Positions 1-64,000 of a stretch of 64,000 nucleotides of DNA are shown in pieces; the stretch's first letter is position 1, and the number at the start of each line of letters is the position of its first letter. A model generated the notes under the pieces. The model made no database searches and had not been told where the DNA came from. It saw only the letters and a program-made list of their open reading frames with translations. Source of the DNA: Zymoseptoria tritici IPO323 (lineage: Eukaryota > Ascomycota > Dothideomycetes > Mycosphaerellales > Mycosphaerellaceae); assembly GCF_000219625.1 (NCBI RefSeq), contig NC_018209.1, positions 372,001-436,000 on the forward strand, written 5' to 3'. A program made the translations under genes and the position numbers.

Positions 1-940
1 AGACCAAGGAAGAAAGCTCTCGAAGACACTCAAGAACCGCTGGCGTGTCGCCGAACTTTTTCCGAAGGAGCCTACTTAGCATAGAAAGGAGGACGGCGCA
101 AAGCGTTCGTCGGTCGTCCAGCTTGTTCTCAGCATTGAGCTGATCTAACAAGAAGTGAGGTAGGCATTCTATCATGTAGTCTCGTGGAGTTCCCACTGGA
201 GTACCACTGCAAGCTTCTTCTTCATTGTGAGTGGCAGTCTCCTTGACAACGGACTGCTCTGCAATCAACGGTGCCGCCGCCACCAGGATGACAGACGCTG
301 CTTCAGCATCAGTGCTGACACTCGCAATACGCTGCGCATTCCTTTCTGCTGCAAGACTGCCAGTTGAGAAGCCTGGAGGCCACGGCGGATTGGGGTAAGG
401 ATCAGGCATGGCATCCGCAAGCAATTTCTCGATGAACCAAAAGAACGAACCGATGAATCCGTGTGGTTCTGGGTCCATCCCAAGACCAGGCTCATGGCTA
501 AGCGGTGGGCGGAAAGTCACTCCTGAAAGCTCAATATCATTGCGGGCTTGTAGGATAGTGCGGCACAGCATTGGATCTGGCGGAAATAGGAGGACGTACT
601 GAACCCGAAGCTTGGCAGCAGCCCGGTAGGCGCGCTGGAATCCCATCACAGTAGGGATATCAGAATTGCTGTCGATTCGAGCAAGCTCTTGACGTGGAGT
701 CTCGAGCGCGGTCATGAGCGCAGCTCGTCGAATGTCATGTTCGCGATCATTATGACTCTTGGCTGGATCTGACGCAGAGACCTCGAGGAGCATAGAAGTG
801 AACTCTGCGATGAGTTTTGGGTATCTCCGAGCGGCATGTTGACGCTGTTCGAGATGTTCGCGATATTGACGCTGATGTGGCGTTTCGATCCAGCCTGTGT
901 GCGGTGCGGAATCAGCGAGGCCGGGCAGAACGGGCGCCAT
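1..940 (-). CDS. Paralogue 1 of a tandem unknown family (3' end outside window)
   Basis: The frame is open from an ATG at 940 to the left edge, so at least 313 residues are present and the C-terminus is missing. I do not recognise the family. It is clearly related to the next two minus-strand genes. The N-terminal block (about residues 35-125) has the pattern EFTSMLLEV, then a charged stretch, then AYRAAAKLRVQYVLLFPPD. It matches EITAMLIDV and QFTAMLIRV blocks followed by YVRAAKHRAR and YVAAADARAR in the neighbours. A second block near the window edge (PHFLLDQLN to LRKKFGDTPAVLEC) matches PQFLIIQLN to LRCRFGETSAVSEC in paralogue 3. No signal peptide or membrane segment is obvious. The start is supported by an upstream block shared with the paralogues. 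Function unknown. Confidence 0.7.
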   Translation of the reverse strand, partial: MAPVLPGLADSAPHTGWIETPHQRQYREHLEQRQHAARRYPKLIAEFTSMLLEVSASDPAKSHNDREHDIRRAALMTALETPRQELARIDSNSDIPTVMGFQRAYRAAAKLRVQYVLLFPPDPMLCRTILQARNDIELSGVTFRPPLSHEPGLGMDPEPHGFIGSFFWFIEKLLADAMPDPYPNPPWPPGFSTGSLAAERNAQRIASVSTDAEAASVILVAAAPLIAEQSVVKETATHNEEEACSGTPVGTPRDYMIECLPHFLLDQLNAENKLDDRRTLCAVLLSMLSRLLRKKFGDTPAVLECLRELSSLV

Positions 941-1034
941 GGTGTCGAGAGTCGAAATGACGGATCATGCGCGGCAGTGACATGCAATGCGCAAATGAGG
1001 TACAGTTCGTGGTGGTGAGTGTTCTGTCGAAATT

Positions 1035-1102
1035 CTAGCTCATGCGTCAGTCAAACCAAGCGAAGTCACTAGCTCCATGCACTCTTTGCATGTGATCGCG
1101 CA
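1035..1102 (-). promoter_or_regulatory. Upstream block shared with paralogues 2 and 3
   Basis: About 95-160 bp upstream of the start of paralogue 1. On the + strand it contains GTCACTAGCTCCATGC, a short gap, then TTTGCATGTGA. The same two cores, in the same order, occur at the same distance from the start of paralogue 2 (4493-4560) and in weaker form before paralogue 3. It could be a promoter element or simply conserved 5' sequence from the duplication. Confidence 0.5.
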
Positions 1103-3021
1103 GCCGATGAATTTTGGGACTTCTTGCTCCTCAGAAATGTTTTCGAAAGGACTTTGGGAAATTTCGAGCCCGTAACAGCAGACAGACCATGATGGATTTA
1201 CCTCTCGTCATGCACTCTACACACTCCTCCCTCCAAGTCACCGCGCGGAAACACTTTCGTGGTTTACCCTGTACCACTCCCGGCCCAAACATCCTCCCGC
1301 TTGCCTGCTACTTTGGCTGGGCCCAAGAGATATTCAGCTGCGCGGGCCGTGGGTGTTTCGACAAAGCTGCGGTTGTGCTGGAAGTGGTCTGAGGCTTTTT
1401 CGGCCTGGAAAGTCGTGGGTGTCGTGGTCTGCATGGGCTATGCTTTGCTGGAATCAAGCAGCGATGAAAGAACGCATGAACAAGAAACACGCGAGGCACT
1501 TAATGGAAGCATGCTGGCGACGGCTGTGGGTATGGTGCCTCTTCGCGTCTGCCGCGTTGTTGTGCGGGTCGTATTTGCTGAAGATGGCGATCGTGCACAT
1601 TAACGAATGTGCTATACTGGCGCTTTCTCTTGCAGATCATGGAGTTTGAAATTCGCGTCAACCCTGCACCCGCCGAATCACAGAAAGAAGATGGTGGGCA
1701 AGAAGGAGAGAGAAGTTGGCCTCGGGGTGGTGGTTTGTATTCTTCTGCCTGAGGCAGAACATCCTGCTTAGTCATATGGGCGTATCCCTTCCGTCCTTCC
1801 ACTTGCCACTGTGCCTCTTCTCTTCTCAAACAACCTGGAGTCTCGTCACTCACGCACCCTTGACGCTTACAGGGCGAGTGATATCTTTCAGCTCACTCAG
1901 CTCACATAGAATGGACCGCATCAATAATCCGCCGCGGCAACCCATCGAGTGTGCTTCGATCTGGAGTTTTGTGTCGGATCCTTGAAGAGTACCAGGTAGT
2001 TCTTGATATGACCTTGTACGGAGATAAGCACCGCTGTGAGAGAGCAGATGTCCTTGTGGAACGTTCTGATGCCCATGCCGTCCTCAGAGCCAAAGGCCAG
2101 AGTTGCTTGGGAAACGGCATACCAATTTTCCGACATTTGAGCTTTCTACATCGGTGTGGCCAACTTTATGACAAGGTCGACAGAGCTTTCGCGTGACCCT
2201 CGCCGCCAGCGCTGCCGCCGCTGCTCTGGAGTCCCACTGTCCATGTCGCGTCTGTTGCGCCGTATGTAGGCTCCCCTCTTGACGAAACCTGGACACAAAA
2301 GACTGACGGACCGTATCAGTGCGAAAACAATTGCTAGATTTCTCAAGACGGCATACGCCTCGTTCATGAGAAGGGAGGTAAGGGTGGGACGCTATGGAAG
2401 CAGGTGAGGAGTGGCAAGAGGAGGAACCTGAAAGGACTATCATGCAATAAGACGACTTCGAACTTCGGACAGGTTGTCCATGCCGATTGGAGCGGGAACA
2501 TTTGAAATTGCTGCAGCATCGTCAGCCTGTAATGCTGATAATTCATCGTTCTCAACTACCGTGTGCGCTCCTGTGCCTTGTGCAGATTTATTGGTCTCTG
2601 TCCGCGCAATCCAATCCAATCTCGCCACCATTCTTTCAGCTCACGAGGGTCAAAGTTTGCTCGGATGATCTGTCCGCCTGTGCTCAACAACCTGAAGGCG
2701 TGGAGTTGCGATACAGGCAAGCACAGCACACTGATGTTTTGACAAGATGGAAATATCAGAACCGACATGGTGAGCTGTTCGCACTTTGTCTTATCGTGCC
2801 GCATACATTGTCTTATACGAGGCTACATCCTGTCGATCATAATTCGCAAGAGACTGACCTTTAATAGACCGATCTTTGTTTCAATGTCCCGGCGAACTTG
2901 AACAGCTCCTCTTCCCAATTCGTCCCGCCGATGGCCTTGCTCCGTGATGAATCTTCTTGACCCTGACGACCAGGCCGACTTTCTTACAATTCCCTTCATT
3001 CCTTGCTGGCCACCTCGCTTC
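1103..3021. other. Intergenic, no gene recognised
   Basis: Only short overlapping frames occur on both strands. None shows a recognisable domain or a convincing spliced continuation. I see no repeat or transposon feature. Confidence 0.5.
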
Positions 3022-4392
3022 TCAATCCCGCCACAAGTGGTCCCGGGCATTTAGCAATGTCGTATAGAACTCCAGATGACGAGCACCCTTAGAGCCAGGC
3101 CTGTTATTCCGAGGATTTCGCTCTTGGTACCGACCCATCGCCACCCAGCGTCCTAAGATCGCATCGTCCAGATTCTCGAGGAGAGCGTCGAAACGAGGGT
3201 CTTCGAAGATCACGGGCCCATACAGAGTGCGCACAGCGAGTGCCAATTCTGGGTACTTGCGAGCTGGCATTTGGGCCTCCCCCAATGCTGAGAAGTCCCG
3301 GGCATAAATCGGGTCCCCCCATTGACGAAGCTGGCTTCCTGCCTCATTGCTAGCATCTTTGTACTCAGTATGGAGGTCCTTTGGGCTCAGTGAGTTCAAG
3401 TATGCTAAGAATTCATCATCAGCGGGAAATGGCATTGTGTCCGGGCCTTGCGGCGGTTCCGATTGACTGAATATGGTGGGCTGTTCTGGCGGATCCTTGT
3501 GTTCGGCTCCAGCTGCGGAAAGCTGATGAGATAACAAAGCATCCAGTTCTGCGGCTTGCAACCGTAGAAGTTTGGCTTGAGCTTCCAGCTCGCTTATGTC
3601 GATCCAGAATTGTGACTGCGGTGAGCTGGTCGAGTCGTTCCATGATCGCGATGGTGGAGAAGCCGCCGCATCAGCCAACGTACCTCCGGCCGCGGATGCT
3701 GGGCTCCAGGACATTTGGCTCTCTGCTCCTGACCTAGTAGGCGACAAGCAGCTGTCGTGTTTCGCTTCAGCATTCCAATCCTGCTCACTGCCACTTGCGC
3801 TTGCATCTGAGTTGGAAGCAGGCGAGGTGTCCGACGGCTCTGGTGAGTAACCGTGGCGCCCCGCAGACAGTATTTCTGCAACTTCGAAGAGCATAATGTT
3901 GCCATCATTATAGACGTGGTGAACAACGGCAGGACCACGATGGGAGTTGAAGAAGCGGCCCGTCATGATGGGGCAGGCCACAACTTTCCGGATGGTGCGT
4001 AGCAGCTTCGTGTCGATGGGAAATGAGTTTTCGTTCCGAGCTCGGTGTTTGGCGGCACGGACGTATGTCTCCCAGTATGAGAGCAGAGTTGCGATGAAGG
4101 TAGTCCCGTCGATCCCCGAGAGCTGGCGATCAGGATCGAGGACATTGGACAGTGCACGTCGGGCGATCGGGCACCAGGCGTCTCGTGGGACATCAATGAG
4201 CATTGCGGTGATCTCAACAACGGTATCGTGCCATGCGCAGATTGCACGCTGTACTAGCTCAGGGATTGGTCGTTTCAGGACCATTGGTATTCGCAGATAA
4301 GCCAGAGCAGATGAAGTGGCAGGCTGACAGGACGGCGGGCTGTAGCCAGCTTCGTGGAGTGGCATCGGATGAGCTGGCAGGTGAGAAGCCAT
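3022..4392 (-). CDS. Paralogue 2 of the tandem unknown family
   Basis: Intronless, 456 residues from the ATG at 4392. The frame stays open upstream to 4611, but that stretch contains the block conserved as non-coding DNA in the other copies, so I place the start at 4392. The N-terminal block (about residues 45-135: RAICAWHDTVVEITAMLIDV, later YVRAAKHRARNENSFPIDTKLL) and the C-terminal block (FDALLENLDDAILGR, then EFYTTLLNARDHL) match paralogue 3. The middle is a long Ser/Pro/Ala/Gln-rich, probably disordered stretch with little similarity to the sisters. Function unknown. The pattern of conserved ends and a free-running middle suggests fast divergence after duplication. Confidence 0.7.
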   Translation of the reverse strand: MASHLPAHPMPLHEAGYSPPSCQPATSSALAYLRIPMVLKRPIPELVQRAICAWHDTVVEITAMLIDVPRDAWCPIARRALSNVLDPDRQLSGIDGTTFIATLLSYWETYVRAAKHRARNENSFPIDTKLLRTIRKVVACPIMTGRFFNSHRGPAVVHHVYNDGNIMLFEVAEILSAGRHGYSPEPSDTSPASNSDASASGSEQDWNAEAKHDSCLSPTRSGAESQMSWSPASAAGGTLADAAASPPSRSWNDSTSSPQSQFWIDISELEAQAKLLRLQAAELDALLSHQLSAAGAEHKDPPEQPTIFSQSEPPQGPDTMPFPADDEFLAYLNSLSPKDLHTEYKDASNEAGSQLRQWGDPIYARDFSALGEAQMPARKYPELALAVRTLYGPVIFEDPRFDALLENLDDAILGRWVAMGRYQERNPRNNRPGSKGARHLEFYTTLLNARDHLWRD

Positions 4393-4492
4393 GTCGTGAA
4401 GAGTGAGGAGAACAGACAAAGCGCAGCAGCAATATGCACTACGCAGAAGAAGTGATGTGTGAGGTGGTAGTGCGGGTACTTCAGCGAAAATG

Positions 4493-4560
4493 TAGTTCGT
4501 GCGTCGGTCGAGATCAGCTGAGTCACTAGCTCCATGCGCCGTTTGCATGTGACAGCGAGC
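4493..4560 (-). promoter_or_regulatory. Upstream block shared with paralogues 1 and 3
   Basis: Lies about 100-170 bp upstream of the chosen start of paralogue 2. Contains GTCACTAGCTCCATGC and TTTGCATGTGA, identical to the cores before paralogue 1, and shares a TGCGTC stretch just before them. Confidence 0.5.
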
Positions 4561-4941
4561 TGGCGTCGACGTAAAGCTACATCGTGAGAAGTAATGAGAT
4601 GAAGTAAACAAAGGAGCGACGAGCTCACCAAGAGACTAGAGTATATGTATGCAAGCGTCGTTCTTGACAGTATGTACAAGTCGAGGTCCACTTTCATGAA
4701 CTTCAACTCCTCATCGTGCCTGTGACGCTGTTCGATGTGAAAGCTAACCCTCGACAAGACGCCGGCTCTCGTGGTCTGTCGCCCATCTACTGGCCCGGAG
4801 TAATCTTTCGCCAGGGTACCTCTGGATCCGTCGATCGTCTCGCCAATCCTCTTGTGATGTTTCTCCTGGCGTTGCAATCATAGCCGTCGGAGAGAGCACA
4901 CTGTCTGTCTCGCTGCTCCCTCGCTCGCCTGCATCTATGCA

Positions 4942-6798
4942 CTACAACCACCGTGACGGAAGAGCATTTTGTGTCAAGATGTCTTCGACCCGCAACAGCG
5001 TCTGATAGAAGAGCAGGTGTCCATCATTTTCGGACTCGGATTCAGAGTCTGGATCGGCCGAATATCGACTCGATACCTCTTTGCGCCCTGCAATCGCATG
5101 GGTAAGATTCTCAAAAAGAATGTCGAATCGAGCATCGTGGCGAAGGTTGCGACCGTAATTTGTACGCACGTCTCTTGCCAGCTCCTTGAATTTCGACGAT
5201 GGCATTGTCCTCATGTCCTCGGCCAGGAAGTGATTGTAGTAGTCCTCGTTGCCCCAGAGGCGGAGCTGCTCACCCACCACGACACTGGCTCTGTGGTAAA
5301 GCTGATTCGCTTCTCGCAAAGTCATGTACGCCCAGTTCTTGGGCTCCACTGCTCTCGCTGGGGGTAACGGAGGCACTTGTAGCGCTGACACCGGTGAAGC
5401 GGTTTGCTCCACGATCACAGCTTCAGGCAGAGTGGCGTTAATCGCATGTGCTGTTGCTTGCACGGCTGACGAGGGGACAATACTCTCGCCCACCGTGGTT
5501 TCTTGAAGCACAGTCTCAGTCGTCCGCTCAGACTCCTGCACCACTTGTACTTCTGGAGAATGGGTTGTAGCCTCAAGTACGGTGTTCTCCGACAGCAAAG
5601 ACGGCACCACTTCCACACACTCGCTGACAGCTGAAGTTTCACCGAATCTGCACCGTAAAAGGTCAGGTAGCGCGTGACGTAGGACTGCGCTGATGGTCTC
5701 CAAGTGGCCACGGAGTTGAGGATGAGTGTTGAGCTGGATGATCAGAAACTGCGGGACACATTCTTCTAGGAAAGCCCGAGGGCCCTCAAGAAGCCTGTCT
5801 GGTGGAGTGATGACAGCTCCCAGCGGTGCAATGCTCAGAGTGGAAGAGCCAGGGAGATCGGCCGCCGTGGCTGGACTGGGAATCGATGCGGGAACATTGG
5901 TAATTTTGTCGTTCGTTGAATGAGGAGAGTCTTGAGGTCCAGCGGGGATGTCCGTCAGCAAGGAGGGAGTTGTAGCATCAATATGGATCGTGGAGGCATC
6001 AACTTCAAGCTCAGGCTGCTGTGTGATCGAGGACACTGTCTCCTCAACCGAGACGACTGTATCTCCTTCCGTATCGATGTGGGCTTCGGCGGTGACTGTG
6101 AGCGATGGTGCCGCAAGATCTGTAGGATCGGCCTCGATTTGAGTAGGAGTGTTCTCAAGATTCGATTCTAGCGTGATCGAAGGCGACACCTCCTGTGTTG
6201 GGGCCATAAGGAGAGGCGCAGCAGCCGGAGTGACTGTTACATCAATGCTCGGGAGAATTTGCGAAGTGACCGGCGTACTGTTCCGAAGCCTCATGGCGAT
6301 CTGGTAAAAGACCTCATTGAGCTCCTGGTGCTTTTCGGTCGTTCTATCGCGACCAACTGCTTGTGAGCTGTAGAATTCATTCGCTGTTCTACGGCTGAAG
6401 TAGGCTTCCCGAATTGTAGTGATCAAATTTGAATCAATCGGGATCCTGCGGGCAAATCTTGCTCTCGCGTCCGCAGCCGCAACATAAGACCGCTTGTACC
6501 GCAGGAGAAGAGCGACATGAGTATTGTCGTCAACACGGCAAAGGTCGCGGCGGGCGGATGCTAGCGCTGCGATCAAGCCATCACGGTGAATGTTGTCGGT
6601 GTCGTGGATGGTGGAGTGCGGCACTCTGATCAACATCGCAGTGAACTGCGCGGTGGCCTCGTGGTAAGCTCGAATGGCGTCTCGCACATCATCAGGAATG
6701 TCGACTGGTTGGCGTTGAAGCGCACCGACGCCGGATATTGGGGGCGAAAGTCGGCTCTGCATCATATGCGAGCCAATGGCTGGATGGACGGCCGCCAT
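4942..6798 (-). CDS. Paralogue 3 of the tandem unknown family
   Basis: Intronless, 618 residues, the longest of the three. The N-terminal block is RDAIRAYHEATAQFTAMLIR, then YVAAADARARFARRIPIDSN. The C-terminal block reads KFKELARDVRTNYGRN, then RFDILFENLTHAIAGR, then LLFYQTLLRVEDIL. Both match paralogue 2. The middle (roughly residues 175-490) is rich in Thr, Val, Ser, Glu and Pro and looks disordered. It contains a segment (PQFLIIQLN to RFGETSAVSEC) shared with paralogue 1. No catalytic motif, signal peptide or membrane helix is visible. The alignable ends show that this is one family of tandem duplicates. Function unknown. Confidence 0.75.
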   Translation of the reverse strand: MAAVHPAIGSHMMQSRLSPPISGVGALQRQPVDIPDDVRDAIRAYHEATAQFTAMLIRVPHSTIHDTDNIHRDGLIAALASARRDLCRVDDNTHVALLLRYKRSYVAAADARARFARRIPIDSNLITTIREAYFSRRTANEFYSSQAVGRDRTTEKHQELNEVFYQIAMRLRNSTPVTSQILPSIDVTVTPAAAPLLMAPTQEVSPSITLESNLENTPTQIEADPTDLAAPSLTVTAEAHIDTEGDTVVSVEETVSSITQQPELEVDASTIHIDATTPSLLTDIPAGPQDSPHSTNDKITNVPASIPSPATAADLPGSSTLSIAPLGAVITPPDRLLEGPRAFLEECVPQFLIIQLNTHPQLRGHLETISAVLRHALPDLLRCRFGETSAVSECVEVVPSLLSENTVLEATTHSPEVQVVQESERTTETVLQETTVGESIVPSSAVQATAHAINATLPEAVIVEQTASPVSALQVPPLPPARAVEPKNWAYMTLREANQLYHRASVVVGEQLRLWGNEDYYNHFLAEDMRTMPSSKFKELARDVRTNYGRNLRHDARFDILFENLTHAIAGRKEVSSRYSADPDSESESENDGHLLFYQTLLRVEDILTQNALPSRWL

Positions 6799-6869
6799 AT
6801 TGTCTGCGATGATGTGCAGAAGTACTGCGCAGACAAAATCAAGGAGGTGCGGTAGATGTTCAGTGAAGC

Positions 6870-6945
6870 TTCAGCTCGTTTGGTCCAAGAGTCGAGGTCA
6901 GCTGAGTCATTGGCCTGATTCGTCATTTTGCATGTGCCAGCGCAG
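6870..6945 (-). promoter_or_regulatory. Weaker copy of the shared upstream block
   Basis: Upstream of paralogue 3. GTCAGCTGAGTCATTGGCC is followed after a gap by TTTTGCATGTGCCAGCG. The order and distance to the ATG are like those in paralogues 1 and 2, but the identity is lower. Confidence 0.4.
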
Positions 6946-8620
6946 CTCTGTGAGGGAAAAGAGTGAATGAAGCGGCGATCCTGCGCCCTTTTTAGACATC
7001 AGGCTTGAGTCCGTGCTCGGTCGAGAGGATCAGAGCTGCGACGGATACTCTGGCTTTCTCGTACACTCGCTGAGCCTTCGGGCCTTGCAGGCGGCTCATC
7101 GCGTTGGTCGGTGCTATCGATCTGTGCAATCACAAGACAAACGCTATGCAGAAGTCAGTACTGACATGATCTTTGGCGCAGCTCTCAAGCTTGACAAGTT
7201 ACTTGTAGCCTCGTTCGGCTGGACGCAAGTACGCCATCATGTGCAGAAGCAACATCGGAGAGGCGGTTTGCTCTTCGTCATCGATATTCGACTTGGCAGA
7301 TACTGATGCAGTCTGGCCGCCAATGTCCCTCCATCGTCTGGTGAAACGAACGTCCGGGTGCTGTCTTGTGCGTGCCTTGAGGTCTGATCCAGTAGTGGCA
7401 GCGCTGCTCGTGCTGGCCTTCTTCTTCTGATCTCCACTGACCACCTGCTACATTCTCGCCGTCACTCCCTTTTATTAAGCATCTGCGGCTCTTGTCAGGC
7501 CATATGTCTTGCGGTGGCTGTTTTTTCAAGAAAGTGTCATGCTCTTCTTCCTGCAGCCTCGACTTGACGCCGAAGGCTTCTCTCCGGACTAACATGGCCG
7601 GTCCATCTTCTCCAGTGATCAGCTTCAATATGATCGTAGACTCGCGGATCCTCTCCGGTCTGATACGTGCAGCATGGCTTTATCAGCATGCTTCTTCCCG
7701 TCATTTCTGCGACTTCGGGATCGCCTGCGTATCTCAATCTTCCCGCCTCGAGCGACCTCTTCGTACCTGAAGATAGAAGCCCCCCTCGATTCGGTTTGTC
7801 AATCCATGATTCGGTGAAACACATCTGAATCTGAGAAGATACTTCCCTTCCTCACTTCGCTCATTTCTTGGGACCGACTTGACCTGGTGCGTACAGGTCC
7901 ACGAACCGGGGTGCCGTCGATCCGTTCTTTGCAAAACATGCATGAACCTGGGCAAGATACTTGCCTTCCTTGTCTCGCTGGCTTCACGGGGACTCTGGCA
8001 TGCACATATCTGATCTGATCGGCATCGTCATCTTGTAGTTTGCGTAAGCGAAGTTAAGATCGAGAGTTTGCCTACCTCACTTCGCTCGCCTTGCAGCTCC
8101 TCTCTTCCAGCCCGATAGTCTTCGGCCTCCTTCTACTCTCTCATACCCACAGCGTCGTCCTCATTCTCTCGGTCCCCGTTGAGTTCACGCGAGGGAGGCG
8201 GATGTAGCGGCGGTGTCTGGTACGGTCCTAGTTGTAATGTCAGAAGTGTGAACGCAAGAGTCAGTGCAGATCGAATTGCGGCTGGCAATGGCTACGGCGT
8301 GGTTTGGTCTGCTGTTGGCTCCTGCTGTTGTGAGTTGTCGAAATCTGAACTCGAAGCCGTTGACAAGATGAAGCAAAATTGCGGAACCACGGCGCTTGTC
8401 GCGGGGTTCTCGGTCAAGCGAATAGTTGCCTTGAGGCCCGGGCATGGACTTGAGTGAATGATTACTGTAATTTACAATCTATGCTGCTCGGTCCATCAGT
8501 CACGATCACCCGACCATAGTGCAACGACATACTGTATGTGCCATCCTGGCGATAAGGCTGAACTCTCGAGTCGACAGGACATTGCCCTGCCCCTGCTCCA
8601 GCAGCGATGCAAAACGTCTC
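6946..8620. other. Intergenic with no intact gene recognised
   Basis: Short frames only. It includes an imperfect duplication at 7.8-8.0 kb (listed separately). It could hold a decayed gene, but I cannot name one. Confidence 0.45.
7815..7985. repeat. Imperfect direct repeat, two units about 118 bp apart
   Basis: Unit 1 (7815-7867) and unit 2 (7931-7985) share the order AAACAyrC, CTGrr, AAGATACTT, CCTTCCT, TCGCT. A shorter third copy of the CCTxCCTCACTTCGCTCGC part is at 8068-8090. Read on the minus strand in one frame, the two main units give weakly similar peptides (for example QVHACF and QIQMCF) separated by stop codons, so this may be a decayed coding duplication. Confidence 0.35.
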
Positions 8621-9801
8621 TCAGATCCCACGATTGAACTCCACCAGGCCTCCTTCGCCACCCTGCTCCCAGAACTCCTTCTCAAGACTTGTCGCCTTCA
8701 CCGCCTGCCGCTGTGGGAAAGCAGCCAACGCCACCGGAAGAGCAAAGATACTCGTCGTCAAGATCAGACCAAGGTTGACAGGAAGCGTCAAACGAGGATT
8801 GCTTCTCAGCCACTCCATGCGCTGCAGGCGTACCAGGATGAGAGGCGGAAGAACCATGATCGGAGTTGCGTTCAGCACACGAGAGACAGCCGTCTCGCCC
8901 ACAGCAAGCGTAGCTGCCTTCTTACTCTTCCCAAGCGGCTCGAGAGCTTGATTCGCTTGCTCTCGCTTCGTCTTCGCCTCCTCTGATTCGCTCGGGTACA
9001 CATTAATCCCCTGCCGGATCTCCTCTCCTCGCATGAGGAACACATTCAGCACACCAGCACTTGCCACTGCAGCGAAAGGCACCAGTCTACCCAGCGTAAT
9101 TCTGGTGGCAGGACTGATGTTCTTCAAACGTGGCAGGATGGAGTTGAGACCCACTGCAACACCACAACTTGCTCCGACAGCCATGACATATGACTGTGCG
9201 ATGCTTGACATGGACATTGGTGTGCTCTTATTGGCATTGGAGAAATTGATGCCCACGTTGAGGGACTGGTTGGCAACCTGCCATGCGACGGTGCCCATAT
9301 TCGTCATTCCAGGCGTAAGCATGCCGGCTGTGACGACCAGATTGGACAAGACGAAGCATGACATCCGGAATGGTAGGAATACTGGTTCGCCGGTATCTGC
9401 GTTGCATCAGAATGAGTCGGCCGTCGGTTGGAGCTCAGTACGGACCTGGATGCAGTGTCGAGTCGACGATCTTCTTTGCTGTCCATAGCTCTGGTGTCAT
9501 GGATCGAATCGTGCCTTGTTTGTACTGAGTGACCAATGATTTGGCATTCTCCAGGGCGGCGTTGGAAGTGAACAGTGTTCTGCAAGACTGTGGTCAGCGC
9601 GAATCATCACTACAAATATCGTACTGTGCGGCTGACTGTCTCGACCTTGCGGTGAGGTACCATGGCCCATGAACACTGTCCAATTGTTTGTTCTCACCTC
9701 GGATCGGATATGTCTGCGGAGTGCTTCACCCGGCCCAGATAGGTGCTGAGATCATGCCGAGAAGCAGGCAGATCTCTGCTGCCGGGTAATGAGGCCGACA
9801 T
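8621..9801 (-). CDS. FSF1: Sideroflexin family mitochondrial carrier (FSF1-like)
   Basis: Three exons: 9698-9801, 9446-9579 and 8621-9396, giving 337 residues. The introns (118 and 49 bp) both start with GT, and both splice junctions restore family motifs. The N-terminus is the diagnostic SRHDLSTYLGRVKHSADI with DPRTLF, then ELWTAKKIVDSTLHPDTGEP and FRMSCFVLSNL. The body carries the hydrophobic segments and the GINV and VLNATPIMVLPPLI motifs typical of sideroflexins. Length matches the family (about 320-340). Animal members of the family move serine into mitochondria for one-carbon metabolism; the exact fungal substrate is less certain. The protein is predicted to sit in the mitochondrial inner membrane. 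No oddities. Confidence 0.92.
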
Positions 9802-10309
9802 GGCTTTGTGTGGATATGAGAGGTGGGAGAAGGAGGCAATGGAAGTGTGACTGATAGGGTGAGGTGCTGGCGGAATCTCGGCTAATCAAAGCGCGCTATC
9901 CCGTTGGCTTGGCATGGCCATCTTTTCATCTGAAGATTGGGACAAACACTCCCTCATCAATACAACATCAAAAGGTATCAGCTGCTCCCGCACAGCTGTG
10001 CGGGAGTCGATCAGCATCGTAAAGAGCACTTCATCCGCAAGCTGCTCGCCCTGAACCGTCTCTCACCGCGCTCGGTCTCGTTGTCTTTCGTCACAGATCT
10101 TGAGCAGGATGCACATTTGTGTATGAGACAAGATCGAATTTCTCCGGCGGTTTTTGAGTACGGGAAAGCTTGCTTGCCATAGCCCATCTCGTAATTAACC
10201 AGTTCGGAACAACCCTCGCAATCATGAAGGTGGCATTATGACAATATGTACACTATACATTATCGAACTCTCCAGCATAATAACGTCATGAAACAGACGT
10301 CCCTCCATT
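9802..10309. other. Intergenic between sideroflexin and membrane-protein gene
   Basis: No gene or RNA recognised. It holds the sideroflexin promoter on the left side and the 3' flank of the next gene on the right. Confidence 0.5.
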
Positions 10310-11385
10310 TCAACGCCTTCTGTCGACCTCTCGCAGGACATCTTCGTTCCAAGGTCGCACGACTCCAGGCGACGGCCGCGCGTGCACGGACATCGGAGAT
10401 GGTCCACCAGGCGAAGGGTAGTGTCTCGGGGAGGCGAGTGTTGCAGGAGAATCGTTCTCGTTCGGCACCGGGATGTCAATGTGGTAAGTCGCATTATCTT
10501 GCGCAGGGAGTGGAGGCGAGAGCTGGGCCTGTTCTCTTGCAAGTAGTAGATTTAGCATCTGCTGTCTTTGCAATTCCTCCTCTGGCACGGTGTGAGGATC
10601 GAAGACAGATCTCGTGGATGAGTCCGGAGGCATGGCGGACGGGAACATGTTCCGCGCATAGTTGTCATAGTAGGCAGTGTCTTGCCACCGGAAGGACTCT
10701 GCATCGCCTGTGGACATCCCTGGCGTAGAATGGCCGGGCATGTTCAAGGGAACCGCCATACTCTGGTTCTTCGCCTTGGCTATCCTGTTTATCTTGCGCC
10801 GGCTCCAGATCTGTAGGATGCCGTATACAACACTGCTTACTCCAGCCGCGACAGTTGTCAGAAAGGCGGGTGTGTTCCAGTGGTATCTCTTGAAGAACAA
10901 AAAGTCGTACGTGACGGTCAGGACACCGACGAAGCAGGCTGCCAATGCCGGCTGAAAGATGGATTCTACCTGAAAGAGGGGATTCGGAACGACGATGCAT
11001 ACCAGTAGAGTCGCAGAGAATCCAGCAGTGAGCAGAGCAGCCGCAAAGATTCCAATCACTTGCGTTGGCACTCTCAGTTCGTTGTCGCGTTCGAAACTCG
11101 CCGGCAGCATGAGGAAGCTATCTCGCGATCAGCGAATGTAGACTGGCATGCCTGTGGTATCCTGCTTACCCTCCCAATATCATGAACACCGACACGACTG
11201 CCACGGCCTTCCAGTACCAAGTCACAGCATCGCGATCTGCGTGTAGTCCATCTATTGTGCGATAAACCTTCCCTCGCGAGCGACCCGAAGTCGCCGCGAA
11301 CCGCTTGATTGCATCCAGCTTCAAGTGTCTCTGCTCTTTCGCATGCGATAGTTTGAGGCCTTCCTCGCGATCCGTCAGCGCTTCC
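10310..11385 (-). CDS. Four-helix membrane protein, function unknown; 5' end unresolved
   Basis: The 3' exon 10310-11117 joins an upstream exon ending at 11171 across a 53-bp GT-AG intron (11118-11170), giving VVSVFMILGG joined to FLMLPASFERDN. The upstream exon is open back to about 11385 (EALTDREEGLKLSHAKEQ, then KRFAATSGRSRGKVYRTIDG). It then meets a change of frame with no in-frame ATG, so at least one more 5' exon is needed. A possible acceptor is at 11386. Four hydrophobic segments are visible (around VTWYWK to FLML, IGIFAAALLTAGFSATLLV, ALAACFVGVLTVTYDFLFF and FLTTVAAGVSSVVYGILQ), followed by a hydrophilic Pro/Ser-rich C-terminal tail of about 150 residues. I do not recognise a characterised family. 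Confidence 0.7.
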
Positions 11386-12036
11386 CTATCGCACTCCTTT
11401 CGTGTGCGCGAGCTCGGCCTTCGAGGAGATGTCCCTTTTGATCGTATTCGTTGCGGACGCCGGTCGATCTCGTGTTCGCGAATCGCTCAAGCTGGCAGTG
11501 GCGCGAGATGTCCTCTTCGTGTGTGTTCGCGGTCTGCCTTCCACCTGCTCGTGAACGCGTCTGCGGAGGCTCGAACAGATAAGAACATAGACACGGGATC
11601 CCGGCGACACTTCGCCGTCGTGGCCGGAGGACCATGGATACGAGGTGTAAGACAGTGGGATGCTAAAAGTGGAAGAGCTAGCAATAGACTTTGGGAGGAT
11701 TCAGGCTAGGAGCGGTGGCAGCTTGAGGTAAAATGGACGGACGATGACATACATTTCATGGTCTTTAAAGATTCAAGGTGTTGCCAACGAGCAGGCCGAT
11801 ACATTGTGTTTGCTTGGACGAGACTACTTGTTTTTGAAGCTGGAACGGTTATGCATAAAACAGATGTTGCAAATTTTGACATACAGGTCGAATACTTCGT
11901 GCATGGGGTATATGTAGTCCTCTTCCAATGCAAAGACTTCTCAGAACACAACTGAACAAGGCATACAAGGCCACTACCAGTTGAGATCGCTCTCTGCTTG
12001 CTCAAACCCAAGCTCCAGTCCATCGAACATCGACCA
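11386..12036. other. Probable 5' exon(s) of the membrane gene plus 3' flank of the next gene
   Basis: The part 11386-11690 has open minus-strand frames that probably contain the missing first exon of the membrane-protein gene. 11706-12036 shows nothing convincing. Confidence 0.4.
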
Positions 12037-13734
12037 TCAGTCTTCGAGGACAACCGCAGGCTCCTTCGACACTCCGCTGGACTTGCGGGACTTCTTCTCA
12101 GCCGACTTCTTCGCCTTCTCCGCCTTCTCCGCCTTCTCTGCCACCTCCTTCGCCAACTGCTTTGCCATCTCAGGCTTGACTCCCCAGCGCGCTCCCAGAT
12201 TGGCAGAAGAGGCCTGGGTCCTCTTCAATCCTGGCGGTGACACGCGCCTCGGAGTCCGCGGTGCTGGGCCGGAGCCGGTGAGGTCGATGCACGGGACCTC
12301 CTCCAACTCATCATCGATCACGATGATCGCTTCCGCGACAGCACTCTCCCTCGAGACTCTGACCTCCTGCTCCCTGGCCTGGATGCCGGCGAGAACCTCG
12401 AGATCAGGTCCGAAGTTGCTGAAGGCCTGGTGGTTGGCCCTCCTCTGTCGCTGCACTTCTGCCCTGCGCGCCTGCTTCTCCGCCGCGTGAGCGGACCACA
12501 CATCGGAGTACTGGCACTGCTGCGCTGCCAATGCGTCGCTCACGGGCATTTGACGCCTTGAACCGTCGGGGTTGACCCAAATCGGGAGGTCGCGGTCCTC
12601 ACGCCTGGGATTCATCCATCGCTGGTCGGCACTCGGAATGGCGGGAGGAGTATGCTCAGGCCCCGGGTTCGTCGCCTTCCACTGCTGATGGAACAGCATA
12701 TCTCTCTGCACGTGCGGGTCGGCAAGACGCTTCGCCTCCTTTTCGGCCTTTTCATCCTCTGCCCTCTTCCTCCTCTTCTCAGCTCGCTCGGCGTCCAATC
12801 GAGCGCCATTCGCTCTGGCAGCGTCGTTGAACGCCAATCTCGGGTCGGGACGCTGAGTCGATGCCTTGCGTTTCCTTCCCTGCTTCGGCGCCGGAGTCGG
12901 AGTTGATGGGCATGAGGAAGCCGGGGTGACGTTGGTCGATGATCCAGCCGCAGAGACGGGAGTGCTGGGACCAGCAGGTGAGGTGCTCTCACCAGAGGAC
13001 GTTCCCTGCTCTGTGACCTGAGCGGAGACGGCCGTTGCGGAAGCTGGTGTCACGGTCGTCTTCTTCGATGGTAGAGCGAGGCCGCCGGTGTGAAACGGCT
13101 TCGCCTGAGCTGGTCTCTGCTCTGTGACCTGAGCAGGTGCCGCCGGAGTGGAAGCTGGTGCCTCGGTCGCCTTGGCGATAGGCTTGGAGGGGAGTGCAAG
13201 GCCGCCGTGGTGGGATGACTTCACTGGAGCCATGTTCGGGAGAGCCAAGCCCACATGTGGAGCGGGCTTTTTTGGGAGCGCAAGTCCCGACTTGTGCGCT
13301 GGAACGGCCGGCCCCTCTGGCTCGAGGGCCGGAACGACCACTGCCGCCGACTCTGGCTCCATGGTGGACTCATCGTCGAAGAGAGAGTCATTGTCGCTGT
13401 CGCCGAAGAGAGGCTCGCCATCGCCGAAGAGCGAGCCGTCGTCATCTTCGAGCTCCTTTGCAAGTGAGCTTGCTCCTCCACACGCTGCAGACACGTCCAA
13501 ATCCATGGCGGAGTCTTTCCGGCTGGTCTCTTCGTCGGTGACGATTTCGGAGCCATTGGCAGCACTGTTGTTGCCATGGTCGGTGCTGGTCATCTCAGGA
13601 GCAGCATGCTCTCCCTGAAGTTTCTTGAAGTCGTTGACTCCAATCAAGATGTCCTCGTAGTCGTCGGACTCCGAGGCGGTGGACTCCTCGTCGTCCGAGT
13701 AGCAGAACTCGTAACCACCGATCATGCGGGGCAT
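12037..13734 (-). CDS. Acidic disordered protein with GLALP repeats and SUMO-interaction-like motifs
   Basis: Intronless. I start it at the ATG at 13734 (565 residues, MPRMIGGYEFCYSDDEE) because the open extension to 13953 is Pro/Ser/His-rich and looks like 5' UTR. The N-terminal part is very acidic (SDDEE, EDDDGSLFGDGE, FGDSDNDSLFDDE). Then come four copies of a GLALP[KNS] motif (HKSGLALPKK, HVGLALPN, HGGLALPSK, TGGLALPSK). A basic segment and a helical K/E/R-rich region follow. Near the C-terminus are AIIVIDDELEE and CIDLTG, two hydrophobic cores flanked by acids that resemble SUMO-interaction motifs. The tail is an Ala/Lys/Glu coiled coil. No enzyme domain seen. A nuclear, SUMO-linked scaffold is a guess; family not recognised. 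Confidence 0.7.
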   Translation of the reverse strand: MPRMIGGYEFCYSDDEESTASESDDYEDILIGVNDFKKLQGEHAAPEMTSTDHGNNSAANGSEIVTDEETSRKDSAMDLDVSAACGGASSLAKELEDDDGSLFGDGEPLFGDSDNDSLFDDESTMEPESAAVVVPALEPEGPAVPAHKSGLALPKKPAPHVGLALPNMAPVKSSHHGGLALPSKPIAKATEAPASTPAAPAQVTEQRPAQAKPFHTGGLALPSKKTTVTPASATAVSAQVTEQGTSSGESTSPAGPSTPVSAAGSSTNVTPASSCPSTPTPAPKQGRKRKASTQRPDPRLAFNDAARANGARLDAERAEKRRKRAEDEKAEKEAKRLADPHVQRDMLFHQQWKATNPGPEHTPPAIPSADQRWMNPRREDRDLPIWVNPDGSRRQMPVSDALAAQQCQYSDVWSAHAAEKQARRAEVQRQRRANHQAFSNFGPDLEVLAGIQAREQEVRVSRESAVAEAIIVIDDELEEVPCIDLTGSGPAPRTPRRVSPPGLKRTQASSANLGARWGVKPEMAKQLAKEVAEKAEKAEKAKKSAEKKSRKSSGVSKEPAVVLED

Positions 13735-14648
13735 CTTGTCTTGATCTCGGAGTCGAGAAGTAGTTTGAAGTGTATGGGTGGGCGCTGACTGCCGGAGCTG
13801 TTGTGGTAGTGCGTGAGAGCTGAGTAGTCTTGCTGAGAGTGGTGGTGTGCGAAACTGCAGGTGTGAAACGGGATGGAGAGGAACAGAGGAAAACGGACGA
13901 GATGGACGGAATAAGAACCTGCGAGGACTGCCATTTTTCCTCGACAATCGCAAGAACGGTGGTAATGCTCACAGTACATCTTGAAATAGCCACAATGCGT
14001 ACCGTGGAAACAGTATCGGAGGTCTCGAAACTTTGTATTGTGAAAATTTTGTTGACAATACCAATTTTTCGCACAATCGCTGACTTTTAGCCATACAGCA
14101 CTGCTCCCGAGTGAGGTGATCCGTGGTCCTGCGTGAGAGTCGTGACGCAAGACCCGAACATATCGTGTTGCGAGACCTTGCTTCGCCAATACGCGCGATG
14201 CCGTTCGCTATTGTCCGCTATTGTCCGCTGTTGGGGCGCGATGAAGCACCTGCGCATGCGCTCCCGAAAGATCCAGCCGCGACGAAGCGTAGGACATCAT
14301 TTAGACGAACAGCTCATCTCGAGGCCCGCGCAGACACGCATTGGCAGTCGCCGGTGTAAGGGGCGGACGTCAACACACGATCTCGGGGGTCTAGCAGGGT
14401 CGGCTACCCTTGAGCAAGGCATGCACCAGATTTGCGGGGCGCAAACTCAATTGATGAGGCTCAAAATCCAGAGCCATGGTTCGCCGCGATCTTGAATGAG
14501 TCAAATCGGAAACCTAATAACCTCGTGAGCCCTTGGAACCCCGAACCACAATATAGAACCCCAGTGAAAGAGATGCAAAGAGACCACTTACATGCGAAGT
14601 TCGTGAGCGCTGTTAGTAGTCTCAATGTTCCACCGAATGCGTCCCTGT
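13735..14648. other. Intergenic, nothing assigned
   Basis: Divided between the promoter side of the acidic protein and the 3' flank of the EF-hand gene. A short tandem duplication of CGCTATTGTC is at about 14208-14230. No gene recognised. Confidence 0.45.
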
Positions 14649-15272
14649 TCACGAGAACACGCCAGCCCGTCGCATCACCCCTTCGAAGTCTTCCATGCCC
14701 ACCCCTCCCAGCCCTCCCCCGGTCGCCTCGCGAATCATATCCTTCAGCACATTATCCGGTACCTCCTCCCTCAACTCCCGCGCAACCCTCTTCAGATCCA
14801 GCAATGTAATCGCCCGGTCCTCGCCCTTTGTGAAAAGCCGGTACGCCTTCTCCACCTCCTCACTCACCACATCCGGGTCATTGTCCCGTGCTCTCAACTT
14901 CAACGCCGCGATCGCGACAAAGTGCTCATAACCGACCCAACCTGCGTCGTCCGGGTCGACCGTCTCGATCAACTCGGCGAGTTCGGCGTTGTCCTTCGGT
15001 GGGGCGTTCAGTGCAATTAGACAGCGGCGGACGTCGGAGGTGGCGATGAGGTGGTCTTTCGAAGATGGGTCGTCCTCGTCGGGTTTGGCGAAGAGGGTAA
15101 AGGCTTCTTGGATCTCGGCTTCTTCTTCGGCGGAGATGTCGTTGTCTTTGGCGAGTTTGGAGCGGCGTTTGGCGGGTGGTTTGGCCGGCGCGGCGGCGGG
15201 TTGTTTGCGCTTAGGAGGCTGTTGCTGTGTTAGTACCTTGTGTATGACTCGAGCGTGAGTGTTGCTCACCAT
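14649..15272 (-). CDS. EF-hand (calmodulin/centrin-like) protein with an ATG-only first exon
   Basis: The body 14649-15224 encodes KPPAKRRSK, an acidic linker, then two EF-hand pairs in poor repair: AEIQEAFTLFAKPDEDD, AELIETVDPDDAGWVGYEHF, KAYRLFTKGEDRAITLLDL and IREATGGGLGGVGMEDFEGV. Directly after the ATG at 15270-15272 comes GTGAGC, and a perfect TACTAAC branch sequence precedes two CAG acceptors. So exon 1 is probably just the ATG, and the protein is M(QQ)PPKRKQPAAAP, about 190 residues depending on the acceptor. The unspliced frame also stays open. The loops lack several calcium ligands (for example DPDDAGWVG), so calcium binding is doubtful. The layout resembles fungal Cdc31/calmodulin-like proteins; a precise role is not clear. 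Confidence 0.75.
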   Translation of the reverse strand: MVSNTHARVIHKVLTQQQPPKRKQPAAAPAKPPAKRRSKLAKDNDISAEEEAEIQEAFTLFAKPDEDDPSSKDHLIATSDVRRCLIALNAPPKDNAELAELIETVDPDDAGWVGYEHFVAIAALKLRARDNDPDVVSEEVEKAYRLFTKGEDRAITLLDLKRVARELREEVPDNVLKDMIREATGGGLGGVGMEDFEGVMRRAGVFS

Positions 15273-16011
15273 GATCGCTATGCCAGCGCACAGATCTGCT
15301 CACATCGTCTCAATGGCTCTTGTCGCAAGCAATAGGATGACGTCCGATTCGAGAAGCTGCAATTGGACAAGCGCTAGCATGACTAAGCAAGACCTCCACC
15401 TCAAAGTCGAACAGCAATTTTCTCCTCTTCTTCAATACCATCGACATGTCGCATGCTCATCATGAGTTGCGACATACCGTCAACCCCGCTGCGCTTATGA
15501 TCTCGCTGTCGAAACTCTCAGACTCGATGATGTCCAGCAGACTTGGCCGCAGCTGACCCTCAATCCTCTCATCTTCTTCCCTTTCCTTCAACATCCCCAC
15601 GCACAAAGAAACGCTACCAATTAAGCTAGAGCTTACTCAACTAAATTCAACCATAGTGAGCAAGTGTGGACAGAGTAGCCAGAAGAACATCCTCGGCTCC
15701 GTTACGACGGGGTCGTTCTCCTACGCATAGCTTTTCGAGGCCATTCACCGGCCTTGATGTTGTATGATGCGGAGATGACATTCAATCACTCGACAGGGAG
15801 ATTTATCAACGAGGGAAGGTGGCAGAGAGCAAGTAGCAGATCCAATGAAAACTCTTGCTGCAACATGAGCAGTGCAGTCGTCAATGCCAATGTGTCCAAT
15901 TCCATGCATCCTATCTGGGTATATCCAACCAATGCCCGCTAAAAGTCTGTACAGTGTGCAAGCCTTCTCCTTCTCCGATTCAATAATGCAGCCAAATCCT
16001 GCTTCTAAGAG
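15273..16011. other. Intergenic, nothing assigned
   Basis: No gene, repeat or RNA recognised. It holds the EF-hand promoter and the 3' flank of DOT1. Confidence 0.5.
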
Positions 16012-17535
16012 TCATAGTTGCCCATATTTCGCCATAAACGCCCTGGCTGGTCTCGGATCCTTCGTCGCCACGAAGTACTCCCCATGGTCCGCACCCCAGC
16101 TGACTGAGTCCGACCAGTACTCAAACTTTTGCTGCGTGAACTGATTGACCACCGAGTCAATATTTCGCATCGCCATCTTGTGTCCCACAGGCACGAATGG
16201 TTTCAGACTGGCTACTCGACAGCCATCTTTGAGATCAAGGAACATGTCCCGCAATGTGTCGTTGAGCGCCGGGTCGAACGCTTGATTGTTGACCAGCACC
16301 ACGTCCGCGCGCTTGAGGACCTCGAGAATCTCCTCGTTCTTAGTAAAGTCGCCTTTGAGGAGGTGCACTTCTCCGACCGAGAGACCCCAGAGACGAGTCC
16401 GAGCGGGGAACTCTCTCGCTTGCAAAGCGGCCAGTTCGCAAGGATTGTCCATCATCTCGATGCCCCAGGACTCGCATCCAATCTCGAGCGCCGCTTGAAG
16501 CACAACGTTGCCCACGCCGGAGCCGAGGTCGACGAAGATCTGCTTGTGGTTGAGGCCTGTCTTCTGAAAAATCTCGCTACAAAAGCGCGGGAGGAGTTCG
16601 CCGTAGACGTTGTTGCTGAAATTCTCGTACCGCCGTAAAGTCTCGACTTTCCAACTGACAGTGCGGGCGTAGATTTGATCGATGATACGCTGGATCCACT
16701 CGAGATCGATGTTGCGGTGTCCGCTGAGTCGTGTTTGAATGGAGCCATCGGAGAGAAGGTCCTGAAGGGTAGTGTTGAAGTCGTTGATGACTTCGATAAA
16801 GTCCTCGACGCTTTGACGCTGCCAGGCCCGATTGAAGCGTCGTGCGTAGCCGGCCTCATCGTGACTGTACTTCGTGGCGAGCTCTGCTGGGAAGTAATAT
16901 GTGCAGATGGTCTTGATTGTCTCGGTGATGTCCTCCATGGGCTTGTAATCTTCTGCTTGAATTGGGAACTTCAGCTCGAACCGTTCCTGTTGACTCCGGC
17001 TCGGATACTGAAGAGAAACAGTTTGGAAGTCTTCGTCTTCCCAGGGATTCTTGAACTTGTCCTTGTGTTCTCCTGACGTTACATCTGCGCCATGGATAAT
17101 GTCGATAACAGCCTCCTCGGCAAACGCCTCTTTCGACAACAAAGATGCCCGAGGGGGTCTGCTGTCCACCGAGCTCGGACTGCTCTTCAACCGTTTGCGC
17201 GAGGCGTCCGATTCGCTCCCTTCAGTGTCGTTGCTCTGATCATCTTCACTATCGCTGCTGAACAACGGTCCTGGCTGTGGCGTCACGCTCTTCCTCTTCA
17301 CCCCTCTTGCATTTGAAAGCGCTCGTTTCGCGGGATTGGCAGGTGTTTTCGAGTACGAGCTCTTTGCGTTTGAAGATTTCCACCGGTCGGGGTCGGGAGC
17401 TCGCGCAGGCGCGGCGCGAGAGGCGCCATTCGAGGGCGGTACGCGGACGGTTTGCTGCTTGATGGGAACCTGCACAATGGTCCTTCGGACGACAGACTTG
17501 CTTCTAGCGCCTGTGGTAGTTTTAGGGAAGTTCAT
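16012..17535 (-). CDS. DOT1: DOT1 histone H3-K79 methyltransferase
   Basis: Intronless, 507 residues. Transfers methyl groups from S-adenosylmethionine to lysine 79 of histone H3 in nucleosomes, marking transcribed chromatin and supporting silencing boundaries and damage checkpoints. The N-terminal about 130 residues are basic and Ser/Pro-rich (KRKSVTPQ, SRKRLKSSP), as expected for the DNA/nucleosome-binding part of fungal DOT1. The catalytic domain shows the family motifs in order: NNVYGELLP, the SAM-binding VDLGSGVGNVVLQAA (about residue 330), GIEMMDNP, and VVLVNNQAFDPALND, where yeast DOT1 has VNNFAF. The C-terminus is complete. Both the order and the length match fungal DOT1. A second chromatin gene (LSH-like) lies 12 kb away, but nothing links them functionally here. 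Confidence 0.95.
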   Translation of the reverse strand: MNFPKTTTGARSKSVVRRTIVQVPIKQQTVRVPPSNGASRAAPARAPDPDRWKSSNAKSSYSKTPANPAKRALSNARGVKRKSVTPQPGPLFSSDSEDDQSNDTEGSESDASRKRLKSSPSSVDSRPPRASLLSKEAFAEEAVIDIIHGADVTSGEHKDKFKNPWEDEDFQTVSLQYPSRSQQERFELKFPIQAEDYKPMEDITETIKTICTYYFPAELATKYSHDEAGYARRFNRAWQRQSVEDFIEVINDFNTTLQDLLSDGSIQTRLSGHRNIDLEWIQRIIDQIYARTVSWKVETLRRYENFSNNVYGELLPRFCSEIFQKTGLNHKQIFVDLGSGVGNVVLQAALEIGCESWGIEMMDNPCELAALQAREFPARTRLWGLSVGEVHLLKGDFTKNEEILEVLKRADVVLVNNQAFDPALNDTLRDMFLDLKDGCRVASLKPFVPVGHKMAMRNIDSVVNQFTQQKFEYWSDSVSWGADHGEYFVATKDPRPARAFMAKYGQL

Positions 17536-18134
17536 GTTGGCTGTTTCGAGGTCGGGACTAGCGGAGGTGCTTGCATGCAGCTGTCATGCTTCGACCGGGG
17601 ATGCAAAGTATGGGACGAGCGAGGGATGTCGGTAGGCTATGCGCTACCATGGAAATGGTCCCGAACGATGGTAATTGTATGAAGTGAATGAATGTGCTCG
17701 CGTGCTCGCTCTATGAATTCCAGGTAGAGAGGGAGGATTGTGCAAGGCTGGAGGAATCGCAGGCTAGAGGTTTTGCGAAAGTCGGGCTCGGCTTGTTGAA
17801 GGAGCGATCTTCGGCAGGCGCATCGCCCCAGCTGCGGGCCGATCATGCACATTTCATCAACCACCATGGGAAAGGTACTGCAAGGTGAAGTGCGCTCATC
17901 ATGTGCCTACCACCACATGTTGCAATCGGAGAGACAGAGACAGACTCTCGTCATGCGAATCGATTCAGCATTGTGCATCTTGCGCCACGGTTCCGCAATA
18001 GACTTCACCCAAGGTACGGGGCGCCGAAGTCGTGGGTCGAACTCTCAGATCTCCTTGATCCTGTCCGTATTTCTTGCTCCATTATCCTACTCAGATCGCT
18101 CTGGCGACTCGCCTGATCGCACAATCTGGAAGAT
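17536..18134. other. Divergent promoter region between DOT1 and the DUF6604 locus
   Basis: Two genes are transcribed away from each other here. No further gene recognised. Confidence 0.5.
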
Positions 18135-20679
18135 ATGAGCAGCCGATCTGAACCCTTGCCTCATCACTTCACAGGACGGTACCAATCATACAAGCAGAAG
18201 ACGCAAGAAGTGATCGAATGGTTGCTCCTGAATGCGGGCTCATGCGACTCGAGCGCTATTTCGGCCGCAACGCCGCGGAAGTTGAATGGCAGCAGGAAGA
18301 CACTCAAGATCAAAACGCGCGCCTTGATCGACCTCGCGGAGACCGTGAAGTCCAAAAGAACCCCCGTCCCAGCTGTTCTCCTCAAGGACCTCGAGCAAGT
18401 GGTGCAATATCGACGCGAATTCGCATCCTGGTACGAGCTGAAGGGTACCGAAACAGAGGCTCCAAGCAATACTGGACATCAGTTCTTCATTGGTGTTTGC
18501 GAAAAGGTATATCAGCTAATCGCATCCTCAGAAGCTCCGGCACCAGCCAGAGTAGGATCGAAAAATGGCAAAGGAGCCGCATCCTCGTCCATCGTTGACG
18601 CAGCACTTTTGGACAAGACAGTCAGGAATCTCTTCGCACAGCTCAAAGTTGATGAACCGAGCGTATCGCCACTCGGCCAGGCTCCAAAGCGGAACACACA
18701 GCTTCCGAAGAAGCATGCCTCCGTTGTACTGGAGAGCGACCAACGTGAAGCTCATGTTTTTGCGATCTGGTGTCATCTACAGGATATGCGCGATGTTCGT
18801 GAGCTCGTCACTCAAACGTGGCAGAGCTTTGCAAATGGCGATGTCAGCCTCATTGCTGCTGCCCTCGTCCTCGAGGTGGGTCTGATCCTCCTGCACTCTG
18901 CTGACACTGAGTTCGTTCGCGGCTCTCCAGAGTTTGGTTCGTGGTATGCCGTCGCTAATGCGCTCGGTATCATGGTGAGGAATTTAGGACCGCGCACTGC
19001 GCATGCATATCCGATGTCGCCCACTACGAATCCGACGGGAGTTCCGCTGCTATCCAGCAACAAGTTCATGGATCTCCTATGTCCAGGTGCCGCAAGCGCA
19101 GTACGCAGCATTCATTTCAATATCAAGCATCAGGAGGAAAAGCCGAGTATCTGCCGGCTACCATGAAGGACGAACACTACTCATTTCTTGACCTTATGGG
19201 AGACTCCATTGCGGAATTGCATTATCACTCGAAGAAACAAAACTCGCGGATTGAAAGGAGTGAGTTCATCATCGGCCTGGTGGAGTACTGTGCAGGTCGG
19301 TCCAAAGCCATGCCCACGTGGCTGGTAGTGAGCTACGAGATCTACTGTGCGATCTTCCAGATGATAGGCTCTTGCCCGGACATTGCGGCTCGCACCTATC
19401 TTGACGAATGGCGCCGCTGAACGAAAGCGTGATCAAGTATCGTACACTCCTTGGACAAGCTCAGTATCCCACACGGCCGAGAACGGGAAACTGGTCCATT
19501 GAACTCGACAACGCACTCGAAGCTTACGCTTCATGGCCTTTCGACAAGCGAGGGCAAGACGGGAGATATTCCAACGACGAATCAAATCCAAGGCCGCGCA
19601 TGAGAACGCTTCTACACTTGCCGTGTGCGATGGGCAACCTGCTTTTCAGCTCCAAAATCAGAATCCACAAGGCTGGTCTCGATATCGCCGGTGACCTCCA
19701 ACAAGTGGTTATCATGGCCCACCTTTACACGGCGATGCGTCGCTACGGCATTCTCAAAGCTGCATGGCACGACATGGATCTGGTACTCGCGCAGCAGAAA
19801 TCGGTGCAACCTCTGTTCCCCAAGCTTTCGACGGATCCTTTCGCCATAGTCAAGCATTTCCTCGTGGCACTGGGAACGCCGCTAACAGCTTTCGCTGGTG
19901 GGCAGCTGCCTAAACCTCCACCCGAGAGTGTCGTTGGACCGTTTTGTCGACGCCTTCAGGAACCCTCCCTGTTCCTACAGAATATGGACAAACGGCACGA
20001 CGAAGGACGCTTCAAGCGGCAAAAGCTCATTGAAGTCGTCCTGAATACCATGACCGAGAAGCCCGGACGAAAGCGCCCGGTAAAAACAGCCAGAACCAGA
20101 TCGTAGAGACAAGGCCTGTCGAGCTACTATCCACATTCAAGAAGAGTTTCATCTCCGACGAGCCACAACTTGACTTCGACTATTTCGGCTTCTGGATGTC
20201 CTGCCACTCCATGTTCCGCAAGATTCTCAACGACGACGACATCTACGATGTGTTGGATAGAGAAGCAGCTGCGAAGGATGAGCTCGACCTATGCTATGTC
20301 GTGGTATATTAACTGCTCCTGGGTGCAGCCAAAGCCGTCAGTCGCGGGAAGCCAATCCAGGGCTTGCCCATCAACGCCGCTGCCGAGCTGATGGAAACAT
20401 TCATTTCGTCTTCTGGCAATGGATATTCTCAAGCCGCCTTTCGCGTGTCCAGCGGACGGATACCAAAGGATATGCGGCCGATACTGCGGGAATGGACGCC
20501 GAGGACCCTCGGCTGCCGCAGCTATTTTGTCACAAGATCCTGCCTCGACGTTCGTAGGCACGGCTTCTAACGAAACTGTATATGACCCGAATGGGACCGA
20601 AGAACGGTTTGAGATTGCGAAGGACCTTGAGAAAGATGTTTACGCTGCGGCGAGCGAGGATGGAGCCACCGAGTGGTAG
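18135..20679 (+). pseudogene. DUF6604-type gene, apparently disabled
   Basis: The N-terminus (RYQSYKQKTQEVIEWLLLNA) resembles the start of fungal DUF6604 proteins, whose function is unknown. One splice is convincing: a 47-bp GT-AG intron at 19087-19133 joins LLCP to GGKAEYLPATMKD. After that the coding potential jumps frame near 19412 (from SCPDIAARTYLDEW to NESVIKYRTLLGQ) and again near 20085-20100 (into VELLSTFKKSF, DFDYFGFWMSCHSMFRKIL), with no good introns at either place. An in-frame TAA at 20310 then follows CYVVVY, and the frame continues as LLLGAAKAVSRGKPIQGLP. The end near 20679 is uncertain. It could instead be a multi-intron gene or contain assembly errors, but three separate interruptions favour a pseudogene. 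Confidence 0.55.
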
Positions 20680-21324
20680 GAGATGATGTACAAAGGCGCG
20701 CCTTGGAGGTATGCCGAGCTTGATGTAGATTGATGGGTACGGGGTGATCGGTCAGGCTTCGTCCCTTTGCAGAAAATGCGAGTACTGTGAGGCCGAAGTT
20801 CCTGCGTCTTTATGCTCCGTCGACCTCCTCCAATCCACTGTACCCAGATGTTGCGGTGCACTTTGAACGACCTACCATGCTTTGAAGTCATATCGATTCC
20901 TGCTTCGGTCAAAAGTCGTGGGAAGAGTCTAAAAAGACCGGCCACCTTTGACATCGTTACAAGACTTACAACAGACAACCTCATCGCCTGCTCGTCTTTC
21001 ATGTCGCTTTTCTCCATATCCTGCCATCAGCTCCACTGATCTTGTGCACCTGCAACCATTGCGTGCATCTGCAGACTCCCCGCAATGATGGCTCCGTGAC
21101 GTCAAGATGATAGATTGAGCAGCTCTTGCATGCGTTTGCTCATGCAGTGTCACAAAGGTAGGTCGATCTTTGGTCGGATGAAGCTGTCCAGGTGAGTAAA
21201 GAACATTGGTGGCAAGAAATACTCTTTCCTCTTTCCCGAACAAGTACACTCAAGTCTTCCAAAACAACCGAACATCCTCTCTCGAGCAGATCACCTTCGT
21301 GCTTCCAACCAAAACGCAACAAAC
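20680..21324. other. Intergenic, nothing assigned
   Basis: Contains the presumed promoter of the DUF1264 gene. Overlapping short frames only. Confidence 0.45.
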
Positions 21325-22115
21325 ATGGAGCACCTCCCCGAATCCAACGGAGCAAAAGGCGATCCCGAGTCGACCAAATCCAGCGTATGCACCCTCTCCC
21401 ACTTCACTCAATCCACCACTCACCTCAACCCCCAGCTCCTCGAAACCGGCGCCTCCCACCTCCAATCCTTCTCCCCCCCCTCCCGCCTCTGCGCCCACCT
21501 CCACGCCTTCCACGTCTACACCTCCGACCCCACCCGACACTCCTCCGCGCACCACTACTGCGCGCACGTCAACGAAGACATCCGCCAATGCATCCTATAC
21601 GACTCCCCCGGTCCGAACGCGAAGCTCATCGGGGTGGAATACATGGTGACGCCGAGAATCTACGAGACGTTGGATGCGGAGGAGAGGAAGTTGTGGCATA
21701 GTCATGTTTTTGAGGTCAAGAGTGGGATGTTGGTTATGCCGCAGAGTGCTGTGCCGGAGGGGATGTGGGAGGTTGCGGAGAGGAAGGAGATGGAAGAGGT
21801 GGTGGGGTTGTATGGGAAGGTTTGGATGCTTTGGGATGTTGAACGGGGGGATCGGGTGCCTTTGGGTAGGCCGGAGTTGATGGGGAGTTTTACTAGGAAG
21901 GTGAGTGGTGTTGAGGGGTGTGGTGGGTGAGAGGAGGGACTGCGCTGACGGTGTTGGTTTCGTAGGATCAATTCGACTTTGAGAAGGTTGTGGGTGACAG
22001 GGATGAGAAGTTGGGAGTTGATCATAAGAAGAAGGCGGAGAGTCGGAAGTATATTGAGGAGCCGAAGGTTCATGAGGATGCGGATGCGGTGTGGAAGAGT
22101 AAGAGCAAGGAGTGA
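21325..22115 (+). CDS. DUF1264 / oil-body-associated-protein-like protein
   Basis: Two exons: 21325-21900 and 21966-22115, with a 65-bp intron (GTGAGT to CGTAG), giving 241 residues. The family signature is strong: [87 protein letters not shown] and [11 protein letters not shown]. This is the DUF1264 family, which includes plant oil-body-associated proteins and many fungal and bacterial proteins without known activity. The conserved His and acidic residues could bind a metal, but that is inference. No signal peptide. The C-terminal exon is a Lys/Glu-rich tail. Confidence 0.88.
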
Positions 22116-23265
22116 GATGGAGACACTGGGAAACTTGATGGTTGATGAGCTGAAGAGGACATACCGTATGCGGAGCATGTCATCTCTGTCTCGAGCAACT
22201 ATTCAATTGCAGACTTGCCCACGAAGGGAGGCGTGCTCGAAGTCGGGTGCTCGATCGCACCTCTGCGCAGCGCAGAGCAAGTCGCGAACACTGGATTAGC
22301 TGTCGTAGAAGCAGATCAGGTTGCGAAGCAGCATGTCAGTTCACGAAGTTTATGGTAGCAAATGCATTCGCAAAAACGCAAATCATCCGTCCTGGAGCAG
22401 ACCAACCTGCTCATATAGTCGATAGAGGTCTACCATTCCGCACGAGCTCAGTATGAAACAGATCGCTGCAGGGAAGCAGAACATAAAAAGCGCCCAACTC
22501 AGTCAATGCTATATGTAACAAATGCCTGTAGCCTGTAGGTCATGGATGAGGTTGAAGAAATTCCAGACTCTGCCCACGACTCAAGCACCACGGGATCTTA
22601 GACACATTGCGATCAGCGCGAAGGTGGAGTCCAGTATTTGGAGATGTGGCTCATCACGTGGAACTTTCACATTTTTAATATTCCGAACTATTTAGCGGTG
22701 AGTGAATCAAGCCCAGCGCACACAAACGACATGAAGTTTCCGAGAGAGAGACGTCGTCATCATCATAGATCGCGAACGGATTTGCATTCACACCCGACGA
22801 CCTTTTCTTCGCCAACCTAATGCAAACGCCATGATGACTTTTCGATTTCGCAGAAAGAGAGACGAAGAGCAAGACGTGGCCTGCGCCACTGACGGTTCCT
22901 CCACCAACCCGGCGCGATGAAGCCACATTTTGTGTGAATGAGCGGGTTTTGGTCTAGCTTAGGCCAGGGGCAAACCAAGTGCTGGTGTCTGGCGCGTGCG
23001 CCATCCCGATCGCATTGGGACGGGAATTTCCCCAGGCGCTCGGCTCGTTCATCATCACAGTTCGGAGTCAGATCCAAGTTTTCGGGGTTGGAGATCGTCG
23101 GCGAGGAGACCAGGTGGCCCTTGTTGGGAGTAGTGGTCAAGGTCGCAGAGTCTGGAGTGATGAGTGGCCTCGGTCTTCACAGATGGATGGTGAAACGTGA
23201 GAGGAGTGATGGATTGTTGTATGCAGCAAACTCAGACAGGTGTCAATTTCATGAGCAAAGAGGTT

Positions 23266-23285
23266 GTCGTCGTCGTCGTCGTCGT
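23266..23285. repeat. GTC trinucleotide microsatellite
   Basis: Six GTC units in a row plus a partial unit. Intergenic. Likely length-variable between strains. Confidence 0.8.
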
Positions 23286-23756
23286 TCAAACCGGTTCATC
23301 ATTCAGAAGCCGTTGCGGTGGTTGGAGCTCCGTCGATGACGTGGGCACAAAGGACATGTCTCCCTTTCGTACCATTCCATGAGATGAGAACGGAGCTCCC
23401 CTCACTGCAAAGTGCGTCGCATCTCTCAGCAGTAAAATGAGAGGAGCTTGGTGAGCACAGGATATGATACAAGCACCTGTCGACCACGCGAGGCGCGTAA
23501 CTTGGTCAAGAAACAAGGCACGCTTTAGAGCATGCACATGTTGCGTGTGCCGCGTCCATGGCAGTAGACCCAAGGTAGTAGTAGTGTGCCAACAAAGAGA
23601 AAGGTGACGATGATTGACCGACTTCCTTCTCCCTCGTTGGTTCTTCCCTTCGCGCCGATCGAGATTGCTTTGGTCATTATTCTGAGGTGAGGCGTGTAAC
23701 TCTGACGTCGTGCGCCCGCTACCACATTTTACCTTTGGCGAAATGTGTCCGTGCTC

Positions 23757-24167
23757 GTCTCTCTCCCTCCCGTTGCGGACGGGTCTTCAATTGGCAACCA
23801 CCAGCCTCGCCTCTTTCTCTCTCCTGCTCTCTTCTCTCTTCCCTCCCGCAAACAATCACACTCTCTCTCCTACACCATCACCACACTCACCACCACATCA
23901 CCACAACCAGCGCTTGCTTCGATATCGCGTCGCATAATACCCCAGAGATACCCCATTTGCTTTACCGAGCATTGTAATATCCACCAACACATGCGCTAGT
24001 GTCGCTGCTGTCGGCCACGAAAACATCAACTCCATCCACCTTCCATCAACAAACCAACAGACTCTTCACCACCAGAGTCTTCATCGCATCAGCTCGCAAC
24101 ACCGCGACCTGTTCCTCCCGCAGAAGCACCTGCTACCACCGAGAAACCAGTCTCACCAACCGCCACC
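23757..24167 (+). promoter_or_regulatory. CT-rich promoter and CA-rich leader of the HAM1-type gene
   Basis: Long pyrimidine runs at 23757-23870 (CTCTCTCCCTCCC, CTCTTTCTCTCTCC), then CACCACCACATCACCAC-type sequence leading to CCACCATGG at the start codon. This is the usual layout of strongly expressed genes in filamentous ascomycetes. No TATA box stands out. Confidence 0.5.
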
Positions 24168-27081
24168 ATGGTCGGAACTCCCAACGTCAACGTGCCCACC
24201 GATCCCAAGATCAAGGAGAAGGATGTCAACGCTAAGCTCCAGCTTTTCGGCATCTACGCCGCCTTTGCCAATGGCAAGGTCCCATCCGTACGTTGATGCC
24301 ATTGTTTTTGATGTTTCTCTCACGCGCGGCGCTGACAATTTCACCCCACAGAACAAGCAAATCGATGTCGCAATGAACAGCGCACTCGAGTGGAAGGGAC
24401 TCAAGAGCCCATCCAGCAAGCTCTCAACAGAAGGCCAGAAGCTGGTCGGTGATCTGCGCAAGGTCATCGAGCAGGCCAAGGTTCTGTTACTCACAAAGAA
24501 CCAAGGCGATCTCCTTCAGGACTTCATCTGGCAAACTCAGCACCTCGGTTCCGGTGACGCCAACAAGGTGTCTGCGCCGATCGACAAGGACACTGCGCAG
24601 CAGCACGGACAGCAGGCGCTTGAGGGTCTCCGCACCCTCGGACAGCTCATCATCACCAACGGTCAATTCCGCAAGCTCTGTAAGTTTGCGATGATGATGG
24701 ACATGCGCGCAACATCTTGCTAACACGTCTCACAGTGAAGGATGCCTCCGTTCTCGTCCGCGACATTGCCGGTGACGCCGCGCAAAACGCCGCCAACAAG
24801 GTCAACCCCGGTGAGGAGGAGCTCTCCAGAATCGATGAGCCCGCTCAAGACAACACCTGGCACGACGCCCCAGATCTCTCCAAGGACAACTTGAAGAAGC
24901 AGGCTCAGGCTAAGATCCCAATTGGCAAGAAGGATCTCGAGAAGGCCGCCGGCGATGTCAACCAGGCTGCCGACCCCAACAACTCCCGCGATCCCAACCA
25001 GACCGCCGACCTCGCCGCGAGGGAGGCCCAGCAGGGTCCAAAGAACACCAGCATCGACCCCAAGGCTGGCGCTCAGCAGGCCAAGGAGAACGCGAAGAAG
25101 CTCTACGACGAGCGCGTCGATGAGGAAGATAAGCAGAAGGCGCGCGAGTACCGCGAGAAGACCAACGAGTACTTCAAGAAGAAGATGCCCAAGGAGCGCC
25201 GCGAGCAGACCATGTACGTGTGGAACCGACGACCGATCAAGGATACACAACTGACAGCATCACAGCTACCGCTTGAAGAAGATGGTTGTCGAGATCCAAG
25301 GCCACTCCGACTACCAGCAGGCCATTGACACTCTTCTCCGCCTGGCTGAGGAGTACAACGGACACGCCAAGAGCGTGGCTGACCAGACCACCGGAGCCGT
25401 CAAGGGTGCTCACTCCCAGACTAGCCTGCAACGCGCGGAAGCTGACCTCAAGGTACGAACAGGTTTTATGACTCAAGCTCGACCAATGCTGACATCGCTC
25501 AAGACTCTCTTGGAGCGCTTCGCCAACTCGACCTCGTTCGACGACCTTTTCGACTCCATCAACCAGATGTACAAGAACGCCGAGCAAGACCCCGAGCTTA
25601 GGAACTGGTTCCAGAGACTGAACCGCTTCATCCGCAAGTGCTTGAAGGAGCAGGGCTACATCCTCCAGGTATGTTCTGCGACATCGCACACCGCACGAAT
25701 GCATCACTGACAGATATCACAGGACGAGTCCAACGAGGAGTGGAACCAGATCTACGACAAGGGCAACTTCCTCCTCCGCGAGCGCTACCGCGACGACACT
25801 AACCGCATCGCCGATGAGGGCAAGTTCCTCGCCGAGCAATTCGAGAAGGACCCACAGAACGATGCCTTTGGCAGGTCCATGGAGAAGCTCTTCAAGGACT
25901 TGGGCAACGACGAGAACGGCAAGGCCGAGTTCAAGCCTCACTTGGTCAAGGACTTGACCGAGGTCATCCTCCCTGCGTTCTTCACACACGTCCGCTACAT
26001 TCCAATTCCTCGCATTGAGGTGTCCGACCCGCAGATCGACGCCATTGTCGAGAACCTCGTCATCGAGGGCAACAATCTCGCACCCAACCAGCTCGAGTTT
26101 GGCAGCGACAACTACTGGGCTTGGGGACGTATGGGATACAAGTCGACCAACAAGAACAAGGTTCTCCTCTCCGTCGCCGGCGTTCAGTGCGATCTCCGCG
26201 ACGTCGCCTACTACGTCAAGCGCAAGCAGGGCTTCCCAAGCATCACCGACAAGGGTGTCATGGACATTTCCCTTGGCGGCTCCGGCTTGAGCTTCAAGGT
26301 CGCAATGGAGACTGCTGACAAGACCGACCGTGCTCACTTCTTCAAGATCAACAAGGTCACCGTCGACCTCCAGAACTTGAACATTAAGCTCAAGCAGTCC
26401 AACCACAAGCTTCTGTTCGGTCTCTTCAAGCCTCTCTTGTTGAAGGTCCTCAAGCCAGTCATCCTCAAGGCTGTTGAGAAGCAGATCCGCGACAACGTCA
26501 AGCAGCTCGACGCCAAGCTGTACGAGGTCAAGCAGGAGGTCGATCGCGCCACCGAGGAGGCCAAGAACAACCCCGACCCCGAGAACCTGAAGAACATTTA
26601 CCAGCGCTACTTCGAGGCCTTCCAGAAGCAAATGACCAAGGCCGACAAGAAGAAGGAGAAGCTGCAAGAGAAGAAGGAGAAGACCGATGTCAACGTGGCT
26701 GTCACCCAGCACGACTCGATCTTCAAGAACATCAGCCTGCCCGGTGGCATCAGCACCAAGGCGACCGAGTACCGAGACCTCGCCGCCAAGGGTGAGGCGT
26801 GGCAGTCGCCCGTGTTCTCGATTGGCTCCGCCAGCGAGAGCAAGAACCTGCCATCCGCCAGCAACCCAAGCCGCAAGTCTCGCAACACGGCTGCCGGCGG
26901 CGTCCGTGGCGGCAACGTTCCCTCCACCTCCAACAACGCCAACGGCTTCTCCTCGCAGGTCAACGATGCCTTCAAGCCCAACCAGGACACCCTCGGCAGC
27001 GGTGTCGGTGGCACCAACCTCGGCAGCGGTGTCAACACCACTCTTGGTAGCAACAACCCCGTCCTCCAGGGCAACGTTTAA
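24168..27081 (+). CDS. HAM1-type protein (HAM1-like N- and C-terminal domains)
   Basis: Six exons: 24168-24287, 24352-24679, 24736-25213, 25266-25452, 25504-25668 and 25723-27081, giving 878 residues. All introns are 51-64 bp, GT-AG. The ATG has the strong context CCACCATGG. The N-terminal part is helical (QLFGIYAAFANGKVPS, later EYREKTNEYFKKKMPKERRE). The long C-terminal half, from about LPAFFTHVRYIPIPRIEV, has the beta-rich look of a BPI/LBP-type lipid-binding fold, including VSDPQIDAIVENLVIEGNN, FGSDNYWAWGRMGYKS and VKRKQGFPSITDKGVMDISL. The family is the fungal HAM1-like one, tied to hyphal fusion in Neurospora; its molecular role is unsettled, though the C-terminal fold points to lipid binding. 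The tail is Ser/Asn/Gly-rich. Strong codon bias creates a long antisense frame, which I reject. Confidence 0.88.
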
Positions 27082-28157
27082 ATCATACAACGTTTCTCAT
27101 GACTGGATGTGTTCGGCGTTGGGAAAAAGCGAGATGATACCCGTTTTTTTGGAACAGACAGGACAGAGCAGAACAGGACAGGACGAGACTCAAGAAATGT
27201 TTTCCGTTGTTGACGTTGTGAGATCGATGATACCACTACTGCGAGAAGAAAAAGTGTGCTTCCTTTTTTGCTTTTGCTTGATTTTTTTTGCGCGGACGAT
27301 GCGAGTAATTATAATGCGGATATGAGGTGGGAGACTGGGGGACTTGTGGTGAGTTCTTCCGGTCTTTTCGCTGAGTGGACGTTGTGAAATGGATCTTTTT
27401 GTTCTTCACTTTTGATGATGTGTCTTTTCAATCGACATAGCTGCAGGTTTGACATGCATGAGGTGCTCAGGCAGTGTCCACTTCTGGTCGCTCCAAAAAG
27501 CCTGGATGTGCTCCTTTCTCACCCTTGTGTACCTCCTAGTATGGAGTGCGGTGATGTCACTCGCTTGCTTGACATGTGAAAGCTGCAAGCTGCAAGCTCT
27601 AGCTCCAGCTCCTCCAGCTCCGGGATCCTTCTTCCTTGAGATCGTCTTTCCAGGTACATACTTTGTCTCAGCTCCATTGTCTCAGCTCCCGCTCATCTAC
27701 GCTACGAGAAAGCTAATCACGCAAAAAGTTTGAATTGCATTGCGGAACGAGAGTGTCTTCAGAAGTGCTGGACTCAGCACCGTTGACCAGGGCACTGTTG
27801 AGGACTTGAACGCGTTACCTTTCGGAATCTGGTTATTGGCTTGTTACCTCTCTCTCCCTGCAAGCACAAACCTCCATCAGCGGCCGCACTGCACCACTGG
27901 TCTTTGGATACATACGGACTTGTGCACGGCAGGGTTCTGAGGCATTGTCGCCATCTCGCTCGCCTGCGAACTTGCTTCAACCCTAAAGCTCAACCCTAAG
28001 CTTTTGGCTTCGATTTGCTGCTACACAAGAAACACTTTCCGGTTATTGAACGGCTTCATCTCAAGAGATTGCTAGCGGTCGATTGGATCCCCTGGAGTGA
28101 ACATATTGACATACCACCAGACTCCGGCATTACGAGTCCTCTCGATCTCTATCCAAA
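27082..28157. other. 3' flank of the HAM1-type gene and promoter of the SigF-like gene
   Basis: AT-rich trailer with poly-T runs near 27140-27300. No gene recognised. Confidence 0.5.
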
Positions 28158-28886
28158 ATGGACAACCCCATCCACGAAATCACACCAATCGTCCACGCTC
28201 TCACGCAAGGAACTCCTCAACAACAAAAGGACACGATCAATCAATACTTCACTCCCGACGCCTCTTTCGTCCACCCCTTCTGCCGGACCGGCACTTTCGA
28301 CGGAAGTCGAGTCTTAATCCACGCCATCTTCCAATGGTACAAAGTCCTCAGTCCAAGAATCGAGATCGAAGTCGAGTCAATCGGTACGTTCCTCCTCTAC
28401 TCTGAGCCACTGATCTTCAGAGACATGGTACTGATGGGGAAGGTTGTAGCATTCGACGAAAAAAACCTCCTCCTCTACCTGACAATCCACCAAGTCTTCG
28501 CCATCTGGTTCGTCCCCTTCTACCGCGTCTCCGCCCGCCTCACCACGATCCTCACCCTCGTGCGTCGGAAACCTCACCGCAACCCATCTGCCGTCGGTGG
28601 GCATGACCACACGCCGAATAAATATTATATTTCCCAACAGGAGGATCTGTATCAAGTTAGTGAGTTTATGAAGTTTGTGTTGCCGTGGGGGGTGGGATGG
28701 GCGATTGCGGTGGTGTTTGGGGTTGTGGCTACGGCGGTTTGTGTGGTGGGGGCGTTTTTGGGACGGCCGGTTACGAGGTGGAGGCAGAGGCAGAGGAGGG
28801 AGAATGGGAGTGGGAGTGGGAGGGTGGTTAATGGGGCGGGGAGGGGGTGGGGTGGGTTGGTTGAGGGGGTGAAGAAGGTCGATTGA
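28158..28886 (+). CDS. SigF-like NTF2-fold protein with a C-terminal membrane segment
   Basis: The frame gives 242 residues. A 66-bp GT-AG intron (28384-28449, GTACGT donor, TACTGAT branch) is likely inside it. Removing it joins IEIEVESI to AFDEKNLLLYLTIHQVF, as in relatives, giving 220 residues. The first half matches the fungal SigF-like NTF2-like family (MDNPIHEITPIVHALTQG, QYFTPDASFVHPFCR, VFAIWFVPFYRVSARL). Near the C-terminus is a hydrophobic helix (VGWAIAVVFGVVATAVCVVGAFLG) followed by a basic Gly/Arg tail, so it is probably a tail-anchored membrane protein. The role is unknown; the name comes from a fold similarity only. Because the intron is in frame, retention would still give a full product. 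Confidence 0.8.
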   Translation: MDNPIHEITPIVHALTQGTPQQQKDTINQYFTPDASFVHPFCRTGTFDGSRVLIHAIFQWYKVLSPRIEIEVESIGTFLLYSEPLIFRDMVLMGKVVAFDEKNLLLYLTIHQVFAIWFVPFYRVSARLTTILTLVRRKPHRNPSAVGGHDHTPNKYYISQQEDLYQVSEFMKFVLPWGVGWAIAVVFGVVATAVCVVGAFLGRPVTRWRQRQRRENGSGSGRVVNGAGRGWGGLVEGVKKVD

Positions 28887-29586
28887 TGGGAGGTGATGAG
28901 GGTGAGAGATGGTTCGTGGTGCAGAAGACGACAATGGCACTGTTGAATACGTGCAATCGCCAATATCGTCCCCTCGTACCAACAGAAGATCTGTTCGATT
29001 GAGTCGGGTTCTTGCTCGTAGTGAGTCGAGATCCGCGATTCTAAAAGATCTGTACGAAAAGACACGACCGGATTGCTCAGATATGTCGTCGTCGGTGCCT
29101 CTCCCTTGCAATGAGACGAGGTCGTCGATGCAACTCGCACTCTCGGGTGTCGATGTGTCAAGATCGATCGTGGCTCCATCCGGCATTGTTGGCAGGCAAT
29201 GCTCATGGACTCGTATAAGACCCCGCTTTGTCATTCGAACATTTACACTCGACTCGTACCATGCTTCCGCTGTTCGCATTTCGCGAAGGAACGGGCATCG
29301 AGGTGGACAAAGACGAAGAAGTTGTGATCCCTGATGACGATGAACAACAGATCTTTCCGAGATCTCGGCAGCGTTGCACCGGCCCGCTCTCCGATCCAGA
29401 TCGCGAGGAAATCGCGTTCGGGCGCGTGCACGACACGCGAATCCCTGAAAATGACGACGATGATCCGCTCATTTGTTATGGGAGGATCCGACTCGAGAAG
29501 GATATCGCGTTCTGTTCTGGCTTCATATACATTTGGGTTGAACTTGGTACAACAGAACATTTTCCTCTCCGTATACACATCCAGCC
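28887..29586. other. Promoter and leader region of the LSH-like gene
   Basis: An open + frame runs from 29228 into the coding start in another register, but it has no domain and I treat it as 5' sequence. Nothing else assigned. Confidence 0.45.
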
Positions 29587-32229
29587 ATGTCGTCGGACAC
29601 AGCAAAGTCCACGCCTCCGACTTCTCCGGACAGCGGCCATGGCACAACCGACGCAATGCAAAAGGAGGAAGCGAAAATGGCAGAGGCGAGGAGGAAAGCC
29701 GATGAGAAGCACGAAAAGAAACTAGCCTCCGAACGAGAAAACGATCGAAAAGGTGGGAAGGAAGTCGTGGACACCAAGTACAAAGCATTGGAGTATCTGC
29801 TCAGCCAGAGCAAGCTGTACTCGGCCATTATGCTCCAGCAGATGACATCGCAGGAAGAGGCCGAGGAAGCAAAAGACGAAAAGAGCAAGAAGCGGGCGCA
29901 GAAGAAAGAGGAGAAGGCTGAGAAGGCGGCAGAGGCGAGCCAGAAGAGAGCGACGAGAACGGCTGCTGCGGTGGAGTCTGCTGGGCAGGATGCTGCAGCG
30001 CAGTCGCCGAAAAGAGAGTTGCCGAAGAGAGGAAAGGCGGCGAAACAGACGAAGGGGTCCGGGAAGATCTCGGATTATGTGAAGAAGGATGATGTGAAAG
30101 CGAAGTCTGGAGAAACGTCGATCTCGGAGGCGTTGGCCGCGGAGACGAAGGATGCCGAAGTGAAGCCTGGCGACATTGGTATGCAGGATCTGCGATCTGC
30201 AAAGCAACCCGAGCTGGTCAGTGGGGGTTTGATGCGGACGTATCAGCTGGAGGGTCTGGACTGGTTGACATCGTTGTACGAGAATGGTCTGAACGGTATC
30301 CTTGCAGATGAGATGGGTCTGGGCAAGACCATTCAGACTATTTCGTTCATCGCATTCCTGCGAGAGAGAGGCGTCAATGGTCCGTTCCTGATTGCAGCTC
30401 CACTCAGCACAACAAGCAATTGGGTCGCCGAATTCAAGAAGTGGACACCCACCATCCCGGTCGTGCTCTACCATGGCAGCAAGCAGGAGCGAGAAGAGAT
30501 TCGCAACAAGCAGTTGAAGAACCCTGGCAGTGAGGAGTTCCCCATCATCTGCACTAGCTACGAGATTTGCATGAACGACCGCAAGTTCCTGGCGCATTAT
30601 GATTGGAAGTTCATCATCATTGACGAAGGGCACCGTATCAAGAATCTGAACTGTCGACTCATCCGGGAATTGCAGTCGTATCAGTCAGCAAATCGTCTTC
30701 TCATCACGGGAACGCCTTTGCAGAACAATTTGACGGAGTTGTGGTCCTTGCTGCACTTCCTCATGCCGAGCATCTTCGACAAGCTGGAGTCATTTGAAAG
30801 CTGGTTCGACTTCTCCGCGCTGAAGGAGAAGAATGGATATGAACAGATTTTGTCTGAAGACCGAAAGAAGAATCTCGTCGCCAGTCTCCATGCCATCTTG
30901 AAGCCTTTCCTTCTGCGAAGAGTCAAAGCAGATGTCGAAACTTCGCTGCCGAAGAAAAGAGAGTACGTCTTGTACGCTCCTCTAACGCAGACTCAAAGAG
31001 AGCTGTATCATGAGATCCTCGAAGGCAACAGCAGAGCGTACTTGGAGAACAAGGTGGTCGAAAGTCTCAGTGGAACCACAACGCCAACAAGCACACGCAG
31101 TCGCAGCTTGAAACGAAAGGCCATCGATGGAGCCTCGACGCCCAACAAAAGCGCCAAGTCAAGCCGTGCCTCCACACCAGCTACGAACAAGAGTTCAGGA
31201 GCACGATCCCGCAAAGCAAAGAAAAGCCAGACATACGAAGAAGTCTCGGACTCGCAGTACTTCAAGCAGCTGGAAGACGTCGAACCCTCCTCACCGGCGG
31301 AAGAGTCTCTCAATGACTCGGAAGCAGAGGAAAACGAACGTGCCAAAACCCTCGCCCTTGCAAAACGAGAAATCGCGGGCAAGAAACTCCAAAACCCCAT
31401 CATGCAACTCCGACAATGCTGCAACTCGCCTCACAACTTCTACTACCCCTTCGACATGGACGACCACACTCCCGTGGACGAGACGCTAGTCACAGAGTCC
31501 GGCAAAATGCTCCTCCTCGACCGACTCATGCCCGAACTTCTCCGCCGCGGGCACAAAGTCCTCATCTTCTCACAATTCAAAACGCAGCTCGACTTGCTAG
31601 ATACCTACTGCCAAGACCTCCGCGGCTGGCCAACCTGCCGCATCGACGGCACAGTCGCACAAGTCGATCGCCAGCAGCAGATTTTGGAGTTCAATGACCC
31701 GAAGAGCGACTTGAATATCTTCTTGCTGTCGACTAGAGCCGGAGGGCAGGGTATCAATCTCGCGGCGGCCGATACAGTCTTGCTCTTTGACTCTGACTGG
31801 AATCCGCAGCAGGACTTGCAAGCTCAAGATCGCGCTCATCGGATTGGGCAGACGAGGCCGGTGATTGTTTACCGCTTTGCGACAAAAGGGACGGTGGAGC
31901 AGATGCTGCTGGAAAAAGCGGACAGTAAACGGCGACTTGAGAAGCTGGTCATTCAGAAGGGTCGCTTTCGCAGTGGTCCTCGCGGCGGGGAGGGTGCGGG
32001 CGAGGACTTTGCAGAACTGCAGAAATTGCTGGGACGGGACGATGGCGAGAGGATTGATGTCGAGGATGGAAAGGGTCTTCTGAGTGATGAGGAATTGGCG
32101 GTGTTGACGGATCGGAGTGAGGAGGCTTTTGAGAGGGCGGAGAAGGGGCTTGAGGTTGGTGGTGGGGTGTTTAAGAGTGTGAAGACGGAGGCTGGTGGGG
32201 GAGGGTTGTTGGAGAGTTTGCAGAAGTAG
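29587..32229 (+). CDS. SNF2-family chromatin remodeller of the LSH/HELLS (DDM1, MUS-30, Irc5) type
   Basis: Intronless, 880 residues. ATP-driven nucleosome remodeller; relatives act in DNA-damage tolerance and, in plants and animals, in DNA methylation of heterochromatin. The N-terminal about 200 residues are Lys/Glu/Ala-rich coiled coil. Motifs in order: MRTYQLEGLDWLTSLYENGL, Walker A GILADEMGLGKTIQT (about 236-250), Walker B IIIDEGHRIKN (about 342), LLITGTPLQNNLTELWSLLHF, FLLRRVKADVE, QLRQCCNSPHNF, KVLIFSQFKTQLDLLD, LLSTRAGGQGINLAAADTV and DRAHRIGQTRPV. The Ser/Lys-rich insertion between the two lobes (about 495-580) is typical of the LSH group. Full length and intact. Confidence 0.93.
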   Translation: MSSDTAKSTPPTSPDSGHGTTDAMQKEEAKMAEARRKADEKHEKKLASERENDRKGGKEVVDTKYKALEYLLSQSKLYSAIMLQQMTSQEEAEEAKDEKSKKRAQKKEEKAEKAAEASQKRATRTAAAVESAGQDAAAQSPKRELPKRGKAAKQTKGSGKISDYVKKDDVKAKSGETSISEALAAETKDAEVKPGDIGMQDLRSAKQPELVSGGLMRTYQLEGLDWLTSLYENGLNGILADEMGLGKTIQTISFIAFLRERGVNGPFLIAAPLSTTSNWVAEFKKWTPTIPVVLYHGSKQEREEIRNKQLKNPGSEEFPIICTSYEICMNDRKFLAHYDWKFIIIDEGHRIKNLNCRLIRELQSYQSANRLLITGTPLQNNLTELWSLLHFLMPSIFDKLESFESWFDFSALKEKNGYEQILSEDRKKNLVASLHAILKPFLLRRVKADVETSLPKKREYVLYAPLTQTQRELYHEILEGNSRAYLENKVVESLSGTTTPTSTRSRSLKRKAIDGASTPNKSAKSSRASTPATNKSSGARSRKAKKSQTYEEVSDSQYFKQLEDVEPSSPAEESLNDSEAEENERAKTLALAKREIAGKKLQNPIMQLRQCCNSPHNFYYPFDMDDHTPVDETLVTESGKMLLLDRLMPELLRRGHKVLIFSQFKTQLDLLDTYCQDLRGWPTCRIDGTVAQVDRQQQILEFNDPKSDLNIFLLSTRAGGQGINLAAADTVLLFDSDWNPQQDLQAQDRAHRIGQTRPVIVYRFATKGTVEQMLLEKADSKRRLEKLVIQKGRFRSGPRGGEGAGEDFAELQKLLGRDDGERIDVEDGKGLLSDEELAVLTDRSEEAFERAEKGLEVGGGVFKSVKTEAGGGGLLESLQK

Positions 32230-32561
32230 GTGAGGAGATAAGAGAAGAGGAGGCAGCCAGTGTTGATGGTGGTGTTGAATATTGTGAGATGGCTGTGTAA
32301 AGTAGGGCTGCGAAGATTGTCATGTGAAAGCAGCGCCAAAATTGTAAGATTAATTCCTTCACTTCACTCTCTTATTGGCGCTGCTGCCGAGAGACTTGCC
32401 ATGCCAACGAAATGTGCAGCATCTTTGTCAAAACACCGCTTGGTGTGGAAGCTTTTGGACGTTCGAGATGACTTGCCATTGACACCCTCCGAGCATTGCA
32501 AGCAAATCCGAAACTTTTGAACGTCTTCCTCATCATGAGATCCGACTCCGTCGCTGAAGCG
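32230..32561. other. Short intergenic region
   Basis: Holds the 3' flank of the remodeller and the promoter of the next gene. No further feature seen. Confidence 0.5.
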
Positions 32562-33945
32562 ATGGCGTCAAATGATGCGGACCACAAATAGTACGCAAGC
32601 CTTCAACAAGTTCTTCTCGGGTCACCACTGACCCGTTGCCCTATTAGCCCACCATCCAACGAGGTCCAGATCAACAAGTCAACCACCACCTCCCTGCGCC
32701 TCGTCGACAATTGCCTGCAAGCCTTCGCCATCAACGCCTCCACCCTGAGCAACGTCCTCTTTCGGAACTGCGCCTTCTCGAACGTCATATTCACCAACTG
32801 CGGTTTCAAAGACGTCACGTTCTCCGGGCTCGAGTGGAGTAATGTGCGCATTTCAGGGGTTGTGCTGCGAGATGTGGCTTGGGATGGAATCGGGATGAAG
32901 AATGTGAGTCCTTTCAGGAGGTGTAGATGTGCAAAGGAGATGAAGCTGACTCTGTGGATGTGCCTAGGTATGCATCACCGACGAGATGCGTTTGCGCCGT
33001 TTGCATGGGATCATCAACTTACCGATTCGAGATCGAGATACCACTGCGCTGACCAGGAGCGTCGTCTTCACGCCTGGTCAAAGGCGAGATGAAACACAGC
33101 GAGCTGCGCATCATGCCTCTGTCGCGGTTGTTTCGGAGAAGTCCGCCATGTTTCTGAAGCTGCCAAAAGCGGTGCTACACCGGATCATCGATCATGTCTT
33201 CCCTGATGGCGAGATTATTATCAGCGATAGGGACATCACGGCGTACCCCAATACCAGGCAGACTCAGTACTGTCTGGGAAACGATCGTAAGAGGTTCTAT
33301 ACATACCAAGGCCAGGCAGGAGCCCAGGATGATCAAAAGCTCGCCCTGCCTCTGCTCCGCACGCATTCCCGGCTTCACAGACTTGCCATATCCCACATCT
33401 ACGACCGCCGCTTCACATTTGCAAGTCCGGAAGGATGCCTGGCTTTTCTGCACGACCACCAGAGATCTCAACATCACATCAGTCGACTCGGTCTGCGCTA
33501 TGGTCCGGACACAAGTCTTGCGGCGTGGAGAAGATTGTTTGATATCCTGGTATGGGAGCGGCCTGAGATCCGTGAGTTGAGCCTCGTATTAGACCAAGCC
33601 TTCTGGACGGTTACACCATGGGAGCAGGGCGTTGAGAGCATGATGCGGTGGACCAGTGAGCAGCAAAGTGGGGTAGTAGGCAAGGACATGTCGTTCCTCG
33701 AGTGCGTTGCGAGTGTGCCTGGCGCGAGACTGCTGAAGGCCGGAGAGGTGAGAGTATTCTTGGAGATTGACGGGAGTGTTTTGGATAGGAAGAGGGCGGA
33801 GTTCGTGAAGGAATTGGAGACGGCGCTGAGATCGGGGATGCTGCAGCATGGAGACATGGCCAACTGTACAGCGACGGGCTGTCATTGCGCTGTGAGAGTG
33901 CTGGAGCATTGCTGCTATTGGAGGCATAACTCAGGCGAGCCATAG
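32562..33945 (+). CDS. Protein with pentapeptide-like repeats and an F-box-like segment
   Basis: Three exons: 32562-32590, 32648-32903 and 32968-33945, giving 420 residues. The first intron (GTACGC donor, CACTGAC branch, CTATTAG acceptor) joins MASNDADHKY to PPSNEVQINKS. The second (GTGAGT to CCTAG) joins GIGMKN to VCITDEM. Residues about 25-90 form a run of pentapeptide-like units (LSNVLFRNCAFSNVIFTNC, GFKDVTFSGLEWSNVRISG), suggesting a short right-handed beta helix. Further on, MFLKLPKAVLHRIIDHVFPD looks like a fungal F-box-type start, followed by a region of unknown fold ending in a Cys/His-rich tail (CTATGCHCAVRVLEHCC). No assigned function; a substrate-adaptor role is speculation. The splice model is by eye, but all phases agree. 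Confidence 0.7.
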
Positions 33946-34058
33946 GTAATATGCATGCACAAGTAATCAGTTGAGTCCCATGAGATTTGTTTCCCAGCAA
34001 TCCTTACGGGAAATTGCTATCAGTCCTGCTTTCCGAAGCCATTAGTTGTTTGGTTTGT

Positions 34059-35745
34059 CTACAAAACAGTCGCTTCTGTCCGACGTCTGACGCTTAGCTT
34101 CAGAGACGGGTCAGAGACACAGGTAAATCCATGGTCGAATGCCCTCGGCATCTGGCCTTCCTCAAATCTCAGCTCGTACTTGAGCAAGATGTAGATCAGC
34201 GCAATCTTGACCTCGTTTGCTGCGAAGAAGCGGCCCGGACAGGCGTGTACCCCGTAGCCGAAGGCGATGTGATCTGGCGACGTCGAAACAAGCGGAGCCA
34301 TGTCGCGCTTCATGGGGTCTTCTCGCATACGGAGGAAGCGATATCCATCCCAGGTCTTTGGTGATGACGGGTGCACTTTGGCATCCCACATCCGACTCGA
34401 ATCAACCAGTATGCTCTGACCTTTTGGGATCACGGTACCATTCGATAAAGTCACACGCTCTGTGGCTATTCGACCCATCGACGCTAGGGTATCTGCTGTC
34501 AGCTGGAATGACGAGCATATGATCCACTCAATCCGCTTACCGATGGACAATGGCTTCATACGCTGACTCTCCTTGATGCAGCTATCGAGTAGCTCCATTC
34601 GTCCGAGCGATGCTGTTTGCAGGACGCCGTCTTGGTTCATAATCGAAATCATTTCTTCCCTCAGCGGCGCTATGATCTCAGGATGCGCCGCGATGTCCGC
34701 AAGCGCCTGGGACAGCAGATCGGTGGTCGTATGAACGGCAACAGCCGAAAGAGACAGCTGGACGATTTGAGGATCGTAAGACGCCGTACCTGCGGCACAC
34801 TCGATCCAAGCAATAGCATCGTCGAAGACTGTCGCCTTTCCTCCAGTGTTTTTGGCTACGAGTTTCGACCGTTCCGCAAGGACAGGTTCAATCGTAGCTC
34901 TCGCCTTGTGTATCGCTGCACGACTCAAACGGCACTTGCTGAGAAACAAGCTTGCGATAGGTCTCAGCCAAGGAGACCAGAGCCGGAGGTCCTGTGCCGC
35001 AAGGAAAGCTAGTACAGCATACTCCTTGGATACTTTTAGCCATTCAGGGTTGTGGCAAAGCTCCGCTCCCAGAAAGACTCGCGACGAAGTACGAGCTACT
35101 AACTCAAGGATCGTGGTTTGAATAGTCAATTCGTGCCAGTCTCGTTATGTCAGTGAGGTCATGGAGCTCGGAACGAGGCACACACATACCTGAGTTGGAT
35201 CCAAACAACTCCGATACGGCCACTGATATTTCGTCGACAAGTGGAGTGGTGACTTTGGCTTCTCTTTGCGTTAGTGAGATATTTCTTGACACGATATGTA
35301 CGGTTCGCTTGCCTAGTTGCTTCGTGAGATCTCTGTTGATGACGGTCTTGACGATGTGGTTGTTGTAGTCGTCTCGGAAGACCTCGAACCCAGGCAGGCG
35401 GCCATGCATCATCTTCTTTAACGTTAGCGAAGCTGAGTGGTAGATGGAAAACAAGGCCTTACTCACTCTTTCAACTTGCTGCCGCAGATGGAAACGTTTG
35501 TCGTTCCGAATCTCGTTGGCCATGCTTCCGGGCAATACCATGAGTACTCCAGTATCACTGTAGATTGAGACTGGCGAGTTTTGATGCTTTCCAAACCAAT
35601 CGGACAGCATTGGCCTAGCATTACCCAAGAAGGCAATCTTGATACGCCGATCAGACAGCTCAAAGAAGCCTTTTGCATTCAAGAGAGGGTTGGAGGATCG
35701 ATCGCTCCAATGAACTGCGACCGCCGCGAGTGCTAGTATGATCAT
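34059..35745 (-). CDS. Cytochrome P450, kaurene-oxidase-like, terpene cluster
   Basis: Five exons: 35467-35745, 35313-35415, 35190-35258, 34541-35140 and 34059-34495, giving 495 residues. A short N-terminal membrane helix (MIILALAAVAVHW) anchors it in the ER. Motifs: KESQRMKP (ExxR, K-helix), a segment DSSRMWD, and the haem loop IAFGYGVHACPGRFFA with the cysteine ligand. The CPGRFFA form and the SDWHELTIQTTILELVARTSSRVFLG region (interrupted by an intron) are usual for ent-kaurene-oxidase-like fungal P450s found beside terpene synthases. The I-helix lacks a typical AGxDT and has SAVAVHTTTD instead. Intron 35259-35312 seems to use a GC donor; removing it gives TKQLAKVTTPLVDE as in relatives. 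The start could lie further upstream. Its probable task is oxidising the terpene made by the neighbouring synthase. Confidence 0.88.
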
Positions 35746-36576
35746 CAGATAGGGAATTGGTGAGTCTGCGATGTCGGCAGCGATTTCCAGTATGCAACAC
35801 ACCGCGAAAGTGTTGCTTCCATCTTGGGCGAAAGTTTGAGCTTTACTGCGCAAGACCTGCCCGTGCGGTTAGTGATCTGCTGTATTTGGTGGGTGTGTCG
35901 GCTTAAGTCGTTGTAGTGCAGAGTGAATCGCTGGCTAGTACACGATGGTCAACCTGTCTGGCGTATGCGCCAATCTAGCATTCGATGTCCGTCGCTGCCG
36001 AACTAGGATGGCCGAGCGCATGCTCTCGGGCTTGTTGTCAGCATAATCCGTTGGCAGGGTTGCTGACATGACAGCAAAGACGCCCACGGTCAGCAATAAT
36101 CATCATTCATATGTCGATTATCCCGCTTAGAGTAGCAAACGGCACAATCAAGAATGCATTATGTCGTTCGGCTTACCGAGATCGGTCAAGAGGCGCTTTA
36201 TCAGCCACCAAAGGACCATTGCTTGTCATTATCCCTCGATTCGTGCGACACCCAGTGCCTCCTGATGTGGAGCCGAGGTGCCTTTCCGATAACTGTCTAC
36301 GAAGAGGTTGCTTCTTCGATATCACCGGTCAGGCAGACAGTGCAGTCTGTTCCGCAAGTTGGCTCTCCCGCAATAAGTCATCATCTGCTGCAGTGTCCGC
36401 ATCCTGGTAGCATGCCGTGCATTCTTGTCTTTCTCAGGCATTGCGGCAGTCCTTGCATGTCACATCTCATCCCAGCATTCAGGTTCTTGACTGACGACGA
36501 AACGAAGTTGCCGAGAAAGCAGTGCTCGATGCCTGTAATCAACCGGCGGTGCTGCAAGGTTTGTTTCGAGAAATCG
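35746..36576. other. Intergenic: P450 promoter and 3' flank of the terpene synthase
   Basis: No gene recognised in any frame. Contains the GTCAGC-type motif group at 36037-36096. Confidence 0.5.
36037..36096. promoter_or_regulatory. GTCAGCA motif group with an inverted repeat, upstream of the P450
   Basis: GTCAGCATAA is at 36037, TTGCTGAC at 36060-36067, and GTCAGCAATAA at 36089-36099. The last two form an inverted repeat with 8-bp arms. It lies about 290-350 bp upstream of the P450 start. The same arms recur at 42268-42295, and a half-site (GTCAGCGTAA) lies at 39120 in the synthase/P450 divergent promoter. Confidence 0.4.
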
Positions 36577-38959
36577 TCAAATCCAAAGTCTTCGCAGTAC
36601 CAGCTCGAGCATTGGGTTTCCAGATCCGAAGGCCAACTCCAGTGACTTCAACTCTTCGAGGATATCATCTTGCAGGTCTTTGAGCAGCGAGATCGTCGCA
36701 TTCAAGGCACCCCCTGACCTCATCTTCTCCAAGATCAGCTTCTTCATGCTCAATGGCATCTCTCCAGTTCTCTTGTGTTGCAAGATACCCTTTATCATGA
36801 TCTGCGTGGGATCGGAACCGGCGAGACAGTAGATGAGCGGCAATGAGATCTTGCCCTCGTCGAGATCCTCGCAGAAGCCTTTCTGGTTGGTATACTATTG
36901 GAAGGTTAGGCATGTCTTCATGATAGCCGAGATTTGTATGCAACCTCACCTCATCTGACACGAGGTTCTGGTAATCATCGCGAATTTGAAAGTAGCGCCC
37001 AAGCAGTGTTATGAATCGTTCAGCATCAATGTGATGGCAACTCGTGCTGGATTCGCCTTGCATCAGCCTGACACAAAGACGAAAGAGTCCTCCCGTCTTG
37101 TGATCCACCATGTTCAGGTACTCGTCCACCGATGGGATGTAGGTGTGGTGCTTCCAGTGCAAATCCAGAGCCTGTCCGCAGTGTAGATTCTTCAGCTCTT
37201 CGACGAAGACGGTGGCGGCGTCCACACCGCGGAGTTGTCGAAGCTCTTCAAAGGCGCATACAAAAACCCAATTGGCGGAATTGATTGTTTGCGCTGTGCC
37301 AAACAAGGTATGTGCTGTCGGCTTACCTCTCCGCAGCGTCGAATCGTCCTCGATATCATCCAACATCAGGGAGGATTGATGAAGCATACCAATGATGGAC
37401 TTGATAGATGTTGACGACCCAGCTGGCACCGCAAGCCAGGAATCGAGGGCATCAATGAATGTCTCCCTGATTCTTTTCGAAGGGAGGGTTCTGATATAGT
37501 CGTAAGGAGCCCTGACTGCCTATGTGTACGTGCTGGTCAGACTGGGGGAGAGTGATACAATGGCTTGTCAGTGCTTACATCTTCAGAAGGCTTCTGTACT
37601 CGACTTTGAGCGCCATTGGGCGCCAGCTCTTTACTACCGTTGCTGTCGATCTCAGTGTGGATGATTTCGCTCCCTGCACCCCGAGCGACCATTTCAGTAG
37701 CTGTGGTACTCGAATAGGCTTCGTTCATGTGAGACATGCCACTGCTCCCGGCAGTTTTGATCGTACTGATGTGCATTGCAGAATCGGCCCTTGCAAGGTC
37801 TTTGTCTGACGTTGACCGTCGGTGAAACACATTGCCCACCAGCACATATTCTGGCTGATCGAGGTCTTCTTTGCTTGGATAACGAGGAGCGTATAGGCTC
37901 CAGAATTCAGAGCCCGAGGCTGCGTACTGAGCTGCCATAATGTACTTGCGGTGAGTTTCCGGGATTGAGCCTTCGCTCTGTTCCAGATTTCTGACCAGCG
38001 ATAGGTGCCGTTCTTGGATATCGACGTAGATCGCCCGAAGTCTCTCGATTGCTTTGACGTCCGAGCAGTTGAACTGTCGCATTAGGATGCAGACCGCGTT
38101 GAACGGCACATCCGAGCCGGGTGTTTCGAGGTGATGTTTGAGCTCTTTCGGCCAGCTGTGGCAATCATTGATCAACGCAGCTGTGTATAATGCAGTGTTT
38201 GCAATTTCGGACAGCTTTTCTTTCTCCGCCTTGGTTAGATGAACTCCCAGACCAAAGCACGACATCTCCTGGAAGACACTGCGACTGGTTAGCCGAAACG
38301 TACCTTCAGGGAAGCTTTGCATGCTAGCTTACTCGAGACCGCAGTTGACCAGCCGAACTGGCAAATACTCCTCGATGGTGCAAATGTCGGATGGGGGAAA
38401 GGTAGCCGTCTCTAAACCGTCGCTATAGGTGTTCATCACATCCATGGCCAGATCCCGGTCCATCACCATCATCTCGACCAAAATGCTGGCCTGGAATTGC
38501 TTTGTTTTGATGGCCACGCTCGCGTTTCCCTGCACAGTATTGCTGTGAGAATCCCTTCCCAGCGAGCGTTGAAGTTCCGCATTGAACGACGTGGCTTGGT
38601 CCCTATCGACTGCATCATAGTAGTCTTGGAATCGTTAGCTCTGAAGTTCAACGGGGTAGACATTCAGGCCTACCGTCGTTCATGATCGTAAAGTCGGTGA
38701 ATCTTGTCATGAGCGCAAGCCTTTCAGGAAGACATTCGGGTATGGTGAAAGCCACCACGTGAACAGCACCCAAAGCAGGGTAATGGCCCGTGGTTTTGGC
38801 ATCCAAGTCCGAATCGACTTGAGCGGCGAAGTCGTCGCGGATCTTGTTTGCCGCTGCTAGGCATCGAGCATGTTCGCGGTGCACTGCTGTTGGAAACCTG
38901 CTCAAGGTCCCAGACTGTTTGACAACATCGTCCGGAACAGGAATCGCAAATTCTGCCAT
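36577..38959 (-). CDS. Bifunctional terpene synthase (class I cyclase + prenyltransferase)
   Basis: Five exons: 38674-38959, 38333-38624, 37579-38278, 36950-37519 and 36577-36894, giving 721 residues, close to fusicoccadiene synthase (about 720). Residues 1 to about 345 are a class I terpene cyclase. DDYYD at 95-99 is assembled across intron 1, and the NSE motif NDCHSWPKE is at 230-238, the expected spacing. A variable Ser/Gly-rich linker (about 345-425) follows. Residues from about 427 are an E-type isoprenyl diphosphate synthase: LMLDDIEDDSTLRRG (480-484 is DDIED), FQIRDDYQNL (607-611) and YTNQKGFCEDLDEGKISLP. Introns are 49-59 bp. The prenyltransferase half should build GGPP (C20) or GFPP (C25) from IPP and DMAPP, and the cyclase half turns it into a polycyclic hydrocarbon. 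All metal-binding motifs are intact, so it is probably active. The product cannot be read from sequence. Confidence 0.95.
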
Positions 38960-39365
38960 GTTCGTTGAGGACTTGCTGTCGAAGTGGCAGCAACGATTGT
39001 GGCGAGATGGTATTTGTGTCTGGTCGTCGGAGGACTCCTGTCCTAAATTGTCCGATGCCATGAGTGTAAATATGAGCCCTAGCCATAATCTCTGGTGTCA
39101 TAATTTTGATATTGACACTGTCAGCGTAAGCGATGAGAAGGGCATGTAAGCTCTGCTTACCATGAAGTGGGGCGCAAAGACACAATGCTTAAGCAGACCT
39201 GTCGATCACGAAGAGGCAGCTTTGCCCATTTCCGTATATCGCAGAATTCCGTCGACGTTTCTGACATAAATTGTCTCCGACCTGGGTCGAATACATGCAG
39301 TGCCGCACCTTCGAGAGTCGTCGATTCGAATTGCTCCCTCAATCGCCCAAAGGTCGAAGTCCAGC
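38960..39365. promoter_or_regulatory. Divergent promoter shared by terpene synthase and P450
   Basis: 406 bp between two divergent start codons, so both genes are likely controlled together. Contains GTCAGCGTAA at 39120-39129, resembling motifs elsewhere in the cluster. By eye I found no exact match to the tox-box ATCTCNCGNA bound by TOXE. Confidence 0.5.
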
Positions 39366-41165
39366 ATGACTGCTAGACCTGCAACCGTTCGGAACGTGAT
39401 GAGCTCTCTCTCGACTCGCGACCTGGCATACGGCGCCCTCTTCAGCCTGACGTGGGTAGTCGTGGTCCATGTCATCTGGCGCATCGTGCATTATCGCTAC
39501 TACCATCCCTTACGACACTATCCAGGTCCATGGCTGGCAAGTGTTACACGCATGTGGCTGGCATGGCACCACTTTTGGGGAACCGAGCTGCATGCGCAGT
39601 GGGCGCTCATCAAGAAGCACGGTATGTCGCGATTGAAGTCCGGGGTGTTCAGTACCAACAATCCTTGCAGGACCGGTGATCCGTATCACGCCGACCATGC
39701 TGCTGGTGGCGGACAGCAAAGAGATGCCCATCATCTTTCATCGCAGAGACACCAAGTCTCGTTTTTACTTGCAAGGCTATGTTGGCAAGAGTAACAGCAT
39801 CCTGCTTCGAGAACCAGGTGCTCATGCCGCACATCGCCGCCTTATTGGCGCTCCATATGCTCTTGCAAACATTCAGCGGACGGAGCCATTGCTTGACAAA
39901 CATATACTGCACTGGATTAGCACCATTGACGCAAGATATGCTGCCCTCGGCAAGCCAGTAGACTTCTCGCACTGGTCTCACTTCCTGGCATATGATACCA
40001 TCACCGATTTGGGTTTCAGGAATCCTCTTGGCTTCGTCAAGGCCGGCTCTGACGTTGGCAACCTCATTGGGGGCTTCCGGATTGGCATGCTCATGTTTGG
40101 TGTGGCAGGTCGCTTGTACCCTTTCACGGAGAAGCTGCTCAACTCGTGGTTCAAAAAGTGGCTGGTCGTTCGCACGGAACAGCAGTTGGGCTTCGCAGTA
40201 GTCATGGAGAAAGCTGGAGCAATCCTTGCCGAGCGCCGCGATCGTATCAAGCGTGGTCTCAAGGCCGAGAAAGGAGAGGGATCGTACGATCTTTTGCAGG
40301 CGTGAGTAAAGACGAATGACGTCGCTGTATGGCCGGTCCAGGAATCTTCTACTAATCACCATTTGGTATTTGCAGGTTCATGGATGCTCGCACGCCGGAC
40401 GGCGACCATCTCGCTGACGATACAATCGTCTCTGAAATTTTTGTGGTCCTCGGCGCCGGCTCGGATGCCTTCGGAAGCGCGTCGACAGCCTTCATGGCAT
40501 CGATATTATCACGGCCCACCATTTTCAGACGACTCATGGATGAATTGGAGGATGCGATAGCTGATGGGAAGCTGAGCTACCCGGTCCCGTCTTACGCCGA
40601 AGTATCGCAGCACCTGCCCTACTACGCCGCCTGTATCAAGGAAACGCTGCGATTGGACCCGAGCGGCGCCACTCTCCTACCTCGCGAAGTCTGCCCAGGC
40701 GACCCAGAGCTGATCCTGAACGGCCATGTAGTCCCCATCGGCACCGAAGTGGCCATGAATCCATGGATCGCGCATCGGGACGTCAACCTGTACGGTCCAG
40801 ATGCCGAGGAGTACAACCCAGATCGCTGGCTCAGTGATCCCGCGAGGACCAAGATATACGAGAAGTATAACCTCGCCTGGGGTTATGGCGCTCGTCTTTG
40901 TCTTGGCAAGCCCTTTGCCATGATGGAGCTCTACAAAGGACCGCTCTCATTGCTCCTCAACTTCGATGTGACCATTGCTGAGATCGGACCGAACACGCCG
41001 GCGCCGCATTCGGAGATGTATGCCACGGTGAAAGTATGGGGAGACGTCTGGTTGCAGTTGCAGCGCAGTGATCGGTGGTCGTCGTGGTCGTCCTTGGGTA
41101 AAAGCCACATTCCGGGCGAGATTGAAGACAGGAGCGGGCAGGACGGCGAGACTGAGGTGCGGTGA
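39366..41165 (+). CDS. Cytochrome P450, terpene cluster
   Basis: Three exons: 39366-39621, 39671-40301 and 40376-41165, with introns of 49 and 74 bp, giving 558 residues. N-terminal membrane anchor: YGALFSLTWVVVVHVIWRIV, then the proline-containing hinge YYHPLRHYPGPWLA. Motifs: I-helix VLGAGSDAFGSAS (the usual Thr after the acid is Ala), KETLRLDPSG (ExxR), EYNPDRWL, and haem loop AWGYGARLCLGKPFA. The general look is that of pisatin-demethylase-like fungal P450s. It is longer than usual because of a Ser/Trp-rich tail of about 35 residues (RSDRWSSWSSLGKSH). A later ATG at 39399 is also possible. Divergent from the terpene synthase, so it very likely oxidises its product. Confidence 0.9.
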
Positions 41166-41439
41166 CTGAGGTGCCCGGATGATTTTTGATTACATAAGCA
41201 AAATTCCACCAAGGAAATGTTGCCTTCCCGATCCACAACAATCTCGTCCATCCGTTAATTCAGCAATGAGGCGCGAGCGGTGTCATTCAATATGGCCACC
41301 GTTGACGTTGGGAAAGTTTCGAGTACATCGAGCGGCTGCAGGGTGATGACCTTTATATCCAAAGAATACGCCGCTGAGATTTCCAAACCCTCGAGGCTAC
41401 CTTCCTGGGCTCTCCAGCCCTCGAGCGCATCAATGAAGC
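41166..41439. other. P450 3' flank; possibly more of the monooxygenase relic
   Basis: No recognisable coding sequence. The C-terminal part of the relic monooxygenase would be expected here on the minus strand but cannot be recognised. Confidence 0.4.
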
Positions 41440-41690
41440 TATTCAGACCGGCCGGCCATGGTCCAGCAGTAGCAGCCATGCTGCGTGTTGGCCAAGAAGG
41501 AAGCGAAATTCCTACTACGAGCCATTTGCCAGCCGGGCCCTGTGCTGATGTTTCGTCTCTACTCCTCTTCGTCAGTCGGCTTCTGACCTCGAACACTCAC
41601 AGCGGCAGGCGTTCGCTGGAAGACCAGCAATTTCTTACACCATTTGGCGAGGTGTGGCACCGCTTGAACAGCCAAAACTGTTTGACATGC
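41440..41690 (-). pseudogene. Relic of a Baeyer-Villiger-type flavin monooxygenase
   Basis: On the minus strand one frame reads [36 protein letters not shown], then a stop (TAG at 41559-41561), then RRNISTGPGWQMARSRNFASFL. This is the stretch that follows the second dinucleotide-binding motif in FAD-dependent Baeyer-Villiger monooxygenases (normally VVPHLAKxAKxLYVFQRTPSSVDVR, PTDPEEW). The stop sits where Trp is usual. No full-length frame exists on either side, and the upstream segment is only faintly recognisable. So this is a degraded gene inside the terpene cluster. Confidence 0.65.
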
Positions 41691-42536
41691 TCCTTGAAGG
41701 CTTCGTCGTTCCTCGAGAGCGTATATACGGCATCATCTAGACCCTCGGATGCCTCTTTTGCGTCGACCAAAGGCTGGAACCGACAAGCTGATGCCGAAAA
41801 TACGCCCAACAAAGCGACCCAGCTCCACGCAAAGCTGCGCAACATCGAACGTCGTAGACCAAGCCGTCGCTCAGATATTGACAGAGCACCACCGAAGGGC
41901 AGGTCGATGTCCGTGACTTCTGGCCTGGACGGTTATGCCTACCAGCTCTCTACGACGGTTTCCGTTCGAGCCAGTGATTATGCGTGAAGTAAACATGGTT
42001 GCGATTACTAGTAATCAGTCATCAGCCGTGTAGTGCTGACGCAGTTCGGCTTACACATGCCCGCGCTTATAATTCACCGGACGATACTCTGGTTACACGA
42101 AAATTGAAGAAAGCAGAAGAGAATCGCTTGTCGCGGATCTACTTCTGTGGAATCCGAGTCCGTCCGCAAGTTCGAAGCAGCCTTTGTCCTTCACATGGCG
42201 TGGCGTGGAACATGCTGGAGATTCTTCGGAAGCTTACGGTCCAGACTCGATGGGAAGAAACATGACATTGCTGACATTACGAATATGGTCAGCAATAACG
42301 CTCAAGTATAACGCTCAAGAAAATCGCGCAAAGTAAGCTTGCGGGTTGCAATATCGCATTCAGACCCATTGCAACCGGTCACGAACACGACCAAATCCCC
42401 AACAGGCATCCTTTTCGGGCTGTACGCTGCCGTCTGAACACTTCAGCGAACTCGGGTCTAGAATTATATCGCTGCACTTGGATTCAGCATCGTCTGATCG
42501 CGCAAGAATGGTCGTGAGCAACTAATCGGCACTCGA
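41691..42536. other. Decayed DNA between the two relic genes
   Basis: No intact gene. It probably held the 5' part of the monooxygenase relic and a divergent promoter. Contains the inverted repeat at 42268-42295. Confidence 0.4.
42268..42295. promoter_or_regulatory. Inverted repeat TTGCTGAC / GTCAGCAA
   Basis: Arms at 42268-42275 and 42288-42295 with a 12-bp spacer. The right arm extends to GTCAGCAATAA, the same as the site at 36089. Lies between the two relic genes, where their divergent promoter would have been. Confidence 0.4.
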
Positions 42537-43200
42537 GCTGGAGCATTGCAGCATCGTTGGATGGGCTTTATCCGGAACGTACGACCCGACAAAGCCAGTA
42601 CTGGTTGATGCCGGCGAATCTGGCGGTCCTCCACGCTTCATATCCAAGACGCAGGCAACGGATCTCGTCGCTTCGCTGGTTGGTGCGCTGCAAGGGGTTC
42701 GACCGTCTGTCTCCACTTAACGAACGATAAACTTTATCCCATTCTGGTGCTGGCGATATGCGCTCATCGTGCCGCTGGACAGGCACAAACACTGCGTACA
42801 CTGTACCGAAGCTCGAACATCACTTTCGAGTCTCAGACACTCGGTATGTAATCACCACGGAAGAGCGCCTCGAAGCAGTCCGTGCCGCCGCTACAAGCTC
42901 GACAGAGATCATCATATTCACCGACATCCTGTTTAAACGGCCTCGAGACACGCCGCCTGGATTGCGGGCCCTCCATGATCTCCAGAAGCCATCAAGCAGG
43001 GAAGATCTGTACGCTACCATACGCACGATTGACAACACCTTGGTCTCTACCCTGACAACTACGTCAGGCACAACTGGATGACCGAAGATGGCAGCTCGTA
43101 CTCAGCGAGGCATGGTGCTCGAGAGTGCCGCAATCGAAGAGCCGGTCAAATCATATGAAGTTCGTCGCTTCTACTCCACCCCAATTTTCCACGGTCTCTC
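42537..43200 (+). pseudogene. Relic of an acyl-CoA-ligase-like (AMP-binding) enzyme
   Basis: Fragments in changing frames line up with the fungal 4-coumarate-CoA-ligase-like family. They are YDPTKPVLVDAG from about 42572, then LHLTNDKLYPILVLAICA near 42713-42770, then AYTVPKLEHHFRVSDTRYVITT, then EIIIFTDIL, then the AMP-binding loop TTSGTTG, a TGA stop at 43079-43081, PKMAARTQRG, and YSTPIFHGLSAPDMV near 43170. At least one frameshift (near 42770) and one nonsense codon interrupt it. No C-terminal half is recognisable. It would have activated an acid with ATP and CoA, or with a carrier, in the former pathway. Confidence 0.7.
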
Positions 43201-44055
43201 GGCACCCGACATGGTACGTCGCTGCACATCGCCATTCCAGCGGCCATACTCCCAAAGGCTCGAGGATTCTCTATTCTCAGTCAGAACCCGTGCAATCTTC
43301 ACGCATCACAGCGAGACCTAGTCATTTTCCCGGAGAAGCCTCGGGGCCTCGCACGTACAACCCATCGTCGTTCCTTGTAGATTAGGTAATCAGACATGGT
43401 AACAATAGCGTGATCAGACAGTCGAAAATCTCTTCCTTGAGAATACGTAGCCAGACAATCAATTCAACACCAGTTCAGCGAGGTATTCCTGAAGGCGGTG
43501 AGGACCAAAGCAGGGTGTTCCAGTTACCCTGCAACATGCCTCTTCTTTGTTCCGTCAACCCCCAGGGTGGCTCTGAGAGACTATCAATCGAACAAAGTGT
43601 CAAGCAGACGAACAGACGTTCAATTTTCGAAAGCTAAGCACTCAACAAGGTTCCCGAAAATCTGGTAGGACGTCTGGAACAACAAGTCTGGTGTGAGGTT
43701 TTGCGCAGCAATTGTATCGGGAGTCCATTCGTACAATATTGGCCCCTGGTATAACCCTTGCGTCACGAAGCATAAACGTGCTGCCCACGCCCGCATAGGA
43801 CGCGAGGGATCAATGGCCAATGATTATAGCTGTCACACTTGTGCTCATCGTCTGGTGGACCAAGGCGGCACGCCCCTTCGAACCACAGGAGACAAGGGTC
43901 GCCTTGATTTCAAGACATGTGCTGAACACTTGGTCCCGGTTCGACGTACATCCTGCCTGAACGAGAAAAGCTTGCCGTACTTGTAACCAGCGACAAATGA
44001 GGTCTTGTGCCAGTCGAGTCACTCTCTAAGCTCCTCCACGACTGGACATGTGGAT
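43201..44055. other. No intact gene; probably decayed 3' half of the ligase relic and promoter of the regulator
   Basis: Short frames only, none matching the expected C-terminal ligase motifs by eye. Confidence 0.4.
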
Positions 44056-45010
44056 ATGCACGGCAACGAGTCCAGCGGTCTCACGGCCCAAGAGCGGCGC
44101 CGGGAACAGAATCGTCTGGCGCAACGGCGGTTTCGAGGTAGGCCATCCGCATAGTACTGTCCGCTTCGGGTAACGCTGACAATGACATGGCAATGCAGAA
44201 CGCAACTTCCCTCGGAGCAAAGGTACACCGAGGTCGGCTTCCATCTCTCCGGAACCGAATTCCAGTGAAGCACAACGGCGGCGGACTCGAGGACGCCCAG
44301 CAACTGCACAGCCGGAGTCGATCTCAACAGGAGTGCAACAGCGAGGCGGTCTTTTGACTGAACAAACTTCGGGCTCGGAATCCCCCATCGCAAGCCCAGA
44401 CAGGCGTACAAGCCAATCGGCATCGGCCGCTTCAGACTTCAACTTTACATTTGACAACTTTGTGGACTTTAGAGACAGCCTGAACACCCTGAGCTTGCCA
44501 GACATGGCCACTTTGCTCTCCACGCTCCCTGAATCTCAGACGGCGGATACGATCGACACAGGCCTGCAATGTTTGGAAGTCGAGGCCCCGCAAGATAGCC
44601 CGCTGCACATGGCGGCGCGACGCGGATCGCAAAAGATTGTCCAGATGCTGCTTCAGCATGGCGCTGACATCAACGCGCGAGACGCCCAAAGCATGACGCC
44701 ATTGACGCTTGCAATCCTCCAGAACCACGAGGCCGTGGCCAGCATATTGTTGGCCCATGGGGCCGACGTATTGGCGCTGGACCACCAGCAGCGGTCGGCA
44801 CTACACCTCGCTGTATTGCATCGCCGCGAACGGCTCTTGAGGATCATAGTCCGGCATTGTGGCAAGAGCAGTGGTGTGCTTGATAGCTACGACATGGAAG
44901 GCCGTACGCCGTTGCATGTCGCCATCGGGATGGACTTCGTCTCGGCGGTTGAGGTTCTGTGTGCCGGTGGCGCCAATGTACAGCTGCAGCCCGGCTTGCG
45001 AATTATATGA
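44056..45010 (+). CDS. bZIP basic-region + ankyrin (TOXE-like, bANK) transcription factor
   Basis: Two exons: 44056-44137 and 44199-45010, with a 61-bp intron (GTAGGC donor, CGCTGAC branch), giving 297 residues. The N-terminus is a bZIP-type basic region, AQERRREQNRLAQRRFRERN, with the intron inside the codon after RRFR. No leucine heptads follow; the next stretch is Ser/Pro/Arg-rich. Residues from about 165 form ankyrin repeats: DSPLHMAARRGSQKIVQMLL, MTPLTLAILQNHEAVASILL, SALHLAVLHRRERLLRIIV and RTPLHVAIGMDFVSAVEVLC. This combination defines the bANK class known from TOXE (HC-toxin cluster of Cochliobolus) and the apicidin regulator of Fusarium, both pathway-specific activators. Its position suggests that it controls the terpene genes. 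It is shorter than TOXE and the last repeat ends abruptly, so the C-terminus may be truncated. Confidence 0.85.
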
Positions 45011-45334
45011 GAGATGGTTGGATTATGCGAGCTGCTGATGATGAGACAGGTGAGGTTGTGGACAAGAACGGTGTCGCTTGCGGGAGAAATCGCGGGGACA
45101 GTCTTCCGCCCGCTGGCCCCGTATGGCCTGATTCAATGCTTAATAATAAGGTAAACTCGATGCTCCCGTCGTGTTGTGTTGGCTAGTGTCATCAATATTC
45201 GCATCAATACCGTATATCAAAAGTCTCTTTTGCCCTCTTTGTACATCTCTCCTTCACCATCACCCACTGAGGTACACCACCTACGGAGTGCACCTGGCAA
45301 TATGCGCCATCCGCCCTCAAGTGTCTGACTCATC
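45011..45334. other. Intergenic boundary of the terpene cluster
   Basis: No feature recognised. The next gene is a housekeeping gene, so the cluster's right border is probably here. Confidence 0.5.
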
Positions 45335-45946
45335 ATGGTCTTCCGCGCCCTCGGCCGGAGTACGCTCTACTTCATAGGCAGCGCCAGCACCCTCATAATG
45401 CTGAACGACAACTTCGTCGAAATCACCGTCATAAACGGCTCCTCGATGTCACCCACTCTCTCGCCCGACTTCGCTACCACCGCCGCGCGCGATCTCGTGC
45501 TCTGGAACAAAGCCTACCCTACCCGCCGTCTCCGACGAGGAGACGTCGTTCTATTTGCATCCTCCACGGACCCCGAAGAAACCGTGGTGAAGAGAGTGGT
45601 GGCTCTGCCGGGAGATTTGGTCCACCTTGACCCGAGGAGAAGACCCGCAGACTCGATCAATGGTCGCGAGAACCCGGCGGCGAGGAGGTGGGACATCATG
45701 TACGATCAGGGGAGAGGCAAGGTGCAGATCCCGCAGGGTCATCTGTGGGTAGAAGGCGATAATTGGAGGATGACGCGGGACAGTCATATGTACGGACCAG
45801 TGAGCAGGGCTTTGGTCAAGGGAAAGGCCGTGGGGATTCTGTGGCCGGCAGGGAGGTTCGGACAGAAGCCCTGGGAAGAATGGAAGGGCAAGACGAAGGT
45901 TGTGGAGAGACCGAAGGGAGAATTATGGGGTGATGAGTGGGATTGA
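45335..45946 (+). CDS. IMP2: Mitochondrial inner membrane protease subunit 2
   Basis: Intronless, 203 residues. S26-family signal peptidase that removes intermembrane-space sorting signals from mitochondrial proteins, acting with IMP1. The catalytic serine lies in NGSSMSPTLSPD (Ser37), the catalytic lysine in ETVVKRVVALPGD (Lys86), and the C-terminal box is GHLWVEGDNWRMTRDSHMYGPV. An N-terminal hydrophobic stretch gives the membrane anchor. The NxxSxDS-type box is that of Imp2, with NWRMTRDS here. Length is usual for fungal IMP2, with a charged tail. The gene is intact. Confidence 0.93.
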   Translation: MVFRALGRSTLYFIGSASTLIMLNDNFVEITVINGSSMSPTLSPDFATTAARDLVLWNKAYPTRRLRRGDVVLFASSTDPEETVVKRVVALPGDLVHLDPRRRPADSINGRENPAARRWDIMYDQGRGKVQIPQGHLWVEGDNWRMTRDSHMYGPVSRALVKGKAVGILWPAGRFGQKPWEEWKGKTKVVERPKGELWGDEWD

Positions 45947-46036
45947 AAGGACGAGCAGGAGATGTTCGACAAATGCGAAGGAGACGAGCCTCTACAGGAC
46001 CTCCAAACGTGCGTCTCTTTCTTGACGATCTATGGT

Positions 46037-47193
46037 CTACTTCTTCCCGAAAACGACCTCGATCTGCTTTAGCAGAGCATCCGTCACCTGCTGCGTGGAT
46101 GCCGAGCCACCCATGTCTTTGGTCCGGGTCTCAGGATTACTCGTTACGTTCTCGATGGCCTGCATCAAGTCATCTGCGACTTGATCGAGCTCACCCTTAC
46201 CGAGCCACCGAACCATCTCCGCCGCCGACCAGAAAGCTCCCACTGGATTTGCAATGCCCTGGCCCGCAATGTCGGGTGCTGAGCCGTGGATAGGCTCAAA
46301 CATGGAAGGGTACTGCCGTGTAGGATCGACGTTGGACGAAGGTGCAATACCAATCGAACCAGCGAGCGCGGCTGCGAGGTCACTCAGAATATCGGCGTGG
46401 ACTGGAAAGAGATTGTCAGTACGGCATGAGCAAACCAAGGACGACAAGACAACTTACGGTTCGTCGCGACAATCGTGTCCAAGCTCTCCGGCTTGTTCAC
46501 CATCCGAACCGTCATTGCATCAACGAGCATCTTATCATGCTTCACGATTCCCTCATACTCTTTGGCCACCTCATAGAACACCTTGTCCCACAACACCATA
46601 CCATGCCTCTGCGCATTCGACTTGGTCACCATGGTCAACAACTTCCTCGGCCGGGACTTCGCCGTCTCAAATGCAAATCGTACGATCCTTTCGATGCCCA
46701 CACGGGTGAAAATGGCCACTTCCGTCGCGACAGTGTGAGGGCTATTGTCATGCGTCGTGCCACCTTGACCGGCATACTCGCCCTCACTGTTCTCACGAAT
46801 GATGACCCAATCGAGGTCTTGCGGACGTTTCTGGCACTGTGCGAGCGGAGCCGTGGTTCCGGGTAAGATCCTCGTGGGCCGGACATTGACGTATTGATTG
46901 TTGTACTTGCGAATCGGCAGGATCAGGTTCCAGAGGGAGATATGGTCGGGCACTGAGGGCCAGCCTACGGCGCCGAAGTAGATCGCATCGTGTTTCGCGA
47001 GCTGTTGCATGCCATCTTCGGGCATGTACCAGCCGCGTTCGAGGTAGGCTTTTGAGGACCAGTCGAATGTGGTGAAGTTGAAGTTGAAGGTTCCTACCAC
47101 GGAGGCGAGCTTGAGGAGGATTGCTTCGGCTGCTTCTGTGATTTCGGTGCCGATGCCGTCGCCGGGGATGGAGGCGATGTTGTAGGTCGTCAT
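46037..47193 (-). CDS. Tartrate/D-malate-type dehydrogenase of the isopropylmalate dehydrogenase family
   Basis: Two exons: 46458-47193 and 46037-46401, with a 56-bp intron (GTAAGT to TTCCAG) splitting VATN from LHADILSD. 366 residues. Motifs of the beta-decarboxylating dehydrogenases: IASIPGDGIGTEITEAAEAI, GAVGWPSVPDHISLWNLILPIRK, VIIRENSEGEYAGQGG, TKSNAQRHGMVLWDKVF, DAMTVRMV, and EPIHGSAPDIAGQGIANPVG. The substrate-loop sequence (SVPDHISLWNLILPIRKYNNQYVNVRPTR, shown here only in part in the motifs) is that of tartrate/D-malate dehydrogenases rather than isocitrate or isopropylmalate enzymes. It should oxidise tartrate or D-malate with NAD+ and a divalent metal. There is no clear mitochondrial targeting signal, so it is probably cytosolic. 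Exact substrate uncertain. Confidence 0.88.
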
Positions 47194-47553
47194 GGTGAGT
47201 GTATTGAGGGCCTTTGGCGAGTCAATGGCTGTAGTTGAGGACTAGATGAAGTGGATGAATGCATTACTTCAATAGTGATGTGGGAGAGAGCTATGGTGGA
47301 AGTGCCTAATCGTTCTTCCGAACTCTGTGCCCCGCATTGGTTGGTTTGCGTCGCTGCCATTGACATTTGCTCTCACGCTCCTGAGAACAGCTCATAGTTC
47401 CCGCGTTCATCGTGACGGATTGTCAAGTTGAAAGTGGAGCAGGTGTATGTGTGGCTCCACATCGGAAGCACAGAGCAGACGGCTTCCAGTATGCTGGCTA
47501 CAAACGGATCAGAAGAACAGTATGTACAGTCTCCAACAGCATCTATGCCATAT
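47194..47553. other. Intergenic, nothing assigned
   Basis: Promoter of the dehydrogenase and 3' flank of the WW gene. Confidence 0.5.
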
Positions 47554-48012
47554 CTACAAAGCCCTGGGATCATCCCACGTCGCGGTGTGCGTATTATGAT
47601 CCGCAAAGTATGCCACACCCTGGGCATTCCGCAATATCTCCCATCCTGCCGGCAGCTCGCCCATAGGGTTCTCGGGTCGTTCGAGGGTGGTAGTCCTCAA
47701 GGCGTGATTGGCGTAGTACGTCTGGCCCTCGTCGTCGGTCAATTCTTGCCAGGCCACGGGTAGACCTGAGTCCGGAGAGGGACCTGGTCTCTGCCAGCTG
47801 GTGGTTCGAGTGGCGTGGTTGGCATAGTAGGTTCGGCCTTCGCTGTTGGAGAGTTCTTCCCAGTGGGGAGGCAGTGGTGATTGCGTGGCTGGAGGGTCGA
47901 CAGTGGAGGAGGACGTGGTAGTAGCAACGGGTTGTGAGCCATCCGAAACTGGGAGGTTGTCGCTCGCTGGACGATGACTTCGGTCCACGGGATTCTGAGA
48001 TTTGTCGGCCAT
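47554..48012 (-). CDS. Small protein with three tandem WW domains
   Basis: Intronless, 152 residues. After about 45 Ser/Thr/Pro-rich residues come three WW domains with almost no linkers: [20 protein letters not shown]...TTSWQRP (Trp51 first), [20 protein letters not shown]...TTTLERP (Trp88), and [20 protein letters not shown]...TATWDDP (Trp124). WW domains bind proline-rich peptides. The second signature Trp of domain 2 is Leu, so that domain may be structural only. No catalytic domain accompanies them, so this is an adaptor-type protein. Domains 1 and 2 are alike and may be an internal duplication. A longer spliced form cannot be excluded. Confidence 0.8.
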
Positions 48013-48893
48013 CGCGTCCTAGTCGTGGCTGTCTGCGTCTGAATGAAGGTTGAATCTCGAGATTGGGTCGAGCGAAGGAAGACGCAGTCTTGGGCAGCCT
48101 TATGTAGAAGACAGCGGCGCAGACTCCAGACGGAACACACTGCTCACCCCTGAAATGCCTCACCAGACCAAGAATCCTACAGCGTCAGCTGGATCACGTT
48201 CCGGCGTTGCTTCGCTGAGGCATTTTCTTCCAGTCGACTGCGCCGCCCGGAGTCGGACCGCAAGTCTTAACCCATAAGAGATCTTTTCGACTTTTGGGGG
48301 ATTGTATCGTGACTGCAGCGGAAGGAACAGACCGAGACACCTCGCGATCTCCGCGAGTAGAAGAGCATGGCAATCGGCCGGTGGTCCATCGTCATCGACA
48401 TGCTTGTGTTTTTCGAGCTGGACAAAGGCCCGGATGACATGGAAAGTACTTACGACGAGTGAAGTGCAGAGACCACAAGATCGCATTCTTACCTGAGAAT
48501 CTTTTCCTGCATACTTCTGTATATCGTTGCCGCTGCCGCTGCCGTGCGGTTCGATTGACGCAGACTTCAAGTTCCAGTGCCGTGTACTGCTGCGTCCTGC
48601 GGGCGTCGGCGCGTAGGCATACATCGTGCGAATATGCATTGACGGTCTCGACATGACCGTTATCGGCGATGTGCTTGACGGCAAAGATGGTGTGTATGTG
48701 GGATGGTGAAGTCAGAAGAGAAGAGAGTGGAGTCGAGACAGCCTTCCAGGTTCCCCGGAGAGTGGCTGCGTGTCCCTCCTTGCAAGGGTCCAGATCATTG
48801 TCCTCGAGACATCCTCAAATCAACCACACTCCTTGACTCCCTTCCTACAACACCTCATCCCCTCTCAATCCTCCAAACAAAACCACCGCAACC
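48013..48893. other. Intergenic with an unassigned open frame
   Basis: A minus-strand frame is open over 48160-48684, but its composition and lack of any domain make it a weak gene candidate. The rest is promoter for the WW and GLTP genes. Confidence 0.4.
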
Positions 48894-49594
48894 ATGGCCC
48901 AAGCCTACAAACCCGGCTCGACCTACTTCGAAGACCGCAAATCCTTCAACGACGTCTCCATCGGCTCGGACGACTCGATCCCCACAACCGCCTTCCTCGA
49001 AGCCGCCGAAGCTCTAACCGGACTCTTCGATGTGCTCGGCAGCGCGGCCTTTAAACCCGTGAAAAATGACATGGCGGGAAACATCACCAAGATTAGGAAT
49101 CGCCAATTGGAGAGTCCGATTGAGTCGGAGACGCTGCAGGATTTGGTGAGGAATGAGTTGAAGACGAAGAAGCACACTGCTACGGAGGGGTTGTTGTGGT
49201 TGGTGAGGTGAGTGGTATATAATTCCCTTCCCTCCATGCTGGATTCATCGTCGTATAAGCAGTCTGGACAGCTTGCTGACATGCTACCCTATAAAACAGA
49301 GGCCTCGACTTCACCGCCCAATCCCTCCGCCAAAACTTCGCTCGTCCCGACGAAGAGCTTTCCCAATCCTTCCGAGACGCCTACGGCCAGACGCTGAAAA
49401 AGCACCACTCCTTCATCATCAAGCCCATCTTCTCCGCCGCCATGTCCGCCACTCCATACCGGAGGGACTTCTACGCGAAATTGGGAGACGACCAGCCGAA
49501 GGTGAACAAGGAGCTGGATGCGTGGTTGGTGGGATTGGAGAAAAATGTGGCGATTCTGAACAAGTTTTTGGCGAGTCCGGAGGCGAAGTGGTAG
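48894..49594 (+). CDS. Glycolipid transfer protein (HET-C2 type)
   Basis: Two exons: 48894-49207 and 49300-49594, with a 92-bp intron (GTGAGT to AACAG), giving 202 residues. Moves glycosphingolipids between membranes. The lipid headgroup site is intact: VKNDMAGNITKIR supplies the conserved Asp, Asn and Lys, TEGLLWLVRGLDF supplies the Trp, and LKKHHSFIIKPIFSAAM supplies the His. Length and all-helical composition fit the GLTP family. The Podospora homologue HET-C was found as a heterokaryon-incompatibility determinant; whether this copy plays that role is unknown. Converges on the METTL16-type gene 148 bp downstream. Confidence 0.92.
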
Positions 49595-49742
49595 AAATGG
49601 GAGGAACGGGAGGGAGGAGATGGAAAGTGTGTTGAGCATGGTGAGGGAGGAGTCGGAATAGTCAATCCAGGGACAACAATGGGCAGGTTCTGATTTGGGT
49701 ATTCTTTGATTTGCATAGGGAACGACCTGCCACTCAGAAGCA

Positions 49743-51174
49743 TCATACCTTATCATCATTCGTCGCAGTTGAGAGTGCTCGCTTCAACACACCACAGAAG
49801 CTGGTGAACACTACATGGTCCTGCCCCTGCAGCCATCTCACCTCCAGCTTTCCCTCCAGACATATGATCTTGACCGCCAGCGCTACCGGCTCTTCGTCTT
49901 CACTCTCGCTCTCGCTTCCGTCTTTCATCTCTGCATCCTTCTCGACCTGCTTTGCCTTGCCGCTCTCTCCAGCCTTGCCACCAACCTTCCCCCTCCCCTC
50001 CTCCTCAAACTTCTTCTTCCTCCTCGCCGCTCTCGACCATACATTCTCCTTCGCAACCATGACACCCTCCCCTCTCCCCTCCTTCCACATCCACCTAACA
50101 TCGAACCCCTTCACCAATTCGTCCACTTTCCTTCCCACCTCCTCCCTGCTCATCTGACCCCTCCCCTCCACAGTCTGCACCGTTGGCTGCGGCAGCACAC
50201 TCACCACCAACTCCCCATGCCGCCCAACATCATTCCTCACCCTCAAATTCCCAAAACTCCACGCCAATCCCCACCTCTTCGTCCCACGACCCGGCTGCAA
50301 AGACGTGACCGCGAAATTCGTAATTCCTTCCTCCTTTAGCTTCGCGAGCACTTGCTGGAGAGAAGAGAGTTTGCTAAGCATAGCAGTATACCACTGTACG
50401 CGTTCCCGTAGCTTCAATGAATCTTGCAGTATCCTCAGTACGAACGCCACGTCGCCGCCAGGATAGATCATCTCATTATCCGCACCGGTCAGCACGGGCG
50501 TTGGTCCGCTCTCATCATCCACTGAACGTTTCGTCGCCGCCAAAAAATCTGCGTGCGAGTCGTAGAAAGGCGGGTTAGTCATGATAAAGTCCAGTTCCTC
50601 CACTTTCAGCATATCGAGTGGCAAGAGCGGATTTTCCGGCGACATCTGCTTCAACTTGACTCTCTTCTCCAGCCCATTGTCTTTCACATTCCGTGTCGCG
50701 CATGCAAGAGAGTGAGCATCCACATCCGTTCCCAACATACGCCACTTCTCCCTCGTGCTGCAAGCCAGCAGGGCGTATATGCAGCTCGCTCCGACCCCGA
50801 TGTCCAGACCCGTGACTTCTCGCGCGGGATCCGGTGTGTCGCGATAAGTTGGAGAAGAGGTGTCGAGGAGGTCCTGAATCCAGCGGACGTAGTTCCAGCG
50901 CACGGGGATTGGAGGGCAGAGACGATTTTGAGGGAGGGTGAGTTGGAGAGAGAAGTCTTGCTGGAGGAGAGAGATGGAGAGTTGTCTTTGAAAGTCGTCA
51001 GTCGGAAAGTGGTATTTCGAATGTTTCAAGAGAGACTCACTGCACGACTTTCGGGTTTTTGAAGTCGATGAAGCCTTTTCGTTTCGCGGGCGCGATGATG
51101 GCGGCGAAGTCCGGCGAACTCTTTGCGAGTTGGTCGAAGTCGACGTCTTGGGAATAGTACGGTATGTCTTTCAT
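49743..51174 (-). CDS. METTL16-type N6-adenosine RNA methyltransferase
   Basis: Two exons: 51041-51174 and 49743-50985, with a 55-bp intron, giving 458 residues. The splice joins FIDFKNPKVVQ to QLSISLLQQDFSLQL, the typical N-terminal block (in METTL16, FKDPEAVRALTCTLLKEDF). Motif I, for SAM binding, is VTGLDIGVGASCIYALLAC, and the catalytic box is FIMTNPPFYDSHADF (NPPF). Members methylate U6 snRNA and related hairpins. WAFGN-like and FDVRW segments match the family, followed by a Lys/Glu-rich tail. The product is expected in the nucleus. Intact. Confidence 0.9.
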
Positions 51175-51594
51175 GGTCGGATGTGGGGAGAATGATGTGG
51201 TTGATGGTTGTCATGCAGATAAGATGGAGAAGTTCGAAGTGAAGCTGTATCTGAGGTACACGATGCATCTCGTCACACGACTTTTGATGGCTCCTAGAAG
51301 GACGCATACACCTAAAGAGACAATATGCCCGAATCAGTTTGGGACGTCAACACACAAAAGCGAAGACCCGAGGAGAAGTAAAGTTGTCATGATGAACTCG
51401 AATCTTTTTGATGAGACACACACTATTCAAGATCTACACGCTTTCCATGTCCACGCATGCTCGCGGTACTGTCGAAATGTGGAGCGAGGAAGGTATCACA
51501 AATAATGCTCCCGAAACGCCGCGGCATTGCCATGCCTTTGCCCATGAGACCCATAAAATCAACGCCGCCACCGCCATTCTGTATATCATCACAT
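51175..51594. other. Intergenic, nothing assigned
   Basis: METTL16-type promoter and 3' flank of the ribonucleotide reductase gene. Confidence 0.5.
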
Positions 51595-53008
51595 CTAAAA
51601 GTCTTCATCGAAAGCAAAGTCACCGTTCATGACGGGTGCTGGCTCAGCGTCAGCACCCTCGGCCTTTGCAGCCTGCTTCTTGATGCTGTCCATGACACCG
51701 GCCTTTTGGTAATCACCGACACGCTTCTCGAAGAAGTTGGTCTTGCCTCCAAGGGAGATGTTCTCCATGAAGTCGAAGGGGTTCGTGGCGTTGTAGTGCT
51801 TCTGGTTGCCGAGTGCCAGGAGGAGACGGTCGGCGACGAACTCGATGTATTGGCACATGAGCTTGGCGTTCATTCCGAGGAGCGCACATGGGAGGGCGTC
51901 TGTGAGGAACTCCTGCTCGATGACGACAGCTTCGGTGATGATGTCTTCAACGACTTGGTTTGATGGCTTGTTGTTGAGGTGGGAGAACAGCAGGCAGGCA
52001 AAGTCGGTGTGCATGCCCTCGTCACGGGAGATGAGCTCGTTGGAGAAGGTGAGGCCGGGCATGAGACCACGCTTCTTCAACCAGAAGATCGATGCGAAAG
52101 ATCCGGAGAAGAAGATGCCCTCAATGGCGGCAAAGGCGATGAGACGGCAGGCAAAGGTGGAGTTCTTGTCGGAGATCCATCGCAGCGCCCAGTCAGCCTT
52201 CTTACGGATGCATGGGATGTTGTCGATGGCGTTGAAGAGGTACGTGCGTTGCTTGGGCTCGCTGATATATGTGTCGATGAGGAGGGAGTATGTCTCGGAG
52301 TGGATGTTCTCCATCATGATCTGGAAGCCGTAGAAGCAGCGGGCCTCGGGGATTTGCACCTCTCCACTGAAGCGCTCAATGAGGTTCTCATTGACGATAC
52401 CATCTGAGGCAGCGAAGAAAGCGAGGACGTGGGAGATGAAGAAGCGCTCGTCGTCGTTGAGGCGCTTGTTCCAGTCGTGAAGGTCCTTGGAGAGGTCGAT
52501 CTCCTCGGCGGTCCAGAAAGAGGCCTCGGCCTTCTTGTACATTTGCCAGATCTGTTGATGCATGTCAGTCTGATGTCCAATGTCCAAAGTGCTTCACGTT
52601 ATTGACGCGTGTACGCGTCGCGTGTTGCATAATTTTTCCCAACTCACCTCGTGGTATTTGATCGGGAACAGCACGAAGCGCTGACCGTTCTCCTGCAGTA
52701 TGGGCTCATCCTCCAAGTCTTCCTTGCCTGATGTTGCTGTGACAGCTACGACCTCTTCCTCGGGCAACTCGGGAATGCCCTTGATCGGGACGGCGACCTC
52801 GTCGGATGCGTATTTGGCCTCGATGTTCTCCTTGTCGGCCTCGGATGACTCGAATTGCGGCTTCTTGATGGGCGATTCCATCTTGAGGGACTCCATGGCG
52901 GAGGTGGCCTGGTAGAAGTCGAGTTAGCGATATGCCCTGATGTCCTGAAAATCCGTGGCGACCACGTCATTGCCGAACCTTCTTTGAGGGAGTGGTTTGC
53001 ACGCTCAT
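51595..53008 (-). CDS. RNR2: Ribonucleotide reductase small subunit
   Basis: Three exons: 52979-53008, 52648-52908 and 51595-52551, with introns of 70 and 96 bp, giving 415 residues. It houses the di-iron/tyrosyl-radical centre that class Ia ribonucleotide reductase needs to make dNTPs. The first exon encodes only [10 protein letters not shown], joined to [13 protein letters not shown], the usual fungal N-terminus. Iron ligands are present: [48 protein letters not shown] and [15 protein letters not shown]. The C-terminal tail [10 protein letters not shown] is the segment that docks on the large subunit. ACGCGT boxes in the promoter (53201) and in intron 2 (52605, 52613) suggest MBF-type S-phase control. 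Confidence 0.96.
52605..52618. promoter_or_regulatory. Two ACGCGT (MCB-type) boxes inside RNR2 intron 2
   Basis: ACGCGT at 52605-52610 and again at 52613-52618, both within the 96-bp second intron. ACGCGT is the MluI cell-cycle box bound by MBF in yeasts. Two copies two bases apart are unlikely by chance in so short an intron. Confidence 0.55.
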
Positions 53009-53701
53009 GTTGTGTGGGTATCGATGCTGTCGCTGGAGAGGAAGTCAAGTGGCAATGGACAAGCAAGAGGAAAAAGTGTTGTAGTATGATGAAGGTCGGA
53101 AACAAAGAAAGACGAGTGGGTACAAGAGGTTAAGTAGACCAGCAGAGAGTCGCGTCTCCCGGCGCGCTGTTTATGCGGGCCGCCGGGACTGTCTGTGCGC
53201 ACGCGTCCGCGCTTCTGTCTCACTTTCTTTCCCTCTCGATCCCAGCCATCTTCCACTTCACGTCACCATCTGACCGTTGACATTACGAATTTCTACGATA
53301 TCGCATCGACGTCCGCCTGCTTGGCACCAGGCAGGAAGGGCGCCATGCACGCACAACATCAGCAGTCTCCGTCTTGGAAGTGGAACGATTCGTTCACCTG
53401 CTGACCACGACGTGTACTCATATATGTGCTTGATGCTCGTGCTACGAGTGAGAGGTCCCATAGAGCCATGCCTTTGCGGCGAAGACCTCGTTCACTCCAG
53501 CTTGGCCGCTCGCTTATGATACATCTCTCCAACGAGGTAGGACCCATCAAGGTCGCATGGTACATACTGACCACAGAGGAGAATCACTGAATCAAGTCTC
53601 GTCCTCTGGGCCCTGCCGCATGGACTTCTAGGGTCGCAGAAGTAATTCGCATGAATCGAGACAGTACGCGATCACACAGAACTTCCGGAGCTTCGACTGG
53701 A
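53009..53701. other. Intergenic between RNR2 and the alpha/beta hydrolase
   Basis: RNR2 promoter on the left, hydrolase 3' flank on the right. No gene recognised. Confidence 0.5.
53201..53206. promoter_or_regulatory. ACGCGT (MCB-type) box in the RNR2 promoter
   Basis: About 195 bp upstream of the RNR2 start codon, within a CG-rich patch. A partial GTCGCGTC lies nearer at 53149-53156. Confidence 0.5.
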
Positions 53702-55006
53702 TCACAACTTCAAGATCTCAGTCTCAACCTGGGCGAAGAATTCTCGCAGCTTGTCATCCAGCCACTTCACGTCCTCCTTGCTGTCTCCTGGTCCTCCTGC
53801 CCAGTGGCCCCAAATACCTGCAAGTACACTGTCAGCCAGGTCCAGTGCATCATGGTATCATTCGCGGTCATGGTCTCGCCGCTTACTTGGAAAGGCTTCA
53901 CAATGGCCAATGCCAGGTCGCATGTCGGCCACTTCGATCTCCGAGTCTTCAGGTGCTGCAAGCGGCATCAGGATGATTCATTTCCTCGACAATGGTAGGC
54001 AAGACTCACGAAAGTAAAGGTCGGTCTGGCAGGGCAACACCAGAGCTTTCGCTTTGATGCCTTTCATTGCCGCTGAAAAGTCGCCTGCACTGTTTCAGCA
54101 TCCACTCACATCGGCAGCGGTCTTCAATACGTCACTCACCATTATACGGCTCTTGATCAGAGCAATCACCCGCCTGCCAGGTATACAGCATGGCGACCAT
54201 GTTGTCCGGATCTGACGGTATCAGCAACGCACGAAGCCAATCCTCGTCACGACCACTGCCGTACCTTTCGACAAAGCCCAGGCTTCCCAGAAGTTCACCA
54301 TGAAGTCCTCGATATCCTTGAAGCCAAGCACGGACTCATACAGCTTCTCACGATAGAATGCCTGCGAGAAGCCCCAACCAGAATACACTCTGCCCAGCGC
54401 CTTCAGTCCTATCTCCCGCTCTTCCGTACTCCAAGCGCGGTACTCCTTCTCACCCGCTTCTCCTTTACAAACACCGCCACTCGCAGCTCCCTTCCCTCCC
54501 AGCACAGCAACTTTGACACCCTCCAGCATGGACTGATTATGCAACGCCGTCTTCGCCGCTCCACAAAACGGCACGATCAAGTCCATGAAGTCCGGGTACT
54601 GCGTCGCCCACTGGAATGTCTGGCCTGCGCCCATGCTCCAACCCAGGACGGCGCGGGCATGCTTGATGCCCAATTTCTTTGTCACGAGCTCATGTTGTGC
54701 GCGGACGTTATCAAAGAAAAGGACTTGCGGCCATGGTCTGACATTTGCTTTGTTACTCGGCGAAGAAGACTGTCCATTGCCGAAGAGGGCGACGATGATG
54801 ATGAAGTACTTGGAGGGATTGAGAGTCTTGTCACTGCCGATGAGCCATTCGTTGTTCTCGATCACGCCAGAGTACCAGGTGGGATAGATGACGGCTGGGA
54901 GAGAAGCGTCTCCAAAGGTCTTGTAGGCGATGTGCGCATCGGGAATACTGCCACCATTCTTGAGAGTGAAATCGCCGAGGGAGTACGTCTCGTAGTCGGA
55001 GGCCAT
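53702..55006 (-). CDS. MetX-like alpha/beta hydrolase (homoserine O-acetyltransferase family fold)
   Basis: Five exons: 54265-55006, 54140-54211, 54010-54084, 53887-53955 and 53702-53817, giving 357 residues. Introns are 53-69 bp with good donors, and all phases agree. Start: MASDYETYSLGDFTLKNGGS, then the MetX-like AHIAYKTFGDASLPAVIYPT. Catalytic serine in AVLGWSMGAGQTFQWA, aspartate in LPCQTDLYF, histidine in IWGHWAGGPGD. The family includes homoserine acetyltransferases, but these fungal members lack a proven acetyl-CoA role and are often just called alpha/beta hydrolases. A substrate cannot be given. Intact triad, so probably active. Confidence 0.85.
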
Positions 55007-55585
55007 TGCGGGTGAGGATCAATGTCGATAAGAATACATTCACTCGGACGATGCACTTGCTTGCCTATTGAGAACGGCCGCGAGGGTGGTCATACTTCTA
55101 TATCTGTACCGCTTATGAATCTAGCCCCGCCCTTTATCTACGCCCTCTTGGCCTCCGCCGGAGCGATGTCCTCTGGTGGGGTCGAGTCGATAGCTAAACC
55201 GACCTACCTTTCCTACTGTAATGCCTTTCATATTGACAGGGATGTGGTTTGCATTGCAGTGTATGACCGAACCTCCCAGCGAATGCTAGCTCCTCCTTAT
55301 TACTGTTCCAATTGCGAAGAATATCAGCAATCATGTTCCACCAAATGAGAGGCAGAACGGCAATCGATGGCTTAGAAATGTTGTTGCCGAAGTTCGGACG
55401 ACTTTCCAGCTCCCGAGTGATCTTTTTGCCGATGACGTGAGCCGCCTACATTACTACACGGCCGCCGCTCTCTTTCTTTCTTCGATGTAATGAACAAGCA
55501 GTCCACACTTCTCATTCAACGGTGCAACCTTCAAAAGACGATTTACATAAGATCACGGCCATTTCCAGCATACACAAGATCCATC
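55007..55585. other. Divergent promoter region
   Basis: Between the hydrolase (leftward) and the flavin-reductase-like gene (rightward). No gene recognised. Confidence 0.5.
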
Positions 55586-56563
55586 ATGTCGTCCGACCAA
55601 GAGCAGAGGAAAGAGGACACGAAAACCCACGAGCAGTGAGGACAGCCCAATGCCACTCAGCACTCATCAATATGCTAACACATCCTCACCAGAATGTACG
55701 ATGCCGAAAAGGCCATCAAGCGGAACCCTCACCCGGACTTCAAGAAAGTCGAAGCATCCCGCCCAGACTGGGACTCCGCCGCAGAATGGCACTACACGAA
55801 AACCAAGAACCCATCCTGGAAAGCCGGTCAAGGCGCCAACGACAACGGCGAATCCCTCAAGAAGAAACACATCGAAATCGACCCGTATGAAGAAGGTCGT
55901 CCGGCGACTTTCAACTACAAACTGCTCATCTCGGCCATCATTCCTCGTCCCGTGGGGTTCCTCTCCACCCGCTCCGCAGATGGCAGTAGTACCAATCTCG
56001 CTCCTTTCTCGTACACGCAAATGGTGAACCACGATCCTCCCGTCTTCATCGTCGGTTTTGCAGGCGGAATGGCGCAGGCGAAGGATACGTTGAAGAACTT
56101 GCTGGAGAGCAAAGAGTGCACGATCAACATCATCTCCGAGCACTACCTCGAAGCCGCCAACGCTACGTCGGTCAACGCACCCTTTGGCGTATCCGAGTGG
56201 GCGCTAACTGGGTTGACTCCGGCGGAAAGCTCGCAGGTCAAACCCAGCCGTGTCAAGGAGGCCGTCTTTTCCGTGGAAGGGAAGTTGATGAACACGCAAG
56301 AATTCGAGAGCAGAGCTACGGCGGGGAAGAAGACGGGTGTCTTGGCTGTGATTGAAGGTGTCAGGTTCTGGGCGAGAGAGGATGCGATCAATGAGGAGAA
56401 GAATCTGATTGATCCGGCGGTGTTGAGGCCTATTGCGAGGTTGGGTGGAATCACGTATTCGAGGGTGTTGTCCGGAATTGAGATTCCGAGACCGGATTGG
56501 GAGGAGATGAAGAAAGATGCGGAGCCGGCTGGGTTGGTGCAGAGTAAGAAGGAGGGTCAGTGA
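55586..56563 (+). CDS. Flavin-reductase-like, FMN-binding split-barrel protein
   Basis: Two exons: 55586-55635 and 55693-56563, with a 57-bp intron (GTGAGG donor, TGCTAAC branch), giving 306 residues. The core is the flavin reductase-like domain: LLISAIIPRPVGFLSTRSAD, NLAPFSYTQMVNHDPPVFIV, and TLKNLLESKECTINIISEHY. FMN would sit in the split barrel. Relatives reduce flavin or act as FMN-dependent oxygenase partners; the substrate is unknown. The leading about 70 residues are charged and probably flexible. The gene ends 53 bp before the convergent APH-type gene. Confidence 0.85.
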
Positions 56564-56616
56564 TGGTGTGCGAGGCTTTAGAGGGGGTATATCGTAGAGG
56601 ATAAAGTGTTGATCTC

Positions 56617-57711
56617 TCACAGCTTACATCGTGACTCATTCTCTGCGACATCAAGCATAGCCTCAAGAAACGCCAATTCCTCCCGATCATCCGCAGCATT
56701 GATCACTCGATCTAGACGACCATCATCCCACGCAAATCCGTGCCAGAGCAAAATCCCAACATCCCGCGCAAGTCTCACCGCTCTCGCCATCACCTCTTCT
56801 TCAAGCCTTGGAATCCTCCTCTTCAGACCTTGCCAAAAGTGTTCCCTCAGCAAGTCAGCTCGCGAGAAATACACGACCTCGGCCTTGCCAATCCTGCCAT
56901 GCTCTCCGTTCTTCGACATATATCCCAACAGATGCTCAACTCCCCACAGTCCAATCCCGAAAGGCAACCACTCTCCCTCCGCCCAGTCCACTATGCCCGA
57001 AACTCGCCAGTCGTCCGGGTTCACGAGGATATTACTCGGCAGGAGATCTCCATGCGTCAACACGATTGGTAGGATGTTCAGTCCTCCAGCTTGGACGGCG
57101 GTGAGGACAGAGGTCGCTTTGCGTCGAAGATCGGGACAGGGAAGGTGGAGCGATAGGTGTTGCAGTCGTTGTGGTATTGACCTTCCGATCTTGCCGTTGC
57201 ATGCCCTCTTCCCCCCATCTTCCTCCACAGCAGCGAGCCAGCTCCGAGTGAAGAAAGCCGCCATACCCTCGATCATATTTCTCAGCCTACCTTCTTCTTC
57301 TTCGTCCTCCAGTTGCCGTTTAGGCTGCAGATCGGAGAACGAGACGCCGTCGAGTTTGCTCATCTCCACGAGCTGTATGGCCCTTCCATCAGAAGAAGGA
57401 GCAGAGATTGTGGAGCACGATAACAGCCTTGGGACTAGTGCTCCATGCACGCCCATTGCTTGTTCCATGATGTTTGGCGATAACGCGAATTGAAAAGGGC
57501 GGAATTGAGCTATTGTCTTCTCTGAAGGTCCGTCATGGTGCTGAATGGAAACGGTGAAAGAACAGCCTCCTTGAGCTGGCAGGGGATCGACTGTACATCG
57601 TGGGTGTATCGATTTGAGGTGCTGTAGACATCGTTGGAGCTCGTCGTTGGTCAGCTGTCCTGACTTCAAGTTTGAAGAAGAAGGCATCAGAGAGCACGAA
57701 GTCGGAATCAT
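56617..57711 (-). CDS. APH-family (aminoglycoside phosphotransferase-like) kinase
   Basis: Intronless, 364 residues. The kinase core has the catalytic loop VLTHGDLLPSNILVNPDD (HGDxxxxN) and the metal-binding segment VSGIVDWAEGEWLPFG, which replaces DFG in this family. The upstream part has PFQFALSPNI and VPRLLSCSTISA, the expected position of the ATP-binding lobe. The family phosphorylates small molecules; fungal genomes carry many copies without known substrates. The name does not imply antibiotic resistance. Intact. Confidence 0.82.
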   Translation of the reverse strand: MIPTSCSLMPSSSNLKSGQLTNDELQRCLQHLKSIHPRCTVDPLPAQGGCSFTVSIQHHDGPSEKTIAQFRPFQFALSPNIMEQAMGVHGALVPRLLSCSTISAPSSDGRAIQLVEMSKLDGVSFSDLQPKRQLEDEEEEGRLRNMIEGMAAFFTRSWLAAVEEDGGKRACNGKIGRSIPQRLQHLSLHLPCPDLRRKATSVLTAVQAGGLNILPIVLTHGDLLPSNILVNPDDWRVSGIVDWAEGEWLPFGIGLWGVEHLLGYMSKNGEHGRIGKAEVVYFSRADLLREHFWQGLKRRIPRLEEEVMARAVRLARDVGILLWHGFAWDDGRLDRVINAADDREELAFLEAMLDVAENESRCKL

Positions 57712-58300
57712 GATCCATCCGTAATAAATGAAAAATGCAGACGCTCTTTCGGAGCCCAGTGAGCCATGTCTGGATTCGTCTCGGGTAATGCAGTATACGT
57801 ATCTCGCCGAGTAGACAGCAGCGCGGCGGAGTATATCACTATCACATGTCAGCCTTCACGCATGCATGCCCACAACGTCACAACACACCCGATCGAATCA
57901 AAGCCATGCTCGTGCAATTCCTGCAGCTAGGTAGGTCACGTAGCTCCTACATGCCAACTCCCCTCCATCCCAAGCGATTGGCCAACTCCACACACGCACG
58001 CGAGCAGTTCGCACATGAACGCTGCATGTCAGCCGTCCTGACTTCCGAGACTCCGCAAAACCCGCTCCACAACAAGAAAAAACCCATGGGGTATCGGAGA
58101 AATGTAAATCCTGTGTTCTCTCTCACCACGCTCTGCCAATTTTGAATCTTCCCTGCTCTGCTTCGCCTTTATCTCCCTCGTCGACCTCGGCACTGACCAC
58201 CGCATCGCGAAGTCGCGGAGCTGTCGAATGCTCAGTATCCAGGCATTTCTCGGATTCGAGAATTTATCCAAGCTCCAGAAACAACCAACATGACATCTCC
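57712..58300. other. Intergenic, nothing assigned
   Basis: Promoter of the kinase and 3' flank of the next gene. Confidence 0.5.
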
Positions 58301-60179
58301 TCATGACGTCCCAAACACCGGCGCCTTGACCAGAACCGTCCGTCCTCTCACGCTGACCGCAATTCCCGCCGCCATCCGGACCCTCGGCGGTCCTGGCTCC
58401 TTGCCATGGCCCGACGCGCTCTCCGGCCTGCCCAGCGAGCTCGAACTCCCTGCCGCTCCTGTATGCTTCCCCTGAGCGGAAGGAATTTTGTTCTTACCTC
58501 CACTCCCCGTCAGAGCGGACAGCATACTTCTCTTCTTACTCGGATGGTTCTCGCCGCTGCCTCCTCCTTCGTTGAGATCGACGACATCGGAGTTGGCGGA
58601 TTTGAGGGATGAGCGCTCGGCGACTTCATCGGCAACAGAAGTCGTCAGAGGTGGGATGCCGGATTCGAGTTTCATGTTATCGGGCATGATCGGATGGCCG
58701 GGCGTGTAGTATTCTATGACCACATCGCGGGATTCCAACGGTAAGTGGATGGCGATGCTCACGACCAGCTCGACGATCATGTGAACGCCACCTTCGAGGT
58801 CGGAAGGAGTTGGTTCTGTCAAATGGGTAGCAATCGCGGCGACCAGGCTGTCCTTCAGAGTATCCGTCAGACGCTGACGGTTTTCGGGACATTGTGGAGC
58901 ACGCAGGGCATCGGTCAATCCTTCCAGGGTCGCCAGACGCCAATTGACCACTTTGGATGTGAGATACTCTTCCTCTTCAGCGGTTTGGGGGAGAGGAGCA
59001 TATCGACGCATGTTGCGTTGAATCTGCCGGAGTTGAATGGACATGGCCGGATCGAGGTCCGGGTGGAAGTATTTCTCAAAGACTTCCTCCACCAGCCAGT
59101 AGGAGATGAAGGCGCGGCCTGCGGCGGTCATCTCTTGTTTTCCTGTGGCCACGGCATCGCGGTTGACGGATGTGACGAGCCATTGGGGTATGCTTTTCCA
59201 GCTTTTGCGAATGCTGAATGCGAGTTGGGCGATGAGGCCGTCTAGGCGGTTGAATCGTGTGGTGTATTCGCTGTCGTCGAGTGAGGTTCGTGATTGGGAG
59301 AGGCGTTGGTGTGCGAGACTGTTCTGCAGCTGTTTGACCTGGTCTTCCTTTTCGAAATAGTACTTCTTCACCTTGGTGTACTTCTCGCCTGGGTATTGTC
59401 AGCTGAAATGCATACTCAGACAATGACCACAGTAACTCACGGAGCTCCTTGTGGTCCTTGACCAGCTGAGTGACCTCCTCTTCACTCATCTCCTCGCCAC
59501 TCTGCGCCGGCTGAGGTGTGCCGCGCCCCACCTGCTCTGTCTTGTAGTTTTGCGTCTGTCCATCACGAGACATCATGCCACTGTGCACGCTCTGCCGATT
59601 GTTCCCATTCGTGCTTCTTCCTGCCGGTTTCTGCGCCGGCATTGGCGCATGATTCGACATTGATGTGGATTCCTCCGCAGTGACGGATTGCTGAGTGAAA
59701 CTTCGCGTTGACGTCAAACCCGGTCGAGCGTTGTGATCGGTCGGAGAGTATTGTGGTTGCGGGTCCTGGTACTGAGGAGCTCGAGAAGATTGCGTTTGAT
59801 TGTTGTTGTTCAGTCCCGCACTCGGCTGTGACCCGGTCCGGGAGAGCTGTTGGTAACCCGGTTGCGCAGCCTGCGGCGGAGCTGAGGGCAGTGCTGGCGG
59901 GAGATCAGCTCCGGCATATGAGCCGCCCGAGTTGGAGTAGCTGCGGCTGCTGTGGGAGGATGTCGGTGGTGCGTGCTGCTGCTGTTGGTGATCTCCGCCC
60001 GTGGGAAGGGGCGGAGTGGAGATGCTGCCCGAACCACCACCCTGCCGCTGCTCGCGGAAGCCCTGCTCGGTGTTGAGCCGCTGCAGGCGACGTTGCGACC
60101 AACGATCCAGGGCTGGTGAGGGTCCGGAATCGGACGAGGTCTTGCCAGTGGACGAAGCGGCGTAGTTGCCGGCGCTCAT
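58301..60179 (-). CDS. Large Q/S-rich, coiled-coil protein, conserved in fungi, function unknown
   Basis: Two exons: 59441-60179 and 58301-59388, with a 52-bp intron joining VKDHKELR to EKYTKVKKYYFEKEDQ. 608 residues from the ATG at 60179. The frame extends upstream to 60269, but the MSAGNYAASS start fits better. The N-terminal about 240 residues are Gln/Ser/Asn/Gly/Pro-rich and disordered (HQQQQHAPPTSSHSS, LNNNNQTQSS). Then comes a coiled coil (EEVTQLVKDHKE to QVKQLQNSLAHQ) and a folded helical domain (IRKSWKSIPQWLV, AGRAFISYWLVEEVFEKYF, LRQIQRNMRRYAPL). The tail is Ser/Gly-rich. No catalytic motif seen; the family name is not known to me. Confidence 0.8.
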
Positions 60180-62652
60180 GGGAGCGCTGGGAGACGGTGT
60201 GAGAGGGAGGGAGTGTAGTCGGTAAGGAGAGACGTTTCGACGAGGCGGGAGGAGGTTACAACAGTCCACGGGAGCCGCCGAAGAAGGCTGCTGATGAAGG
60301 AGGAGAGGGGTTGCGGCGCGGAATACGAGATGCGGAGTAGAGGGTGCGGAGCGGAATACGGAAGCTCCTCTGGGGGAGGATAAGGAGCGGTGTTACACAA
60401 AAGGACAAGAGCCAATTCAGAACGGCGTGGAGCAAGATCGGTAAGACCTGTGACTATTGCTATGGGGCGGGTCTCTTGGGCGGAGGAGGGCAGGACGGCA
60501 CGATAGCACACACAGTGGTAGTGATGAGAGGGTGGTATCCTTTTCGGGGGTCGCTCGTGCTCGGCGCGGCTCAAACTATCGATAGTCTAGACTAATTCAC
60601 CCTCCTTCTCACGCTAGCGAGTAGCCTTTTCCACCGGCGACCGCACCGCACGTCTACAAGGATGACCGGACTGTCTCTGAGTCTGTGGGCATCGTGGTGT
60701 TCTCGTAGTAAGAAGCCAGATTATTCCTCTGACTGCTCTCTCGCCCACAGTGCAGCCTGTGTGAGGGCATGTGTCGAATGACCCGGATCGAAGACTGGCC
60801 CTTTGTTTCACAGCGGTTCGAACAGACGGCGCGTCTGATCTTTTAATAGATCCCATGCGCCAAGGCATGACTCCAGACGATTCCTGCAGATCTCCATCCA
60901 GTGTGGCGGGCGGTACGAAGATTGTGGACAGAGCCTCACAGGACAGCTGGACGAAGAACATCGCTCTTGCAGACGTGCTCGAGTACCATTCAAGAAACGT
61001 ACATATCACAGCCGTGCCTCAGCTCAGGCGGATTTGAGGGCTTTGTCTGAAGTGCGGGTTGTCTGCCGGACCTGGCTCGAGCACACCACATGCATTCGAA
61101 GCCCTTGCTAGTTCGGGCATCCGCTTCCGACACTTCGGCAAAAGGTCAGACAAGTTCCTTCTTGATTTAGTGATCAAGCCATACGAGATGTTTTGATTGA
61201 TTAATCGACCACTGACCCATTGCAGATTTTCACATGTTCTCGATTGTGCCTTTGCGCCTCCAATGGAACCCAAGTCGGTATCTAGGCGGTATATTTCTGC
61301 AGCCAGGCTGAGCCCCTCCATGCACGGCAATCGGAAACAGCCCGCTTATTCGAGATCCGGACTGGGCTGCGGGCGATTCTTCGGAAATTTCAGCAGTGAC
61401 GGACGCCTTCCGATCGTACATCATGTCGCTCTTCGCTCTTCTGCCTGAAAGGGTTCTTCGCAGAGCTTCATCGAATCGCTTGGAAAGGGCCCTGAGAGAC
61501 AATCCGATTGAAGCAACTCGAAAGCAATACAGGAGGATAGGACGAGCCACCAAATTTGGTGAAATCACATCCGCATGGTAAATATCCTCCACCAGCATCG
61601 GTCATCGGCCAACCAACCAAGATCCGATGGAATGGAGTGGAGTCCTGTATTCTCGGCAAGCACATGCACGATGCCGAACCCACCGGAAACGAGATGAACA
61701 GACCCACAAGTCGACATGGACCGCACGTGCTAATCGCGATGACCGCTCCGATGGAGGCATCGTCGACATGAGGCTTCCTGGCGGGGAGCATGGGACATGT
61801 TTGGCGGTATTGCCACCTTCCGAAGGGCAGCCGATGCGGGCGTAACGAAGATGTCAAGGCCACGAGGAGCCAAGCCGTGCTCAGGATGTGTTCGATGCAG
61901 CAGTACTGCATGCCGTATGGAAGTATCGCCTGCAAAGGCTGTCATGGAAGACGAAGGCGGTAGGTATGCATCTCACTGCAGCACTATGCTTCGATCGCGC
62001 AGGAGAACTTTGGCAGAGAACGAGTTGAATGCAAGCAGATCTGCTCGAAGACCTTGGCCGAGTGAGACACGTTTGATCTATCCGTTTTGAGGCGTGATGC
62101 GTCGTGACGATCTGGCGCTCTCTCTTCACATTCACGCTGTTCGGCTGAACTCGGAACGGTTTAAGTAATCTTTTCCCCAATGATTGGTCCAGGACTTCTC
62201 GTGAGCTCCTCGGCGCACCTTGGGGGTTCTTATTCGGACTGCACGTCTCGTCGCGCTTATATATCCTTCCTGTCCGCTTTGGTCATTTTCTCGAAGCTCA
62301 TATCTCTCTCCCAAACGACTCGATGAATGCTCTGTTTCATCTGCGCGATATTCTTCGAGCACGTGCTCGTTAGCTTCGTGGCAATCATGGTCGGCGCGCC
62401 TTGGCTTTTTCCGGGGCGCCAATTCTCCGATGTCCACGTCAGGTAGGTGAGACGGAGCCTGCTTTTTGCCGTCTACGGGAAAGCTACTGGTAAGAGGATC
62501 AAGGCAGTACTCCATTTGAGAGTATCGACATCATCTTGCACTATTCACCCTGTCATTCATCAAACGCCACGTACAACACAAATACAGCACTCCAACCTTG
62601 ACCAGCAGAGGCCTCCGATCACAGACCGCCCTCAACCTGACACACCCTCACC
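60180..62652. other. 2.5-kb stretch without a recognisable gene
   Basis: Many short overlapping frames on both strands, none with a recognisable domain or splice pattern. The left 400 bp is the promoter of the Q/S-rich gene and the right 150 bp that of the transporter. The middle may contain a decayed gene, but I cannot identify it. Confidence 0.45.
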
Positions 62653-64000
62653 ATGTCTCAACGCGACCCCGATCTCCACAACGCCATCTCCCTCCGGCCG
62701 ATGCCATTCCAGCACACCTACGCTGCAGACCACCATCGATCCTCTTCGCGCATTCAAACTCCCGAGCCAGCACAATCCAGCTCATCTCCCACCAAGCCAG
62801 GCGCCAGCTCCGCCGTTGAACCCTTGCCAGCGGTAAGCGGAGCGCACGAACGACCAGCCTACCACCGCAACAGCAGCGACAGCGATCGAGACGACGTCGA
62901 GCGACAGAACAGTCTTCCTGGCTACGAAGCAACCAATGATCCATTCAAACTGCGGGAGTCGATCAAGAATATTGAAGACGAGAAGAAGGCCCGGGCAAAC
63001 ACCAAAGCCAAGCGGGTATGCCAACCTATCTCTTCGGGACAGGAGAAGGTCAAATCACACAAGATCATCAAATTCTATGAAAATCAGAACGACAAGATTG
63101 AGAGGCTGTTGAAGCCAGTGGACGATCACGTTCGGGAGGCAAAGGAGCAGGAAGGTGCCGATGCATTGCAGTTCAAGATTGCTGTCAATGGAAGCTTTGC
63201 GGCGAATATCATTTTGGCCATCCTGCAGATCTACGGTGCGGCAGCATCGGGCAGTCTGTCGCTGTTCACGACCATGGCGGACGCAATCTTCGATCCTCTG
63301 AGGTGAGATTATACCATCTGAACTCATCGTTCCTCATGCTTACGCTAACCTAGCAACCTCACGCTCATCCTCTGCCATCGCGCTGTGAACAGAGTCGATG
63401 CCCGCCGCTTCCCTTCTGGCAAGGCCCGCCTCGAAACCGCAGGAAACATTGCCTTCTGCTTCCTCATGACCGCCGTCTCGCTGGTATTGATCGTCATGTC
63501 CATTCGCGAGCTGACGGACAAGAATCATGATGTCAAGTTCCACTACCCGTCCGTGATCGCCGTGGGCATTGCCTTCTGCACGAAACTTGCTCTATTCCTG
63601 TACTGCTTCTCCTTGAGGAACAAGTACAGCCAAGTTCGCATTTTGTGGGAAGATCACCGAAATGATCTGCTTATCAACGGCTTCGGATTGATGACGAGTG
63701 TCCTCGGCAGCAGAGTCAAGTATGTCTACTCAATGTCCTCTTCAATGATCGCTCACTGACTCCTTCTACCAGATGGTGGATCGATCCCATGGGCGCCATT
63801 ATCCTTTCAGTCCTCATTTCCTACCTCTGGCTGCGAACCGCATACGCCGAATTCCAGCTCCTCATCGGCGTTTCCGCATCCACTTCCTTCCTGCAGCACG
63901 TCACCTACATTTCCATGACGCACGACCCTCGTATCACCTCTCTGGATACAGTTCGCGCATGGCACTCCGGTCCACGGATCATTATCGAAGTGGATGTTGT
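62653..64000 (+). CDS. Cation diffusion facilitator transporter (3' end outside window)
   Basis: Exons 62653-63302, 63354-63719 and 63773 to the right edge, with introns of 51 and 53 bp. About 415 residues are visible. It exports a divalent metal (manganese, zinc or iron-type) in exchange for protons, in the vacuolar or another endomembrane. The N-terminus is a long Ser/Pro-rich cytosolic segment. Then come KIIKFYENQNDKIERLLKPVDDHV, and membrane segments starting with FKIAVNGSFAANIILAILQI. TTMADAIFDPLRSNLTLILCHRAVNRVDARRFPSGKARLETAGNI is the family signature, here split by intron 1. A further 48-bp in-frame intron starting at 63016 (GTATGC) is possible. Fungal members of this subgroup are often linked to manganese. 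Confidence 0.88.

Follow-up and report, generated by a model that had tools for sequence, protein, structure and literature searches.

A putative chimeric sesterterpene synthase of Zymoseptoria tritici and its neighboring P450 genes

A locus on chromosome 10 of Zymoseptoria tritici IPO323 encodes a protein that joins a class I terpene cyclase to a prenyltransferase, raising the question of which terpenoid it makes and which of the neighboring genes take part. An earlier note on this DNA (64,000 nucleotides in all, referred to here as the window) had proposed a pathway of the di- or sesterterpene type built around a chimeric prenyltransferase-cyclase, a reading that proved correct. The note also placed the synthase divergent from one P450 gene and beside another, and this is indeed the arrangement: P450-2 is divergent from the synthase, while P450-1 lies 3' of it on the same strand. 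The features of the locus, in window coordinates, are as follows.

34059..about 35868, − strand: P450-1, with open-frame exons 35856-35467, 35412-35313, 35258-35190, 35140-34541 and 34483-34059
35857..36600, − strand: 744-nt stretch, an intron in the gene model of strain ST99CH_1A5; it holds the synthase stop codon (36577-36579)
36577..38959, − strand: predicted chimeric sesterterpene synthase (PTTS), 721 aa, five-exon model from the IPO323 sequence
38960..39365, no strand: presumed shared promoter, 406 bp between the start codons of the synthase and P450-2
39366..41165, + strand: P450-2, 558 aa, exons 39366-39621, 39671-40301 and 40376-41165
42731..43081, + strand: AMP-binding-like fragment (adenylate-forming enzyme); its Pfam AMP-binding match, at E = 0.0027 and 17 bits, falls short of the cut-off of 29.9
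44056..45010, + strand: bANK-type regulator gene, a candidate cluster member only, 297 aa, exons 44056-44137 and 44199-45010

Architecture and family of the synthase

The five exons of the synthase model (− strand; 38959-38674, 38624-38333, 38278-37579, 37519-36950 and 36894-36577) are separated by four GT-AG introns of 49, 54, 59 and 55 nt. The 721-residue translation contains DDYYD at residue 95, NDCHSWPKE at 230, DDIED at 480 and DDYQN at 607, exactly where the earlier note had located them, with the class I cyclase predicted to be N-terminal and the prenyltransferase C-terminal in one open model. That both motif sets belong to one protein is read from the sequence and from public gene models. 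The same exon chain is found in P0001, a public protein of Z. tritici ST99CH_1A5, which departs from the IPO323 translation at a single position (327) in the synthase part and at four over all 1241 residues. Pfam detects Terpene_syn_C_2, Terpene_synth_C, polyprenyl_synt and p450 domains in P0001. Two relatives, P0002 (684 aa) and P0003 (710 aa), are co-linear with the synthase, and its best PDB matches are full-length chimeric synthases.

The cyclase of the fungal chimeric prenyltransferase-terpene synthases (PTTSs) is defined by the motifs DDXXD/E and (N/H)DXX(S/T)XXXE (PMC8307374). Both are present in the N-terminal cyclase of the synthase, which is followed by a C-terminal trans-prenyltransferase with two Asp-rich motifs; judged by these features, the protein is a fungal chimeric prenyltransferase-terpene synthase. 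Whole-genome searches with the Terpene_syn_C_2 profile (E = 5.4e-9) and the polyprenyl_synt profile (E = 3.3e-51) both matched this locus, with values too low to be attributed to chance, and found no second PTTS in the IPO323 genome.

Relation to ZbSS and the predicted product

ZbSS (PTTS010; accession MW798202 in PMC9605422) of the sister species Zymoseptoria brevis is described with the motifs 95-DDYYD, 230-NDCHSWPKE, 487-DDIED and 614-DDYQN; it is placed in Clade I-F and, when expressed in yeast, yields sesterevisene (C25H40) by type A cyclization (PMC8307374). Compared by this published motif description, the Z. tritici synthase comes from the same genus and shares the chimeric architecture, the motif strings and the exact positions of the cyclase motifs, whereas its prenyltransferase motifs occur 7 residues earlier (480/607 versus 487/614). 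Judged from the motif numbers, the linker of ZbSS is 7 residues longer. The NDCHSWPKE string is present in only 2 of 40 synthase matches, the Z. tritici record and that of Hortaea. The described motifs point to orthology of the two enzymes, and we consider it highly probable that this locus is the Z. tritici counterpart of ZbSS, with a C25 product of type A that is then oxidized by P450-2.

Because ZbSS has been described and the locus lies within cluster 25, a terpene cluster predicted in a 2017 survey of Z. tritici (PMC5561558), the enzyme type is already characterized and, by analogy, the product is more likely to be a C25 compound than a diterpene. The suggestion that the synthase might be uncharacterized thus no longer holds. 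Mycgr3G76129, the key gene of cluster 25, would from its interval correspond to the synthase. In the proposed pathway, the C-terminal prenyltransferase would convert DMAPP and IPP into geranylfarnesyl diphosphate (C25). This would be ionized by the class I cyclase at the N-terminus and cyclized in the type A mode (C1-IV-V), giving sesterevisene or a close 5/8/6/5 relative, the product expected by analogy with ZbSS.

In a tree of cyclase domains with five references, the synthase falls outside the group of PaFS, EvSS and EvAS (support 98/97), which we take to be type B. It lies on the side of NfSS, although this placement is weak (85/75); PbSS, which like NfSS is presumably type A, sits on the other side and is flagged as a long branch. 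Plain similarity does not separate the two types: pairwise identities to the five references range from 23 to 28%, and among solved cyclase domains sesterfisherol synthase scores 105.4 bits versus 105.3 for fusicoccadiene synthase. The comparison with fusicoccadiene and ophiobolin-type synthases drawn in the earlier note needs qualification, as these probably represent the other cyclization clade.

Two departures from a ZbSS-like product have to be weighed. A few residues near the pocket control the product (PMC8307374), so that of the Z. tritici enzyme may differ from that of ZbSS. An enzyme of the same family, acting on the same C25 substrate, could through active-site changes between the species form another type A sesterterpene. 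The unequal linker length is in keeping with such a divergence, but the motif strings and cyclase motif positions are identical, down to the seldom matched NDCHSWPKE, and the species are congeneric; we consider this outcome unlikely. Far less probable still is a type B (ophiobolin- or fusicoccane-type) synthase, which is disfavored by the tree and by the type A product of the Z. brevis enzyme (PMC8307374). Such an enzyme would directly explain a sesterterpene-like ion from Z. tritici cultures, annotated in extracts as 3-anhydro-6-epiophiobolin A, for which the authors report no matching gene cluster (PMC8939313). The synthase being the sole PTTS found would agree with this, as would its identity to PaFS, the highest among the five references by a tiny margin (28.1%). 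The ion, however, was assigned by dereplication, and the wording is ambiguous as to a restriction of the ion to isolate Zt10 (PMC8939313). A ZbSS counterpart with a type A C25 product remains the preferred reading.

The flanking P450 genes

P450-2 contains the haem motif WGYGARLCLG and a Pfam p450 match on its last exon, and looks intact. In the IPO323 record P0161, the start codon is placed 11 codons downstream of that in our model, and 12 extra residues are retained at the first intron. The 406-bp stretch may provide shared regulation of P450-2 and the synthase. Among the matches listed, six other species (Hortaea werneckii, Myotisia sp. PD_48, Aspergillus venezuelensis, A. oleicola, Penicillium herquei and P. 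malachiteum) have a synthase match and a P450-2 match on contigs of identical length, and the two Myotisia matches carry consecutive locus tags. P450-2 is a recurring partner of such synthases. In having both relatives these species resemble Z. tritici; unlike it, they have no P450-1 relative on a contig of the same length among 117 rows.

Synthase/P450 pairs are known to give oxidized sesterterpenoids, including stellatic acid, sesterfisheric acid, quiannulatic acid and asperterpenol B (PMC9605422). Here too a P450 gene adjoins the synthase, with its start codon 406 bp away in divergent orientation. By analogy with these two-gene clusters, P450-2, transcribed divergently from the presumed shared promoter, would oxidize the C25 hydrocarbon. 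The quiannulatic acid cluster of Emericella variecolor resembles the present locus in its chimeric synthase (EvQS) with a neighboring P450, while the EvQS skeleton is 5-6-5-5-5 (PMC9605422) compared to 5/8/6/5 for ZbSS, and the Z. tritici locus has a second P450. ZbSS and EvQS are 46% identical (PMC8307374). No characterization of the P450 steps or the end product was found in the literature searched, in contrast to the largely known enzyme itself.

P450-1 has a Pfam p450 match and one GC-AG intron. A frame test and alignment showed that no ATG precedes its conserved membrane anchor in the same frame: the first in-frame ATG, at 35745, lies within the anchor, and an ATG at 35822 is in a different frame. 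The anchor looks disturbed in the IPO323 sequence, making the contribution of P450-1 uncertain. None of the 117 listed matches with a sized contig shares its contig size with a listed synthase or P450-2 match, in a limited test that covered 120 of 1111 matches, two of them Z. tritici's own (3D7 and the window), with the 1A5 copy inside P0001. P450-1 was accordingly rejected as a recurring cluster partner, and it is probably a lineage-specific addition. An intact pathway with two oxidation steps, as the earlier note had envisaged, is doubtful on these grounds and because cluster 25 was scored as not co-expressed (PMC5561558).

The ST99CH_1A5 model joins the synthase and P450-1 across the 744-nt stretch into the 1241-aa protein P0001. 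Taken literally, a single transcript spliced over this stretch would, at least in certain strains of Z. tritici, encode a trifunctional protein (cyclase, prenyltransferase and P450), and chain elongation, cyclization and one oxidation would be carried out by a single polypeptide. The same splice is possible in the IPO323 sequence, which is open throughout, and would explain the missing upstream ATG in the P450-1 anchor frame. However, the other four synthase introns span just 49–59 nt, P450-1 of strain 3D7 is modeled on its own, as a 469-aa protein (P0041), and P0001 is the only one of 37 bifunctional matches with a p450 domain (proteins above about 1261 aa were excluded as candidates). In addition, the peptide starting at ATG 35822 gives an ungapped alignment of 24 positions to the N-terminal end of a 70%-identical P450 from A. 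alliaceus; 1 of 200 shuffles was as good for that frame, and two other relatives aligned no better than shuffles. This alignment fits a separate P450 whose frame was broken later. We give the trifunctional protein very little credence, and the ST99CH_1A5 fusion is probably an annotation merge of two genes.

Surrounding sequences, expression and significance

The AMP-binding-like fragment has an in-frame stop directly past its TSGTTG motif and is probably a gene relic; with a weak Pfam match alone and no hit in the PDB at thresholds as high as E = 10, it was rejected as a cluster gene. Searched as DNA against the genome, neither 41200-44000 nor 34059-38959 matches anything beyond itself. Dinucleotide ratios can be read as a sign of RIP-affected repeats, and no 1-kb stretch within 28001-50000 resembles such a repeat.

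The bANK-type gene starts 2.9 kb beyond P450-2. Described bANK members have a bZIP-type basic region without a zipper, followed by four ankyrin repeats (PMC4109984). The protein encoded here likewise has a basic region without a leucine zipper, then ankyrin repeats: the bZIP_1 match is confined to residues 12-29 (profile 6-23 of 64) and, at E = 0.059 and 13.9 bits, falls short of the cut-off of 27.6, no zipper was matched by Pfam, and Ank gives E = 9.9e-25, with three stretches passing individually. ToxE, Aps2 and Apf2 share this arrangement, but theirs are cyclic-peptide NRPS clusters (PMC4109984). A single ToxE box is present in the window, within P450-1, versus 3.16 expected. The Apf2 box, allowing at most one mismatch, occurs 43 times versus 67.9 expected, with none in 38960-39365. 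Regulation of the cluster by the bANK protein is without support, as neither box is found between the synthase and P450-2.

The scoring of cluster 25 as not co-expressed also weighs against the preferred reading, although the 2017 survey asked for three genes that were co-expressed and had transcripts at all time points. The cluster 25 row of that survey was the sole published gene-level expression entry found for the locus (PMC5561558). Cluster expression in planta was studied in PMC8939313, where the gene-level tables are supplementary.

One public Z. tritici gene model probably merges two genes and should be used with caution. The synthase/P450-2 pair recurs, though patchily, across Dothideomycetes and Eurotiomycetes. 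The sole PTTS found in the reference genome of Z. tritici is now placed in a type with a characterized congeneric member, and the origin of the sesterterpene-like ion thereby becomes testable: provided that the ion is formed by a PTTS and that no further PTTS exists in the isolates, deletion of the synthase in a producing isolate should abolish it.

The synthase gene and its genomic context

The chimeric prenyltransferase-terpene synthase (PTTS) is encoded on the minus strand at 38959-36577. Splicing of its five exons yields a 721-residue protein with DDYYD at position 95, NDCHSWPKE at 230, DDIED at 480 and DDYQN at 607, as proposed in the earlier note. The introns are 49–59 nt long with GT-AG ends, the exon chain is identical in the public record P0001 from strain ST99CH_1A5 (1A5), and PbSS, stellatatriene synthase and fusicoccadiene synthase, all full-length chimeric enzymes, head the PDB matches; these results confirm the predicted protein. 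The synthase is a genuine and well-formed representative of a known family, and its counterpart in a sister species is already characterised.

Profile searches of the whole genome (39,686,251 bases, 21 contigs) located Terpene_syn_C_2 at two places, the synthase locus and one site on chromosome 2. A second full chimeric arrangement was not found genome-wide, and chromosome 2 gave no prenyltransferase match. The prenyltransferase matches on chromosome 1, at 2,434,726 and 3,528,238, fall within terpene clusters 3 and 4 of a published Z. tritici cluster table (PMC5561558). Together with the agreement of P450-2 with an IPO323 record, this places the window (C10:372001-436000) on chromosome 10 of the wheat pathogen Z. 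tritici. The same table includes the locus in terpene cluster 25 (10:341,276-419,193), scored positive for a transporter and a transcription factor and negative for co-expression. That source called co-expression only where three or more genes were expressed together and transcribed throughout the time course, so the negative score counts only weakly against a unit of two genes. Among the papers listed for sesterevisene, Zymoseptoria sesterterpenes and Zymoseptoria ophiobolins, no functional work on the Z. tritici locus came to light.

Enzyme type and likely product

Sesterevisene synthase of Z. brevis (ZbSS, PTTS010) is described as a Clade I-F enzyme with motifs 95-DDYYD, 230-NDCHSWPKE, 487-DDIED and 614-DDYQN, which in a yeast chassis makes sesterevisene, a 5/8/6/5 sesterterpene (C25H40), via type A cyclisation (PMC8307374). 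Compared through this published motif description, the Z. tritici synthase has both cyclase motifs identical in string and position, whereas DDIED and DDYQN lie seven residues earlier (480/607 versus 487/614), which points to a shorter linker than that of ZbSS. NDCHSWPKE is present in 2 of the 40 synthase relatives matched. We infer that the two enzymes are orthologous; a type A product other than that of ZbSS is an unlikely outcome for the Z. tritici enzyme.

The cyclase-domain tree (29 rows) included five reference synthases of types A and B, namely PaFS, EvSS, EvAS, NfSS and PbSS. The Z. tritici domain clusters with those of Hortaea and Myotisia (support 99/99). The comparison with characterised bifunctional synthases suggested in the earlier note separated it from the PaFS/EvSS/EvAS group (98/97) and placed it, weakly (85/75), towards NfSS. 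PbSS, also a type A reference, was positioned across the tree from it, and the program flagged its branch as very long. Cyclase identities to the five references are 23–28%, the highest being to PaFS (28.1%), and PDB bit scores are level between the cyclases of sesterfisherol synthase (105.4) and fusicoccadiene synthase (105.3). As the PbSS placement, the identities and the level scores all run against a simple reading, the type A call rests mainly on ZbSS.

The two P450 genes

Two P450 genes flank the synthase, one divergent from it and one beside it, as had been noted:

34059 to about 35868, minus strand: P450-1, after the synthase on the same strand, carrying FGYGVHACPG as its haem motif together with an EXXR motif
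39366-41165, plus strand: P450-2, which begins 406 bp from the start of the synthase and is transcribed away from it

P450-2 agrees with the IPO323 record P0161 at all 547 aligned residues, differing in the start codon and in 12 residues at one intron boundary. Among the matches listed, relatives of the synthase and P450-2 occur on equal-sized contigs in six other species (Hortaea werneckii, Myotisia sp. PD_48, Penicillium herquei, P. malachiteum, Aspergillus venezuelensis and A. oleicola), with consecutive locus tags in Myotisia. When these matches were compared by eye, some species, among them A. stella-maris and Fusarium sp. NRRL 66182, had both kinds of relative with no such pairing, and P. 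malachiteum and A. oleicola had extra unpaired relatives besides the paired ones. A tree of 21 of the 47 P450-2 matches unites Z. tritici, Hortaea, Penicillium antarcticum and Myotisia (100/99; rows P0161-P0163 and P0178), the Myotisia row being a long branch, and separates them from the other Penicillium and Aspergillus proteins. This grouping departs from the species tree, which hints that the synthase/P450 pair may be a candidate for horizontal transfer, with an old duplication as the alternative. Characterised synthase/P450 clusters of similar composition are described as giving oxidised sesterterpenoids (PMC9605422), and by analogy P450-2 would oxidise the synthase product.

Among the best 120 of 1111 P450-1 matches, the closest from beyond the genus is a P450 of A. 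alliaceus (70% identity), well ahead of the others at 50% or below. Its conserved membrane anchor lies in a reading frame without any upstream ATG, and this frame beats all 200 shuffles against the N-termini of each of three relatives tested. The first ATG in the anchor frame (35745) falls within the anchor, about 25–30 residues short of the relatives. Another ATG, at 35822, opens a different frame. Its peptide aligns ungapped over 24 residues with the N-terminus of the A. alliaceus protein, against which one shuffle in 200 did as well for that frame; against two other relatives the frame was no better than shuffles. The 1A5 model reads P450-1 in the same frame as IPO323. The simplest reading of these sequences is that the anchor frame is disturbed in both strains; A. 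alliaceus has an intact relative. On this evidence, together with the conflicting gene models described below, the idea that the pathway is intact and includes two oxidations is unsupported as it stands.

The 3D7 model of P450-1 (P0041) differs from window 34059-35745 mainly in the N-terminal half, the C-terminal half being nearly identical, and is without one exon-sized stretch relative to the IPO323 gene. The pattern might stem from haplotype divergence or from a tract of recombination.

P0001 (1241 aa) joins the synthase to P450-1 via a 744-nt intron, and the IPO323 sequence (window 34059-38959) permits the same splice. In 3D7, however, P450-1 is modelled apart (469 aa), starting at the internal methionine. 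The introns within the synthase gene are only 49–59 nt, and no fused relative besides P0001 is present among 37 bifunctional matches (proteins up to about 1261 aa). On these last two grounds we take the 1A5 fusion for an annotation merge of two genes and consider a genuine fused protein very improbable.

Neighbouring genes and the reported ion

Two features lie beyond P450-2:

42731-43081 (within the stretch 42731-43400): AMP-binding-like degenerate fragment, a probable relic, between P450-2 and the bANK gene
44056-45010: bANK-type regulator (basic region and ankyrin repeats), beginning 2.9 kb past P450-2

An in-frame stop adjoins the TSGTTG motif of the fragment. A search with the binding motifs described for bANK proteins did not support regulation of the synthase/P450-2 promoter. 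Past the bANK gene are Peptidase_S26 and Iso_dh genes, and on the opposite flank an SNF2 gene and an open frame that matched nothing in Pfam; none shows any sign of pathway membership. Elsewhere in the window, DUF6604 occurs in two separate open frames, 4942-6870 (minus; barely above the Pfam cut-off, 29.7 vs 27 bits) and 18117-19166 (plus), with a DOT1 histone methyltransferase frame (16012-17583) between them. The predicted hybrid PKS-NRPS cluster 26 tabulated in PMC5561558 (10:425,702-485,734) extends from window position 53702 onward, about 12.5 kb past P450-2, and a flavin reductase-like frame is located at 55679-56563.

A sesterterpene-like ion annotated as 3-anhydro-6-epiophiobolin A has been reported from Z. 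tritici culture, in wording that may mean it was specific to isolate Zt10, and the same source states that ophiobolins were not predicted from genome data (PMC8939313). Since no PTTS besides this one was found in IPO323, the ion would be a product of this locus, a non-PTTS product, or wholly mis-annotated. In the first case it may be an oxidised type A sesterterpene that was assigned wrongly. The synthase is ordinary as an enzyme; the locus is moderately useful as a lead to the chemistry after cyclisation, to the condition of P450-1 and to a possible connection with the ion.
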